Assembly: GCA_946807835.1 (NCBI GenBank)
Contig: OX327702.1
Span: 7,130,001 to 7,194,000, forward strand
DNA from: Ailanthus altissimus
Lineage: Eukaryota > Streptophyta > Magnoliopsida > Sapindales > Simaroubaceae
Direction: 5' to 3'
DNA length: 64,000 nucleotides
Part shown: positions 1 through 64,000 of the stretch, one piece after another
Position numbering within the stretch: position 1 is the stretch's first letter
Layout: each line of letters starts with the position of its first letter
Notes under the pieces: generated by a model
Databases searched by the model: none
The model's input: only the letters and a program-made list of their open reading frames with translations
Told to the model about the DNA's origin: nothing
Translations under genes and position numbers: made by a program

Positions 1-2111
1 ATTCAGTATACAGGAAGCCTTTCCTAAATCCTTAATGGAGAAGTTCTTGCTCAGATAAATCTTGATTGAATGTAACATACCAATTTTATTTCCAATAATG
101 AGCATGTCATTCATATAGAGAACCAAAAAGACAATCATGCTCCAACTAACCTTTTTATACACACACACTTCCTCTTTATTTTTTTATGAAACCAAACCCT
201 CTAATTACTTCATCAAAATAAAGATTTCAGTTTTGAAAAATATGCTTAAGTCTATAACGAACTTCTTTAGTCTGCACACTAGATTAGAAATCAAGCTAGA
301 TGTAAAACCTTTAGTCTACTTTATGAATATCTCTTCCTTGAAATATAAATTTACAAAAGCCGTCTTTACATCCAGTCAAGCTTTGAAAGTCTCTACCTTT
401 CCATCAGACCCATATTTTTTCTTCTAAACTCAGTTACAACTAATAGGAACAACTCATTCTAGAAGCTCTACCAAGTCCTATACTTGAATGTCATGCATAG
501 AGTCAATTTCAGATTTCATAACTTCTTACCATTTTCCTGAATCAATGTCCAACATCGCTTTTCTATAAGTTAAAGAATCATTTTCTTCAACTAAGAAAAT
601 ATCAAAGGCATCTTAGGTATTATACCATATCTAATAGGTAACTTTAAGATCCTTTCTAACCTATGGGGAGGGTGTGTCAAAGGTATCTCACTCAATTGAG
701 CCTAAGGTTCCATCATTGATTCATAAACTTCTGGGTTGATTTCATCAAGTTCAGTCTTTTTATAATCCCTACGATTTATGAGAAATTATTTCTCTACAAA
801 AGTGGTATTACGAGCGACGAACACATTCTGTTTCTCTAAATTATAGAATTGATATCCCATTAAATATTTGAGATATTTAATGAACTGATACTTGTACCCC
901 TTGGATGCAATTTTATCTTGTTGCATAAATTTTACGTAAGTAAGACAACCTTAATCTTAACATACATAAGACTAAGTTTCTTTCCCGTTCATATTTCATA
1001 TGGAGTAATAAGAATAAATTTTAATGGAACTCTGTTTAATAAGTGAGCAGCAATTTTTAGAGCATAATCTCATAGATATTTTAGAAGATCGGTGAAGCTC
1101 ATCATCAATAGAAATATATCTAATAAACTCTAATTCTTCTTTTTTGAAACACAATTGTATTGGGAGTACCTAGAGGACACCTTCAAATAATCTATGAATT
1201 TATTGCTCATATATTCATTGCTTTAATCTGATGGAAGGAATTTAATATACAGACTAATTTGTTTCTCTACCTTATATCAAAATTTCTTGAACATTTCAAA
1301 TGTTTCTGACTTATGTCTCATCAGTAATATATGTTCGTATATGACAAATCATCGATAATGACAACAAAGTATTGAAACCCACCTATAGCATTATGATTAA
1401 TTGAACCACATACATCAGTATGTATTAGTTCAATAAATTAGTGGCACAGTGTCAAACACTAACAAAAGGTGACTTGGACATCTTCCCTTGAATACAAGAT
1501 TTAAAGATTGAATATGGTTCTATAGTAAGATCAAGTATTTGATTCCCTAATCAGATGGGGTGGGTGTCTCATACCAATTTAACCTAATCTCATATGCCAC
1601 AATTTCGTATTATTCAAAGTTTTCAAACTACTACTTGTGTTCACCTATGCATTCAAGATATTTTTGTTGGATCTAAAATATAATGGTCATTTATTAACTG
1701 ATATTCAGCTAATAAAATATTATCTACATTATAAAAGTATAAGGAACGATTATGAATAAATATACAATAACCTTCAGTGTCTAACACATGAAGGGATATT
1801 ATCTTTCAAATAATGTTTGGTACAAAATACCAATTATACAACATAATGCTACTACTAAAAAGAAGAAGTAACCTAAAATTCCCAATAGCTTCAACATTTA
1901 GGACATTTCCTACGTGAAGATGTACTTCTCATCTCTAAAGCTTTCTAGCATTTCTTCAACCATGCAATATATTGTAAATGTGAGAAGGATATGTAATATC
2001 TAATACCCAACTTGTACTAGTATCAAATACCAATGAAATGTTAATTTTGGTAAATAGACACCTAAGGGGTTTATCTTTTCTATGGTAAGATACTTTAGAT
2101 AGTGTGTTTAC
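1..2111 (-). pseudogene. Decayed Ty1/copia pol (protease-integrase-RT), 3' part outside window
   Basis: On the minus strand, reading from right to left, typical copia pol segments appear in order. A protease-like stretch (WVLDI..PSHI, ~2050-1800) is followed by the pre-integrase motif (LWHMRLG, ~1610-1560). Next comes the integrase core beginning IHTDVCG (~1430-1350), then reverse transcriptase at the left edge, where the catalytic box reads YMND instead of YVDD (about 104-118). Stops and frameshifts break every segment, so no product is expected. The wording resembles Angela/TAR-type elements, but lineage is uncertain by eye. Gag and the primer-binding site are absent: the protease begins within ~100 bp of the LTR edge at 2112, suggesting an internal deletion. 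RNase H and the 3' LTR would lie left of the window. Confidence 0.8.
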
Positions 2112-5100
2112 TGTTGTTGGCGGTAGATCTAAGGCACGTGGGTGTATGCATGTGCTATTATGTTAATTGCCTAAATACATATCAAATGCATATTTAAGTT
2201 TGACGGAAGCATGAAACTTACAATAAACATAATAAATAAAATATATTAATCGTATTAATATATTTATAGGATAAAGAACTCACCTCAACGTGTAACGTTA
2301 TACACGTATTTTTCTCGGAGTCCACATAAAGACCAACTCGCGGACAGTTTTAGTCACCAAAACGGTGGGCTTGGTGAGCTAGAATAGTAGCCATATACGC
2401 AGCACCGGGTTTAACTCTTAAACTCAAAAATAGTCAGTGCATGTTTTTTTTTTATTTTCTCCAAAAGAATAAGAAATAGAGAATTTGAAGCAATCCACCA
2501 TTGCTTCAATAAGAAGCATAAAGAAAAATGAAACAATTTCATTTTTCTCTATTTTTTTTTCTTTTCTTCTTCTTTCTTTCTTTTCTCTTCTTCTTCCATT
2601 TCTCCATTTCTCTCTTAGGCAACTTTTGCCCAACACCAAAAAACACCAATTCTCTATCTTTTTCTTTCTCTTTATATATATATATATAATATAATATATT
2701 ATAAAATAATAATATAAAAATATAAATGGATGCCAACTATATGGCACCTAAAATAAAATATTAATATATATATAATATAATATCATATAATAAAATATTA
2801 TATAATATAATAAGAGAGATATTTTGATTATTTAACAATTAAATAATCAAAGTAAAAAATGACTATTTTGTCTCTCATAAATAGTTACCAAGTTTACCCC
2901 CTAGTGGGTCCTACTAAATTTCACACTTGGCTAAACTCAAAAGTCCACAATATGCTACGTGTCATTATACAATTAGTAAATAACAATCGTTGACTAATTG
3001 TTGTATTTAACACTTAAATACAGACACGCACGCATTCCTGTGGTTCTGCTGAATATTGCTGGATTAAACACTTTAATCCCGCACGCTGCCCCAGTGTACA
3101 ACGAGTACACTCTATATCACGGGACTCCCTAAGTCCTACGCCCGATTCATCAAATGAAACTATTCCATAAGTCCGTGAGCAATGCTCCAAGCACACGTCA
3201 CGGATATACAAATCAGTGGATTGAACAATACAAGATGAGGTTACAACGCATACGTATAGTCCTTCCGTCATGATATCTTGGATGTGTTAGGGATATAAAT
3301 TATTACCGTCAAATCCTTTTGTGCTCTCCATGTCCTATCTCCAGATTTATATCTGACAGGACCCGACCCGAGACCCTCTACTATAGATCCCAGCGGCCCT
3401 GCCGGGTACCCCGACGGAAGTTCCTCCGAACCTAACTGGGTAAGTTGAGAAATTCCACGAGGCGAACCCCTTTTTAATTCTTGTTACTCCTAAGAAGGTC
3501 TAGTAATATACATGAAAACGACATCTTAATTTTAAAAATAAACGGACAGAGTTTCCCCTGTTTTTCAGAAAATCCATATAAAACCTGCAAAGAAATTTTA
3601 CTTCTATTTCCAATACATCTCATTTCTACCAATTCGGACCTCCGGTTCTTTCCAAATCAAATCTAACACAACTCAATTATTCATTTGAATCATAAATAAG
3701 CATAATCATAAAAGTAAAAAGAACGATCATCATAAAATTGAAATCTCTTCTTCTCGGTTCAAAACATACATCCAAATATACATGCCTACAACTATTATGC
3801 ATAAAGTAAAGGGTGCTATTTAGCACATTTACATGTACAAAAAATGATCTTCGGATTCGGCCCACTACTCGATAATAGGAGAATCAGCAGCTTGCGTACC
3901 AAGACCTGCACCTGGGAAAGGGGTTCAGAAAACATAAAACACAAAACGGGTGAGCTAAAGAAGCTTAGTGAGTGCAATTAAAATTTCAATAAAATAACCT
4001 CATGTATAGATAGCAAATTCTAAAGTTCATGCAGAAATCATGCTTCTAAAACTGATGTAAAACTGTAAAACGGTTTCTAACATCATATGCTATTGAAATC
4101 TTGCTAAGCGGATTTTATCTACATCTTTGGAAAACTATATTCAGAATCTGTATAACATAATAACTGCTGTGTGCATATAAATGCATAAATGCTATAGGTA
4201 AATCGAAAACTAGTAAAATCCTCACTCGGCCATTTTCTTTCTAAACTGTACCAATGGTAACCCTAAAGCTCTATATCCACGCAGCGACTCAACTAGCACC
4301 ACACACGTGAGTAGGTCATGGGGCACCTCAACTAACAGCACCCACAGTGACATCTCAAGGCATCTCACTGGCTATGCAGTAGAATCCTACATCGCATGCA
4401 TATAGCGAGACAATACACCGTACACATAGAGCGACTCATATGACTCGACATCCCGACTTCCCGGAGTTAGTGACATACCCCCAAGACCTGCCCATGTGCA
4501 TGGGATATACCAGCCGGGTCTAATACAATCATCACCACTATAATCTAAGGGTACCAATGGCCTTAAAAACGAATGCAGAAATTTTAAAACTGTTTGTCAA
4601 TTCGAACATGTAAAGGCATGTCTATGAATATATATCAAGATCATAAATCATGGTTATGCATCGAAAGCTCATAAAACATGCATATTCATTATGCAAAAAC
4701 ATAATAAACGAAAAGTAAAAGAAATGGCAGATTTCTACTCACAACTGCTCCACGCTCAATTTCGCTCCGGATTTCTGCTCCCGTTATCACTCTCGGTTAT
4801 CTTCACCTACGCGCCATAAATGACATTTAGAACCAAATCAAATGCTAGAATCTCATTTAACTACTAAATACTCTAATCGGCATACAAAGCTCGGATGTAA
4901 ACTACTTCTCAATTTTTATTTACGGAGCCATTTAATCTAACCTATCTCACCATTCGGTGCCCTGAAAATTATTGAACGCCTTATAATCTTGGTTGGACAT
5001 AATTGCCCTTCACCTTTCCAAAATGGACAATTGTGTCCCATTATCTTCATTTTTTATTTTTCCATCAACATATACATTCAATTTACAATATGCACCATTT

Positions 5101-7045
5101 ACACACAACAATTCATTCAAAACACCACTCAATCCCTAACTTCCCTAAAGTGGCAGAATTCCACCCTAGGTTCCAACACATTCCTTTTCTCAATTTCTTG
5201 TTCCAATTACAACAAAATCATGCCAATTTAATTCTAAAGCCCTAATTACAACCAATTGAAATCTCCACAACAAAATCACCAAAAACCCTAATTCTTACCT
5301 TGTCAATTTCTTTAAATTGATGACTCCTTCAAGCTCCAAACTAGAATTCAACTCAATCTAAGCCAAGAATACACATAAGAACATCAATTTAAGCATTCTT
5401 GAAAGCTCACTTATCAAACTCATAAAACAATGCTTTTCTTACCTTTTTTTCTTGAATTTCCACTAATTGAGGCTTCAATTAAGCTTAGGGATTGGTATGT
5501 AACCTTATTTTGCCTTGATTAAGCATGAAAAAAAACTTGAATAGTCACTGTAGCAGCACCCCCCTTTGAAGCTTGAATTTCTCTCTTTTTTTTGTCTAAG
5601 TGTTGGTTTTGATCTCTCTTCAAATTTCTACACACTTCTAACATATATATAGTGCTCCCTTAATTGACCATTTTGCCCTTCAACTTACTTAAAACTTCTA
5701 ATTTGCCATTAGTTCGAATGAAAAGATTTAATTGGTTTCTTTATAACTATCTAGTTAGAATAGTCAAAAGAACTAACTAGAGTTTCCAACTTGGTAATCC
5801 ATGAGATTGTTTCTAATTGGTCCATTCCTTAATATATGGATTGTATTTCTCAACAAAGGCTTATTCCATTCATAACCCTTAAATGAAAATTCATGTAGTA
5901 AATTACGATTTCCTTTTCTAAGCCAATAGAGAAAAATTTTAAAAATATTCTAGGGTCGTCTGGCGCACCGATCGAGTGTGAAATTACCAAATTAGGTATA
6001 ATATCTCTCACGTGCACTATAAAGGGAATATTTCTAATAGGGTTAAAATTGAGTAACCCTACGGTGTCTTATTTGCTCTATACCAAAATCTAGGCGCCAA
6101 TACTACTAATAGGGATTGGATATTACAGTATCTCACTAAATAATATGCGCAAACTTCTTTGCCATATTATTCCACTCTGGCGGAACTCTTTCCTAAGATG
6201 ATTGCTTGTGGCCATAAGACTTTTCGAGATACAGTCTCGAAGCATCTGGATATCTAACTCCATATAGGAGTTGACGGATCCTATATATGTACACACTGGA
6301 CTCCATAAGCATCAGATCATACCCAACGACACCCAACGGTCACACCATGAAAGGTCTGTGACATGCGTGGAACCAAAGTATGGTGGATCACTTACAAGCC
6401 CACTCTGGCACTCAGGTCAAAGGACCACGTATACTAATTAACTCGAGAGGACCCTCTGTTGACAGCTTACATAAGGTGTCTATCAGAGGCCTTCGTAAGT
6501 TTATCCCATACCCAGTCCTAACTGGATACCCATATGTCAATACGAACTTTAAGCTCACAGTCAGCTAGGAATGACCATCTATACCCTATAGGTACGACAT
6601 ATACTGATCTATATATAAAGGTATCCACCGACAGACCCTCATCGACAGAAATAGATCAAGGACAATTATTCGAGAACATACTTGCGCAACTTGTATTTTC
6701 TAGCACTCGATTGCAACTCTTGCAACTATGCAGTTACTAGTATATTCCCAGATCTATGTCCGATTACGGAGAAAGCTCTAACTCTTGGATCTGCTGAGTA
6801 TTATAACCAGCTATCACTTAACTGTGCTATCATTTAGCAATTATATGTCTCAGCATAGCTAACTATAAGCCATTATCTAAACGCCTTTAGATATAATCCG
6901 AACTCCTTCAGATCGTACAATGTCTATAACGTTACATTCATAATACCATATAAATGGGTATTAGCGATTTAATGAAAATGTACACTTGTATAAATACACA
7001 AGTATATGTACATTCAGGGATGGGACGTAAGCACTAACCCTAACA
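2112..7045 (-). mobile_element. 5' LTR of the minus-strand copia element, interrupted by a nested LTR
   Basis: Read on the minus strand, the LTR begins TGTTAGGGTTAGTGC (ending at 7045) and ends CCAACAACA (at 2112). Without the 2.84 kb insert at 3285-6127 it is about 2.09 kb, long for copia. Its identity is supported by a second copy in the opposite orientation at 52466-54499, which aligns along its length, including the block at 3014-3280 against 53380-53640 and the block at 6130-7045 against 52466-53340. About 60 bp of LTR present in the other copy is missing at the insertion point of the nested element. Short open frames inside (for example 3014-3271 and 6380-6740) are not genes. Confidence 0.75.
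3285..6127 (-). mobile_element. Solo-type long LTR (Ty3/gypsy chromovirus-like), 2.84 kb
   Basis: On the minus strand this block starts TGTAATATCC and ends CCCTAACA, TG...CA termini as in LTR elements. A matching 2.81 kb block lies at 42420-45233 in the opposite orientation with the same two ends, which fixes the boundaries. It contains no coding sequence. The length and the TGTAATATCC start recall Tekay/Del-type gypsy LTRs, but this is a family guess. No internal region adjoins it, so it behaves as a solo LTR. The flanking five bases (GGATG on the left, GTATC on the right) do not match, so no target duplication is visible. Open frames at 3481-3666, 4989-5245 and similar are chance. Confidence 0.7.
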
Positions 7046-8582
7046 ACTGTGTCCAACCTCACCGCATTGGAAATATTTTTCTCATGATTTGGTTTAGATA
7101 TATCAAACAATTCTTTTAGATGAGGCATGATATCTCTGAAGATTAGTCGACATTGAGGTCAGGCTGTATAACCTAACTTTCAAATCATCATTTACCTATT
7201 TCTGATAACATTTAACCTATTTTAAAGTGGTATAATAAAAAACACCTCTTATTTTCTGATCAAAGATATATCTAAGCTATTTTGAATATAGAACAATTCT
7301 CAGATTCATAAGCTAGTCAAATTATTTTTGGATACCTTACAGTTAATATGCATAAGTTATGTGTACTAATAGATTGCTCATACTTATCTTATCTTATCAC
7401 TATAAGGTAAGAGAAGAGATATTAGTGGAATATTTTAAAATCTAAAATATAACGCTTTAGATCATAGATATAACTAGTATATGATTTTACTCTATAAACG
7501 CCCTCCCACTGTTTCACATATTCCTTTTGATCTCTCAAATGGGAAAATGAAAGTTCAAACACTTCAAACTTTACAGGGAGAAGTAGATCCAATCAACATT
7601 CTACTCGAACCTCACACTTTAATAATATTGGTCTTTGTAAAACCCAAAAGGTAGACAAATGTTGTCAATTGCATCTCATGCAACTCTTATCTCTAATCCT
7701 AAACATATCTTATCCTTATGCTTTAACAATATTGGGTTAGTGTGTTCTAGATTAACTGGTCAATAATTAAATATAAGTTACCGATACTACTTTTACGCTT
7801 TAGCAATATTAGGCATATGTTTACTTATATTTGCCTCATCTCATTTTTAACCGGTCTAGTCTAAATCACATTAACCAATCCCTCATAGTTTAGTAATATT
7901 AGAAAAGATTGAAGTGGCTCGTTTAACACCGTATTGACAAGATGGACCATGTGTAACACTTCTCAAATTGAAATGCATTTTCAATTTGATTAAGAGATAT
8001 TTTGAAAACTTATTTGTATCTCAAGAGGATTTGATTCATAATCAAATATTTATTTTACTCAATCACAACTAATCCCCACCAGTAGGGCTTCTACTATGGT
8101 TAAATGACTATAGTTTATAATGCAATAATATAACAGTTATAATTACATAATATAAACACCACATACATAAGAATGCAAAATAAAGTGAATGACTTTGAAC
8201 AGTGCGATGTTATAAATAAGAACACCTCTACTTGAATGCCTTAGCATAAAAACTTGCCACTACCCTAGCATTATCACATAATGCCCCAACGTGACAAAGT
8301 ATAGTACTCCTACGTCAATTTCAGTGCTTAGAACACCTCAATGCTATAAGTGAATGATCTGGCATTAATCTAGTGTCACCAACGCCCTAGCATTAGATAT
8401 ATAACCACCATTGTAATTATTCTAATGCTTCAACACCCCTACACCAAGCATGCAATGCCCCTATGTTCCCTCGAACAATAACCTATTTTCGTATTTTTAA
8501 CACTTGAAAATATAGTAACCATTGTTTCTGGGCATCCTAAACAACTTAAACACAATTCATTAGCCCAAAAAGCACACAAACA
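7046..8582 (-). other. Noncoding remnant of a copia internal leader, no gene seen
   Basis: This 1.5 kb stretch lies on the internal side of the primer-binding site at 8583-8598 in the minus orientation, so it is probably the leader or a degraded gag region of that element, truncated at the LTR edge at 7045. I see no convincing gag motif. Short recurring words containing 'aatatt' occur at 7610-7910. No host gene is recognisable. Confidence 0.4.
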
Positions 8583-8598
8583 TGCTTTGATACAATTT
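8583..8598 (-). other. Degenerate initiator-Met tRNA primer-binding site
   Basis: The minus strand reads TTGTATCAAAGC just inside an LTR end (CATAACA). This matches the copia-type PBS TTGGTATCAGAGC with a few changes. It orients the element: internal region to the left, 5' LTR to the right. Confidence 0.6.
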
Positions 8599-9290
8599 TG
8601 TTATGAGCGATGCCTAATGGGTGCATGCATGTGAATGTCTTCATTGAATCATAAAATGAATATCATATATACAAAGTACCATGGAATAACAATCTAATTT
8701 TCTATTCAACAAAAATATATTGATTTCAAGTTGGTTACATTAACAGAATCATAAACTTACCTTTGAAGATGATTCAATGAAGAATTGAGATTCTAGAACT
8801 CACACCGAAATGATCTTGAGTTCTAGTCATCAACATCGGTAGTATTGCATGAGCTAGAATGGTAGCATAATCTTGATTTTGAACATGTTTAGACTGCTCA
8901 ACACTTAAGCTTTCTTTGAATTTTGGCAAAAAATTATCTTAGGGACTAAAATGAAATAATTTCATAGTTTTTTCGTCACATGGCCTAATTTTGAATAACA
9001 CTTGCAACAAATAAAACCATTTCATTTGTTTTATTTATTTGTAACTTGATAGTTGTTAGCTATTCAAGGCATGCACAAGCCAAGTTTCATCAATTGATCT
9101 ATGCATGAAGGCCATATGTCTATATACTTTGCTATTTATCAAGCTTTCATTACATGCAAATGCCACTTGTAAAAATGGCTGCATCATACCATGTGTTAAA
9201 CTTCAATTGGTTCATAACTCTCATAGGGACTGACCCAATTTTACACTCATATAGGTGATACTTCATTAAGTGTGTCCTGTAGGTTTAACA
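8599..9290 (-). mobile_element. 5' LTR of a truncated copia element
   Basis: The 692 bp block has inverted terminal bases TGTTA...TAACA and adjoins the PBS at 8583-8598. On its right it abuts gypsy gag sequence (from ~9300), so this copia element probably inserted into that gypsy element. The other LTR is not seen in the window. No target duplication could be verified because the left end of the element is lost. Confidence 0.55.
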
Positions 9291-9299
9291 CACCATTAA

Positions 9300-9727
9300 G
9301 CTATAACCAATCTTCGAAACCAGATCTGGGCTGCTCTCTTGATACTAGAAGGAAAGATTATGCACTTAAGGGCTTGTCCTTGCTGTGTATGATCATCTTT
9401 GAATTATAGTGGGAGATGTATTCCTCCAGGTCCCTTGACCTGTCATAGGGAGTGAAATTTGGTATCCCAAATTTCCTTGGTCTTTCGTCTTTCCTTATCT
9501 TTTCTGTGAAAGAATCCTGGTAGGCTCGCTTTGCCAGGAAAAGTATATCTTATGGGATTCTAATTTTTTTTTTACCCTTTTTGATAGTTCTCTTATCTAT
9601 TTTAGAAGCGAAGCTTTGAGCTTCTCTTTCTTGGTGGATTTTTTCACTACCGCTTTCACTTTGACTTTAGGTTCCTCAAGTGGATCCATTGTCTCTTTTG
9701 TCCAAAAGTTCTCAAAACGTTGCTGAA
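9300..9727 (-). pseudogene. Ty3/gypsy gag fragment (split by Athila element 1)
   Basis: Minus-strand translation gives a retrotransposon gag domain across two frames: KFGIPNFTPYDRSRDLEEYI followed by an AAQIWFRRL-type segment, the classic pattern of the capsid part of gypsy gag. Frameshifts and stops are present. The upstream part of the same gag resumes at 21686 on the far side of element 1, exactly at the duplicated GGGTC target. The preserved order makes the split certain, although the gag itself is dead. Confidence 0.75.
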
Positions 9728-9732
9728 GGGTC
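9728..9732 (+). repeat. Target-site duplication GGGTC, left copy (element 1)
   Basis: GGGTC directly precedes the TGATGAACAC start of the 5' LTR and is repeated at 21681-21685 directly after the 3' LTR. Five-base duplications are standard for LTR-retrotransposon integrase. Confidence 0.95.
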
Positions 9733-11163
9733 TGATGAACACTTAAAATTACACATTTAATAAGAGTTTTACATGATTGTTTTGTATTACTAGTGTATTT
9801 AATTTTCTTAACTTAAGTATGTTTACAATATTGTACTTAATTATCTTTTAACTGATTTATGGTAGGTTCGGTAAAATAGGCATAACTTTCTACTTAAAGA
9901 TCCAATTGAGGTGATTATTGATTCTGTGAAGAGCTGTTTAATGGGATAACATATTGTATTTCACAAAGCATTGGAAATTCGAGTGTTTAAAGGGTGAAAA
10001 TCGCCTAGAACAGAACTGATCTGCATTACAGGCCCAGTTTGAACAGTCATCAGTATTTGGCCCATAACTATAGAAATACATATCTAAAACGTATACGATC
10101 ACTCAATTTGGAAACATAAGAGACTTATCTACAACTTTGATGTTTGGAGTGACAGCTAATTCGGATCACATCAACTCCGAATTGGATAATCAAGTGGGTG
10201 CCCTAGTGATAATGAGTGCAAATTATTTTGCCACCATTCTTGACTTTCATCAACCAAGTGGTTCCCTCCAAATTTGTCTCGATTTTTCCATGTTTTTCTA
10301 TAAATAGGTGGTTTGTTTATGCCTAAAGGATGTAATTAGAAAGTTAGAATTTAGTTCAAAATACTTGTCCTTTGTATCCATTTCTTTGTAAATTTATTTC
10401 TCTTGTTTACTATTAAATCATGTTATTTCTTCTTCCATTTCTTTTCTTTTTCTTTAGTTTTATTATGTCCAAATAATGTTTTTTAAGCTAAGGTGAAAGG
10501 GTGAAGCTCTTGGCAAGGTAATAAGATATGTTTAATATTTATTCATGAATTTAATGCTTCATTTTTAAGTTATGCAAATTTATATATGATGTATTTATTT
10601 TGTTTGTAGAATTAATACCCTTTCTTCTAAAGTGGTGATTCTTGATTTATTATTGACAAACTTAATACTTGGCACAATAAATTCTTAAAACTATTTACAA
10701 GATTTGGTGTATATAATCTTTCTTGTAAAGTGGGAGTCTTGATTTATTGTAGACAAATATAAAGATTGGAATAATAAATACTTGAACCTATTTATAAGAT
10801 TTGGTGTATAATAATTGAAAGAAATAAATACTAATCAATATATAAATAATGATGAACTTTAATTGCTATATTTTTCGGTTGGAACCTCCTTTGTGTGAGG
10901 ATTCCAATTGATTTATAAAAACAAGTCAAATATATTTTTACTTCTTATGCTAAGAGTGAATCCCCCTAACCTTAGCTTTTTATTTGAATTGGTTAATTGA
11001 AATAATATTTGTAAACATCTTATACTGCATTAATTATCTTTAAAGTATTTATAATTTGTAATTTTAATTCTACTTCCTTGTGGATCGACCTCGTTCTCAT
11101 CGGGTTATTTATTGCTTCGACAATCCTACACTTGGAAATAACTCCTATATTCTGGACGTGTCA
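9733..11163 (+). repeat. 5' LTR of element 1
   Basis: It starts TGATGAACACTT, ends GGACGTGTCA and pairs with the copy at 20254-21680. A TATA box lies at 10299-10306. The region from ~10500 to 10900 contains several short near-repeats around 'aagatttggtgtata', also present in the other LTRs. There is no coding sequence. Confidence 0.95.
10299..10306 (+). promoter_or_regulatory. TATA box of the 5' LTR promoter
   Basis: TATAAATA within TTTTTCTATAAATAGGTGG is conserved in all four LTRs of this family (20822, 23773 and 33959 for the others). It is the likely start signal for genomic RNA. The transcription start would lie about 30 bp downstream, by general rule. Confidence 0.75.
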
Positions 11164-11169
11164 AGTTTT

Positions 11170-11186
11170 TGGCGCCGTTGCCGGGG
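11170..11186 (+). other. Primer-binding site, tRNA-Asp type
   Basis: TGGCGCCGTTGCCGGGG begins six bases after the LTR end (GTGTCA). This sequence is characteristic of Athila/Calypso-group gypsy elements, whose minus-strand synthesis is primed by tRNA-Asp. Confidence 0.9.
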
Positions 11187-11240
11187 AGGGAAAATTAATA
11201 TTTTGTTTTGTTGTTGTTTGTTTGTTTATTTTATTTTTAT

Positions 11241-11515
11241 GGAAGGCTAAGCCTCCTAACGTGCTTTACTTTATTTATTATTTGCTTTTTATTTTCGTTA
11301 AATATATTTTCATAGAAGGCTAAGCCTCCTAACTTGGTTTAGTTTATTTATTATTTTTGCCTTTTATTTTCATGGAAGGCTGAGCCTCCTACTCTTTATT
11401 TATTATTCTCTTTTTATTTTCATAGAAGGCCGAGCCTCCTAACGTGCTTTACGTTATTTATTATTCTGTTTTTTTTTTATTTTTGCTTTTTATTTTCATG
11501 GAAGGACGAGCCTCC
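11241..11515 (+). repeat. Five copies of a 16-nt hairpin repeat in the leader
   Basis: The near-palindrome GGAAGGCTAAGCCTCC or variants occurs at 11241, 11314, 11374, 11424 and 11500, each followed by T/A-rich sequence (TTTATTTATT). The arms AGGCT and AGCCT can pair around a single base. Element 2 has only one copy (24697-24712). The position between PBS and gag is where dimerisation or packaging signals would lie, but that role is inference. Confidence 0.85.
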
Positions 11516-11690
11516 TAACGTGCTTTATTTATTATTTTGTTTATTATATAATCTAACATTACTAATCTAACTTCTAATTATTTATCTTTATTTTGCTTTT
11601 TGGTTTTCCTATTTTATTTACTTGTGTTTAATATTTGTTTTTTTCTTATTTGTATTATTTATTGTTATTGTATTGTATTTTATTTCTTTT

Positions 11691-13110
11691 ATGAACGGTT
11701 GGTTTCGAGATCCTAATTCTCATCGTTTGGTGAAAGGTAATTTCAAAACTTCCTTTGATAGTTTGTTAGATTCTCCTTCATCTTCTCATTCTTTACTAAT
11801 TAACACCATGAGCGAAAATCAAATTGAGGGACTCATAGACCCAGGGGACAATCAATCTCAACATAATGAGTATAACCGACCTAGGACACTTAGAGACTAC
11901 ATGAACCCTACACGAACCGGTGCACCATCTTGCTTAATTTTTCCTTCGGATGCAACGCATTTTAATTTTAAGCTAGGCATTATCCAACTTTTACCCACTT
12001 TTCATGGTTTAGATGCAGAGAACCCTTATCTACATCTAAGAGAATTTAAAAAAGTGTGTAACACGTATAATGATCAAAATTGTAGCATGAACACAATTCG
12101 ACTTAAGCTTTTCCCTTTTTCTTTAAAAGATAAAGCTAAAACATGGCTACAAAACCTTACGCCAGGATCCATTTCTTTATGGGATGAGATGCAACAACAA
12201 TTTCTGAAAAAGTTTTTTCCATCCCATAGAATAAATTCTTTCAAAAGACAAATCACCACTTTTGCCCAAAAACGAGGAGAGACCCTTTACCAATGTTAGG
12301 AAAGGTATAAAGAATTACTTAATTTCTGTCCCTATCATGGTTTTGAAACATGGAGAGTAGTATCAAATTTCTATGAGGGCTTAACACCCCAAGTTAGGAA
12401 AATGGTAGAAATGATGTGTAATGGAACATTTGAGGAAAAAGACCCAAAAGAGGCAATGAACTATCTTGACTTACTAGCAGAAAATGCTCAAAATTAGGAC
12501 ACTGCTAGTACCTGTGAGACACCTAGCAAAAATCAAACCACTACATCTAGTGGGGGTATTTATCATCTTAAGGAAGACCATGAACTTCAAGCTAAATTAG
12601 CATCCCTTGTTAGAAAAGTCGAAACCTTAGAAATGAAAAATAGTGGTCAAATAAAATCTGTTCAAGAAATTGTGTGTCACATTTGTGAAACCCATGATCA
12701 CTCTACCAATGATTGCCAAACTTTGCCTGCATTTAGGGAATATCTCCATGAACAAGCCAATGTTCTAAACACATTCAAGCGGTCAAACAATAACCCATAT
12801 TCACAAAACTATAATCCTGGATGGCGAAATCACCCGAATTTTAGTTAGAAGAATGACATTCAAGCATAGGCTTCACAACCACCTTTCCAACCACACCAAA
12901 ACTTTCAAAATCATCAAGGTTATGCACCATATGTCCTACCCCTTAGGAAAAATCTTGGAGAAACCTTTCATACATTCATTGAAAAACAAGAGTCTGTTAA
13001 TTCTCAAAATGCTTAAACATTTGCTGATTTGAAAGATACTCTTGCTAAATTTGCATCTGCACTGAACATTCATGAGAAAGGAAAATTTCCTTCTTAACCA
13101 TAGCCAAACC
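11691..13110 (+). pseudogene. gag: Element 1 gag (capsid and zinc knuckle), with in-frame stops
   Basis: The frame starts MNGWFRDPNS at 11691, although MSENQIEGL at 11808 is an alternative start. A retrotransposon gag domain follows, with LKLFPFSLKDKAKTWLQNL and then FLKKFFPSHR. A complete CX2CX4HX4C knuckle (CHICETHDHSTNDC) lies near 12680-12720. The product would form the virus-like particle and bind RNA. One reading frame is kept throughout, interrupted only by stops, including 12297, 12495, 12846 and 12867. Those at 12495, 12846 and 12867 sit at exactly the same codons in element 2, and all three look like TGG changed to TAG. No start codon context argues strongly for either ATG. Confidence 0.85.
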
Positions 13111-13157
13111 CCAAAGGACAACATAACTCAAATGCATGTAGTTCAGGAAGTCAACAC

Positions 13158-14030
13158 ATGGATCAAGTTAAAGCAGTTATCACTCTTCGGAATGGTAAAA
13201 TGGTTGAAAAAGAAATTCTTGAACCTCATGAGAGTGATGAATCAATCTTTAAGGGTACGAAATGTGTTGAACCTACAGCTAATGAAGAAAACACCAAACC
13301 CTTACCTCCACCTCCATTTCCTCATGCATTACGTAATACTAAGAAGATGAATCACAATCCTGAAAATTTTGAAATCTTCAAACAGGTAAAAGTTAATATT
13401 CCTTTACTGGATGCTATTAAATAGGTTCCCTCTTATGCAAAAGTTTTGAAAGATTTATGCACAGTAAAGCGAAAACTGAATGTGAAAAAGAAAGCATTTT
13501 TAGCTAAACAAGTAAGTGCCATTCTTCAGAACAATAATTCTTTGAAATATAAAGACCCTGGTTGTCCTACAATTTCATGTATTATTGGAAGTCATAAAAT
13601 TGAATAAGCCTTACTTGATCTTGGTGCTAGTGTGAATTTACTGCCATATTTAGTTTATCAGCAGCTCAATCTCAGTGAGTTAAAATCAACTTCTGTAACT
13701 CTTTTACTTGCCGATAGATCAATAAAAGTACCAAGAGGGACAGTGGAGAATGTCTAAGTTCAAGTTGATAAATTTATATATCTTGTGGATTTTATCGTCT
13801 TGGACACAGAACCTATTAAAAGATGTAATCCAATACCTGTTATTTTAGGTCGTCCATTTTTAGCAACTTCTAACGCTTTGATTAATTGCAGGAATGGAGT
13901 AATGAAGCTTTCATTTGGAAACATAACACTTAAACTCAATGTTTTCAATATGTGTAAGCAACCATATGAAGAGGAGGATAAAAGTGAAGAAGGTGACATG
14001 ATTGAAACGATTATTGAGGATCATATTTGA
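13158..14030 (+). pseudogene. Element 1 gag tail and aspartic protease
   Basis: This continues in the same frame as gag. After a linker (KAVITLRNGK, a segment typical of Athila gag-pol) comes the retropepsin-like domain with ALLDLGASVNLLPY at ~13608-13650, where DLGAS is the active-site triad region, and later VILGRPFLATSNALI (~13838-13882), the conserved C-terminal protease motif. The enzyme would cleave the polyprotein. Stops at ~13422, ~13605 and ~13755 break it. The protease core is otherwise recognisable from end to end. Confidence 0.85.
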
Positions 14031-14141
14031 AAAGGGAGTTCTACCGATCCCTTAGAAATATGTTTAATAAATTCATTTGAGTCAAATATACAACTAGATC
14101 ATGAAATCTCTGATATATGTTCTTTACTTGATTGTGCACAA

Positions 14142-15680
14142 GTGATTGAAAATAAAGGATGGAAACTAAAGTTTGAAGAATTGGGAGAAAATAAGGATAA
14201 ACAGAATGAAATCTCAAAGTTGGAGTTAAAACCTTTGCCTGAAGGACTGAAATATGCATTTCTTAGAGAGAAACAAACTTACCCGGTGGTAATCTCTTCT
14301 ACACTCACAAGTGAACAAGAATATAAGTTGATTGAATTATTAAAAATGCATAAAAATGCAATTGGGTGGACTTTAAAAGACATAAATGGTATTAATCCTC
14401 TGATTTTCATACATAGAATACGCTTAAAGGATAATGCCAAAACTTCCCAACAATCTTCAAGGAGATTAAATCCACATATGAAAGAGGTAGTGAGAGCTGA
14501 AGTTATCAAATTACTTAAAGTATGAATCATCTATCCTATCTTAGATAGTAAGTGGGTAAGTGCTACTCAGGTAGTACCAAAACAATCTGGAATCACAATC
14601 ATTGAAAATGAAAAAGGTGAGTTAATACCAACTCGAGTCTCATCTAGTTGGAGGATGTGCATAGATTATAGAAAGTTGAACTCGGCCACTAGAAAAGACC
14701 ATTTTCCTTTACCATTCCTTGATCAAATTATAGAAAGAGTAGCAGGACATCCCTACTATTGCTTTCTAGATGGTTACTCTGGCTATTATCAAATTCCCAT
14801 AGCACTAGAGGACCAAGAAAAGACTACATTCACATGCCCTTTTGGAACCTTTGCTTTTAGAAGAATGCCCTTTGGACTTTGTAATGCCCCAGCAACATTT
14901 CAGGGATGTATGTTAAGCATTTTTAATGACATGATTGAGCATTATTTAGAAGTTTTCATGGATGATTTAACTATGTTTGGAAATTATTTTGATAATTGTC
15001 TTGAAAACTTAGAAAAGGTTTTAAAAAGATGTGAAGAAAAAAGTCTTGTATTGAATTAAAAAAAATGTCACTACATGGTTACTTCTGGAATTGTTTTAGG
15101 ATTTCGATCCATTTTAGGAATTGAAGTGGATAAGGCAAAAGTCGAACTCATTACACATTTGCCTCTACAAAAAACAATCAGAGAAGTTCGATCCATTTTA
15201 GGACATGCTGAATTTTATAGGAGGTTCATAAAAACCTTTAGTGCTATATCTAAACCTCTTAGCAAAAGATGTATCATTTAAGTGGATTCAAGAGTGTCAA
15301 AATTCATTTAAAAAATTAATTGACCTCTTAACATCTGCTCCTATCATACAATCTCCTGACTGGTCTTTACCTTTTGAGCTCATGTGTGATGCTAGTGACT
15401 ACGCTGTTGGTGCTATATTGGGACAAAGAAAGGAAGGCAAATCCTATGTAATTTATTACGCAAGTAGAACTTTAAACAATGCACAAATGAATTACACAAC
15501 AACTGAAAAAGAACTACTTGCTATAATATTTACATTAGACAAATTTCGTTCTTACTTAATTGGTTCTTCAACTGTTGTATTTACTGACTATGCTGCTGTA
15601 AGGTACTTAATGTCAAAATAGGATGCAAAACCAAGGCTGATTTGATGGATTCTATTGCTTTAAGAATTTATTATCACTAT
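14142..15680 (+). pseudogene. Element 1 reverse transcriptase and RNase H
   Basis: RT runs from ~14142 to 15270: WRMCIDYRKLNSAT, the FLDGYSGYYQI fingers/palm segment, then FRRMPFGLCNAPATFQ and the catalytic box FMDD at ~14958. RNase H follows with LMCDASDYAVGAILGQ (~15382) and TTEKELLAIIF (~15500). The frame is kept from gag to ~15270. There an 11-bp deletion, judged against element 2 (28450-28465), shifts it. The catalytic aspartates of RT are intact here, unlike element 2. Additional stops at 14523, 15057 and 15619 would end translation. Confidence 0.9.
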
Positions 15681-15689
15681 AAAGGATAA

Positions 15690-17109
15690 GTAGGGAGCTG
15701 AGAATGTAGTTGCAGATCACTTATCAAGACTCACACCAGATTCATCAACAGAAATAACACCTATTAATGATTCTTTTCTAGATGAATTTTTATTTTCTAC
15801 TGTTACAATTCTTTGGTATGCTAATATTGTTAATTTTCTTGTAACAGGAGAAATGCCACCTCAACGGAATGCTCAAGATAAAAGAAAATTTTTAACTGAG
15901 GTGAGAAAGTTTTATTGGGATGATCCTTATCTCTTCAAATATTGTCGTGATCAAATATTTCAAAGATGCATACCCGATAATGAGGTAAGTAAAATTATTG
16001 AATTTTGTCATTCTAAAGCATGTGGGGGACATTTCTCATCAAAGAAAACAGCTGCAAAAATCTTGTAGTGTGGATTTTATTGGCCTACTTTATTTAAAGA
16101 TACATATGCATTTTGTATAACTTGTGAAAATTGTCAAAAGTTGGGATCAATTTCAAAACGAAACATGATGCCTTTAAACCCCATTCTTGTTATTAAAATC
16201 TTTGATTGTTGGGGGATAGATTTCATGGGACCATTTCTGTTATCATTTGGATTTACGTATATCTTAGTTGCAGTAGATTATATCTCAAAATGGATTGAGG
16301 CTATTCCATATTGAAATAATGACCATAAAACAGTCATGAAAATTTTGAAAGAAAATATCTTAAGTCGATTTGGAATCCCTCGAGCCATTATAAGTGATGG
16401 GGGTAAGCATTTTTGTAATAGACCATTTGAAACATTAGTAAAAAATTATGGTATTACTCATAAATTTTCCACCCCTTATCATCCTCAGACAAGTGGATAA
16501 GTTGAATTAGCAAATAGGGAGATAAAACAAATTTTAGAAAAAAACTGTAAACCCAAATCGCAAAGATTGGTCTTTAAGACTAAATGATGCACTGTGGGCT
16601 TATAGAACTGCTTTTAAAACTTCATTGGGTATGTCTCCCTATAGGATAGTTTATAGAAAACCTTGTCACTTACCTGTGGAACTTGAGCATAAAGCCTACT
16701 GGGCTATTAAAACTTTCAATGAAAATCTTGATTCTGCTGGACACATACGTAAATTACAAATAAATGAACTTGAAGAATTGAGAAATGATGCATATGAGAA
16801 TTCAAAAATTCATAAAGCTAAAATTAAAGCCTTTCATGATAAAAAAATCAGAGAAAAACATTTAACACTGGTCAGAAGGTTTTGCTTTATAATTCTTAAC
16901 TTCACATATTCCCTGGAAAATTAAGATCAAGATGGAGTAGCCATTTTATTGTGAAACATGTGTACCCTTATGGAACAATTGACATTGAAAATCCTAGAAA
17001 TGGGAATGTGTTTAAAGTAAATGGGCAAAGACTCAAGCCGTTTCTAGAAAACCAAGCTTTTCATGAAGAATTTACGTCCCTGTCGAATCCTTGTTATGAG
17101 ACCAATTAA
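15690..17109 (+). pseudogene. Element 1 integrase
   Basis: The zinc-binding N-terminus (FCHSKACGGHFSSKKT, then CITCENCQ, an H2C2 finger) spans ~16000-16140. The core has aspartates in CWGIDFMGPF (~16210) and IISDGGKHF (~16390) and the glutamate in VELANREI (~16503), a D,D35E pattern. The C-terminal part (GMSPYRIVY, then [10 protein letters not shown]) runs on to ~17109. It inserts the cDNA copy into the genome. Several stops and at least two frame changes, near 16550 and 16870, make it nonfunctional. Confidence 0.85.
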
Positions 17110-17317
17110 TCTTTGTTTTATATATTTACATATTTATATATATTTATTCTTCTTCTAATATTTTTTTTTTTACTTGCAGGTTAATTTAGTAGTTTTGTTA
17201 AAGTTTTATTTTGCACTCCGGTTAAGTGGCAGATAACGGTCCGTGATATTTCAAATCGGTTTTGTCAGTTTCCCATAATTACTGATATCTTCTCTTCTTC
17301 CCTCTTTTCTAAAAAAA

Positions 17318-17866
17318 ATGGATGACATTTTAAAAAATTTGAAAAAGCGTTTTCCCTCATTGCCTCAAAATTCCTTGAAGAAAATTTACTAAGTAAGATG
17401 TGAAAGATTAAGGTTATTAATGATTATAAATATACCTGTTGATTTACGTTGGTTAATTGAAGCCAAAGTTAGATTGACAGGTGAATTTTTAGACTCATTA
17501 ATTTCCTACATGCCTGGCTTAGGTAAAAGCTCTTTTTCAAAAAAACGAAGAGCAAAACGATTAAATGTTTGTTACAAGTGTGCATGCACGACTTGCAACA
17601 CACGTTGCCATACTTTAAGAATGGTGTCTGTAAATCGCGAAGATAAAATTAGGTTCATTAAGGATGGCCTGAGTAAGGAGTCTTTAGATAATATCTTATC
17701 GACTCTTGAGACGCATCCTAGTGGATATGTGCACATTGTAATTCTTGAATTATGGGACATATTCCTAAAAGAACATGAGTGGTACAGTCTCGGGAATCTG
17801 ACTTTAAAAGACCTTATTTACCAATTTATAAGAAAATTGAATGGGAAGCCTATCCCCGACCCATAG
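17318..17866 (+). CDS. Novel ORF after integrase: basic, cysteine-bearing 182-codon protein
   Basis: It starts at MDDILKNLKK, just after a run of eight A. Apart from one stop at codon 25 (17390, TAA where element 2 has CAA) the frame is open for 182 codons. Visible features: a basic patch KKRRAKR (residues 75-81) directly before a cysteine cluster C85-x2-C88-x4-C93-x3-C97-H98 (plus C90 in this copy), a C-terminal half rich in Leu/Ile, no signal peptide and no membrane segment. Element 2 keeps the same four cysteines and basic patch (30530-31070). I do not recognise the family. The arrangement suggests a small zinc- or nucleic-acid-binding protein, and in layout only recalls cysteine-rich nucleic-acid-binding proteins of some plant RNA viruses. 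It occupies the place where some Athila relatives have an env-like ORF, but has no env features. Confidence 0.7.
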
Positions 17867-18223
17867 AGGGCGTTTAAGCCGTTACTAGACGTAAAACCAG
17901 AGGAAGATGTCAGCCACAATCACAACTACTTGTATATATTTACTATAGCTGTTATTTTTAAATGTTTCATTTCAAACTCAAACGTCTTTTCAATAATCAA
18001 CCACCTATAATCCTTTTTGAAAATTTTACATTTTAAGCCGACAACCCATGTGACTTTTCCAGCTAACAAATTGAAAATTGGTAAAAGGTGTTGAATCTTG
18101 TATTTCAAGCCAATAGCCATGTGATTTAACTTTGTAATACCTTTTGGCTCTATAAATACATTGCATTATTTCTGCATCTTTGTACAAACTCAAAATCATT
18201 TAAGAGAAAGGGTGAGTGTAATC
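17867..18223 (+). promoter_or_regulatory. Intergenic stretch before LOG with direct repeat and TATA box
   Basis: This 357 bp region separates the novel ORF from the LOG gene. It contains an imperfect direct repeat (CCATGTGACTT at ~18047 and CCATGTGATTT at ~18117) and a clean TATAAATA at 18151-18158. The LOG ATG follows the TATA box by about 70 bp, a normal plant core-promoter spacing. Element 2 has only one copy of the repeat and a damaged TATA (CTAAAAATA near 31285). Confidence 0.6.
18151..18158 (+). promoter_or_regulatory. TATA box upstream of the LOG cargo gene
   Basis: GGCTCTATAAATACATTG matches the plant TATA consensus and stands 66-73 bp before the LOG ATG at 18224. It suggests the cargo could be transcribed independently of the LTR. 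Function is inferred, not shown. Confidence 0.55.
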
Positions 18224-18877
18224 ATGGAAGGATCATCAACTCGTAAATTCACAAAAATTTGTGTCTTTTGTGGATCCAGCCCTGGAAACACTAGTGAGTT
18301 TATAGAAGCAGCAGAAACCCTTGGTAAGATGTTAACTGAGCGAAATATTCATTTAGTATATGGGAGAGATAGTCTTGGATTAATGGGACGTGTGGCAACC
18401 GCTGCACAAAATAATGGCAGTCGAGTTTTGGGTATCATACCAAAAGCTCTAGCTGTTGGAGATATTGTAGGAAAAATAATTGGGGATGAGTTACAGGTAT
18501 CATCAATGGATGAACGAATGTCTTTTATGCTTCGTAATACTGATGCCTTCATAGCTCTACCTGGAGGTTTCAGAACATTGGAGGAAATTTTTCAAATTGT
18601 CTCATGGGCACAATTGTAAATCCATAAAAAACCAATTGGTTTGTTAAATATTGATAGTTTTTATAATGGGTTGTTATCTTTTCTTGACTATGCGGTGGAA
18701 AAACAATTCGTCTCATCTGCAGCACGACAGATCCTCATTTCTGCTTCAACTATTGATCAGTTACTCGATGAACTACAAACTTTTACACCTCTATTTGATC
18801 CAACAATGAGTCAGATAGATTGGTATACTGATAATAGTGAAAAGAAACGCAAGATAGATTTGACGCTTCATCTGTAG
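18224..18877 (+). pseudogene. LOG-like: Retrotransposon-borne LONELY GUY (LOG)-type cytokinin-activating gene, one internal stop
   Basis: The frame encodes a full-length LOG-family protein (217 codons plus stop, the family's normal size). LOG enzymes release free cytokinin bases from riboside 5'-monophosphates in the cytosol. Visible motifs: MEGSS..FTKICVFCGSSPG at the N-terminus (FCGSSPG residues 15-21), LVYGRDSLGLMG (44-55; the usual GGGS is RDS here), GIIPKAL, SMDERM with the catalytic Arg at 98, and LPGGFRTLEE (112-121), which keeps the catalytic Glu121 but has Arg in place of the second motif Gly at 117. A TAA at codon 132 (18617) interrupts IVSWAQL, and the frame then continues unchanged with KPIGLLNIDSFYN to the natural end. 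There are no introns, unlike plant LOG genes, so it derives from spliced RNA. Element 2 has the same gene at 31358-32011. Confidence 0.93.
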
Positions 18878-20240
18878 CCTATCTATTTCTATGTATTTTT
18901 AAGCTTTTTGTGTGGCTTGTTTTATTTTGTTGCAGGTTTAATTTTTAATAAAAGATGTTTCAGGTGATATATTCTATACTTTACTCTTTCTATATTTTGA
19001 CATTGAGGACAATGTCTCAATTTGGTTGGGGGGAAGATAGTTGATATTATTGTTATCACCTTGTTTACTAAAAAAAAAATTATTATTATTATGAATGGCG
19101 TGAGTAAAATGTTCATTTATGTATTCTTGCGATGCATTCTAGCTCTAGAATGGCAGAGTAAAGAGTACATTATAAACTTTTGAAACACATTCTAATTGGT
19201 TTATTTTTAATGTATTTTATGTTTGTTGCTTAAGTTCTTAGTAACTCTTGCGTAAGTAAATTTGCTTTGCTATCGATATATGATTTCAAAATTGTTTAGT
19301 TTAAATCACTTTTTCTATCTAGGTTACTAAAGAATAACTTCTGAAATTATTTCTTGAGAACAATACTAAGCCTTGTGGTAAGATAGATGATTCAATATAT
19401 ATAGCCAAAAGAATTTTCATGTTTAAGTATACATATTATTTTCTAAACTCACATATCTTTTTTGAGTGAGTGGAGAGGTCTGAGATAACAGCTTACGAAC
19501 TTTCATTGATCTTTTGAAATGGTTAATTTTTGTTTGGAATGACATTATTTGGGATGAGGAATGATTTGGTTGCTTAGCTGAAGGATAAAAAACAAATTGG
19601 AAAAGTATTATGGTGATAAATTACTCTTATTTTGTAATGATTCCTTATGTCTTTCAAAAAAGAAAAAAAAATGAGTAAAAAAAATAATAAAAAATAAAAA
19701 AAATATAAAAAAAAAGAAAGAAAAGAAGTCAATTCAGTTCAATAAAGTCTTCATTCAATTTTAGAAGACTAAAGTCATTAGGAAGCAATCTTATCGCCGA
19801 ACTCTATATTCGTAAGATTCGCATTAAATAATTAAAGTCTTGAAGCTAGCATTTGGCAATAATGGTTTGACTCTAAATATTTGATTTTCCTATCTTTGGA
19901 TCAATGTTAGTTTTTCTATCTGTCCTTAAATGTAACTTTTTCTTGAGCGATTATCTGCTTTTCAACTCCATGAGTGAAATCCTAAGCCATTAAACAAGTT
20001 ATTCACCTGTAAGGATATAGAGTTGAGGCTTTTACTTGGAAAATTTTTAAGGCTATATATGTTGTGGTTTGTGGTAAGAAGGCTTTGGCTTAATTCACAC
20101 ACACATAAAAATTTTTTTGGAAGTTATTATTGAAATAACCTTTATAGCGATTGTGATCTTGAACTGGCGTTTTGTTTGAAATACTTAGGTAGTGTTCAAA
20201 TTTTATTTATGCTTGAATTGCTAGGGACTAGCAATAAGCC
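18878..20240 (+). other. 3' noncoding region of element 1
   Basis: About 1.36 kb without genes. It contains TTGAGGACAATGTCTCAA followed by TTTGGTTGGGGGGA (~19003-19035), a motif pair that recurs in the 3' region of Athila-type elements and is also present in element 2 (~32136-32168). The G-run could be an internal polypurine tract. An A-rich low-complexity stretch lies at 19658-19728. Confidence 0.7.
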
Positions 20241-20253
20241 AGTTGGGGGGGTG
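20241..20253 (+). other. Polypurine tract of element 1
   Basis: AGTTGGGGGGGTG directly abuts the start of the 3' LTR, the expected position for plus-strand priming. The element 2 equivalent reads AGTTGGAGAGTG. Confidence 0.85.
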
Positions 20254-21680
20254 TGATGAACACTTGCAATTACACATTTAATAAGAGTTTTACATGATTG
20301 TTTTGTATTACTAGTGTATTTAATTTCCTTAACTTAAGTATGTTTACAATATTGTACTTAATTATCTTTTAACTGATTTATAGTAGGTTCGGTAAAATGG
20401 GCATAACTTTCTACTTAAAGATCCAATTGAGGTGATTATTAATCCTATGAAGATCTGATTTAATGGGCTAACATATTGTATTTCACAAAGCATTGGAAAT
20501 TCGAGTGTTTAGAGGGTGAAAATTGGCCTAGAACAGAATTGATCTGCAGTACAGGCCCAGTTTGAACAGTCATCAGTATTTGGCCCATAACTATAGAAAT
20601 ATGTATCTAATACGTATTCGATCACTCAATTTGGAAACATAAGAGACTTATCTACAACTTTGATGTTTGGAGTGACAGCTAATTCGGATCACATCAACTC
20701 CGAATTGGATAATCAAGTGGGTGCCCTAGTGATAATGAATGCAAATTATTTTGTCACCATTCTTGACTTTCATCAACCAAGTGGTTCCCTCCAAATTTGT
20801 CTCGATTTTTCCATGTTTTTCTATAAATAGGTGGCTTGTTTATGCCTAAAGGATGTAATTAGAAAGTTAGAATTTAGTTCAAAATACTTGTCCTTTGTAT
20901 CCATTTCTTTGTAAATTTATTTCTCTTGTTTACTATTAAATCATGTTATTTCTTCTTCCATTTCTTTTCTTTTTCTTTAGTTTTATTATGTCCAAATAAT
21001 TTTTTTTTAAGCTAAGGTGAAAGGGTGAAGCTCTTGGCAAGGTAATAAGATATGTTTAATATTTATTCATGAATTTAATGCTTCATTTTTAAGTTATGCA
21101 AATTTATATATGATGTATTTATTTTGTTTGTAGAATTAATACCCTTTCTTCTAAAGTGGTGATTCTTGATTTATTATTGACAAACTTAATACTTGGCACA
21201 ATAAATTCTTGAAACCATTTACAAGATTTGGTGTATATAACCTTTCTTGTAAAGTGAGAGTCTTGATTTATTGTAGACAAATATAAAGATTGGCATAATA
21301 AATACTTGAACCAATTTATAAGATTTGGTGTATAATAATTGAAAGAAATAATCAATATATAAAAGATGATGAACTTTAATTGCTATATTTTTCGGTTGGA
21401 ACCTCCTTTGTGTGAGGATTCCAATTGAGTTATAAAAAAAAGTTAAATATATTCTTACTTCTTACGCCAAGAGTGAATCCCCATAACCTTAACTTTTTAT
21501 TTGAATTGGTTAATTGAAATAATATTTGTAAACATCTTATACTGTATTAATTATTTTTAAAGTATTTATAATTTGTAATTTTAATTCTACTTCCTTGTAG
21601 ATCGACCCCATTCTCATCGGGTTATTTATTGCTTCGACAATCCTACACTTAGGAATAACTCCTATATTCTGGACGTGTCA
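20254..21680 (+). repeat. 3' LTR of element 1
   Basis: Nearly identical to 9733-11163, with the same start (TGATGAACACTT), TATA box (20822-20829) and end (GGACGTGTCA). It is followed by the GGGTC target duplication. Confidence 0.95.
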
Positions 21681-21685
21681 GGGTC
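21681..21685 (+). repeat. Target-site duplication GGGTC, right copy (element 1)
   Basis: An exact repeat of 9728-9732. The disrupted gypsy gag resumes immediately after it. Confidence 0.95.
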
Positions 21686-21900
21686 CCAGCATGAGTCTCC
21701 CTTTATGGAGGTTCATCGTAATCCACAAGGGGGATTCCTCTGGCCTCGAGGGTCTCAAGATGACTACAATGTTCTTTGTTCTTCTTTCGTGATTCTTTTA
21801 ATTTCTTCAGAATTTCTACTAGGATTTCTAGAAAAGTTATGGAAGCCAAGTCATCATTTGGGATAGGTAAGGCCTCCATCACCCACTCAAATTTTGGTTT
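21686..21900 (-). pseudogene. Upstream part of the gypsy gag split by element 1
   Basis: Minus-strand sequence joins in order with 9300-9727 when element 1 and one GGGTC copy are removed. The segment around 21690-21900 is the low-complexity N-terminal gag portion (Glu/Lys-rich, with PKFEWVMEALP near 21880). It is degenerate. Confidence 0.5.
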
Positions 21901-23202
21901 ATCTTGAATTATTGATTATCATGATATTTCGAGAAGATTAGTTTTTTTATTCTATTGTTGTATGCTATTCCAAAAATGATGCCACCCAAAACTCCAAATC
22001 TAGAACTCTCTAGAAATTACATCTTAGCCCTTTAGATGTCTTGAACTACTGTGAAGAAGATTAGCATCATCCTTTTGCAAAAAAGAACATTCCGATGCTC
22101 AAGTTAGTGTATGATCAACATAAGAGTATGGTGTATGGGAATGCTTCTAATCAAGAGGATAATACTCTATATGATTGAATATAAATGGTATTTCTCATTG
22201 TCTTTCTTAATGAATATTGAAAGTATAATGCGTGCGTATTTATATTGCAAAGTGACAGAGTTTCAATCGTGCTCTATATATAGTGATAGAGTTCAATTCA
22301 TACTTAATATAATTCATTTGGCAATAAGATAATGATTCCTATGACTTTATTACTATACATATATGAGATAAAATATTAATTATAATAGATAAGAGATATC
22401 ATAAAAGGAATTCATACTCAAATAAAATTATGGTTTAAGGGGAAAGAAGTAATATATCTATACTCTTGTTTCCGGTGGACAATTTTATCTTTTTACCTTT
22501 TCTCAGGGGTTTCTGGTCTTTTCCCCTTTTGGGTTCATCTAGCCCATTTTTCCATCACCAAGCTTTTATTTTAAGCTGCTTTTATTTTATTAGACTCGAC
22601 TTGCTTTTCTTTAGACTCAAATTTGGTTTAGATTTTATAAGCTTCACTTATAAGTCGATTGGGTTGCTAGGTTTATTAATAATAGTCTCAATAATGCTCA
22701 TCACATTTTCACCTATCACAAAGTACATAAACAAATACAAGAAAAGAGATGTAAAACTATGAAATTTTTCTTTTTCATTATACTACACTATGGAAATGCA
22801 ACAAGATTAAAAAATAACAGAGTCAAAGCATCAACAAGCAAGATCATTTAAAGATTGTTGTGACCCATAAGGTGGAAAAGGAAGATAATACCTCACTATT
22901 AACCTAAGATCATGCATCAACCATCAATTCCCACATCTATTTGGCTTCACTTCTCTTGGCCAATAAGGGGGGGTTGGGTGGGAAGGATCCCCATATTCTT
23001 CCAAATCCACAATCTCAATAGTATCCTTTATAAAAGTGGAACATCAAGAGATGAGAGCTACAAATAACAATAGCTAGAAGAAAATTTAAAAAAGGAGATA
23101 TTTTTTCAAAAAGATAAGAAAATTTCATTTTCTTGGAAAATGAACCTTCAACGCTTCTCCATACGCTCTTAAGACCCTCAATTTACTAATCTCAACATGA
23201 TA
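21901..23202 (+). other. Anonymous stretch, probably old transposon sequence
   Basis: No gene is recognisable in this 1.3 kb. Since it adjoins the start of a minus-strand gypsy gag it may be the leader or LTR of that element. The frames at 22111-22332 and 22466-22762 have no recognisable features. Confidence 0.35.
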
Positions 23203-23207
23203 CTTAG
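23203..23207 (+). repeat. Target-site duplication CTTAG, left copy (element 2)
   Basis: CTTAG precedes the 5' LTR of element 2 and recurs at 34816-34820 after its 3' LTR. Confidence 0.93.
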
Positions 23208-24639
23208 TGATGAACACTTGCAATTAAATATTTAATAAGGTTTTTATATCATTATTTTGTATTACTAGTGCCTTTAATGCCCCCCAACTTAAGCATGTTT
23301 ACAAGATTGTACATAATTAGCTTTTAACTATTTCATGGTAGGTTTGGTAAAATGGGCATAAATTTCTACTTAAGAATCCAATTGGAGTTATACTTGATCC
23401 TATAAAGAGTGAATTCAATGAGCTAATATATTGTATTTCATAAGGCATTTGAAATTCGAGCGTTTAGAGGGTGAAAATAGCCTATAACAGAACTAATCTG
23501 CAGTACAGCTCAATCCGAACAGTCATTGGTATTTGGCCCATAACAATAGAAATATGTATCTAATACGTATATGACAACTCAATTTACAAAGTTAAGAGAC
23601 TTATCTACAACTTTGATGTTTCTGATGATAACTAATTCAGATCACATAAATTTCAAATTGGACAATCAACTGGGTACATTAATGATAATCATTAAAATTT
23701 TTTACCCCCTTTCTTGACTTTTATCATCTAAGTGGTTCCCTCCTCACTTGTCTAGATTTATCCATGTTGTTCTATAAATAGGTGGCTTGTTTATGCCTAA
23801 AACATGTAAATAGAGAGCTAGATTTTAGTTTAAAACAATTGTCTTTTGTATTATTTCTTTGTAATATTATTTTTCTTGTTTACTATTCTAAAGTCATGTT
23901 ATCTCTTCTTCAATTTCTTTTCTTTTTCTTTAGTTTTATTATGTTCAAGTAATTTTTTTTATGCTAAGGTAAAAGGGTAAACTTTTTGGAAAATTAACAA
24001 GATATACTTAACTCTTATTCATAAATTTAATGTTTCATTCTTAAGTTATGCAAATTTATATATAATATATTTATTTTGTTTGTAATATTAATACCCTTTC
24101 TTCTAAAGTGGTGTATCTTGATTTATTATAGACAATTTTTATAGTTGATACAATAAATTCTTGAAACCATTTACAAGGATTTGGTGTAGATACATTTTCT
24201 TGTAAAGTGGGAGTCTTAATTTGTTGTAGACAAATATAAATTGACATAATAAATACTTGAACCCATTTATAAGATTTGGCGTATAATAAATGAAATAAAT
24301 AAATACTATTTAATATATAAATGGTGATGAACTTTAATTGTTTTATTTTCTGATTGGAACCTCCTTCGTGTGAAGATTCCAATTGAGTTATAAAAAGAGT
24401 TGAATATATTCTTCTTCATATGTCAATAGTGGATCCACCCTAACCTTAGCTTTTATTGTAATTGGTTAATTGAATTAATATTTTCAAACATCTTTATACT
24501 GCATTAATTGTCTTTAAAAGTATTTATAGTTTATAATTTTAACTCCACTGTCCTGTCGATCAACCCCGTTCTCATCAGGTTATTTATTACTTCGATAATT
24601 CTACACTTGGGAATAAACTTCTATATTCTGGACGTGTCA
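23208..24639 (+). repeat. 5' LTR of element 2
   Basis: Starts TGATGAACACTT and ends GGACGTGTCA, with a TATA box at 23773-23780. It pairs with 33397-34815 and is clearly homologous to the LTRs of element 1. Confidence 0.93.
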
Positions 24640-24645
24640 AGTTTT

Positions 24646-24662
24646 TGGCGTCGTTGCCGGGG
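24646..24662 (+). other. Primer-binding site of element 2
   Basis: TGGCGTCGTTGCCGGGG, one transition (C to T) away from the PBS of element 1. The same tRNA-Asp type is inferred. Confidence 0.85.
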
Positions 24663-24901
24663 AAGTGAAATTAATATTTTTGTGTGTTATTTTCATGGAA
24701 GGCTAAGCATCCTACTCTTTATTTATTAACTATTTATTATATAATCTAACATTAACTGATCTAACATTACTAATCTAATTATTTATCCTTATTTATTTTA
24801 ATTTTAGTTTTGCCTATTTTATTTGCATGTGTTTAATATTTTAATTTTTTTCTCTTATATGTATTATTTATTATTATTGTATTTTATTTTATTTCTTTAT
24901 G

Positions 24902-26340
24902 TGAGTGGTTGGTTTCGAGATCCTAATTCTCATAGTTTGGTGAAAGGTAATTTCAGAACTTCCTTTGATAATTTGTTAGATTCTCCTTTATCTTCTCATT
25001 CTTCGTCAATTAACACAATGACCAAAAATCAAATTGAGAGACTCATAGACCCAGGGGACAATCAGTCCCAATATAATGACCATAACCGACTTAGGACACT
25101 TAGAGACTACATGAACCCTAGACGAACCGGTACACCATCTTATTTAGTTTTTCCTCTGGATCTAACACATTTTAATTTTAAGCCAGGCATTATCCAACTT
25201 TTATCCAGTTTTCATGACTTAGATGTAGAGAATCCTTATCTACATCTAAGAGAATGTGAAGAAGTGTGTAACACGTATAATGACTAAAATTGTAGCATAA
25301 ACACAATTCGGTTTAAGCTTTTCCCTTTTTCTTTAAAAGATAAAACTAAAACATAGCTAAAACACCTTAGGTCAGGATCCATTTCTTTATGGGATGAGAT
25401 GCAACAACAATTCCTGAAAAAACAATTTCCTTCTTATAGGACAAATTCTTTCAAAAAACAAATTATCATTTTTGCCTAAAAATTAGGAGACACCCACCAA
25501 TATTGGGAAAGGTATAAAGAATTACTTAATACATGTCCCCATTATGGTTTTGAAACATGGAGATTAGTCTCAAATTTCTATGAGGGCTTAACACCTTAAG
25601 TTAGGCAAATGGTAGAAATGATGTGTAATGAAACATTTGAGGACAAAGACCCAGAAAAGGCAATGAACTATCTAGACTTACTAGTAGAAAATACTCAAAA
25701 TTAGGACACTGCTGGTATATGTGAGGCACCTAACAAAAATTAAACCACTATATCTAGTTGGGGTATTTATCATCTTAGAGAAGACCATGACCTTCAAGCC
25801 AAATTAGGATCCCTAGCTAGAAAAATAGAAATCTTAGAAATAAAAAAGAGTAGTAAATTAAAATCTGTTTAAGAAATTGTGTGTCACATTTGTGAAACCC
25901 ATGATCACTCTACCAATGATTGCCCAAATTTGCTTGCATTTAGGGAACGTCTCTATGAACAAGCCAATGTTCTAAACATGTTTAAGCGGTAAAAAAATAA
26001 CCTATATTCACAAAACTACAATCCTGGATGAAGAAATCACCTGAATTTTAGTTAGAGTAATGACATTCAAGCATAGGCTTCACAATCACCTTTCCAATCA
26101 TACCAAAATTTTCAAAACCATCAAGGTTATGCACCATATGTTTCACCTCTTAAGAAAAATCTAGAAGAAACTTTGAATGCATTCATTGAAAAGCAAGATT
26201 CTATTAATTCTCAAAATGTTCAAACATTTGCTAATTTGAAAGATACTCTTACTAAATTTGCATCCACACTGAACATTCATGAGAAAGGAAAATTTCCTTC
26301 TCAACCACAACTAAACCCCAAAGGATAACATAACTTAAAT
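24902..26340 (+). pseudogene. gag: Element 2 gag
   Basis: Homologous to the element 1 gag from GWFRDPNSHSLVKG onward, with the same zinc knuckle (CHICETHDHSTNDC near 25888-25929). Stops are numerous. Three of them, at 25702, 26053 and 26074, fall at the same codons as in element 1, while others (for example 25285) are private. Confidence 0.85.
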
Positions 26341-26553
26341 GCATATAGTTTAAAAAGCCAACACATTGATCAAGTTAAAGCGGTTATCACTCTTCGAAAT
26401 GGTAAAATTATTGAAAAACACATTCCTGAAACTTATGAGAACGATGAATCAATCTCTAAGGGTAATGAAAGCATTAAACCTACACCTAATGAAGAAAACA
26501 CCAAACCCTCACCTTCACCCCTATTTCCTTATGCATTAAGTAATACTAAAAAG

Positions 26554-27230
26554 ATGAATCGCAATCTTAAAAATTTTAAAATCTTCAAACAGGTAAACTT
26601 TAATAGTACTTTATTGGATGCTATTAAACAGGTTCCCCCTTATGCAAAATTTTTGATGAATTTATGCATAGTAAAAAGAAAACTGAATGTGAAAAAGAAA
26701 GCATTTTTAGCTGAACAAGTAAGTGCCATTCTTCAGAATAATAATGCTTTGAAATATAAAGGCCCTGGTTATCCTACAATTTCATGTATTATTGAAAGTT
26801 ATAAAATTGAACAAGCCTTACTTGATCTTGGTGCCAGTGTGAATTTACTGCCGTATTCAGTTTATCAGTAGCTCAATTTCGGTGAGTTAAAATTAACTTT
26901 TGTAACTCTTTTGCTTGCCGATAGATCAATAAAAGTACTAAGAGGGACAATGAAAGATATTTTAGTTCAAGTTGATAAATTCATATATCTTGTGAATTTT
27001 ATTGTCTTAGACACAGAACTTGTTAAAGGATGTAATCTGATACCTGTTATTTTGGGTCGTCCATTTTTAGCAACTTCTAACGCTTTGATTAATTGCAAGA
27101 ATGGGGTAATGAAGTTTTCATTTGGAAACATGACACTTGAGCTTAACGTTTTCAATATGTGTAAGTAACCATATGAGGAGGGGAATAAAAGTGAAGAAGC
27201 TAACATGATTAAAATGATTGTGGATGATCA
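26554..27230 (+). pseudogene. Element 2 aspartic protease region
   Basis: QALLDLGASVNLLPYSVYQ near 26813-26869 preserves the retropepsin motif, followed by VILGRPFLATSNALI (~27046). A one-base deletion near 27250 relative to element 1 shifts the frame before RT. Confidence 0.8.
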
Positions 27231-27347
27231 TATTCAAAACGGGAGTTCTACGATCCCTTAGAAATGTGTTTAATGAATTTATTTGAGTCAAATACACAAT
27301 TAGATCCTGAAATCTTTAACATATGTTCTTTACTTGATTGTGTGTAG

Positions 27348-28975
27348 GTGAATGAAAATAAAGGATTAAAACCAAAGTTTGAAGAATTAGGAGAAAATGA
27401 GGATAAACAGAATAAAATTTTAAAGTTGGAGTTGAAACCTCTACTTGAAGGATTGAAATATGCATTTCTTAGAGAGAAACAAGCTTACTTAGTGGTAATC
27501 TCTTCTACACTCACAATCAAACAAGAAGGTAAGTTAATTGAATTATTGAAAATGCATAAAAATGCAATTGGGTGGACTTTAAAAGACATTAATATTTTGA
27601 TTTGCACACATAGAATACACCTAGAGGATAATTCCAAAACTTCCCAACAACCTTAAAGGAGATTAAATACATATATGAAAGAGGTAGTGAGAGCTGAAGT
27701 TCTCAAATTACTTGAAGTAGGAATCATCTATCCTATCTCAGATAGTAAGTGGGTAAGTCATAACCAAGTAGTACCAAAATAATCTGGAATCACAGTCATT
27801 GAAAATAAAAAAGGTGAGTTAATACCAACTCGAGTTTCATCTAGTTGGAGGATGTGCATAGATTATAGAAAGTTGAACTCGGCTACTAGAAAAATCCATT
27901 TTCCTTTACCATTCCTTGACCAAATTTTAGAAAGAGTAGCGGGACATCTCTACTATTACTTTCTAGATGGTTATTCTAGTTATTATCAAATTCTTATAGC
28001 ACTAGAGGACCAAGAAAAAATTACATTCACATGCACTTTTGGGGTCTTTGCTCTTAGAAGAATGCACTTTGGACTTTCTAATGCCCTAGCAATATTTCAG
28101 AGATGTATGTTAAGCATTTTTAGTGACATGGTTGAGCATTATTTAGAATTTTTCATGGATAATTTAACTGTGTTTGGAAATTCTTTTGATAATTGTCTTG
28201 AAAACTTAGAAAATGTCTTAAAACAATGTGAAGAAAAGAGTCTTGTGTTGAATTGGGAAAAATGTCATTACATGGTTACTTTTAAAATTATTTTGGGCTA
28301 TGTAGTGTCTTCTAAAGGAATTGAAGTGGATAAGGCAAAAGTTAAACTCATTACACATTTGCCTCTACCAAAAACAGTTAGAGAAGTCCGATCCTTTTTA
28401 GGACATGCTAGATTTTATAAGAGGTTTATAAAAAAATTTAGTGTTATATCTAAATCTCTTTGTAACCTCTTAACAAAAGATGTATCATTTAAGTGTACTC
28501 AAGAGTGTCAAAATTTGTTTGAAAAATTAATTGACCTCTTAACATTTGCTCCTATCATGCAATCTCCTGACTGGTATTTACCTTTTGAGCTTATGTGTGA
28601 TGCTAGTGACTACGCTGTTGGTACTGTATTGGGACAAAGAAATAAAGGTAAATCCTATATAAATTATTATGCAAGTAGAACTTTAAACAGTAAACAAATG
28701 AATTACACAACAACTGAAAAAGAACTACTTGTTGTAATATTTGCATTAGACAAATTTTGTTCTTACTTAATTGGTTCTTCAACTGTTGTGTTTACTGACT
28801 ATGCTGCTATAAGGTACTTAATGTCAAAACAGGATGCAAAACCAAGATTGACTTGATGGATTCTATTGCTTCAAGATTTTAATATCACTATCAAGGATAA
28901 GAAGGGAGCTGAGAATGTTATTACAGATCACTTATCAAGAATCGCACCAGATTCATCAATAGAAATAACACCTAT
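27348..28975 (+). pseudogene. Element 2 reverse transcriptase and RNase H, active site mutated
   Basis: A 334-codon open stretch (27852-28856) covers most of RT and RNase H: CIDYRKLNSATRK, FLDGYSSYYQI, LRRMHFGLSNALAIFQ, then the active site reads FMDN, with the second catalytic Asp replaced by Asn (~28155-28166). RNase H LMCDASDYAVGTVLGQ is recognisable at ~28591. The connection domain lacks the 11-bp deletion seen in element 1. The Asp-to-Asn change alone would abolish polymerase activity. Confidence 0.88.
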
Positions 28976-28989
28976 TAATGATTCTTTTC

Positions 28990-30319
28990 CCGATGACTTT
29001 TTATTTTCTACTGTTACAATGCTTTGGTATGCAAATATTGTTAATTTTCTTATAACAGGAGAAATGGCAAATCAATGGAATGCTCAAGACAAAAAGAAAA
29101 TTTTAATTGAGGTAAGAAAGTTTTATTGGGATGATCTTTATCTCTTCAAATATTGTTCTGACAAAATATTTTGAAGATGTATACCCGACAATGAAGTAAG
29201 TAGAGTTGCTGAATTTTGTCATTCTGAAACATGTGAGGGACATTTCTCATCAAATAAAACAACTGCAAAAATCTTGCAGTGTAAATTTTATTGGCCAACT
29301 TTATTTAAAGATACATATGCATTTTGTACAACGTGTGAAAATTGTCAAAAATTGGGATCTATTTCAAAATGAAACATGATGCCTTTGAACTCCATTCTTG
29401 TTATTGAAATCTTTGATTGTTGGGGTATAGATTTCATATGACCATTTTTGCTATCATTTGGATTTATATATATCTTAGTCGTAGTAGATTATGTCTCAAA
29501 ATGGATTGGGGCTATTCCATGTCGAAATAATGATCATAAAACAGTCATGAAATATTTAGAAGAAAATATCTTAAGTCGATTTGGAATCCCTTGAGCTATT
29601 ATAAGTGATGGGGCAAGCATTTTTGTAATAGGCTATTTGAAACATTAATGAAAAAATATGGTATTACTCATAAAGTTACCACCGCTTATCATCCTTAGAT
29701 AAGTGGACAAGTTGAATTAGCAAATAAAGAGATAAAATAAATTTTAGAAAAACATTATAAACCCAAATCGCAAAGATTAGTCTTTAAGACTTAATGATTC
29801 ACTGTGTGCTTATAGAACTCCCTTTAAAACTTCATTGGGTATGTCTCTTTATAGAATGGTTTATGGGAAACCTTGTCACTTACCTATGGAACGTGAGCAT
29901 AAAGTCTACTGGGCCATTAAAACTTTCAATGCAAATCTTTATTCTACTGGACAGATACGTAAATTACAAATAAATGAACTTGAAGAATTGAGAAATGATA
30001 CATATGAGAATTCAAAATTTCATAAAGCTAAAATCAAAGCTTTTCATAATCAAAAAATTCAAAAAAAAATATTTGATGTTAATCATAAGGTTTTGCTTTA
30101 TAATTCTCAACTTTACATATCCCTGGAAAATTAAGATCAAGATGGAATGACCATTTTATTGTGAAACATGTATACCCTTATGTAACAATTGACATTGAGA
30201 ATTCTAGAAATGGTAATGTGTTTAAGGTAAATGGGTAAAGACTCGAGTTGTTTATAGAAAACGAAACTTTTTATGAAGAATTTGTGCCCCTATCTAACCC
30301 TTGGTACGAGACCAATTAA
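28990..30319 (+). pseudogene. Element 2 integrase
   Basis: It contains the zinc finger (FCHSETCEGHFSSNKT, then CTTCENCQ; ~29215-29350), the core with GIDF (~29425) and a D in IISDG (~29600), and the C-terminal segment GMSLYRMVYGKPCHLP (29835 on). It is broken by stops and frameshifts and corresponds in extent to element 1 15690-17109. Confidence 0.8.
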
Positions 30320-30529
30320 TTTTTGTTTTACATATCTACATATTTCTATATATATTTATTCTTCTTCTAACTTTATATTTTTTTTGTAGGATAATTTAGT
30401 ATTTTTGTTAAAATTTTGTTTTTCACCCCGGTTAAGTGGCGGATAACAGTACTCCGTGATATTTCAAGTCGGTTTTTTCAGTTTTTCATAATTGCTGATA
30501 CCTTCTCTTATTCCCCATTTCTAAAAATA

Positions 30530-31070
30530 ATGGATGACATTCTAAAGAATTTGAAAAAGCATTTTCCCCGATTGCCTCAAAATGCCTTAAAGAAAATTTA
30601 CCAAGTAAGATGTGAAAAATTAAGGTTATTAATGATGAATATACCTGTTGATATACATTGGTTAATTGAAGCCAAAGTTCGATTAACAGGTGAACTTTCA
30701 GACTCATTAATTTCTTATATACCTGGCTTAGGTAAAAGCTCTTTTGTAAAAAAGCGAAGAGCAAAAAGATTAAGCATTTGTTACAAGTGTGCACGCATGA
30801 CTTGCAACACATATTGCCACATTTTAGGAATGGTGTCTATAAATTGCGAATTTAAAATTAGGTTAATTAAGGATGGCTTGAGTAAGAAGTCTTTAGATGA
30901 TATTTTATCGACTCTTGAGATACATCTTAGTGGATATCATTGCAATTTGTGAATTATGGGACATATTCCTAAAAGAACATGAGCGGTACAGTCTCAAGAA
31001 TCTGACTTTAAAAGACCATGTTTGCTAATTTATAAGAAAATTGGATGGAAAGCCTATTCCCAATCCGTAG
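30530..31070 (+). pseudogene. Element 2 copy of the novel cysteine-bearing ORF
   Basis: It starts MDDILKNLKKHFPRLP and is open for 140 codons, to 30952, where an indel near 30935 shifts the frame. The homologous sequence continues to a stop at 31068-31070. The basic KKRRAKR patch and the C-x2-C-x4-C-x3-C-H cluster (CYKCARMTCNTYCH) are identical in spacing to element 1, and codon 25 is Gln here where element 1 has a stop. Retention of these residues while much else has changed is consistent with past selection on the protein. Confidence 0.7.
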
Positions 31071-31357
31071 AGGGCGTTTAAGCCGTTACTAGACGTAAAA
31101 TTAGAGGAAGATGTCAGCCACAATCACAACTACTAGTACATATTTACTATAGCTATTATTTTTAAATGTTTCATTTGAAACTCAAACGTCTTTTTCAACA
31201 ACCAATTACCTATAATTGATTTTGAAAATTTTGCATTTAAAGCCAACAACCCATGTGACTTAACTTTACAACACCTTTTTACTCTAAAAATACATTGCAT
31301 TATTTCTACAACTTCATATAAAGTCAAAATCATTCAAGAAATAGAGTGAGTGTAATA

Positions 31358-32011
31358 ATGGAAGGAACATCAACTTATAAATTCACAAAACAATATCTAT
31401 TTTGTGGATCTAGCCCTAAAAAAGCTAGAGAGTTTGTAGAAGCAGTAAAAACCCTTGGTAAGGTATTAGTTGAACAAAAAATTCATTTAGTATATGGGGG
31501 AGGTACTCATGGATTAATGGGAATTGTAGCAATAGCTGCACAAAATAAAAGTAGTCAAGTTTTGAGTATCATACTGAAAGCTTTAGTTGTTAGAAATATT
31601 GTAGGAAAAATAATTGGAGATGAGTTACATCTATCATCAATGCATAAGTGAATATCTCTTATGCTTCAGAATGCTGATGCCTTCATAGCTCTACCTAGAG
31701 GTTTCGAAACATTGCAGAAATTTTTTTAAATTGTCTCATGGGCATAATTACAAATCCATCAAAAACCTTTTGGTTTGTTAAATGTTGATGGTTTTTACAA
31801 TGAGTTGTTATCTTTTATTGACTATGCGGTAGAAAAATAGTTCGTTTCATCGGCAGTATGACAGATTGTTAATTTTGCTTCAACTATTGATTAGTTACTT
31901 GATGAACTACAAGCTTTTACACCTTTATATGATCCAACAATGCGTCAAATAGATTAATATATTAATGACAGTGAAAAGAAATGCAAGATAGATTTGATGC
32001 TTAGTCTATAG
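31358..32011 (+). pseudogene. LOG-like: LOG-type gene in element 2, several stops
   Basis: It is exactly 654 bp, as in element 1, with no net indel and no intron. It keeps LVYGGGTHGLMG, the nucleotide-binding glycine motif that element 1 has lost, but the PGGxGTxxE motif is damaged (LPRGFETLQKF; the catalytic Glu is Lys). The catalytic Arg codon at position 98 is TGA, where element 1 has CGA, a C-to-T change. Further stops follow. The 3' half ([24 protein letters not shown]) is plainly LOG. The two copies complement each other in which motifs survive, so the common ancestor carried an intact LOG. Confidence 0.9.
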
Positions 32012-33380
32012 CCTATCTACTTTTATGTAATTTTAAAAATTTTGTGTGGCTTGTTTTATTTTGTTGCAGGTTTTATTTTCAATAAAAGATATTTCAGGTG
32101 ATATCTTCTATACTCTATTATTTCTATATTTTGACATTGAGGACAATGTCTCAATCTGGTTGGAGGGAGGATAGTTGATATATAATGTTAGTGTTAATTT
32201 TTTTTTTGTTATCACTTTGTTCTTTAAAACAAAATTCATGAATGGCGTGAATAAAAAGTTTATTTATGCAATCTTAAGAGGTATTCTTGTTCTAGAATGA
32301 CAAAGTAAAGAGTATATTACTGAACTTTTGAAACACATTCTAATTGGTTTATTTTTAATGCATTTTTTTGTATATTTGTTTGTTGCTTAAGTTTTTGGTA
32401 ACTCTTGCATAAAGATTACTAAAGAATTATTTAGTTTAAATCATTTTTTCTATCTAGGTTACTAAAGAATAACTTTCAAAATTATTTCTTGAGCACAATA
32501 CTAAGTCTTGTGGTAAGATGTATGATTCAATATATATAACTAAGAGAATTTCCATGTTTAAGTATACATATTCTTTTCAAAACTCGAATATCCTTTGTGT
32601 GTGAATGAAGAGGTTTAAGATAACAACTTACGAACTTTCATTGATCTTTTGAAATGGTTAATTGTTGTTTAGAATGATATTATTTGGGATGAGTAATGAA
32701 TTGGTTGTTTAGCTGAAGGATGATAAAAAAGGGTATGGTGAGAAACTGTTCTTATTTTGTAATGCTTCCTTATATCTTAAACAAAACACACAAAAAAGAG
32801 CAAAAAAAAGTATATATAAAAAAAGAAAAAAAGTCAATTCAGTTCAATAAAGTCTTCATTCAATTCTAGAGGACAAAAGTCATTAGGAAGCAATTTTATC
32901 ACCGAACTCTTTATTCGTAACATTCACATAAAATAATTGAAGTCCTCAAGCGAGCATGTGGAAAGAATAGTTTGACTCTAAATAATTAATTTTTTGACTC
33001 TAAATAATTGATTTTCCTATCTTTGGATCAATGTTAGTTTGTCTATTTGTCCTTAAATGTAACATTTTCTTGAACAATTATCTATTTTCTAACTTCATGA
33101 GTGAAATTCTAACCCGTTAAATAGTTATTTACCTGTAAGGATATGGAGTGAGGCTTTACTTGGAGAAAATTTTGAAGGCTATATATATTGTGGTTTGTGT
33201 TAAGAAGGCTTTAGCTTAATTCATACATACATACACACACATACACACACACACATAAATTTGGAAGTTATGATTGAAATAACCTTAATAACAATTGTGA
33301 TCTTAAACAGACATTTTGTTTGAAATACTTAGGCAGTGTTCAAATTTTATTTATGCTTAAACTGCTAGAGACTAGCAATA
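32012..33380 (+). other. 3' noncoding region of element 2
   Basis: Homologous to 18878-20240. It includes the TTGAGGACAATGTCTCAA motif (~32136), an A-rich low-complexity stretch (~32780-32835) and a CA-dinucleotide microsatellite (33225-33256). No genes. Confidence 0.75.
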
Positions 33381-33396
33381 AGCTAGTTGGAGAGTG

Positions 33397-34815
33397 TGAT
33401 AAACACTTGAAATTACATATTTAATAAAAGTTTTATATCATTATTTTATATTACTAGTGTCTTTAACCCCTCTAACTTAGTATGTTTACAAGATTATACC
33501 TAATTGGCTTTTAACTGTTTGTGGTAAGTTTGGTAAAATGGGCAAAACTTTCTACCTAAGAATCCAATTGGGGTGATACTTAATCCTGTGCAGAGCTGAC
33601 TCAATAGGCTAACATATTGTAATTCATAAGTCGTTTGAAACTTGAGCGTTTAGAGGTATAAATAGCCTAGAGCAGAACTAATTTACAGTACAGGCCTAAT
33701 TCGCACAGTCATCATTATTTGGCCTATAACTATAGAAATACGTATCTAATATATATGAGACAGCTTAATTTTCAAAGATAAGAGACTTATTTATAAATTT
33801 CATGTTTTAGATGACAGCTAATTCGGCTCACATCAATTCTAAATTGGACAATCAAATAGGTGCATTAATGATAATCATTGAAATTATTTACCACCCTTCT
33901 TGATTTTCATCATCCAAGTGGTTCCCTCCTCACTTGTCTAGATTTATCCATGTTGTTCTATAAATAAGTGGCTTGTTTATGCCTAAAACATGTAATTAGA
34001 GAGCTAGATTTTAGTTCAAAACACTTGTCTTTTGTATTATCTCTTTGTAATATTATTTCTCTTGTTTACTATTCTAAAGCCATATTATCTCTTCTTCCAT
34101 GTCTTTTCTTTTTCTTTAGTTTTATTATATCCAAGTAATTTTCTTTATGCTAAGGTGAAAGGGTGAAACTCTTGACAATGTAATAAGAAATACTTAACTC
34201 TTATTTATGAATTTAATGTTTCATTCTTAAGTTATGATGTATGATGTATTTATTTTGTTTGTAATATTAATACCCTTTCTTCTAAAGTGGTGTATCTTGA
34301 TTTATTACAGATAATTTTTATAGTTGGCACAATAAATTCTTGAAACCATTTACAAGATTTGGAGTAGATACCCTTTCTTGTAAAGTGGGAGTCTTGATTT
34401 ATTGTAAACAAATATAAATTGGCATAATAAATACTTGAACCCATTTATAAGATTTGGTGTATAATAAATGAAAGAAATAAATACTAGTTAATATATAAAT
34501 GATTATGAACTTTAATTGTTATATCTTTCGATTAGAACTTCCTTCGTGTGAGAATTCCAATTGAGTTATAAAAAGAGTTAAATATATTGTTACTTTATAT
34601 GCTAAGAGTGGATCCCCCTAACCTTAGCTTTTATTTTAATTGGTTAATTGAATTAATATTTGCAAACATCTTATACTGTATTAATTGTCTTTAAAGTATT
34701 TATAGTTTGTAAATTTAATTCCACTTCCCTGTAGATCGATCCCGTTCTCATCGGGATATTTATTACTTCAAAAATTTTGCACTTGGGAATAAACTCCTAT
34801 ATTCTGAACGTGTCA
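33397..34815 (+). repeat. 3' LTR of element 2
   Basis: Preceded by the purine tract AGTTGGAGAGTG. It starts TGATAAACACTT and ends GAACGTGTCA, with a TATA box at 33959-33966, and is followed by the CTTAG duplication. Confidence 0.93.
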
Positions 34816-34820
34816 CTTAG
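34816..34820 (+). repeat. Target-site duplication CTTAG, right copy (element 2)
   Basis: An exact repeat of 23203-23207. Confidence 0.93.
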
Positions 34821-35678
34821 CACTCGTGAAACACACAAGAATCAATCTTTGATAAAAACAAGGAAGCATCAATTACATTATCTGGTTGCTTTTTCATATT
34901 TTCATTATCTAGTAGCTCTATCATATTTTTATAAACTTATTTAACAAAAAAAAACAAAACACCACCATGAGCTTAGTCTCTTTACAAGAAGCATCCATAT
35001 AAATCATTCATAGAAGAGTTGAGTACTAAAAGGCCACCCTTCATTGGAAACTAAAGCATGTGTTTTAAATGGTTACTAAGTAAAAGTCACTATACAACAA
35101 TTTAAAGCATATGGTACACTTTTTTAGTCAAGTCATGTCATGTCTTATGACGATTATAAAGGGGCTCTTACTTTAAGGTTAGAATGGATAGGAAGAGTCG
35201 TATCTCATGAAAGCATCATATTAATTTCCTTCAAAAAGAAAAACCTTTTATCATGACGAGCATTATATTACAAAATATTTCCACGATTAAAAACATGACA
35301 ATTTTTCCACATAAAATTCTAGGAATCAAAATCATTTACTGGAATAAAAAAGTATCCAACAAAAAACTTCCATGAACACATCTAAATAAAAAATATTGGC
35401 ACAAAAAGAGATCAAAGAGTATTACTCAATCATATTTCTAATTACTTAAATATCACATTTTGATTATCATATTTTTCTAGAAGTAACACTTGCTTACTTT
35501 CTTCATTTATCATATGTTTGATAAGGATTACCAAAAGCATGAATTAGAATTTTTCTCGCATGACTACATGATTATTGTATTATGAGCATGGAAGCATAAT
35601 ACATAAAGCACTCTTTAGTTGAAAAAACAAAAGAATTCATTAAAAACGCTTTTACTCCTTCACTTTTGATGGGGCATC
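34821..35678 (+). other. Anonymous AT-rich stretch
   Basis: This is the right-hand continuation of the site in which element 2 inserted. I see no coding motif. Its last bases (GATGGGGCATC, 35669-35679) look like the polypurine tract of the LTR that follows. Confidence 0.4.
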
Positions 35679-36183
35679 TGTTAGTTCCATTATTGATCGG
35701 CCTAACCAGCTCGCCCATAGCCCAAACACTAATTAAATAATTAAATAATTTAAACAATTAATTAATATAAATATAATTTAAATAATTCTCAAGTAGAGGA
35801 ATTCCATTTAAATCATTTTTCTTGGTTGAAATGAATTAGGATTTCTATTAATTAAGGATTACTTAAATCATATTTTAATTTGAATTCATGTATTCATAGA
35901 CTAACAAGAATTAGGATTTGCACACTATAAATAAGCATGCTATCGTATCTCGTTATTTATTATTCATTACTTAATTCACATTCATTCATTACAATTTAAT
36001 CATTTCGATTCTAGGTTATTCATTCAATAATTCATTACTTACTCTACACCCATATACAACACATTCTTCATACTCCTGCTTATTCTTGAGACACTCCCTC
36101 ACAAAAGCATCATTCTTTTTTATCAAGTACTCACTTGAGCATCAAAGTGTTTTTTCTTGTAGGAGGATGATGCTTTTCCAACA
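35679..36183 (+). mobile_element. Putative Tat-like Ty3/gypsy LTR
   Basis: TGATGGGGCATC followed by TGTTAGTTCC resembles the PPT/LTR junction of Tat-group elements. Within the block, CACTTGAGCATCAAAGTG followed by TTTTTTCTTGTAGG (36132-36163) is a recurrent signature of Tat/Ogre LTRs, and a TATA-like CTATAAATAAG lies at 35927. The proposed end is CCAACA at 36183, followed by AATTTG. No paired LTR or target duplication was found. Confidence 0.5.
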
Positions 36184-38080
36184 AATTTGAGGAGATATCA
36201 AAGGCAAGAAGGTAATTATCTCGAGGTTCCAAATCAAGGAACTTTAATAATAATCAATAATCATATGTTATTCTATCAATGACTAAACTTAAATTCTCTT
36301 TCCCAAGTATATAAAGGTTACTTAATCAATCTAGATAGTGATCAAGCATCTGAAAAGTATTAAACACAAGATAGAACAAACAACTCAGTTAATGAATAAT
36401 ATGAATCAAATGGGTAAAAATAGTTCAAACCAGGTAGAGATTCTATTGAAACCCTAGAAAAAAAGTTTAGTTTATGATGAAATAAAGAGTTCTAGTGCAT
36501 AATAAAATTAATATCACAAAAATCATAAAAGACTAGAAGATAAAGAATAAAGAAATAAAACGCTCTTTAATCTTTAATCTTCTTGCCCTCTTAATTTTCC
36601 CAAAAGTTGCTCTAAACGCTCAAAGAGTTGTTATCTTTATTGTTCCTTTTTTTTTCCCTTCTAAAATAGGATTTTCTATTTCGTATTTATAGGTTTTCTT
36701 CATCAAATTAGGGAAATACTTCGAATACAAGTTAGATTCAAATTTGCATATTTAGTATTCAACGTCTAGTGCCCTGACCCTAGCTTTTTGGTGTCGCAAC
36801 ATTCATATTCTATTCGTTCTAGCTTTTTCTAGTCATTCCAGTGTTCTAGCGCTAATTCCCAACACTGTGACATTGAGTACTACAACAAAGTTAGTATAGT
36901 AGGTTACTGTAATAACTTTGCAACACTAAGTTTTTGCCAAAAGTTGACAATTTTACTTATCATCTCAAATAGCTCCAATGACTTCAAAACTATAAAATGA
37001 CAATAAAGCACAAAAAAATTAACACTTAAAGTGAAAAAAATATTAAGTCTACAAAAGCCTAAATAATAAGTATAAAATATGCTCATCAACTTCTTTAGTT
37101 TAGACTTCTCTTGGTGAGCTATAATATGCCAAAAATTATCATTATCTTAAAAATGGTGTTGACATATGTCACATCGAAAATAAAAATGAGTGATAGCATA
37201 ACCATAGCGCAATTCCATCTAGTGAGTTTGTGTTGACCAAGCCTTTTTGTGCATAGGTAGCATGACACGGTGCTTCATGATTAGTCTCTTGCTAATTACC
37301 AATGTGTTCTTATCTTTAGTAAGACACTTAATGGTGGATGATAGCTTCTTTTTATGCCTTCTTATCTCTTCCTTTTGCCAACAACCATCTGACGTAGATT
37401 ATGCAAAAAGAAGCTATAAGGCTCTATAATGATATGGATAGCTGTGTAATATAATTGAAATAGCCTCGTTGACCTTTTGACTACTACTTATGACCTAACA
37501 TAGAAAATGTAAGGCTCAATGGTGATGTGAATAGTTAAGTGATCCTATTAAAATATCTATCTTATATTTTGACTACCACCTGTGAGCTAACATAAAAAGT
37601 ATAGGGCTTAGTGGTGATGTAGATAGTTAAGGTATTTTGTTTATATTCTATTTTGTTTATTTAAAATCTACTTATATGCCAACGTGGCAAGTGTTAGGCT
37701 TTATTAAGATCTCCTTTTAGGTGAACCTAACCTATAATATTCCACGCTCTAAATGGAATCTCCTAATTGATTCAGGTTTATATTGAGCCATTCTTTATTT
37801 GTCTTTTTGTGGGAGTTAAGCGACTTTATGAAGAATAGTATATAAGGCTATAATGGCTAATCTAGGTGCAAAACTCATTTTTATTTTCAAGTCAGTTATC
37901 TCAATGGATGTTCAGAATCACAAATACCTTTAAAGAAGCTTTATTACCCACTGCACACGATCGATGTTGTTTGTCCTGGGTTAATTCCAATGGTTGGTAC
38001 ATTAATTGACCAAATCGGCCAACTAGCAAAGTTATCGACTATTAAAAAAATATTATTTAGTTTTGAACTTTCGTTAGCCT
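36184..38080 (+). other. Anonymous stretch with a ~92 bp tandem repeat
   Basis: No recognisable gene. An imperfect tandem repeat of about 92 bp runs from 37421 to about 37640 (units starting near 37421, 37513 and 37605), with shared words GGCTCAATGGTGATG and CTTAGTGGTGATG. Near 37980 GTTTGTCCTGGGTTAATTCC has an LTR-like look, but I cannot place ends. Confidence 0.4.
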
Positions 38081-38177
38081 ATTATTTCCGTTAACAGTAA
38101 TTTGTATTGCAGGGATGAGTGAAGTGCTGATACCTTGTAAGTGTGAGCAAGTCTTTCGTGTAAGAGTTCTGCGTGAT

Positions 38178-39450
38178 TAGGGGTGGGCATTTTTGAGTTT
38201 AGGTCGGGTTTGAGAATTTTCGATTACTACCCGAATTCAATCAGAACGTCAAAAAATATCTCGTTCGGGACACTTTTTGGTTCGGGTCGAGAATTTTTAA
38301 ATTTAATTTTAAAAAATAAAAAAATTTAAATTCAATTTGAATTTCAATTACGTTAAAGGTTATTATTTCAAATTAAATTATGTTAATGTTATTATTCCAA
38401 ATTCAGTATGAATTTAAATTATGTAAAATATTATAATTTAATTAATTTTAAAATCGATTTGTTTCAAATCCAATTTTGTAAAATATTGTAATTATAAATC
38501 TAATTTTGAGTTAAAATACGTTAAATACCATAATTTAAAATATTATTTTCACCCAAAATTATGTTAAATATTATAAATTTGAATTACGTTAAATGTTATT
38601 ATATGAAATTAAATTACATGAAATATTATAATTTTATTAATTTTAAAATCGATTAGTTCAAAATCTAATTATGTAAAATGTTGCAATTATAAATCCAATT
38701 TCAAATTCAAATTCGTTAAATAATACAATTTAAAATATTATTTTGATTTCAATTACGTTAAATGTTATGAATATGAATTTAAATTACGTTAAATTAATAG
38801 ATGTTACAATTTAATTAATTTTGAAATCGATTCGTTCAAAATCCTATTACGTAAAATTTTGAAATTATAAATCCAATTTCGAGTTGAGATACGTTAAATA
38901 TTATAATTTGAAATATTATTTCGATTTCAATTACATTAAATATTATGAATTGCATTACGTTAAATGCTATTATTTGAAATTTAATTATGTTAAATGTTAT
39001 AATTTAATTAATTTTGAAATTGATTCGTTCTAAATCCCTTTATGTTACATGTTGTAATTATAAATCTAATTTCGAGTTGAAATATGTTAAATATTATTAA
39101 ATATTATTTGATTTCAATTACGTTAAATATTATAGATTTTAAGTTCAATTACATTAAATATTATAATTTCAAATCTTTTCTGATTTTAATTATGTGAAAT
39201 GTTATTATTCCAAATTTAAATTTAAAATTAGCTATGTTTAATGTTATCGTCTTAAATCCATCTTAATTGAAAATTTAAAAAAAAAAGATACAGGTCAAAA
39301 AATTCTCATTCAGGTTTGCAAATTTCTCGAATCCAACCCGACTCGTTTGGGATAGAATTTTTTATCCTGAACAGGTTTTGAACCATTTCTGTTCCCATCC
39401 TAACTCGAAATTTTGAGACAAGTTGGATTAAGGAATAATGCCCACCTTTA
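38178..39450 (+). mobile_element. MITE-like nonautonomous DNA transposon (hAT-type termini), 1.27 kb
   Basis: The termini are inverted: TAGGGGTGGGCAT on the left and, on the opposite strand, TAAAGGTGGGCAT on the right (11 of 13 match). The AT-rich interior consists of a degenerate tandem array of ~180-195 bp units, whose landmark TTAATTAATTTTGAAATCGAT recurs near 38435, 38631, 38811 and 39003. No transposase is encoded. The paralogous flank of gene copy B near 48545 lacks the element, giving a natural empty site. A clean 8-bp target duplication is not obvious. Confidence 0.7.
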
Positions 39451-39752
39451 CGAGTTGATTGTATTTATTGTTCACAACTATTTTTTGTCTAATAACAAAA
39501 GGTGTTATTTTTTATGTTTAGCACAAAATATTTCAAGAAGATTTCCAATTCACAAATTCTATTATTGAATTAATGTTTTACGAGAAATGTGAGAGATCCT
39601 ATAAAAAAAAATTATTAAATAAATAAACAAACGTGAGGGTTTAACACACATTTGTATATATATAAAAATTTGAACAAGATATCATAGCTAAAATATTAAC
39701 TTTTTTTCAAGTGAAATATTACACTTAAAAAAGAGAATATATATCAAAAAGT

Positions 39753-41384
39753 TCATTCTAAATTTTCTGTTGGGTCTATTGCCTTCACAGTAAAACCTCC
39801 GTCGACGCAAATAACTTGGCCTGTGACATACGAAGCAGCTGGAAAGCAAAGAAATGCCACCAATGATGAAACCTCGTTAGGCTCTGCAGGACGGTTGATA
39901 GGTGTGACATGTAATAAGCCCTCCATCATTTTGCTCGTAGCAGGATCTTTCTGACATGAGAGAGTTAATCAGTAGTCGATCTTTCTGACATGAGAGAGTT
40001 AATCAGTAGTCGATCTTTCTGACATGAGAGAGTTAATCAGTAGTCGGCCAACGTTATCTTTTGGACACCAATTAAATCGAACCAAAAATAGTAATAATAA
40101 TCGGCTTTCTCACTGTTTCTTAGACACTGTAAAGCATATTTCAGGTGTAACTTTTACAATATTTTAAAAAATTATTACTCACTATCCTACCGAAACTGGA
40201 GTAGTGGAAACGATGAACTCCCTGAATAAAGCTTGCAATCAGTACATGACAATTAAATTAGCTGAAATGTCAGCGTTGTTCTTGGTGTTGGTTTTTTTTG
40301 TTTCTTTTTTTATTTATTGGCATGAGGGAAATAGATGGATATATACAAGTACGGAGTCCGCCATTGGGGTTCTAGTAAGCGATGAAACAACCACATTAGC
40401 ACGAATGTTATCCTTCGCCCACTCGCAAGCCAAATTCCTTGTAAGTTGATTCATGGCTCCTGGAAAGAAACACAAGAGTATAGAAGTGTTTGTTAGCAGA
40501 TATATGTATTCATATTTGTTGCAATCTTTTAAAAATTCCAAGAAGAAAGAAGATAGATTCATACCTTTGTATGAGCCGTAAAGAGAAGTATGAGGTGCAC
40601 CTATAACCCCAGAAACAGAGGAGATAAATATGATACTTGCATTTCCTGATGCTTTTAAGAGAGGATGTGCGAGTTGAGACAGATGAAAAACAGACTCGAA
40701 ATTGGTGCTGCCTAGAGTTGACATGTCCTCAGATGTAACATCTACTGTTGTTTTTGTTAAATATGCGGCGGCATTGTTATCTGAAGAAAAAAGCTCACCA
40801 TACTCAAAATCTGATATGTAAAACTAATTGATCGATTTTGCTGGAGCGCGAGGTCCCTTCACACTTGTAAGAACACAAGGCCTCTTAATTAAAACTGATT
40901 TGATACCATGTTAATAATATACCGTTAAACAAAAAGCATTAAGCGAGTAGGCATGGAGTTAGCAGAGGCTAGACTTACAAGGATGTTAAGCTTCCCTGAA
41001 AGTTGGAGGAGACAGTCTCCATTAGCTTCTCCCTCTGTTCTCGGGATGACACGTCACAAACTGATCCGGTTACTTTGAACCCCCTGTTTTCCCACTCTTG
41101 TAAACGTGCTTTAAGTTTAATTTGGTTTCGAGAACATGTGTGGATAATTGCTCCAAACCCTTCTAATTCTTCAACAACTGCATGCCTAATCACAATTATT
41201 TTCCAAGATACAGGTCCAAAAACAAATATATGGAAAAAGTTTTCTGCGCGTCCCATTTGGAAGAAAACCAAAAAAGGAAAAGAGAGAGAGCTTACCCTAT
41301 GCCTTTGGTTCCTCCAGTCACTAAAGCAGTCATTCCGTTTAGAGACCATCTTTTGTTTCTGCTGCTCAAATGCTGTTCTCCCAT
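39753..41384 (-). pseudogene. Tropinone-reductase-like SDR gene, copy A (five exons, frameshifted)
   Basis: The minus-strand gene has exons 41384-41296, 41185-40979, 40780-40565, 40459-40347 and 39950-39753, all with GT/AG boundaries on that strand. The intended protein is ~274 residues, normal for the family. Visible motifs: the NADPH-binding TGGTKGIG in exon 1, the YGSYK catalytic YxxxK across exons 3/4, and [18 protein letters not shown] plus ITGQ-type [11 protein letters not shown] in exon 5. These enzymes reduce ketones in the cytosol; substrates of the TR-like branch vary widely. Single-base deletions in exon 2 (~40997) and at the start of exon 3 (~40777), judged against copy B, break the frame. 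Exon 5 is intact to its stop at 39753-39755. Confidence 0.85.
39944..40045 (-). repeat. Triple 34-bp repeat covering the exon 5 splice acceptor of copy A
   Basis: Three perfect copies of a 34-bp unit start at 39944, 39978 and 40012. Each carries the acceptor CATGTCAG and the first bases of exon 5 (AAAGATC on the minus strand). Copy B has one copy only (near 49015-49048), so the expansion happened after the A/B duplication. Confidence 0.9.
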
Positions 41385-41753
41385 GTTTATATCTACTGAT
41401 TTTAAGAAAGTTCTTAACCAGTGATATACAAGATGACAATATATATGTCGAGAGCTCCTTTACCTATTTAGTATTTACTGTTTTGATTAATTTGGTTCTC
41501 TCTGCCAATGATATATAACATCATAAAATACTCTTAATTTCAAAGTACAGCTGCAACCCTAGTTAACATCCTTTTACATCATAGAATAAGTATCGTTTTT
41601 GAAAGAAGACTTTTCTCAGAATTATAATATCTGAAGCAAAATGCCTGTGACAGGATAACTATGCTGCCAATCAGATTTCAGGATTGGGATTTCTCATCAG
41701 AATTATGCGAATCATATGGTTCATCTTACCAAAACCAACTTTGAAAGATATTG
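41385..41753 (-). promoter_or_regulatory. Upstream region of copy A
   Basis: About 60 bp before the ATG the minus strand reads ACATATATATTGTC (41436-41449), a plausible TATA box. No other gene is visible. The long antisense frames at 41003-41518 are shadows of exons 1 and 2. Confidence 0.35.
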
Positions 41754-42231
41754 TGTTGACTTGTCAAGCGCTGATGGGGCTTGGACCACTTAACTGATAA
41801 GGATATCAACCAACGGATACATTGCAGAAAATCAATTCCTACCATTCGAAAATATTGCCTAAACAAAAAAACAAACCTTATCATATAAATTATGATACTT
41901 ACCATTCCGATACACTATGCAAACGAACAAAACCTTATCATATAAACCATAAACAATCGTCAACACTTCCTGCCCATGATTCCCGAATTGATTATGAGAC
42001 AAAAGAGGCAATTTGTAATGGCCATGATTCTCAGACTTGAAAACAAATATAGCAATATATACAGCGATGGCCAACGACATTCCATCATCAAGGCTGTTCC
42101 AAAAAGTCTTCAACGAATAGTTAACTCCTTTTATAAAATTGTACAGCTCTTGTATATATTTGATTGTATCAGAAAGAGAAACAATTAAGTAATACAAGGC
42201 ATATTCTTTTCAAAACTTTAAGTCTCAAACA
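41754..42231 (+). mobile_element. Copia-type LTR with adjoining Met-tRNA PBS
   Basis: TGTTGACTTG at the start and AAGTCTCAAACA at the end are followed six bases later by TGGTATCAGAACT (42238-42250), a near-perfect initiator-Met PBS. The internal region is lost after ~60 bp, so this is a 5' LTR fragment. The 478 bp length suits Tork/Ale-type copia elements. Confidence 0.6.
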
Positions 42232-42305
42232 TCTATATGGTATCAGAACTTATAGCATAAGTTCCAATTTCGAATCAACCTTGTCTCTTCAATCCTTTCA
42301 CCAAC

Positions 42306-45300
42306 CACTACTATAAAAAAAAATTTGTGATAAAAATTTAGCACAATCACAAATTTGTGAAAAATTCTATAATAATGTTTTCACTTTCACTAATCTATGA
42401 TAGGTTATATCACAATGTATGTAATATCCAATCTCTATTATTAGTATTAGCGCATAGATTTCAGTATAGAGCAATAAAGACACCGTAGGGTTACTCAATT
42501 TTAACCCTATTAGAAATATTTTCTTTATCGTATGCGTGAGAGATATTAGACCTAATTTAGTAATTTTACACTCGATCGGAGCGTCGGACGACCCTAAAAT
42601 AGTTTTGAAATTTGTCTCTATTGGCTTGGAAAAGGAAATTCTAATTTACTACATGAATTTCCATTTAAGGGTTATGTATGGAACTTGCCTTTGTTGAGAA
42701 ATATAATCCACATATTAAGGAATGACCAATTAGAAGCAATCTCATGGAATGCCAAGTTGGAAACTCTAGTTAGTTCATTTGACTATTCTAACTAGATAGT
42801 TACAAAGGAACCAATTAAATATTTCCATTTGAACTAATGACAAATTAGAAGTTTTGAGTAAGTTGAAGGGCAAATGGTCAATTGAGGGAGCACTATATAT
42901 ATGTTGAAAGTTTGCAAAATTTTCAAGAGATCAAAAGCCAACACTTAGAGCAAAAAACAAAGAGAGCAAATTCGTGCAAAGGTTGAAGGTGCTGCTATAG
43001 TGAAATTTTAGTTTTTTGTTAATGAGTTTTCATGTGTAATCAAGCCAAAATAAGGTTACATATGAATCTCTAAGCTCAATTGAAGGCTCAATCAGTGAAA
43101 ATTCAAGAAAAAGAGGTAAGAAAAGCATTGTTTTATGAGTTTGATAGTGAGCTTTCAAGAATGCTTCAATTGATATTCTTGTGTGTGTTCTTGGCTTAGA
43201 TTGAGTTGAATTCTAGTGTGGAGCTTGAAGGAGTCATCAATTTGAAGAAATTGGCAAGGTAAGAATTAGGATTTTTGGTGATTTTGATGTAGAGATTTCA
43301 ATTGGTTGTAATTAGGGCTTTAGAATGAAATTGGCTTGATTTTGTTGTAATTGGAACAAGAAATTGAGAAAAGGAATGTGTTGGAACCTAGGGTGAAATT
43401 CTGCCACTTTAGGGAAGTTAGGGATTAAGTGGTGTTTTGATTGAGTTGTTGTGTATAAATGGTGCATATTGTAAATTAAATGTATATAGTTGATGGAAAA
43501 ACCAAAAATAATGAAAATGAGACATAATTGTCCATTTTGGAAAGGTGAAGGGCAATTATGTCCAACTAAGTTATAAGGCGTTCAATAATTTTCAGGGCGC
43601 CGGATGGTGAGTTAGATTAGATTAAATGACTCCGTAAATAAAATTCGGGAAGTAGTATGCATCCGGGCTTTGTATGCCGATTAGGGCGTTTAGTAGTTAA
43701 ATGAGATTCTAGCATTCGATTTAGTTCTAAATGTCATTTGTGGCGTGTAGGTGAAAATAATTGAGAGCAGTAGCCGGAGCAGAAATCGAGAGCGAAATTG
43801 AGCGCGGAGCAGTTGTGAGTGAAAATCTGCCTTTTTCTGTTATCTTTCGTTTATTATGTTTCAGCATAGTGAAAATGTATGTTTTGTGAGTTTTCAATAC
43901 ATAAACATGATTATGATCTTGATATGTATCTATAGATATGCATTTACACGTTCGGTTTAAGAAACAGTTTTAAAATTTATGCATTTGTTTTAAAGGCCAT
44001 TGGTACCCTCAGATTATAGTGATGGTGATTGTATTAGACCCGGTCGGTATATCCCGTGCATATGAACAGGTCTTGGGGGTGTGTCACTAACTCCGGAAAG
44101 TCAGGATGTCGAGTCATGTGAGTCGCCCTAAGTGTACGGGGTATTGTCTCGCTATATGTATGCGATGTAGGATTCCGCTGCATAGCCATGAGATGTCACT
44201 GTGGGTGCTGCTAGTTAAGGTCCCTGTGACCTACTCACATGTGCGGTGCTAGTTGAGTCGCTATGTGAGTATAGAGCTTTAGGGTTACCATTGGTACAAT
44301 TTAGAAAGAAAATGGCCGAATGACGATTTTACTAGTTTTCGATTTACCGGTAGCATTTATGCATTTATATGCACCTAACAGTTATTATGTTATATAGATT
44401 CTGGATATTGTTTTCCAAAGATGTAGATAAAACCTGCTCGGCAAGATTTCATTAGCATATGATATTAGAAACCATTTTATAGTTTTACATCAGTTTTAGA
44501 AGCATGATTTATGCATGTACTTTAGAATTTGCTATCTATGCATAATGTTCTTGTAATTGAAAACTTAATTGCACTCACTGAGCTCCTTTAGCTCACTGGC
44601 TTTGTGTTTTATATTTTCTAAACTCCTTTCCCAGGTGCACGTTTCGGTACGCAAGCTGCTGATTCTCCTATTGTCGAGTAGTGGGCCGAATCCGAAGATC
44701 ATCTTTGTACATGTAAATGTGCTAAATAGCACTCTTTACTTTATGCATAATAGTTGTAGGCATGTATATTTGTATATATGCTTGAACTAACAAGAAGAGA
44801 TTTTGATTTTATGATGATCGTTTTTGCTTATTATGATTATGCTCATTTTGTGATTTAAATGAAACTATTGAGTTGTGTTAGATTTGATTTGAAAAGGACC
44901 GGAGGTCCGCATTGGTAGTAGTATCGAGAAGTGTTTTGAAATAGAAGTGATATTTCTTTGCAGGTTTTATATGGATTTTCTGAAAAACAGGGGAAACTCT
45001 GTTCGTTTTTTTTTTAAAATTTTAAATGTCATTTTCATGTATATTATAAGACTTTCTCAGTAGTAGCAAGAACTAAAAAGGGGTTTGCCTCATGAAATTG
45101 CTCAACTTACTTAGTTAGGTTCTTAGGAACTTCTGTCGGGGTACCCGACAAGACCGTTGGGATCTATAGTAGAGGGACTCGGGTCGAGTCCTATCAACGT
45201 AATTTCATACAAATTGGTGATAGTAGTCTAACACCTATCCATTTGCCTTGGGATAGGCGAGGCAAATAGAATTTGAACTTTAAGCTGTGAGCAAAACTGT

Positions 45301-45348
45301 TTAAAGTTCTCATTGTCAAATTATTTTTTATGGTTTGTGATAATAGTG
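42306..45348 (+). mobile_element. Possible CACTA-type termini bracketing the gypsy LTR
   Basis: CACTACTATAAAAAA at 42306 and the inverted TTTGTGATAATAGTG ending at 45348 resemble CACTA transposon ends, and both have TCACAAA/TTTGTGA words close by. The three-base flanks (AAC and TAG) do not match. Without the LTR at 42420-45233 the element would be only ~230 bp. Low confidence. Confidence 0.3.
42420..45233 (+). mobile_element. Solo-type long gypsy LTR, plus orientation, 2.81 kb
   Basis: The second copy of the family at 3285-6127, here in plus orientation, TGTAATATCC to CTAACA. No internal region adjoins either end. The flanks ATGTA and CCTAT do not match. Short frames such as 44569-44790 are not genes. 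Confidence 0.7.
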
Positions 45349-45359
45349 TAGGTTATTTC

Positions 45360-48300
45360 AATTTTGCAAACTTTTTTTTTTAAAACAAAACCTTATATCT
45401 TTTTTATTGTGCTGTATACTAAGGGCTTGGCCTCTAACCACTTGGTAAAATAATTTACTATAATGACAATATATTTGGTTGACCATTTTACTCGCTGTAG
45501 GGGACCAATCAGCTTGAGTCCTTATTGTGCGAAGTGCTAAGGACAAGCTATTGTCTTCAAATTATCTAGGGGAATATGGATGTTGTTAGCATTCTGTTGG
45601 TATATGTTGTATTTTTTAACAAGCTCCTTACCATCGATGAACGTGGTAGATTAGCAATACCTCTTTTTGAAGGTTTTGTATGTGAGGGCTCAACTCCAGA
45701 ATTATTTTCACAAATGCCTTCATATGTCTCTTAGAGCACACATTCAGCTTCTTATGGGGTTTGTCATCTTAAGTAAGAGAGGGAGTACCTTCATCAATTG
45801 AAGATGTTGTCGATAATAATATATTGAGATGCTCAATACTTTAGCTGTCGTGTTTCCTGATTATTTAATGGTAGAAATCCCTTCTCAATGTAGTCTCGGA
45901 TGAGGTCCATAATTAGGTTGGGTCAACCAACATGACATCATTGAGTTCTTTCTACTTCTATGTTTAGTCTACAAATGAATTTGACAGGAACAAATCATAG
46001 TGATCCAAGTTTATTCTGTTAAAGCCATATGTGCTAGGATATCTACTTTGCTATTTTTCTATCGTGGTATTTATTTGATAACCACTTCTTTAAATTGCTT
46101 CTTCATTGTCTCAACTGCTTTTAGGCATGCAGTCATGTGGTCTCCTCAGGTTTGATATCCTTTATTAACTTGGCTGATGATAAGCTGTGAGTCACTCATG
46201 ATTAGAATTTTTTTGGCAAGGAATGCTTGTGTAATTCGTAGTCCTGCGAGGCCCTTAGATTGCATATATTTTTGAGTTGAGTGTATAATCGAGCTCATCT
46301 CTATCTAGACTGATGATAATTGTGCAAAACCCTATACCCTTTGAGCTCAAGGCCCTATCAATAAAAAGTGTCCAAACTGGAGCTTAAATGGCTTTCTTTT
46401 CATGGCTGTTTAAGGATTCTTCACATCAAGTGGTTTCTACAACTTCCTCTCCATGTGTACTTTCTTTAATAATATTGGCAATGGCTTGTACATTAATAGT
46501 TACCCTTAGTTTGTATGGTATGTCAAACTCGTTGAGCTTAATTTCCCATTTAACGAGTCATTCGAAGAAGTCCTAAATATAGAACTAGGTGATTAAATGT
46601 TATGGACGCTCTCTTTTTCTTTGACCGATGTTGTACTTATTATTCGATCAAAAAATCTTAAATACAGGATCAGATGGTCCCTCACTCTTGATACAAGAAG
46701 GTGGGATAATTGAGCTAGATACTCCTTTAAGATTAGAAAGCTTCATGGAACTATAGGGTCCACCTTATTTTGTCCTTTCTTTTGATAGCTTAAAAAATGT
46801 AAAAGCATTTATCAATAACTTTTGAAATAAATTAGCTAAGAATTGCTATCTGGCTTGTAATCCTTTGTATCTCATTGATAGTGCTAAGAGGCTTCGTATT
46901 GAGAACTGCTTAAACATTTTCTAGATTAGCATCTATTCCTTTTTGGTTCATTGAGTAGCTTAAACACTTTCTTGACTTGAACTTAAACGTACATGTTTCA
47001 GGGTTTAGCTTCATGTTATTTTCTCTCAAAATCTTGAAAGTTTCTTTAAGGTCATCGAAGTAGCTTTTTACTCATTTAGCCTTGGTGATCATGTCATCCA
47101 TGTAAACTTCAATGTTTTTAGAATCAGGAGCTTGAAAAACTTATTGAAAACTCTTTGGTAAATGGCCCTTACATTCTTGAGACTGTATGGCATGACCTTG
47201 TAACAGTATGTTTTTTGATAAGTGATGAAAGAAGTCTTCTCTTGGTCTAGTAGAAACATTTTGATCTGATTGTATCATGAAAATGCATTCATGAAGTTGA
47301 GGAAAGCTTGTCCAGTTGTAAAGTCCACGAGCTGGCCTCCAGTAGGGGGAAGCTATCTTTTGAGCAAGCTTTATTCAGATTTGTGAAGTCTATATACATT
47401 ATCCATTTCTTATTTGATTTCTTTACCATGACTACGTTGGTTCACCATTTGGTACAGTGGACTTCTCATATGAAACCTATTGTCAAGAGTTCTTAACTTC
47501 AGTTACTAGTGCTTTTATTTCTCTTTTGGTTAAAAATTTCTCTTTTGCTTAACTGGTTTGAAGGATGGGTCGACCGCCAGTACAAGTGATATAATGATAG
47601 GATTTATTTGTTGCATGTCTTTATGTGACTAGGTGAAGATTTTAGAGAACTCTCTTATTAGAGAGATAAGTCTTTCTTTTATTTTTTGCTGTAGATGTGA
47701 GCCTATCTTTATAGTCTTTTCAGGTTTTTTCTTTTAAACAGGTATTGGGAGCAAGTTACCCATGGGTTTTAGGGATTTGGATTTGGCCTCCTCTCGTGGA
47801 TCTATAGTAGTAATGCAGAAGGTTCTCTTGAACGTGGACACATAGCATGTTCTTGTTTCCTTCTAATCACCCCTAAGGATTTTACTCTTTCCCATGCATG
47901 GAATTTCAGTTTTAGATATTGCATAGATAGGGCGGCATTAGAGTTGATCATGAAGAGTCTCCCTAACATTGCTTTGTAAGGCATAGGATAGTTGACCACT
48001 ACAAAATTGGCCATTATCGTTTTGTTGTAGGGTTTTTTCCTTATTGATATTGACAAATTGATAACTCCTAAGGACATTATGCAACTATCTCAAAATTCGT
48101 AGAAAGAGGTTTGTACGCATTGCATTTTGAGGTCCTTTATACCAAGCTCAAGAAATATTTTCTTAAATATCATATCAGCCGAGCTTCTTGTATCAATGAA
48201 CACCTTGTTCACTTCTATTCCAATTATCTAAATGGTCATGACCAATGAGTCATTCAATAGGTAGCTAACATATTTGAAATTATCTTTGGTGAACATTATT

Positions 48301-48430
48301 GGTATAGAGTGCACTCGTGACTTCTTAGTAGTTAGGGCATTACACATCACTAGGTGCCCTACCAAAAAGTACCAAGAATAACTCTTCTTTTATCTATTCG
48401 AGTCTCTGGCCAAAGTTACGCTCTCTAAGA
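45360..48430 (-). pseudogene. Tat-like Ty3/gypsy pol fragment (protease, RT, RNase H, integrase)
   Basis: The minus-strand translation shows, from right to left, protease with VVVNYPMPYKAMLGR (~48000-47950) and YLKLKFHAWERV, then RT with the active site YMDDM (47104-47093). RNase H sequence follows at ~46500-46000. The integrase finger region (~45700-45560) and core (FYQVVRGQALS, from DYFTKWVEA-like sequence, ~45470-45410) come last. Many stops break it. It ends at the CACTA/LTR block on the left and at the flank of gene copy B on the right. Gag and LTRs are missing. Confidence 0.75.
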
Positions 48431-48823
48431 TGATCATGGTTATTTCCATTAACAATAAGTTGCCTTGTAGGGATATGTGAAACACTTCGATAACTGAAGT
48501 GTTGATATCTTGTAAGAGTGAGCGAGTCTTTCGTGTGAGAGTTAGGTGTGAGTTGATTGTCCTTGTTTTGTCTTTTTTCTCTAATAACAAAAGGTGTTAT
48601 TTTCTATGTTTAGCATAAAATATTTCAACAAGATAAACAATACACAATATGTAGAAATTCTATTATGTGAATTAATGTTTTACGAGAAATGTGAGAGATA
48701 CCATAAAAAAAAGGGTAATAATAAATAAGAAAACAAATGTGAGGGTTTAATTATCATAACTAAATATTAACTGTTTTTCTTGTAAAACATTACACTTTAA
48801 AAAGGGAATATATATCAAAAAGT
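48431..48823 (-). other. Downstream flank of copy B, paralogous to the flank of copy A
   Basis: This block aligns with 38081-38177 plus 39451-39752: shared words include GAGTCTTTCGTGT, GAGTTGATTGT, CTAATAACAAAAGGTGTTATT and TTTTACGAGAAATGTGAGAG. The MITE at 38178-39450 is absent here. No gene. Confidence 0.75.
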
Positions 48824-50209
48824 TCATTCTGAATTTTCTGTTGGGTCTACTGCACTCACAGTAAATCATCCGTCGACACAAATAACCTGGCCTGTGATAT
48901 ACGAAGCAGTTGGAAAGCAAAGAAATGCCACCAATGACGAAACCTCGTTAGGCTCCGCAGGACGGTTGATAGGTGTGACATGTAATAAGCCCTCCAACAC
49001 TTTGCTTGTAGTAGGATCATTCTGACAAGAGAGAATTAAACAGTAGTCAGCCAACGTTATCTTTTGGACACCAATTAAATCGAACCAAAAATAGTAATAA
49101 TAATCGACTTTCTCACTGTTTTGTTTTTTTTGATACTGTCAAAGCATATTTCAGCCTTGTGAATATTGTAACTTTTGCAAGCTTTTAAAAATTATTACTC
49201 ATTTTCCTGCCAAACTTTCTTTTACATTGAACTATTTATATGTTAATAGAAATATTTAAAAAATTAAAAATAGTGCAACCGAAGCTAGAGGGGTGGAAAT
49301 GATGAAGTCCCTGAATAAAGCATGCAATCAGTACTGGTTATTTTTTAAATCTTTTTAATTGGCATGAGGGAAATAGATGGATATATACTAGTACAGCGTC
49401 CACCATTGGGGTTCTAGTAACCGATGGAACAACCGCATTAGCACGAATGTTATCCTTCGCCACTCGCACGCCAAATTCCTTGTAAGTTGATTCATGGCTC
49501 CTGAAACGAAACAAAGATTATAGAAGTGTTTGTTGGCAGATATTTATATTCATATTTGTTGCGATCTTTTAAAAATTCCAAGAAGAAAGAAGATTGATTC
49601 ATACCTTTGTATGAGCCGTAAAGAGAAGCATGAGATATACCTATAACCCCAGAAATAGAGGAGATAAATATGATACTTGCATTTCCCGATGCTTTTAAGA
49701 GAGGATGTGCGAGTTGAGACAGATGAAAAACAGACTCGAAATTGGTGCTGCCTATAGTTGACATGTCCTCAGATGTAACATCTACTGTTTTTTTTGGTAT
49801 CAATACGGCGGCATTGTTTATCTGAAGAAACAAGCTCACTATAATCAAAACTAATTGATCGATTTTGCTGGAGCACGAGGCCCCTTCAAATGTAAGAATA
49901 CGAGGCCTCTTGATTAAAACTGACTTTGATACCATGTTAAGTTACTATTAAACAAAAAGCTTTAAGCGGGTAGGCATGGAGTTAGCAGAGGCTAGACTTA
50001 CAAGGATGTTAAGGTTCCCCTGAAAGATGGAGGAGACAGTCTCCATTAGCTTCTCCCTCTGTTCTCGGGATGACACATCACAAACTGATCCGGTTACTTT
50101 GAACCCTCTGTTTTCCCACTCTTGTAAACGTGCTTTAAGCTCAATTTGGTTTCGAGAACATGTGTAGATAATTGCTCCAAACCCTGCTAATTCTTCTACT
50201 ATTGCATGC
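48824..50209 (-). pseudogene. Tropinone-reductase-like SDR gene, copy B (exons 2-5; exon 1 missing)
   Basis: Minus-strand exons 50209-50002, 49821-49605, 49500-49389 and 49021-48824 match copy A. Exons 2 and 3 are intact ([37 protein letters not shown]). Exon 4 has a one-base deletion after LACEW (~49463), and exon 5 has a stop where CVDGG reads CVDG-stop (48866). Sequence similar to intron 1 of copy A continues only to ~50270, with no exon 1, so the 5' end was lost. Its lesions differ from those of copy A. Confidence 0.85.
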
Positions 50210-50269
50210 CTAATCACAATTATTTTCCAAGATAGATGTCCAAAAAAAAAATATGGAAAAATTTATCTG

Positions 50270-50828
50270 CGCGTTTTGTTTGAATATTTATGGTTCTTGT
50301 TTCGCAGGATAACTAAATTGATATTTCTTTTATCACTAACATACATAAAATAATTTTTATAGTTAGAAACTTGTTTGATTGATATGCGCTTAGGTCTTTA
50401 AAGATTAATATAATTCCTTTCAATTTTTTATTTTCTTTTCATAAGAATGATACATAGAACGATTAGGTATATAATGAAGCAAAGAAGAAACTATTTAATA
50501 TTTATGTAATTCGCACTCAACGTTACATTTATAAGATAATAAAAAATTGATTTCAAAGTGTTGCTTTAATTTAGAAATTAATTAAAAAGAGAGAGTCGCT
50601 AAGTTAGACAATGATGGATTCCAAAACATTGATAATTTTAATCACTTAAATTCCAACTCTTATTTGTTTGTTTTAATTTCTTCATTTTGTTATTTTAAGT
50701 TTTCTCAAATACATTTATTTTTCTTTTAAAACTAGATTAATATAATAATTTACTTAGATTAGACTAACATTATTAATCTTAGTAGTCCTTATTAGTTCAA
50801 CTCTATGCTCACTTTTTTAAGAGTTTTA
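50270..50828. other. Anonymous AT-rich stretch
   Basis: No coding motif or repeat terminus recognised. It separates the truncated 5' end of copy B from a copia gag fragment, so the breakpoint that removed exon 1 lies near its left edge. Confidence 0.4.
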
Positions 50829-51650
50829 TTATTTTCTTCTTATCTCTTTTTTGTACTTACATTGATAGGCTAAATGACCATCCTTATTATAAACATAACA
50901 TTTATCATTTCTTTTGAATGAGAACTTAATGTTCTTAAGGTATGAATTGTTTGTGGACTTTAGATACTTCTCACTAGTATTATTTTTACTCTTAACCAAA
51001 TTGGCCTTAGAAATTATTTCCTTGGCCCTTTCAATGTTCTCCCGTTGGCGATTCTTTTCTTTAGTACTTATATGCATAATTGAATCTTCCAACTTCAAAT
51101 GTCTCATTTTGTGCTTGTTAAGCTTTTTGTAATCTTTTCAAGAATTTGATAAATTTTCAATTAAGCAACCGGCAATAAAAGGCTCAAGTAGAACAATCCC
51201 TCATTCTTTAAATCATTGATTAAGAGATGAAAATTATATATTTGAGAAATCACATGTTTTTTCTCAAGCATTTTAAAGTCCATGAAATTTCCAATTGTAT
51301 ATTTTTGGTCATCAGCTTAAATCATATACTTTTTTTTAATTGTGCTAAATTTCATGTGGATCTTTATATCTAGAGTAAACATTATAAAGCTCATTTGAGA
51401 GGGTATGTAAAATAATATTCGGCATACCTTATTTACTTTATTCCATTTAAGACATTCCTCATTGTAAGTTTTAGTATTGACGTCCGGAGGAGATAGTGTA
51501 AGAGATTCCGCCATGCCCATCACATCTAAGGTATTGAACACACGATCTTGTCATCTTTTAAAATACTTCTCATCAAATGGTGAAATTTTGATAGCCTCAG
51601 ATAGTGATTTGGCTACAACCAAAAACAAAGAATCACTAGTTGCATCAATA
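50829..51650 (-). pseudogene. Copia gag fragment
   Basis: The minus-strand product begins with FDEKYFKR and FNTLDVMGMAESLT (~51600-51500), then LKWNKVNKVCRILF (~51450), as in copia gag (UBN2-type) proteins. It ends with the knuckle CYVYNKDGHLAYQC (~50894-50853), in which the second Cys of CX2CX4HX4C is Tyr. Frameshifts and stops are present. Neither pol nor an LTR is attached. Confidence 0.7.
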
Positions 51651-51969
51651 GAAGAAATAATTTTAAGATTGTTAGAATTATGGGTAAATGGATACAACTT
51701 TATCGAATGTCAAGTCGTACAAATGCAATGTCCTTCAAATTATTTCTACCCCATGATAATAATAATCAAGGTGCAAATGGGTTTGAATAGTAGTATAATT
51801 TTTAGTATTCAATAACAATTAAAATTGCAAAGGTGTACATCAAATGCAATGTCATTGGACTACAAGTATGAATTTTGATTCAAATAGAAGAACAGTTGTT
51901 TATTTTTTTTAATTGAGATATGTATGCAGTTTTTTATAGAGAGGAAATATCTCTCTAAAGAGACACAAC

Positions 51970-52950
51970 TGGTAGGGTTGTGCCTACGTGCCATCCCAGT
52001 TTTCTATAAATATTTGATATCTATACAGAGTATATTTTGTTATATCATTAAATACTTTGAATAATATAGTGTAATGCTTGTTACACTACAAACTCTGTAT
52101 TATCTGAAGGAGTTTAGATATAGTCTAAAGGAGTTTAGACCGATGCTATGAGGTAGTAAATATCCCAAGAGTTGGAACATTGTCTATAATAGGACAAAAA
52201 TCTCAGAATATGCTTATAATGATATAGTTGTAAGAGTTGCAATGGGTTTCTAGGATGTGCCATTATGCAAGCATGTTCTTAAATATATTGTTCATGATCT
52301 ATTTCTACTAACACAGATCTGTTGATAGATTCTATTAATTCACATAGATCAGTGTATGTCTATATCTGTAGGGTACAGTTGGTCGTTCCTAGCTGACCAA
52401 GATCTTGGAGATTGTATAGGCATATTAGTATTCAGTTAGAACTGAGTACTTAACAGACTCATGAGTGTTAGGGTTATGCCTACGTGTCATCCTAGTTTTG
52501 TATAAATATTTGATATCTATATAGAGTATATTTTGTTATATCATTAAATAATTTTAATTATATGGTTTAATGCTTTCTACGCTATAGGCTCTGCATTATC
52601 TGAAGGAGTTCAGATATAGTCTAAAGGAGTTTAAATTGGTGCTAAAAGTTATAAATATCCCAACAGTTGGAATATTGTCTATAATAAGACAAAGACCTAA
52701 GACTATGCTTATACTAATATAGTTGCAATGGGTTGCTAGGATGTGTCATTATGCAAGCATGTTCTCAAATATATTATTCTTGATCTATTTCTACTAACGC
52801 AGGTCGGTTGGCAGATCTCATTAATTCACATGGATCAGTGTTTGTCTATATCTATAGGGTACAGTTGGTCGTTCCTAGCTGACCAGGATCTTGGATATTG
52901 TATAGGCATACGGGTATTCAGTTAAGACTGAGTATTGAACAGACTTATAA
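51970..52950 (+). repeat. ~490 bp direct repeat of the LTR 5' part
   Basis: Units 51970-52465 and 52466-52950 match along their length (for example GTACAGTTGGTCGTTCCTAG in both). The second unit begins exactly at the LTR terminus TGTTAG. Confidence 0.85.
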
Positions 52951-54499
52951 GGACCCCAATAGACATCCTATGTTGTCGTCAATGGAAGGTCCTCTCGAGT
53001 TGAGTAGTATACATGGTCCTCTGACTTGAGTATCACGGTGGCCTTGTGAGTGATCCACCATGCTTTGGTTCCATGCATATCAGAGACCTTTGATGGTCTG
53101 ACTACTGAGTGTCATTGGATATGTCTGATGCTCATAGAGTTCGGTGTGTACAGATATGGGATCCATCAGCTCTCATAAGGAGTGATATATCCAAATGCTC
53201 TAAGATAATATCTCAAGAAAGTCTTATAGCCATAAGCAGCTAACTTAGAAAGATGTTTCCAAATGGTTAAATTATATGGTAAATAGATTGTTTATATTGT
53301 TAAATGAGATACCATTCTGGAGATAGGTTTATGGATGAGCATATGGAGTTTTGACAGTGTTGATCTATGTTCCCGCACATCTAAGATATATATGACGGAA
53401 GGACTATACGTATGCGTTATAACTTTAACTTATACGGTTCAACGCGTTGATTTGTAATATTTGTGACGTGTGAATAAGGCACTGTTTATAGACTTATAGA
53501 ATAGTTCTATTTGACAAATCGGGCGTGGACCTAGGGAGTCCTGCGATACGAAGTGTACTCGTTGTGCACTGGGGTAGAGTACTGATTACATTGTTTAATC
53601 TAATAATATCCAGCACTACTACAAAAATACGTGTGTGTCTGTATTTAAGTGTTAAATGTAATAATTAGTCAATAATTATAAAATGACACGTGGTGCATTA
53701 TAGACCATCGGTTAAGTTTATCCAGGTGTGAAATTTGTTGGGATCCACTAAGAGGTATACTTGACAACTATTCATGTGGGGCAAAATGATCATTACATAC
53801 TATAATTATTTAATTATTAAATAATCATAATATTTTTATTAAAATATATTATTTCATAATGTTATATTAGTAATAATATAATATATACAATTCATGATAG
53901 TTGTCATGTATTATATATATAAAATATATTATTTTTAATTGTTTAATATTATTTTTGCCAATAATGACTTTTTATATTAATATTACATTATAATAATATT
54001 ATTTTAGTGTTATTCGAGAAATATATGTGTGGGAAACGAAAATGGAAAAGGAGAGGGGTGAAATAATAATTATTTTTCTTTCAACAATTTCCGATTTTGC
54101 TCTTAAGAAAAGGAAATAGTTGTTGTTTCTTTTGGTTTTCATTAACTGTGGGAAAGAAAGAGAAAAATAAATAGAACCGACCATTTTGGGGTTAAGGGTT
54201 AATCCCGCGTTGGATTAAAGAGTTGTTATTCCAGCTTGCCAAGCCCACCAAGTTGGTAACTAGAACTCTCAACGAGTGAGACTCCAGGCAGACTCTAAAG
54301 TAATACGTGTAAAATATTGCACGTACTAGTAATTTCTCAATTTTACCATTAATATATTAATTTGATTAATATATGTTTATGTGTTTTTTGTATGTTTTAA
54401 ATATTCTGGTGCGTTTAATATGTATTAGATATGTATTTTTGTAATAAACACAATTGCATATGCATATACTCATACAAATTTTGATCCTCTACAATAACA
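51970..54499 (+). mobile_element. Copia-type LTR (plus) with a truncated 5' duplicate
   Basis: The full LTR is 52466-54499, starting TGTTAGGGTTATGCC and homologous in inverted orientation to 2112-7045. Directly before it lies a 496 bp duplicate of its 5' quarter (51970-52465). No PBS or coding region follows, so it is a solo LTR. Frames at 52743-52925 and 53999-54184 are not genes. Confidence 0.75.
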
Positions 54500-54889
54500 C
54501 CTCTTCAAAATATCACAACAATTGGGAGAGATTGGTGACTCTTCTAAGGGTCACATCTCTAGCTCCTAGCACTGTAGCGCTTAAAGTTGGCATCGCGGTG
54601 CTTAATTAAAAGTGTATGGGCAGAAACCCATCAGACATTGTGACACTCAATCTCTAGCTTTGTGGTGCCTGAGGTTCTACCTCAGATGTTGCAACACCCA
54701 CTTCTAGGCCCTGTTTCGCTTAAGCAATTTTGCTTCAGCATCCCTTTTTCCCTTCTTTTTTCTTCCTCTCTTTCTGATTCTTTCCCTTTACTCATGCTTT
54801 TAATAGTCATTGGTTTGTTTTATATACCCTTATAAATTTCAACATAAAGCCCAAACATCAAAATGCTAGTGGGTTCCAGTTAAACTTAC
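54500..54889. other. Anonymous stretch downstream of copy C exon 2
   Basis: About 390 bp with no gene. Several short words around 'ctagc.ctgtggtgc' give it a repeat-like look. Exons 3-5 of copy C are not present here. Confidence 0.4.
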
Positions 54890-55163
54890 AAGATTATGAA
54901 GCTTGCTATCAAAAGCAGAAGAGATAGTCTCAATCAACTTTTCCCTTCAATTTCTAAATGGCAGGTCACATACAGAGCTAGTTATTACTTTAAATGTTTT
55001 TTCCTCCCATTATGTTATCCTCTCATTAATCATTTTCTGGTGGCGTGCATATATATGCACTTTAGCTTCAAATCTCACCAGTTCTTCCATAATGGCAAAT
55101 CTGATACAATTTTACGTAATCAAGTCAAATAAATCAGAGTAAAATATTATATATATATATATA

Positions 55164-55687
55164 TGTTGAAGCAGAAACAATCAAGCAAGAAAATATTTCA
55201 AGTAATATAATGCAGAAATAAGCAATTAAAAAATTAGAGAGAGAAAGGTAGAAGAACAACACATAGAATTTACATGGTTCGGTAAGTTACCTACTTCCAC
55301 AGCGGATCAAGATCACACTCTCTTATTATTGAACCACAAGGCACTCACAAAGTATGCCTTTTATAAGAAAGATTCACAAAGAAATCATTCTCTTTTATAA
55401 CCAAAGGGTTTTCTTTTACTAAGAATCATAAAGAACACTTAGATATGACAAAGATGTCACTAAGATGTGTTTACAACCAATGAAGTCATTTTAGGGAGTC
55501 TGAAACAAGTGAGAGATGAAACAAATCTGAAAACTCTTTTTTCCTCACCGAGCACCGCGGCTCCTATGCCCTGGCAGTCATTTTCGTCTTTTTACCTCTT
55601 TTCACATCTATCTTCGATCCTTGCGTACCAATGTACTGGCTTGCTCTTCAAATTATATCCTTGTAATTTTTAATCAACTTTCTCACA
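55164..55687 (-). repeat. 3' LTR of the copia element in copy C
   Basis: 524 bp. It aligns with 59690-60367 but lacks a segment equivalent to ~60023-60070 and most of the GC-rich block at ~60135-60260. Confidence 0.85.
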
Positions 55688-55759
55688 AATTTTCTCGTTA
55701 ATTCAAAATCATTCACAAAGTATCTCGATCTTTTATATCCGCATTTTCGATCATGCTCA

Positions 55760-57200
55760 CAAAGTAGTGACTCTAGTTAAGTCCTTGCATAGGATGAAAT
55801 TAATTGAGAATAATGGCTTAGTCAACATGTCAATAGAATTTTCAGACAACACTGTCTTTGTTAGACTAACTTCACCACTTTGGACAATCTCTCGAATGTA
55901 ATAAAGTCATACATCAATGTGTTTAGAACTCTCGTAAAACAGTTGATGCTTGCTTAGGTGTATAACACTATAGCTATCACAATACACACTGGTGTTTACA
56001 TCTTTAGTAGCTATTACCTCTGTGCATATACCTGTCAACCACACGGCCTTTTTAATAGCTTCATCAACAGTTATGTACTTTGCATCTGTGGTAGATAGTG
56101 TAACCTGATGTTGTAGAACAGATCTTCAACAGATACTATACCTAAACATTATAAATACGTAACCCGTCAACAATCTTCTCTTATTTAAATCACTTACATT
56201 ATCTGAATCCACGTATCCTCTTACTATTACACTGCTATCATCTTCACTTTTATACATCAATCTATGATCCAATGTCCTTTTGAGATATTTCAAAATTCAC
56301 TTTACTGCAAGCTAGTGATCCTTACCTGGATTCACTATGTATCTACTCACCATGCTCACAGCTTGTGCTATGTCTAGTCTTATACAAATCATTGCATATA
56401 TAATGCTCCTTATAGCGCTTGCATGCGGTACTTTACTTATCTGTAGTTTTTCCTCTTTGGATGTCGGCGATTATGTTGTTGAAAGTTTAAAATGTATGGC
56501 CAAAGGAGTAGAGACAGCCTTTGCATTAGTCTCTAGGATCTTATGTATATATAACTATTGAGCCAAGAAGATAACATCTCTTTTGTTTTTTACAATATCC
56601 ATACTCAATATCTTTTTCGCTGCTCCTAAATCTTTCATCTCAAACTCATAACTTAACTACTTCTTGAGTTTCTGCATTTCTTCAATGTTCTTACATGTAA
56701 TCTATATATCATCAACGTATAGAAGCAAATACATTATCCCACAACTTAAGCTTTTAAAGTACACGAATCTGTTATACTTGCTCCTACTAAAACCATAAAT
56801 CATTATAAACTCATCAAAACTCCTATACCACTGTCTAGGTGATTGCTTTAACCCATATAATGACTTCTTTAGTAAACAAACATGATTCTCTTATTTGGGT
56901 TCTATAAAACCTTACGGTTATGCCATCTAAATCGCCTGTTCAAGCTCTCTATGTAGAAAACTGTCTTTTACATCTATCTGCTCTAAATTTAAATCAAGAT
57001 TTGTATACATGGCTAACAAAATCCTAATGGATCTGTGCTTATTGACTGGAGAGAATATCTCATGAAAGTCAACTCCCTCTCTCTGAGTAAAACCTTATGC
57101 AACTAACATATCCTTGAATCTTGTAGGTTCTATCCCTGATATCCCATCCTTTACCTTATACAAGCACCTGTACCCAACTAGTTTCTTTTGAGATCCCTCC
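55760..57200 (-). pseudogene. Copia RT and RNase H (element in copy C)
   Basis: Reading leftward, RT contains the intact catalytic box YVDD at 56719-56708 (context LLLYVDDI), followed by RNase H with STTDAKYI (~56100-56076) and VYCDSYS-type sequence (~55990). Stops occur throughout. This is the last part of pol, next to the 3' LTR. Confidence 0.8.
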
Positions 57201-57299
57201 ACTAACTTCTTCTATAGCCTACTACCATTCTTTCTTGTTTTCACTCTTCATAACCTCACTATATGTTCTAGGCTTATCAATTTCAATAGTGTCAGTAAA

Positions 57300-58570
57300 A
57301 TTAAAAGCGTGGGCAACTAAGTCTACTTGTGCATACCTTATTGGTAGGTTAATCATTCTCCTTAACTTGTCTTTCACTAACTGGTATTCTTAAAGTTCCA
57401 TCTCAAAAGTCCTAGTCTTTCTTTGGGTAAATTTATAGGAACTCGTTTGTGTTCTTAGTTTATCTTCGAGGATCTCCTTGTTGAAGTGCTAATCTGAGGG
57501 CATATTAGATCTATATTCAGGCTTCACTTTAACTTTTATTGACTCGAGTACCGAGTCCTCCTTGAGCACATGTTCTTTCTTCTCATCTTCTTAGGTGGTT
57601 TTCAACATTGTCATCTTATCGAATGTCATGTTACAACTTATGACACTCCTTGGTGGTGTTAACTATTTACACCACATCTTGTATCATTTTACTTCTTTAA
57701 GATATCCTATTAATATCCCTTTGATATCTCTAGGTTTTAATTTTCCATACTTAACATGTATAAAGGCAGGGCAACTAAAAATTCTTAGGTGGTCATACTT
57801 AGAAAAGTTGCCAAACTATTTTTTTTCTGGCATCTTGATGTTAATTACAGATGATAGAATTTTATTAATCAAATAAGTTGCAGTCACTACTGCTTCTCCC
57901 TAAAATTCTTTGGACATCTTCACATTGGTAAGCATGCATCTAACCCTTTCAAGTAGGGTCCTATCCATCCTTTCAGCTATACCATTCTACTGTGTTGTTG
58001 ATCTCACCGCTCTATGCCTTGCAATCCCATACTTGGCACAAAATCCATTAAACTCTATTAAAAAATTTGAGGCCATTGTCAGTTCTTAGCCTTTTCACCA
58101 TTTTATCAGTCTGATTCTCAAAAAGAGCCTTCTAAGTCTTGAACGTATCAAACATTTGATCCTTACTCTTTAACATATGGACCCATAGTTTCCCTTAAAT
58201 AGTCATTAATCAAACTAAAAAAATACCTAGCACCCCTACTAGTAGCTATTTGAGTTGTTCCCCACAGATCTGAGAGTATGTAGTCAAAAGTCTTATTGGT
58301 CTTACGTTTACTGGTACTAAACCTCACCCTATGTGTTTTCTCAAACACACAATGTCCACAAAACTCTAATAGATGGAACCTATCTTCACAAAATGCCTTT
58401 TGACTAAATAACTCTTTCAGGTTTCTCTCACCTATATGTGTTAGTCTAAGATGTTTCAACTTGATGTGTATATTTTCATCATCTATAGAGAATAATGCAA
58501 AACCCCATACAACTTCACTTTTAAGCACATAAACACTTGTGTGCTTCTCTCCTCTCATTACCACCATGAA
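57300..58570 (-). pseudogene. Copia integrase (element in copy C)
   Basis: An open stretch at 58567-58163 has the pre-integrase segment LKHLRLTHIGERNLKELF, a CX2C pair in FCGHCVF, and the start of the core DYILSDLWGTTQ with the first catalytic Asp, then GARYFFSLINDY. The remainder to ~57300 is broken. Confidence 0.8.
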
Positions 58571-58797
58571 ACATTTTAATACTCTTAAAATTCTTCCATC
58601 GATTCTGATGGAACACCCATTCTAGTATAAAGTCACTAGTTAGATCAAGTTCTTCTTGAGGTTAGGAACATACCTAACTTTTGTCAACTTTCTCACTAGC
58701 CCATCATGCAACCTAAGTTTAATACTACCAATTTTCATCATTTAATAAGCAATATCATTATCCATTAACACCTTACCACCACTAATAGGTTAGAAAT

Positions 58798-59658
58798 TTA
58801 TAAACTAATAGTTGTGTGGGCACATGTAAAATGTACAACTAGTTGTTCAGTATTCTTACCATTAATAGTGACTAGAGGCTCTGCGTTGTCGTAACTATCA
58901 TTATAGGCAAATACAGCATCTACTTTTTTCTTTGGATAGTCTTTTATGAAGTGCCCCTCTTTCTTGCAACAATAACACTTCCTAGGAGTCATGGACTTCA
59001 ATCTTAAGTCTGTTTTCCTTCCATCTCTATATGAGCGCCTTCCTCTTACAGATAAGCTTTCTATTTTTCCCTCGATCTGCTTTCCTAATAACTTTAAGTA
59101 TAATGATGATTTCACATTGCTCATTGTTTATCTCTCTCTGCTGCAAAGAAGTATATCAACAAAGCTCTCATAACTCTTAGGGAGTGAACTCAGTAGGATA
59201 ATCACCATATCTTCATCTTCTATTTTGATGTTGATAGACTCAACATCAAGAATGATCTTATTGAAGGCATCAATATAATCTTTCATCGATGTCTCCTTTA
59301 TCATGAATAACTGATACAACTTTTTTTTTATATACAATATGTTGGCAACGACTTCCGCATATAAAGAGAATCAAGTTTCTTTCAAAGATCAATCACCGTC
59401 GTCTCAACTGCTATATCCCTCAGTACTCATCGCTTAATGACAAAAAAATTATACTGTGAGCTCTTTCTTAAATGTCCCTTCTTTCTGCTTCAGCCTTAAA
59501 TGACTCTGACATTTTTTTTCTTCACTAGATGGAGTTTTAGTCTCCTTTAATGCCAAGCATAACTATTGACTCACCAACAACGCTTTAACATTTATCTTTC
59601 ACAGATTGAAGTCATTCATCCTGTTGAATTTCTCTATCTCATACTTGGGTGTGGCCAT
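58798..59658 (-). pseudogene. Copia gag (element in copy C)
   Basis: ATG at 59658 just inside the PBS: MATPKYEIEKFNRMNDFN, the usual opening of Tork-type gag. Then comes LFMIKETSMKDYIDAFNKII (59337-59128) and a zinc knuckle at 58989-58948 that reads CYCCKKEGHFIKDY, its final Cys changed to Tyr. There are several frame breaks. Confidence 0.8.
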
Positions 59659-59689
59659 GTCTGCTTCATACCAAGCTCTGATACCAGTT

Positions 59690-60367
59690 TGTTGAAGTGA
59701 AAGTAATCAGGCAAGCAAATATCCCAAGTACTATAATACAGAAACAAGCAATTAAGAAACTAGATAGAGAAAGATAAAAGAACAACACACAATTTGCATG
59801 GTTCGACAACTTGCCTATGTCCACAGCGTATAAGATAACACTTTCTTATTATTGAATCATAAGGCACTCACAAAAGTATGTCTTTTAAAGGAAAGATTTA
59901 CAAAGAAATCACCCTTTCTTGTAACCAAAGAGTTTTCTCTCACTAAGAATAACAAAGAACACTTAGATCACTTAAATATCACAAAGATGTCACTAAAATG
60001 TATTTACAAGCCAATAGAGGGCATTTATATAGGTTTTGGGACGATCTAGGTTAACCCTAAACATGTGGGAGTCATTTTAGGGAGTCCTAAAACAAATGAG
60101 AGACGGAACAAATCAGAAAACTCTTTTTTCCGCACCGGGGACCATTGCACTGGATGGCCGCGCTTGGCGCTATGGCATTGAGCACCTGGCACCGCAACGC
60201 TCATGTACTGTCTGGGGCACTGCGGTGCCCATAACTTGGCGCCTATGCTTGGGTAGCCACTTTCGATTTTTTATTCCTTTCGCGTCCGTCTGCGATCTTT
60301 GTGCACCCAACGCACTTGACTTGCTCTCTAAATTATATCTCAATAATTTTTAATTAATTTTCTTACA
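59690..60367 (-). repeat. 5' LTR of the copia element in copy C
   Basis: 678 bp, TGTTGAAGTG to TCTTACA in the plus view, with the PBS on its left side. It contains a GC-rich block (~60135-60300) that stands out from the AT-rich surroundings. Confidence 0.85.
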
Positions 60368-60513
60368 ATATATAAAAAAAATTTGAAATAGAATATCTAC
60401 TAAGAGTAGGCGATAGCACAAACCCAATGCCTCTATTGCCGCCGGTGTCTAGAGCCGTCATACCTTTGAGTGACCATCTTTTTGTCTCCACAAACCCGCT
60501 CTGCTTCTGCCAT

Positions 60514-62837
60514 GATTATTTTGTTTCAATGTTGTTAAATTGCTTGACTACTTTAATCACGTCAAGGATAACCAATAATTGTAATAAAAAAAAGAGTGAT
60601 AATATAATAATAAAGATTCAAGCTTGTCAAATAAAAGCAAATCGCAAATCACAAACCAAGAAAAGGAATCAAAAGACCGGTCTTTCTTCATCGGGGCGAT
60701 AACAAGTTACGAAAAAAAAACAAGGATGATGTTTTTTTTTTGTTGCGTTGCTTCAGTCAGTTAAGATTCTTTTTCAATAATAAAAAGGATTTTGAAATTT
60801 TAATCAGGCAAATTTTTCCTGTAACAGATATAATGTTGTGTTTGACGAAATTCGTGTTTGATTTTATGAAGTAATGTTAAACCTATTTGGAATTTTTAAA
60901 AAAATATTTAAAAAGTGATTTAAGTTTTTAATGATTCCACTCGGAATGCGGCTCGATATATAGGAGTCATAAGCGTACTTCTCTCCGCAAATCTTTAATT
61001 TTTTTATTAGGACAAGACCTTTTCCCAATAATATTAACTCTCCCATAAATTCTCTCCTTAGTAAAGATTTAATCATTCATCTTCAAATTTATGATCTATT
61101 TTTTCAACGAATCTCCTTCCTTTTTTGTTTTTGGTTAGGATACTTCCAAAAACATATTCAGTAGAAACGGGATAGGACTTATAACTTAGAAGGTTAGAGC
61201 ATGTGGCTACGAATTATGGTGTTGGGGTTTAAATCTTTCCTCGATCACAACCAGCCAAAAAGGAAAGAATTCTTTTCTCTTACGGGTAAGAAAATCATGA
61301 TCAGAATTGTAGATCCAAAACTATAAAATTTAAGTGTGGATCTTTTGACAGAATGGAATAGCCTTATTTTTTTTTAAATTATTATTAATGGTAAATAAAA
61401 ATATAATATTTCACTCAATTAAAATTATTTTAAAATTATTCAAAATAAAATATTTCACATAATTTAAATTTAAATTAAATTTAAAATAATAATAATTAAT
61501 GTAATTAAAATTAAAATTAAAATTTAATTTTTTTATTTTTCTTAAAATTAATTTTGAAATTCTTGACCTAACCCGTCTTAAATCAAAACTATGTTGTTTC
61601 AATGTAAAAAAAATATATTTCGACCTAACCCAAAAAGTGTTTAGAATGGGACACTTTTTGACATCCATAGCAGGTTTAAGAATGGTTCAAAAATTTTTGA
61701 ACCCGACCCAAATTTAAAATTGCCTACTTTAGTTGGGATACAATTTTATACATCAAGTGATGTGACATCAAGTTTATTAATTATTGATTAATATTGTATA
61801 ATTACTATATTAATAAGAAGTAAAAACAATTAACAACTATTTAACAAGTGATAGTTATTGATTAATAACATATAATTTATGATACAAACTCTCTACATTA
61901 TACATATATAGTACTACTCTTTAGTTAAATGTTAAGCTATGACATTCTAACCGATATTCTGGACATATATTTGTTGTGAATGTGTAAATATATATGCATG
62001 AACTGACATACGCTTCCTATATATAGATAGGGCTATATTCATAAGAGTTAGTTCATGGCTCCAGTCTTATAGGCTTGAGATGGTGAGAGTCGTAGGCAAT
62101 ACATCGAAATTTATGAGAACCGAGTGAAAGTGCTTAGCTAGTGAGTATTAGGTGAGTCAGAGAATCCACTCCATTTATGAGAACAGAGTTAAATTATGTT
62201 ACAGGTTTGCAATGCCGAGGGATTAGGACGGGTTTATCTTGTCCTACATCCAAATTTATGATAGCATATATTCTAAAATTTGTTCTTAAGCTAGTTATGT
62301 TTTTTTCCCTCTTAAATATATACTCATAAAAGACTCAATTTTTAAATTTTCAATTGATATAATTAATTTCATAAATTATAAAACAAAAAAATGTATAACT
62401 TTATTATTATTATTTTTTTACATACAAATAAAAGAATTTAAGCAACAAACTAAAATAAGTACTTCAAAACCATTGCACTAAAGTTAGATTGCAAAAGGCT
62501 AATTGAAAAAGAAAAACTAGAATAAAAATAAGGAAAAAGAATATTTGGATCCCTAGTCTGAAGAAAGAGACATACAGACTCAATTATTTCAAAAATCGCA
62601 TTTAGACCGTTGTTAGGTAATGATTTCCTTAACTTTAACGAAAAAAGGTAAAAGGGCCAAAGTTCAATTTTAACCATATTTTGATTGAAAAAAATTAAAA
62701 TTCAATTAAATACTAGAAAAATGACTTTAACTTTTGACCTCATAAATTATTGTTTGGTTATACGCCCATTTTAGTCATTGAAAGTCTTTTGGACGCTTAT
62801 GTTATGCCATCAACACAAGTACTTCAAAGAAGAAGTT
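60514..62837. other. Upstream region of copy C and anonymous AT-rich DNA
   Basis: No gene seen. 61390-61735 is very AT-rich and shares GGGACACTTTTTG and related words with the MITE at 38178-39450, so it may be a decayed relative. A tRNA-like segment at 61185-61260 is listed separately. Confidence 0.4.
61185..61350 (+). mobile_element. Possible tRNA-derived SINE fragment
   Basis: GGTTAGAGCATGTGGCTACG followed ~20 bases later by GGGGTTTAAATC resembles the A- and B-box spacing of tRNA-derived RNA polymerase III promoters. No poly-A tail or target duplication is certain, so this is tentative. Confidence 0.3.
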
Positions 62838-64000
62838 TAATGATAGAGCCTATTGTTGCATTTTTCTTAGACATCTATATAGTTTAAAAAGTTACAAATT
62901 CTATGATCTCACTCATAATTGTAATTTTGTCTCTCAAGATACCTAATTTCATGAAAATATTTTTCCTTCCATCCAAGAAACAAATTTAACCCTAAACAAG
63001 CCTATTTTCCCATGTTCAACTACTGAACTAGATAATAGCCTTAAACCAACCTCACAAACCTAAGAAAATCATGCAACACATCATAACGACAATGTTGATG
63101 TTCCTTCATCAAACTCATCTTTATCTTGTCCACTAATATGGTGGTCCACTCATGAGTTTCATCTACCATCTTATATATCTCCAAGATTACCATTGTGAGC
63201 TTGCCACACGTGATCTATCAACACCAAAGTCTTCTTCAATCATTGTGAGTGCATCTAACTCCTTACAAAAGGTTTTATCATGATAAATTTTCCTTTTCAC
63301 ATCATCTTTTTTAGCATCCATCTTTCTATCTAGGAACCGAGAACTCTTAAGCATACAATACTTGATGTGAATAGGAGAATAATTGTGGTAGAGGAAATTA
63401 AAGTTTTGAAAACTAGTCAAACTTAGAAGGTTACAAAATTACCACTTGAAAAGAAATCTATTGGTTACATGTGGGTTTACAAGATCGTTCTATAATGCCA
63501 TCAAGCATTATAGAACATTATAAGGCTCACATTATAGTAAAGGGTATAATAAACAAGAAAAACTTGATTATCAAGAAACCTCTGCACTAATGGTTAAACT
63601 CACTATAGTACGCTGCTTATTGAGTATTTTTTTAATTAAGAATTGGCATCTTTATGAACTTAATATTAGGAATGCTTTCTTTTATAGTGATTTAGATGAA
63701 GAAGTATATATATAGCTCCCTTCAGGTTTTGAGCAGTCTAAGATAAATAATATTGTTTGTAAACTTCAAAATCCATCTATGGCCTTAAAGAAGCTAATCA
63801 TTAATTGTTTGCAAAGATTTATAAGAAGCTTTTGGTTACTAATTACCAACAATCAGAGGTTGATTACTCTTTATTCAATAAGACTACAAGTAACTCCATT
63901 ATTATCATCTTTATACATGTGGATGATATTATCATTGTAGAAGATTCAAAATTTAATGACCATTCTTTTGAATGGTTTTAAACTATGAGACCTTGGTGTC
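62838..64000 (+). pseudogene. Decayed copia integrase C-terminus and RT, runs off the right edge
   Basis: Plus-strand translation across frames gives the integrase tail (SLKSYKFYDL, then FHENIF; ~62880-62970), a Ser/Pro-rich linker, then RT: KSIGYMWVYKIV (~63460), RNLCTNG-type sequence matching QETFSPV (~63575), NWHLYELN (~63645), DLDEEVYI-APFRF (~63690-63730) and FIHVDDIIIV with VDD at ~63919. Multiple stops. The remainder lies outside the window. Confidence 0.75.

Follow-up and report, generated by a model that had tools for sequence, protein, structure and literature searches.

Does a plant retrotransposon carry a gene through which it could act on the hormone state of its host? Host LONELY GUY (LOG) enzymes activate the growth hormone cytokinin, and a first-pass annotation of a 64,000-nucleotide stretch of Ailanthus altissimus DNA (the window) had described a full-length, intronless LOG gene inside an Athila-type LTR element. 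The frame lies within element 1 (9733-21680), a Ty3/gypsy element with LTRs that are 96.1% identical (K2P 0.032). The surroundings are as annotated, with LOG placed 3' of the integrase and 5' of the 3' LTR, and with an LTR-bounded element that has TG...CA ends and GGGTC on both sides. The primer binding site is presumably of the tRNA-Asp type. LTR dating uses substitution rates of 1.3e-8 and 6.5e-9, and under these two assumed rates the element is 1.2-2.5 million years old. The second, older element in the window has a LOG frame that is more decayed than that of element 1. The features are collected in the table.

Features of element 1 and element 2 in the window (positions in the window)
Feature	Position	Strand	Evidence or remark
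Target site duplication GGGTC, left	9728..9732	.	
5' LTR, element 1, TG...CA	9733..11163	+	K2P vs 3' LTR 0.032
Primer binding site TGGCGCCGTTGCCGGGGA	11170..11187	+	sequence
gag fragment	11622..12299	+	Retrotrans_gag E 7e-12
Reverse transcriptase fragment	14655..15059	+	RVT_1 E 3.3e-21
RNase H fragment	15241..15621	+	RT_RNaseH_2 E 4.1e-34
Integrase C-terminal part	16625..16924	+	resembles end of matching frame in copy L015
NABP-like second cargo frame, open part	17420..17866	+	Viral_NABP E 7.6e-8
TATA-LOG cassette	18148..19024	+	sole window stretch found matching non-autonomous family b
TATA box TATAAATA	18151..18158	+	73 bases upstream of LOG ATG
LOG-family phosphoribohydrolase frame, intronless	18224..18877	+	in-frame stop at 18617-18619
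Polypurine tract before 3' LTR	20243..20253	+	sequence; assigned by position
3' LTR, element 1	20254..21680	+	
Target site duplication GGGTC, right	21681..21685	.	
Element 2, older, same kind	23208..34815	+	duplication CTTAG; LTR K2P 0.129
Decayed LOG frame, element 2	31358..32011	+	

The element lineage appears to be Athila-like by domain content and order. Extra frames lie 3' of pol, and Pfam searches of the open pol of family c (one of three families, a, b and c, described below) found RT, RNase H, Integrase_H2C2 and rve only, with neither an archaeal second RNase H nor a chromodomain. The order PR-RT-RH-INT was found in a family c copy, where the protease match was slightly below the cut-off. 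The integrase C-terminal part in the window had no Pfam match of its own; the matching frame in copy L015 shares 75% identity with the integrase section of the pol of family c, in which rve was found. An in-frame stop stands between protease and reverse transcriptase, as TGA in the window element (14028-14030) and as TAG in the family c copy L072, and may be a read-through signal or decay.

The description of the gene as a full-length, intronless LOG was right in extent, 217 residues, and in the lack of introns, but not in coding capacity, as the window copy is interrupted by one in-frame stop. Over its open part, this copy matches Pfam Lysine_decarbox (E 1.7e-18) and Arabidopsis LOG3 (PDB 2a33, E 2.8e-36), and its PGGxGT motif is altered, with Gly118 lost. 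To find other copies, we searched the genome (939 Mb in 37 contigs) with a degenerate DNA pattern for G[DE]ELQVSSMHER as the element-LOG signature. This returned 2,950 matches with at most two mismatches (1,420 + 1,530), a number of pattern matches and not of intact genes, compared to 0 for the reversed control. A host-LOG DNA pattern returned 11 matches and its control 0. The first 100 signature places (contigs C1 and C2, 0 mismatches) were assigned by their letters to family b (64), family a (22) and family c (14), and in a sample of 20 copies drawn from these places, all on C1, the LOG frame was free of stops and frameshifts in 8. Copies without stops, which the annotation had proposed to look for, are common. 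In sets picked by similarity, and biased accordingly, such frames were present in 12 of 29 loci sampled through the second cargo gene (the window copy included), 2 of the 7 best DNA matches and 24 of 30 loci found with a host-LOG protein fragment. What that fragment brought up, among 150 scored of 3,818 candidates, were copies of the element type at 53-56% identity, and the host LOG genes were obtained by the DNA pattern instead. A genome search with P0006 gave mostly stop-free places among the 150 scored of 6,264 candidates.

Family a is that of the window element. In the family c copy L072, the gag-PR, RT-RH-INT, NABP and LOG frames are open, apart from the stop between PR and RT, and its LTRs are 99.5% identical over 796 bases. 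Family b is of a different make. One copy read from end to end has LTRs of ~2,716 bases that are 99.08% identical (K2P 0.009) and the duplication GCCAG, so that a tandem array and a pararetrovirus, both considered for this family, were ruled out by LTR ends and target duplication. Gag-pol is absent from that copy, and the open frames of the family are LOG and an orphan frame of 408 residues, taken from another family b copy (L079:116-1339). The orphan frame had one relative in the protein search, and its C-terminal 230 residues matched neither Pfam nor PDB. Amplification of these elements has been recent. LOG copies also occur in tandem pairs, many of them with a spacing of 6.3-6.7 kb in family b or ~10.8 kb in family c, for example C30:19953110 and 19959824, and C3:33583065 and 33593891; they look as if the elements shared an LTR.

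A second cargo frame and a TATA box were added to the earlier annotation. The second frame in full (17318-17866) contains one stop in the window and resembles carlavirus nucleic acid-binding type (NABP) proteins. It scored 33 bits against Viral_NABP (PF05515; cut-off 23) and 19.5 bits, just under the cut-off of 20.9, against Carla_C4. Among 50 aligned relatives, 45 matched PF05515 and 39 matched PF01623 at E <=0.001, and 44 had the motif CX2CX4CX3C. When six relatives were scored singly, P0236 fell below both cut-offs and P0124 passed that of Carla_C4 only. An AlphaFold2 model built on 50 sequences was poor (pLDDT 57, pTM 0.27), and the viral match is therefore a Pfam match. As in the carlavirus proteins (PF05515, PF01623), this match spans a basic and a cysteine-rich part; in contrast to them, the protein is encoded by an LTR retrotransposon and has 182 residues, with extra N- and C-terminal parts beyond the match. 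No relatives were confirmed among viral contigs. Holders named among 120 of 462 matches were Xanthoceras, Acer, Populus and Rhamnella.

In this genome, 140 of the best 150 of 4,555 candidate NABP places had no stop over the query, and a LOG match lay downstream in 29 of the 30 NABP loci that were cut out, one being without LOG. In outside databases, two pairs of a LOG and an NABP protein had contigs of equal length (P0008 and P0139, 8,723; P0052 and P0130, 4,511), which suggests that the members of each pair may share a contig. For 30 of 30 family b loci, the matches listed included none to NABP, with ~1.3 kb upstream covered. The cargo of this plant LTR lineage is genuine and conserved and comprises more than one gene. 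According to PMC12172455, carlavirus proteins of the NABP type suppress RNA silencing, and one of them is a transcription factor that induces hyperplasia.

The TATA box TATAAATA was present in 73 of the 74 copies that had 110 bases upstream, and its distance to the LOG ATG is nearly fixed within each family: 73 bases in family a (37/37), 68 in family b (32/33, the other 67) and 60 in family c (3/4). Between families a and c, the central part of the spacer can hardly be aligned, yet 13 bases, CTCTATAAATACA, are identical; when the spacer was shuffled base by base, a shared stretch of this length arose anywhere in only 2 of 300 shuffles. An exact 37-base match between families a and c begins 31 bases past the NABP stop. 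LOG is presumably transcribed separately from this box. Among the matches listed, the homology of family b to the window extends only from the TATA box to ~150 bases past LOG. The TATA-LOG cassette is thus also found in an otherwise unrelated, non-autonomous LTR family.

The annotation had set a trait of the lineage against a chance local capture, in which the LOG frames would group with nearby host genes, and had proposed a phylogeny with host LOGs. We built a LOG tree from 101 rows: 87 relatives of at least 195 residues from 120 of 1,332 matches, three family representatives, two window frames, six host genes and three rows from the PDB search. In a careful tree of 83 rows, from which 18 long, partial or near-identical rows were omitted, 68 element LOG rows formed one clade (support 100/98) and 14 host rows formed another (96/87). 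The element label required a single change on this tree and in 100% of 200 bootstrap trees. The tree indicates that the sampled element LOGs arose once, in keeping with a lineage trait and not with local capture. Element context was checked for families a, b and c, and the other rows are labelled by their position in the tree. The names on the element side come from rosids (Populus, Reevesia, Diplodiscus, Xanthoceras, Parasponia, Melia) and asterids (Paulownia, Rehmannia); Orobanche was represented only in the quick tree. The six LOG genes that belong to the host genome itself grouped with other host LOGs. As their exons stand apart, the element LOG probably descends from a spliced copy. One gene model from Melia azedarach, P0116, has a gag-like N-terminus, GWYRDPHSHRLVKG, as in the window gag, fused to an element LOG; the fusion may hint at splicing or may be a prediction error.

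Residues were counted by alignment to AtLOG3, with numbering and roles from the Corynebacterium enzyme as given in PMC4979012. The catalytic residues were kept in nearly all element rows (Arg99 73/78, Glu122 77/78), as were Gly118 (76/78), Glu121 (74/78) and Trp129 (76/78), while Met96 was kept in 55 and His97 in 34 of 78. PGGxGTxxE, Arg99 and Glu122 are all kept in the representatives of families a, b and c. Compared to the plant enzymes LOG3 and LOG8 (PDB 2a33, 1ydh), with which the element LOG has PGGxGTxxE and the catalytic Arg and Glu in common, it is intronless and has Lys100 and Glu125 replaced. Position 100 was Ile, Met or Leu in 75 of 78 element rows and Lys in 2; at position 125, Gln, His or Thr stood in 74 rows and Glu in a single one. 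Among host rows, Lys100 was present in 16/16 and Glu125 in 14/16, the other two being unclear at exon joins. In the same source, Lys100 and Glu125 line the adenine/prenyl pocket of the solved LOG, and alanine changes at AMP-binding residues of a bacterial LOG, except Ser19, nearly abolished activity. Four basal rows on the element side outside the 78 (P0044, P0060, P0079 and P0080) retain both Lys and Glu, which would place the change after the capture if these rows are element-borne. Collectively, the element LOG is likely to be catalytic, with an altered substrate pocket.

To determine if the LOG frames have been under constraint, as the annotation had proposed, we compared dN/dS between families. 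The ratios were 0.29-0.32 for a-b and 0.23-0.25 for b-c (three methods) and 0.11-0.135 for a-c (two methods), the last being rough since synonymous divergence there is near saturation (dS 1.7-1.9). Purifying selection has thus acted on LOG between the families. For NABP, the a-c ratio was 0.13-0.23, and its dN (0.155-0.176) was similar to that of the integrase (0.14-0.18), which was compared by dN because its dS is saturated. Within families, variants present in at least two copies were counted as shared, and copies with larger indels or below 94% identity were dropped. Nonsynonymous to synonymous (N/S) ratios of shared variants were 0.22 of expectation in family b (34 copies; 14 to 24; p 3e-6), 0.21 in family c (7 copies, only 5 variants) and 1.03 in family a (36 copies; 34 to 9), while singletons within families gave 0.70-0.80. 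Since a LOG fragment had served to select 30 of the family b loci, the test was redone without residues 55-118 and gave the same ratio (10 to 17, 0.22, p 1e-4); five family b copies not picked by similarity gave 3 to 4 (0.36, p 0.23, not significant). No selection was detected among the shared variants of family a, and we therefore see no recent constraint there; a subgroup of this family with a frameshifted LOG has multiplied. The proposed check thus reveals constraint between families and within family b, but a family a that looks neutral.

What could such a cargo do for the element? We propose that an Athila-like LTR lineage carries an intronless LOG with its own conserved TATA box, adjoining a carlavirus-like NABP gene. 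The predicted reaction of the LOG protein is cleavage of nucleotide monophosphates, which would likely free active cytokinin and favour the division of cells in which the element replicates. The substrate would be a cytokinin nucleotide; since nearly all element rows have other residues in place of Lys100 and Glu125, this identity is uncertain and the side-chain preference is possibly shifted. The viral-like protein may suppress silencing or alter host transcription, as carlavirus proteins do, and the gain of the element would be extra cell division in the meristem or germline. That the element influences host cell growth via LOG is plausible, and we give the proposal as a whole an even chance of being correct. 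More tentatively, and at rather less than an even chance, the cargo may be a transferable growth cassette: a LOG captured once, with its own promoter and a reshaped pocket, that acts beside a suppressor or transcription factor derived from an RNA virus and was of enough value to be taken up by elements lacking gag-pol, which became its most numerous carriers. If true, plants would have their own parallel to the retroviruses with growth genes.

The altered pocket could also mean that the element LOG has kept its phosphoribohydrolase activity on nucleotides but has moved away from cytokinin to another nucleotide, for example of AMP/GMP type or with a modified base. It might then serve to supply nucleotides, to turn over RNA or to evade a host signal. 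In favour of this reading, three of the five residues that PMC4979012 assigns to the prenyl pocket are changed (His97, Lys100, Glu125) while Arg99 and Glu122 stay; however, Met96, Trp129 and Glu121 of the same site are largely retained, and the change from Lys to Ile, Met or Leu could merely make the side-chain pocket more hydrophobic. We regard this reading as less likely than not. The same pocket changes would suit a protein with a non-enzymatic or regulatory function, one that binds nucleotides or the host LOG and acts as a decoy or as a partner in dimers, but such a protein would not require the catalytic pair that nearly all rows keep, and we consider this quite improbable. The cytokinin proposal must also be weighed against a LOG that was captured once and now merely hitchhikes, with open frames that reflect recent bursts. 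The young LTRs of family b, the neutral-looking variation within family a and the multiplication of copies with a frameshifted LOG are all consistent with such a passenger, whereas between-family dN/dS well below 1, selection in family b, catalytic residues conserved across the clade and the cassette in a second LTR family argue against it and leave it improbable, if a shade less so than the decoy. A separate capture of a host LOG gene in each plant is scarcely credible: no supporting point was found, and it is contradicted for the sampled rows both by the single label change and by the position of the six host LOGs, with their separate exons, among other host genes.

The annotation knew of no described element of this kind. 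This does not hold, as a LOG-type (YgdH) domain had already been reported in Gypsy elements of Citrus and Populus: for two Citrus species, the available text of PMC9289625 describes consensus elements with a YgdH domain, which otherwise occurs in LONELY GUY, and it adds P. trichocarpa when no filter is applied, citing Steinbauerova 2011. Those elements likewise combine a LOG-type domain with Ty3/gypsy, and Populus LOG rows fall in our element clade. That text gives the presence of the domain only, to which our analysis adds the viral-like partner, the promoter, the active-site analysis, the single-origin tree and the non-autonomous carriers. Among titles and the beginnings of abstracts, and in passages of PMC7264820, PMC6317226, PMC11593424 and PMC11728184, we found no publication that reports, for LTR elements of plants, a viral-type NABP, an internal promoter or the transfer of a cassette; subscription literature was thinly covered, and we therefore make no claim of priority.

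Athila and Calypso elements with env-like 3' frames have the same order, gag-PR-RT-RH-INT followed by extra frames before the 3' LTR, but the extra frames here match viral NABP and LOG and not a transmembrane or Athila ORF-1 protein. Another parallel is the Phalaenopsis Gypsy lineage with a functional m6A demethylase, also described in PMC9289625. In both cases a plant Gypsy lineage has captured an enzyme, retained it and spread it in many copies; the Phalaenopsis case concerns one enzyme in one genus, whereas the element LOG has its own TATA box and relatives named from several plant orders. The function of extra frames in plant LTR elements was called 'rather speculative' in PMC6317226, and the two frames described here have clear family matches and signs of selection, with a LOG reaction that is known and can be assayed. 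This allows any action of plant retrotransposons on the hormone state or silencing of their hosts to be tested directly. At 182 (NABP) and 215-217 (LOG) codons, both frames are below the 250-codon threshold of the survey in PMC6317226, which a stop-to-stop frame in family c (253) would just pass. For annotation, gene models of Populus, Rehmannia, Parasponia and Melia named 'cytokinin riboside phosphoribohydrolase' sit in the element clade and call for caution.

Other repeats were observed elsewhere in the window. An inverted pair (3354-6127 and 42420-45196) is 88% alike, and a tandem array lies at 38299-39229. A direct pair (39481-41251 and 48573-50274), 82-90% alike, may be the LTRs of another element.
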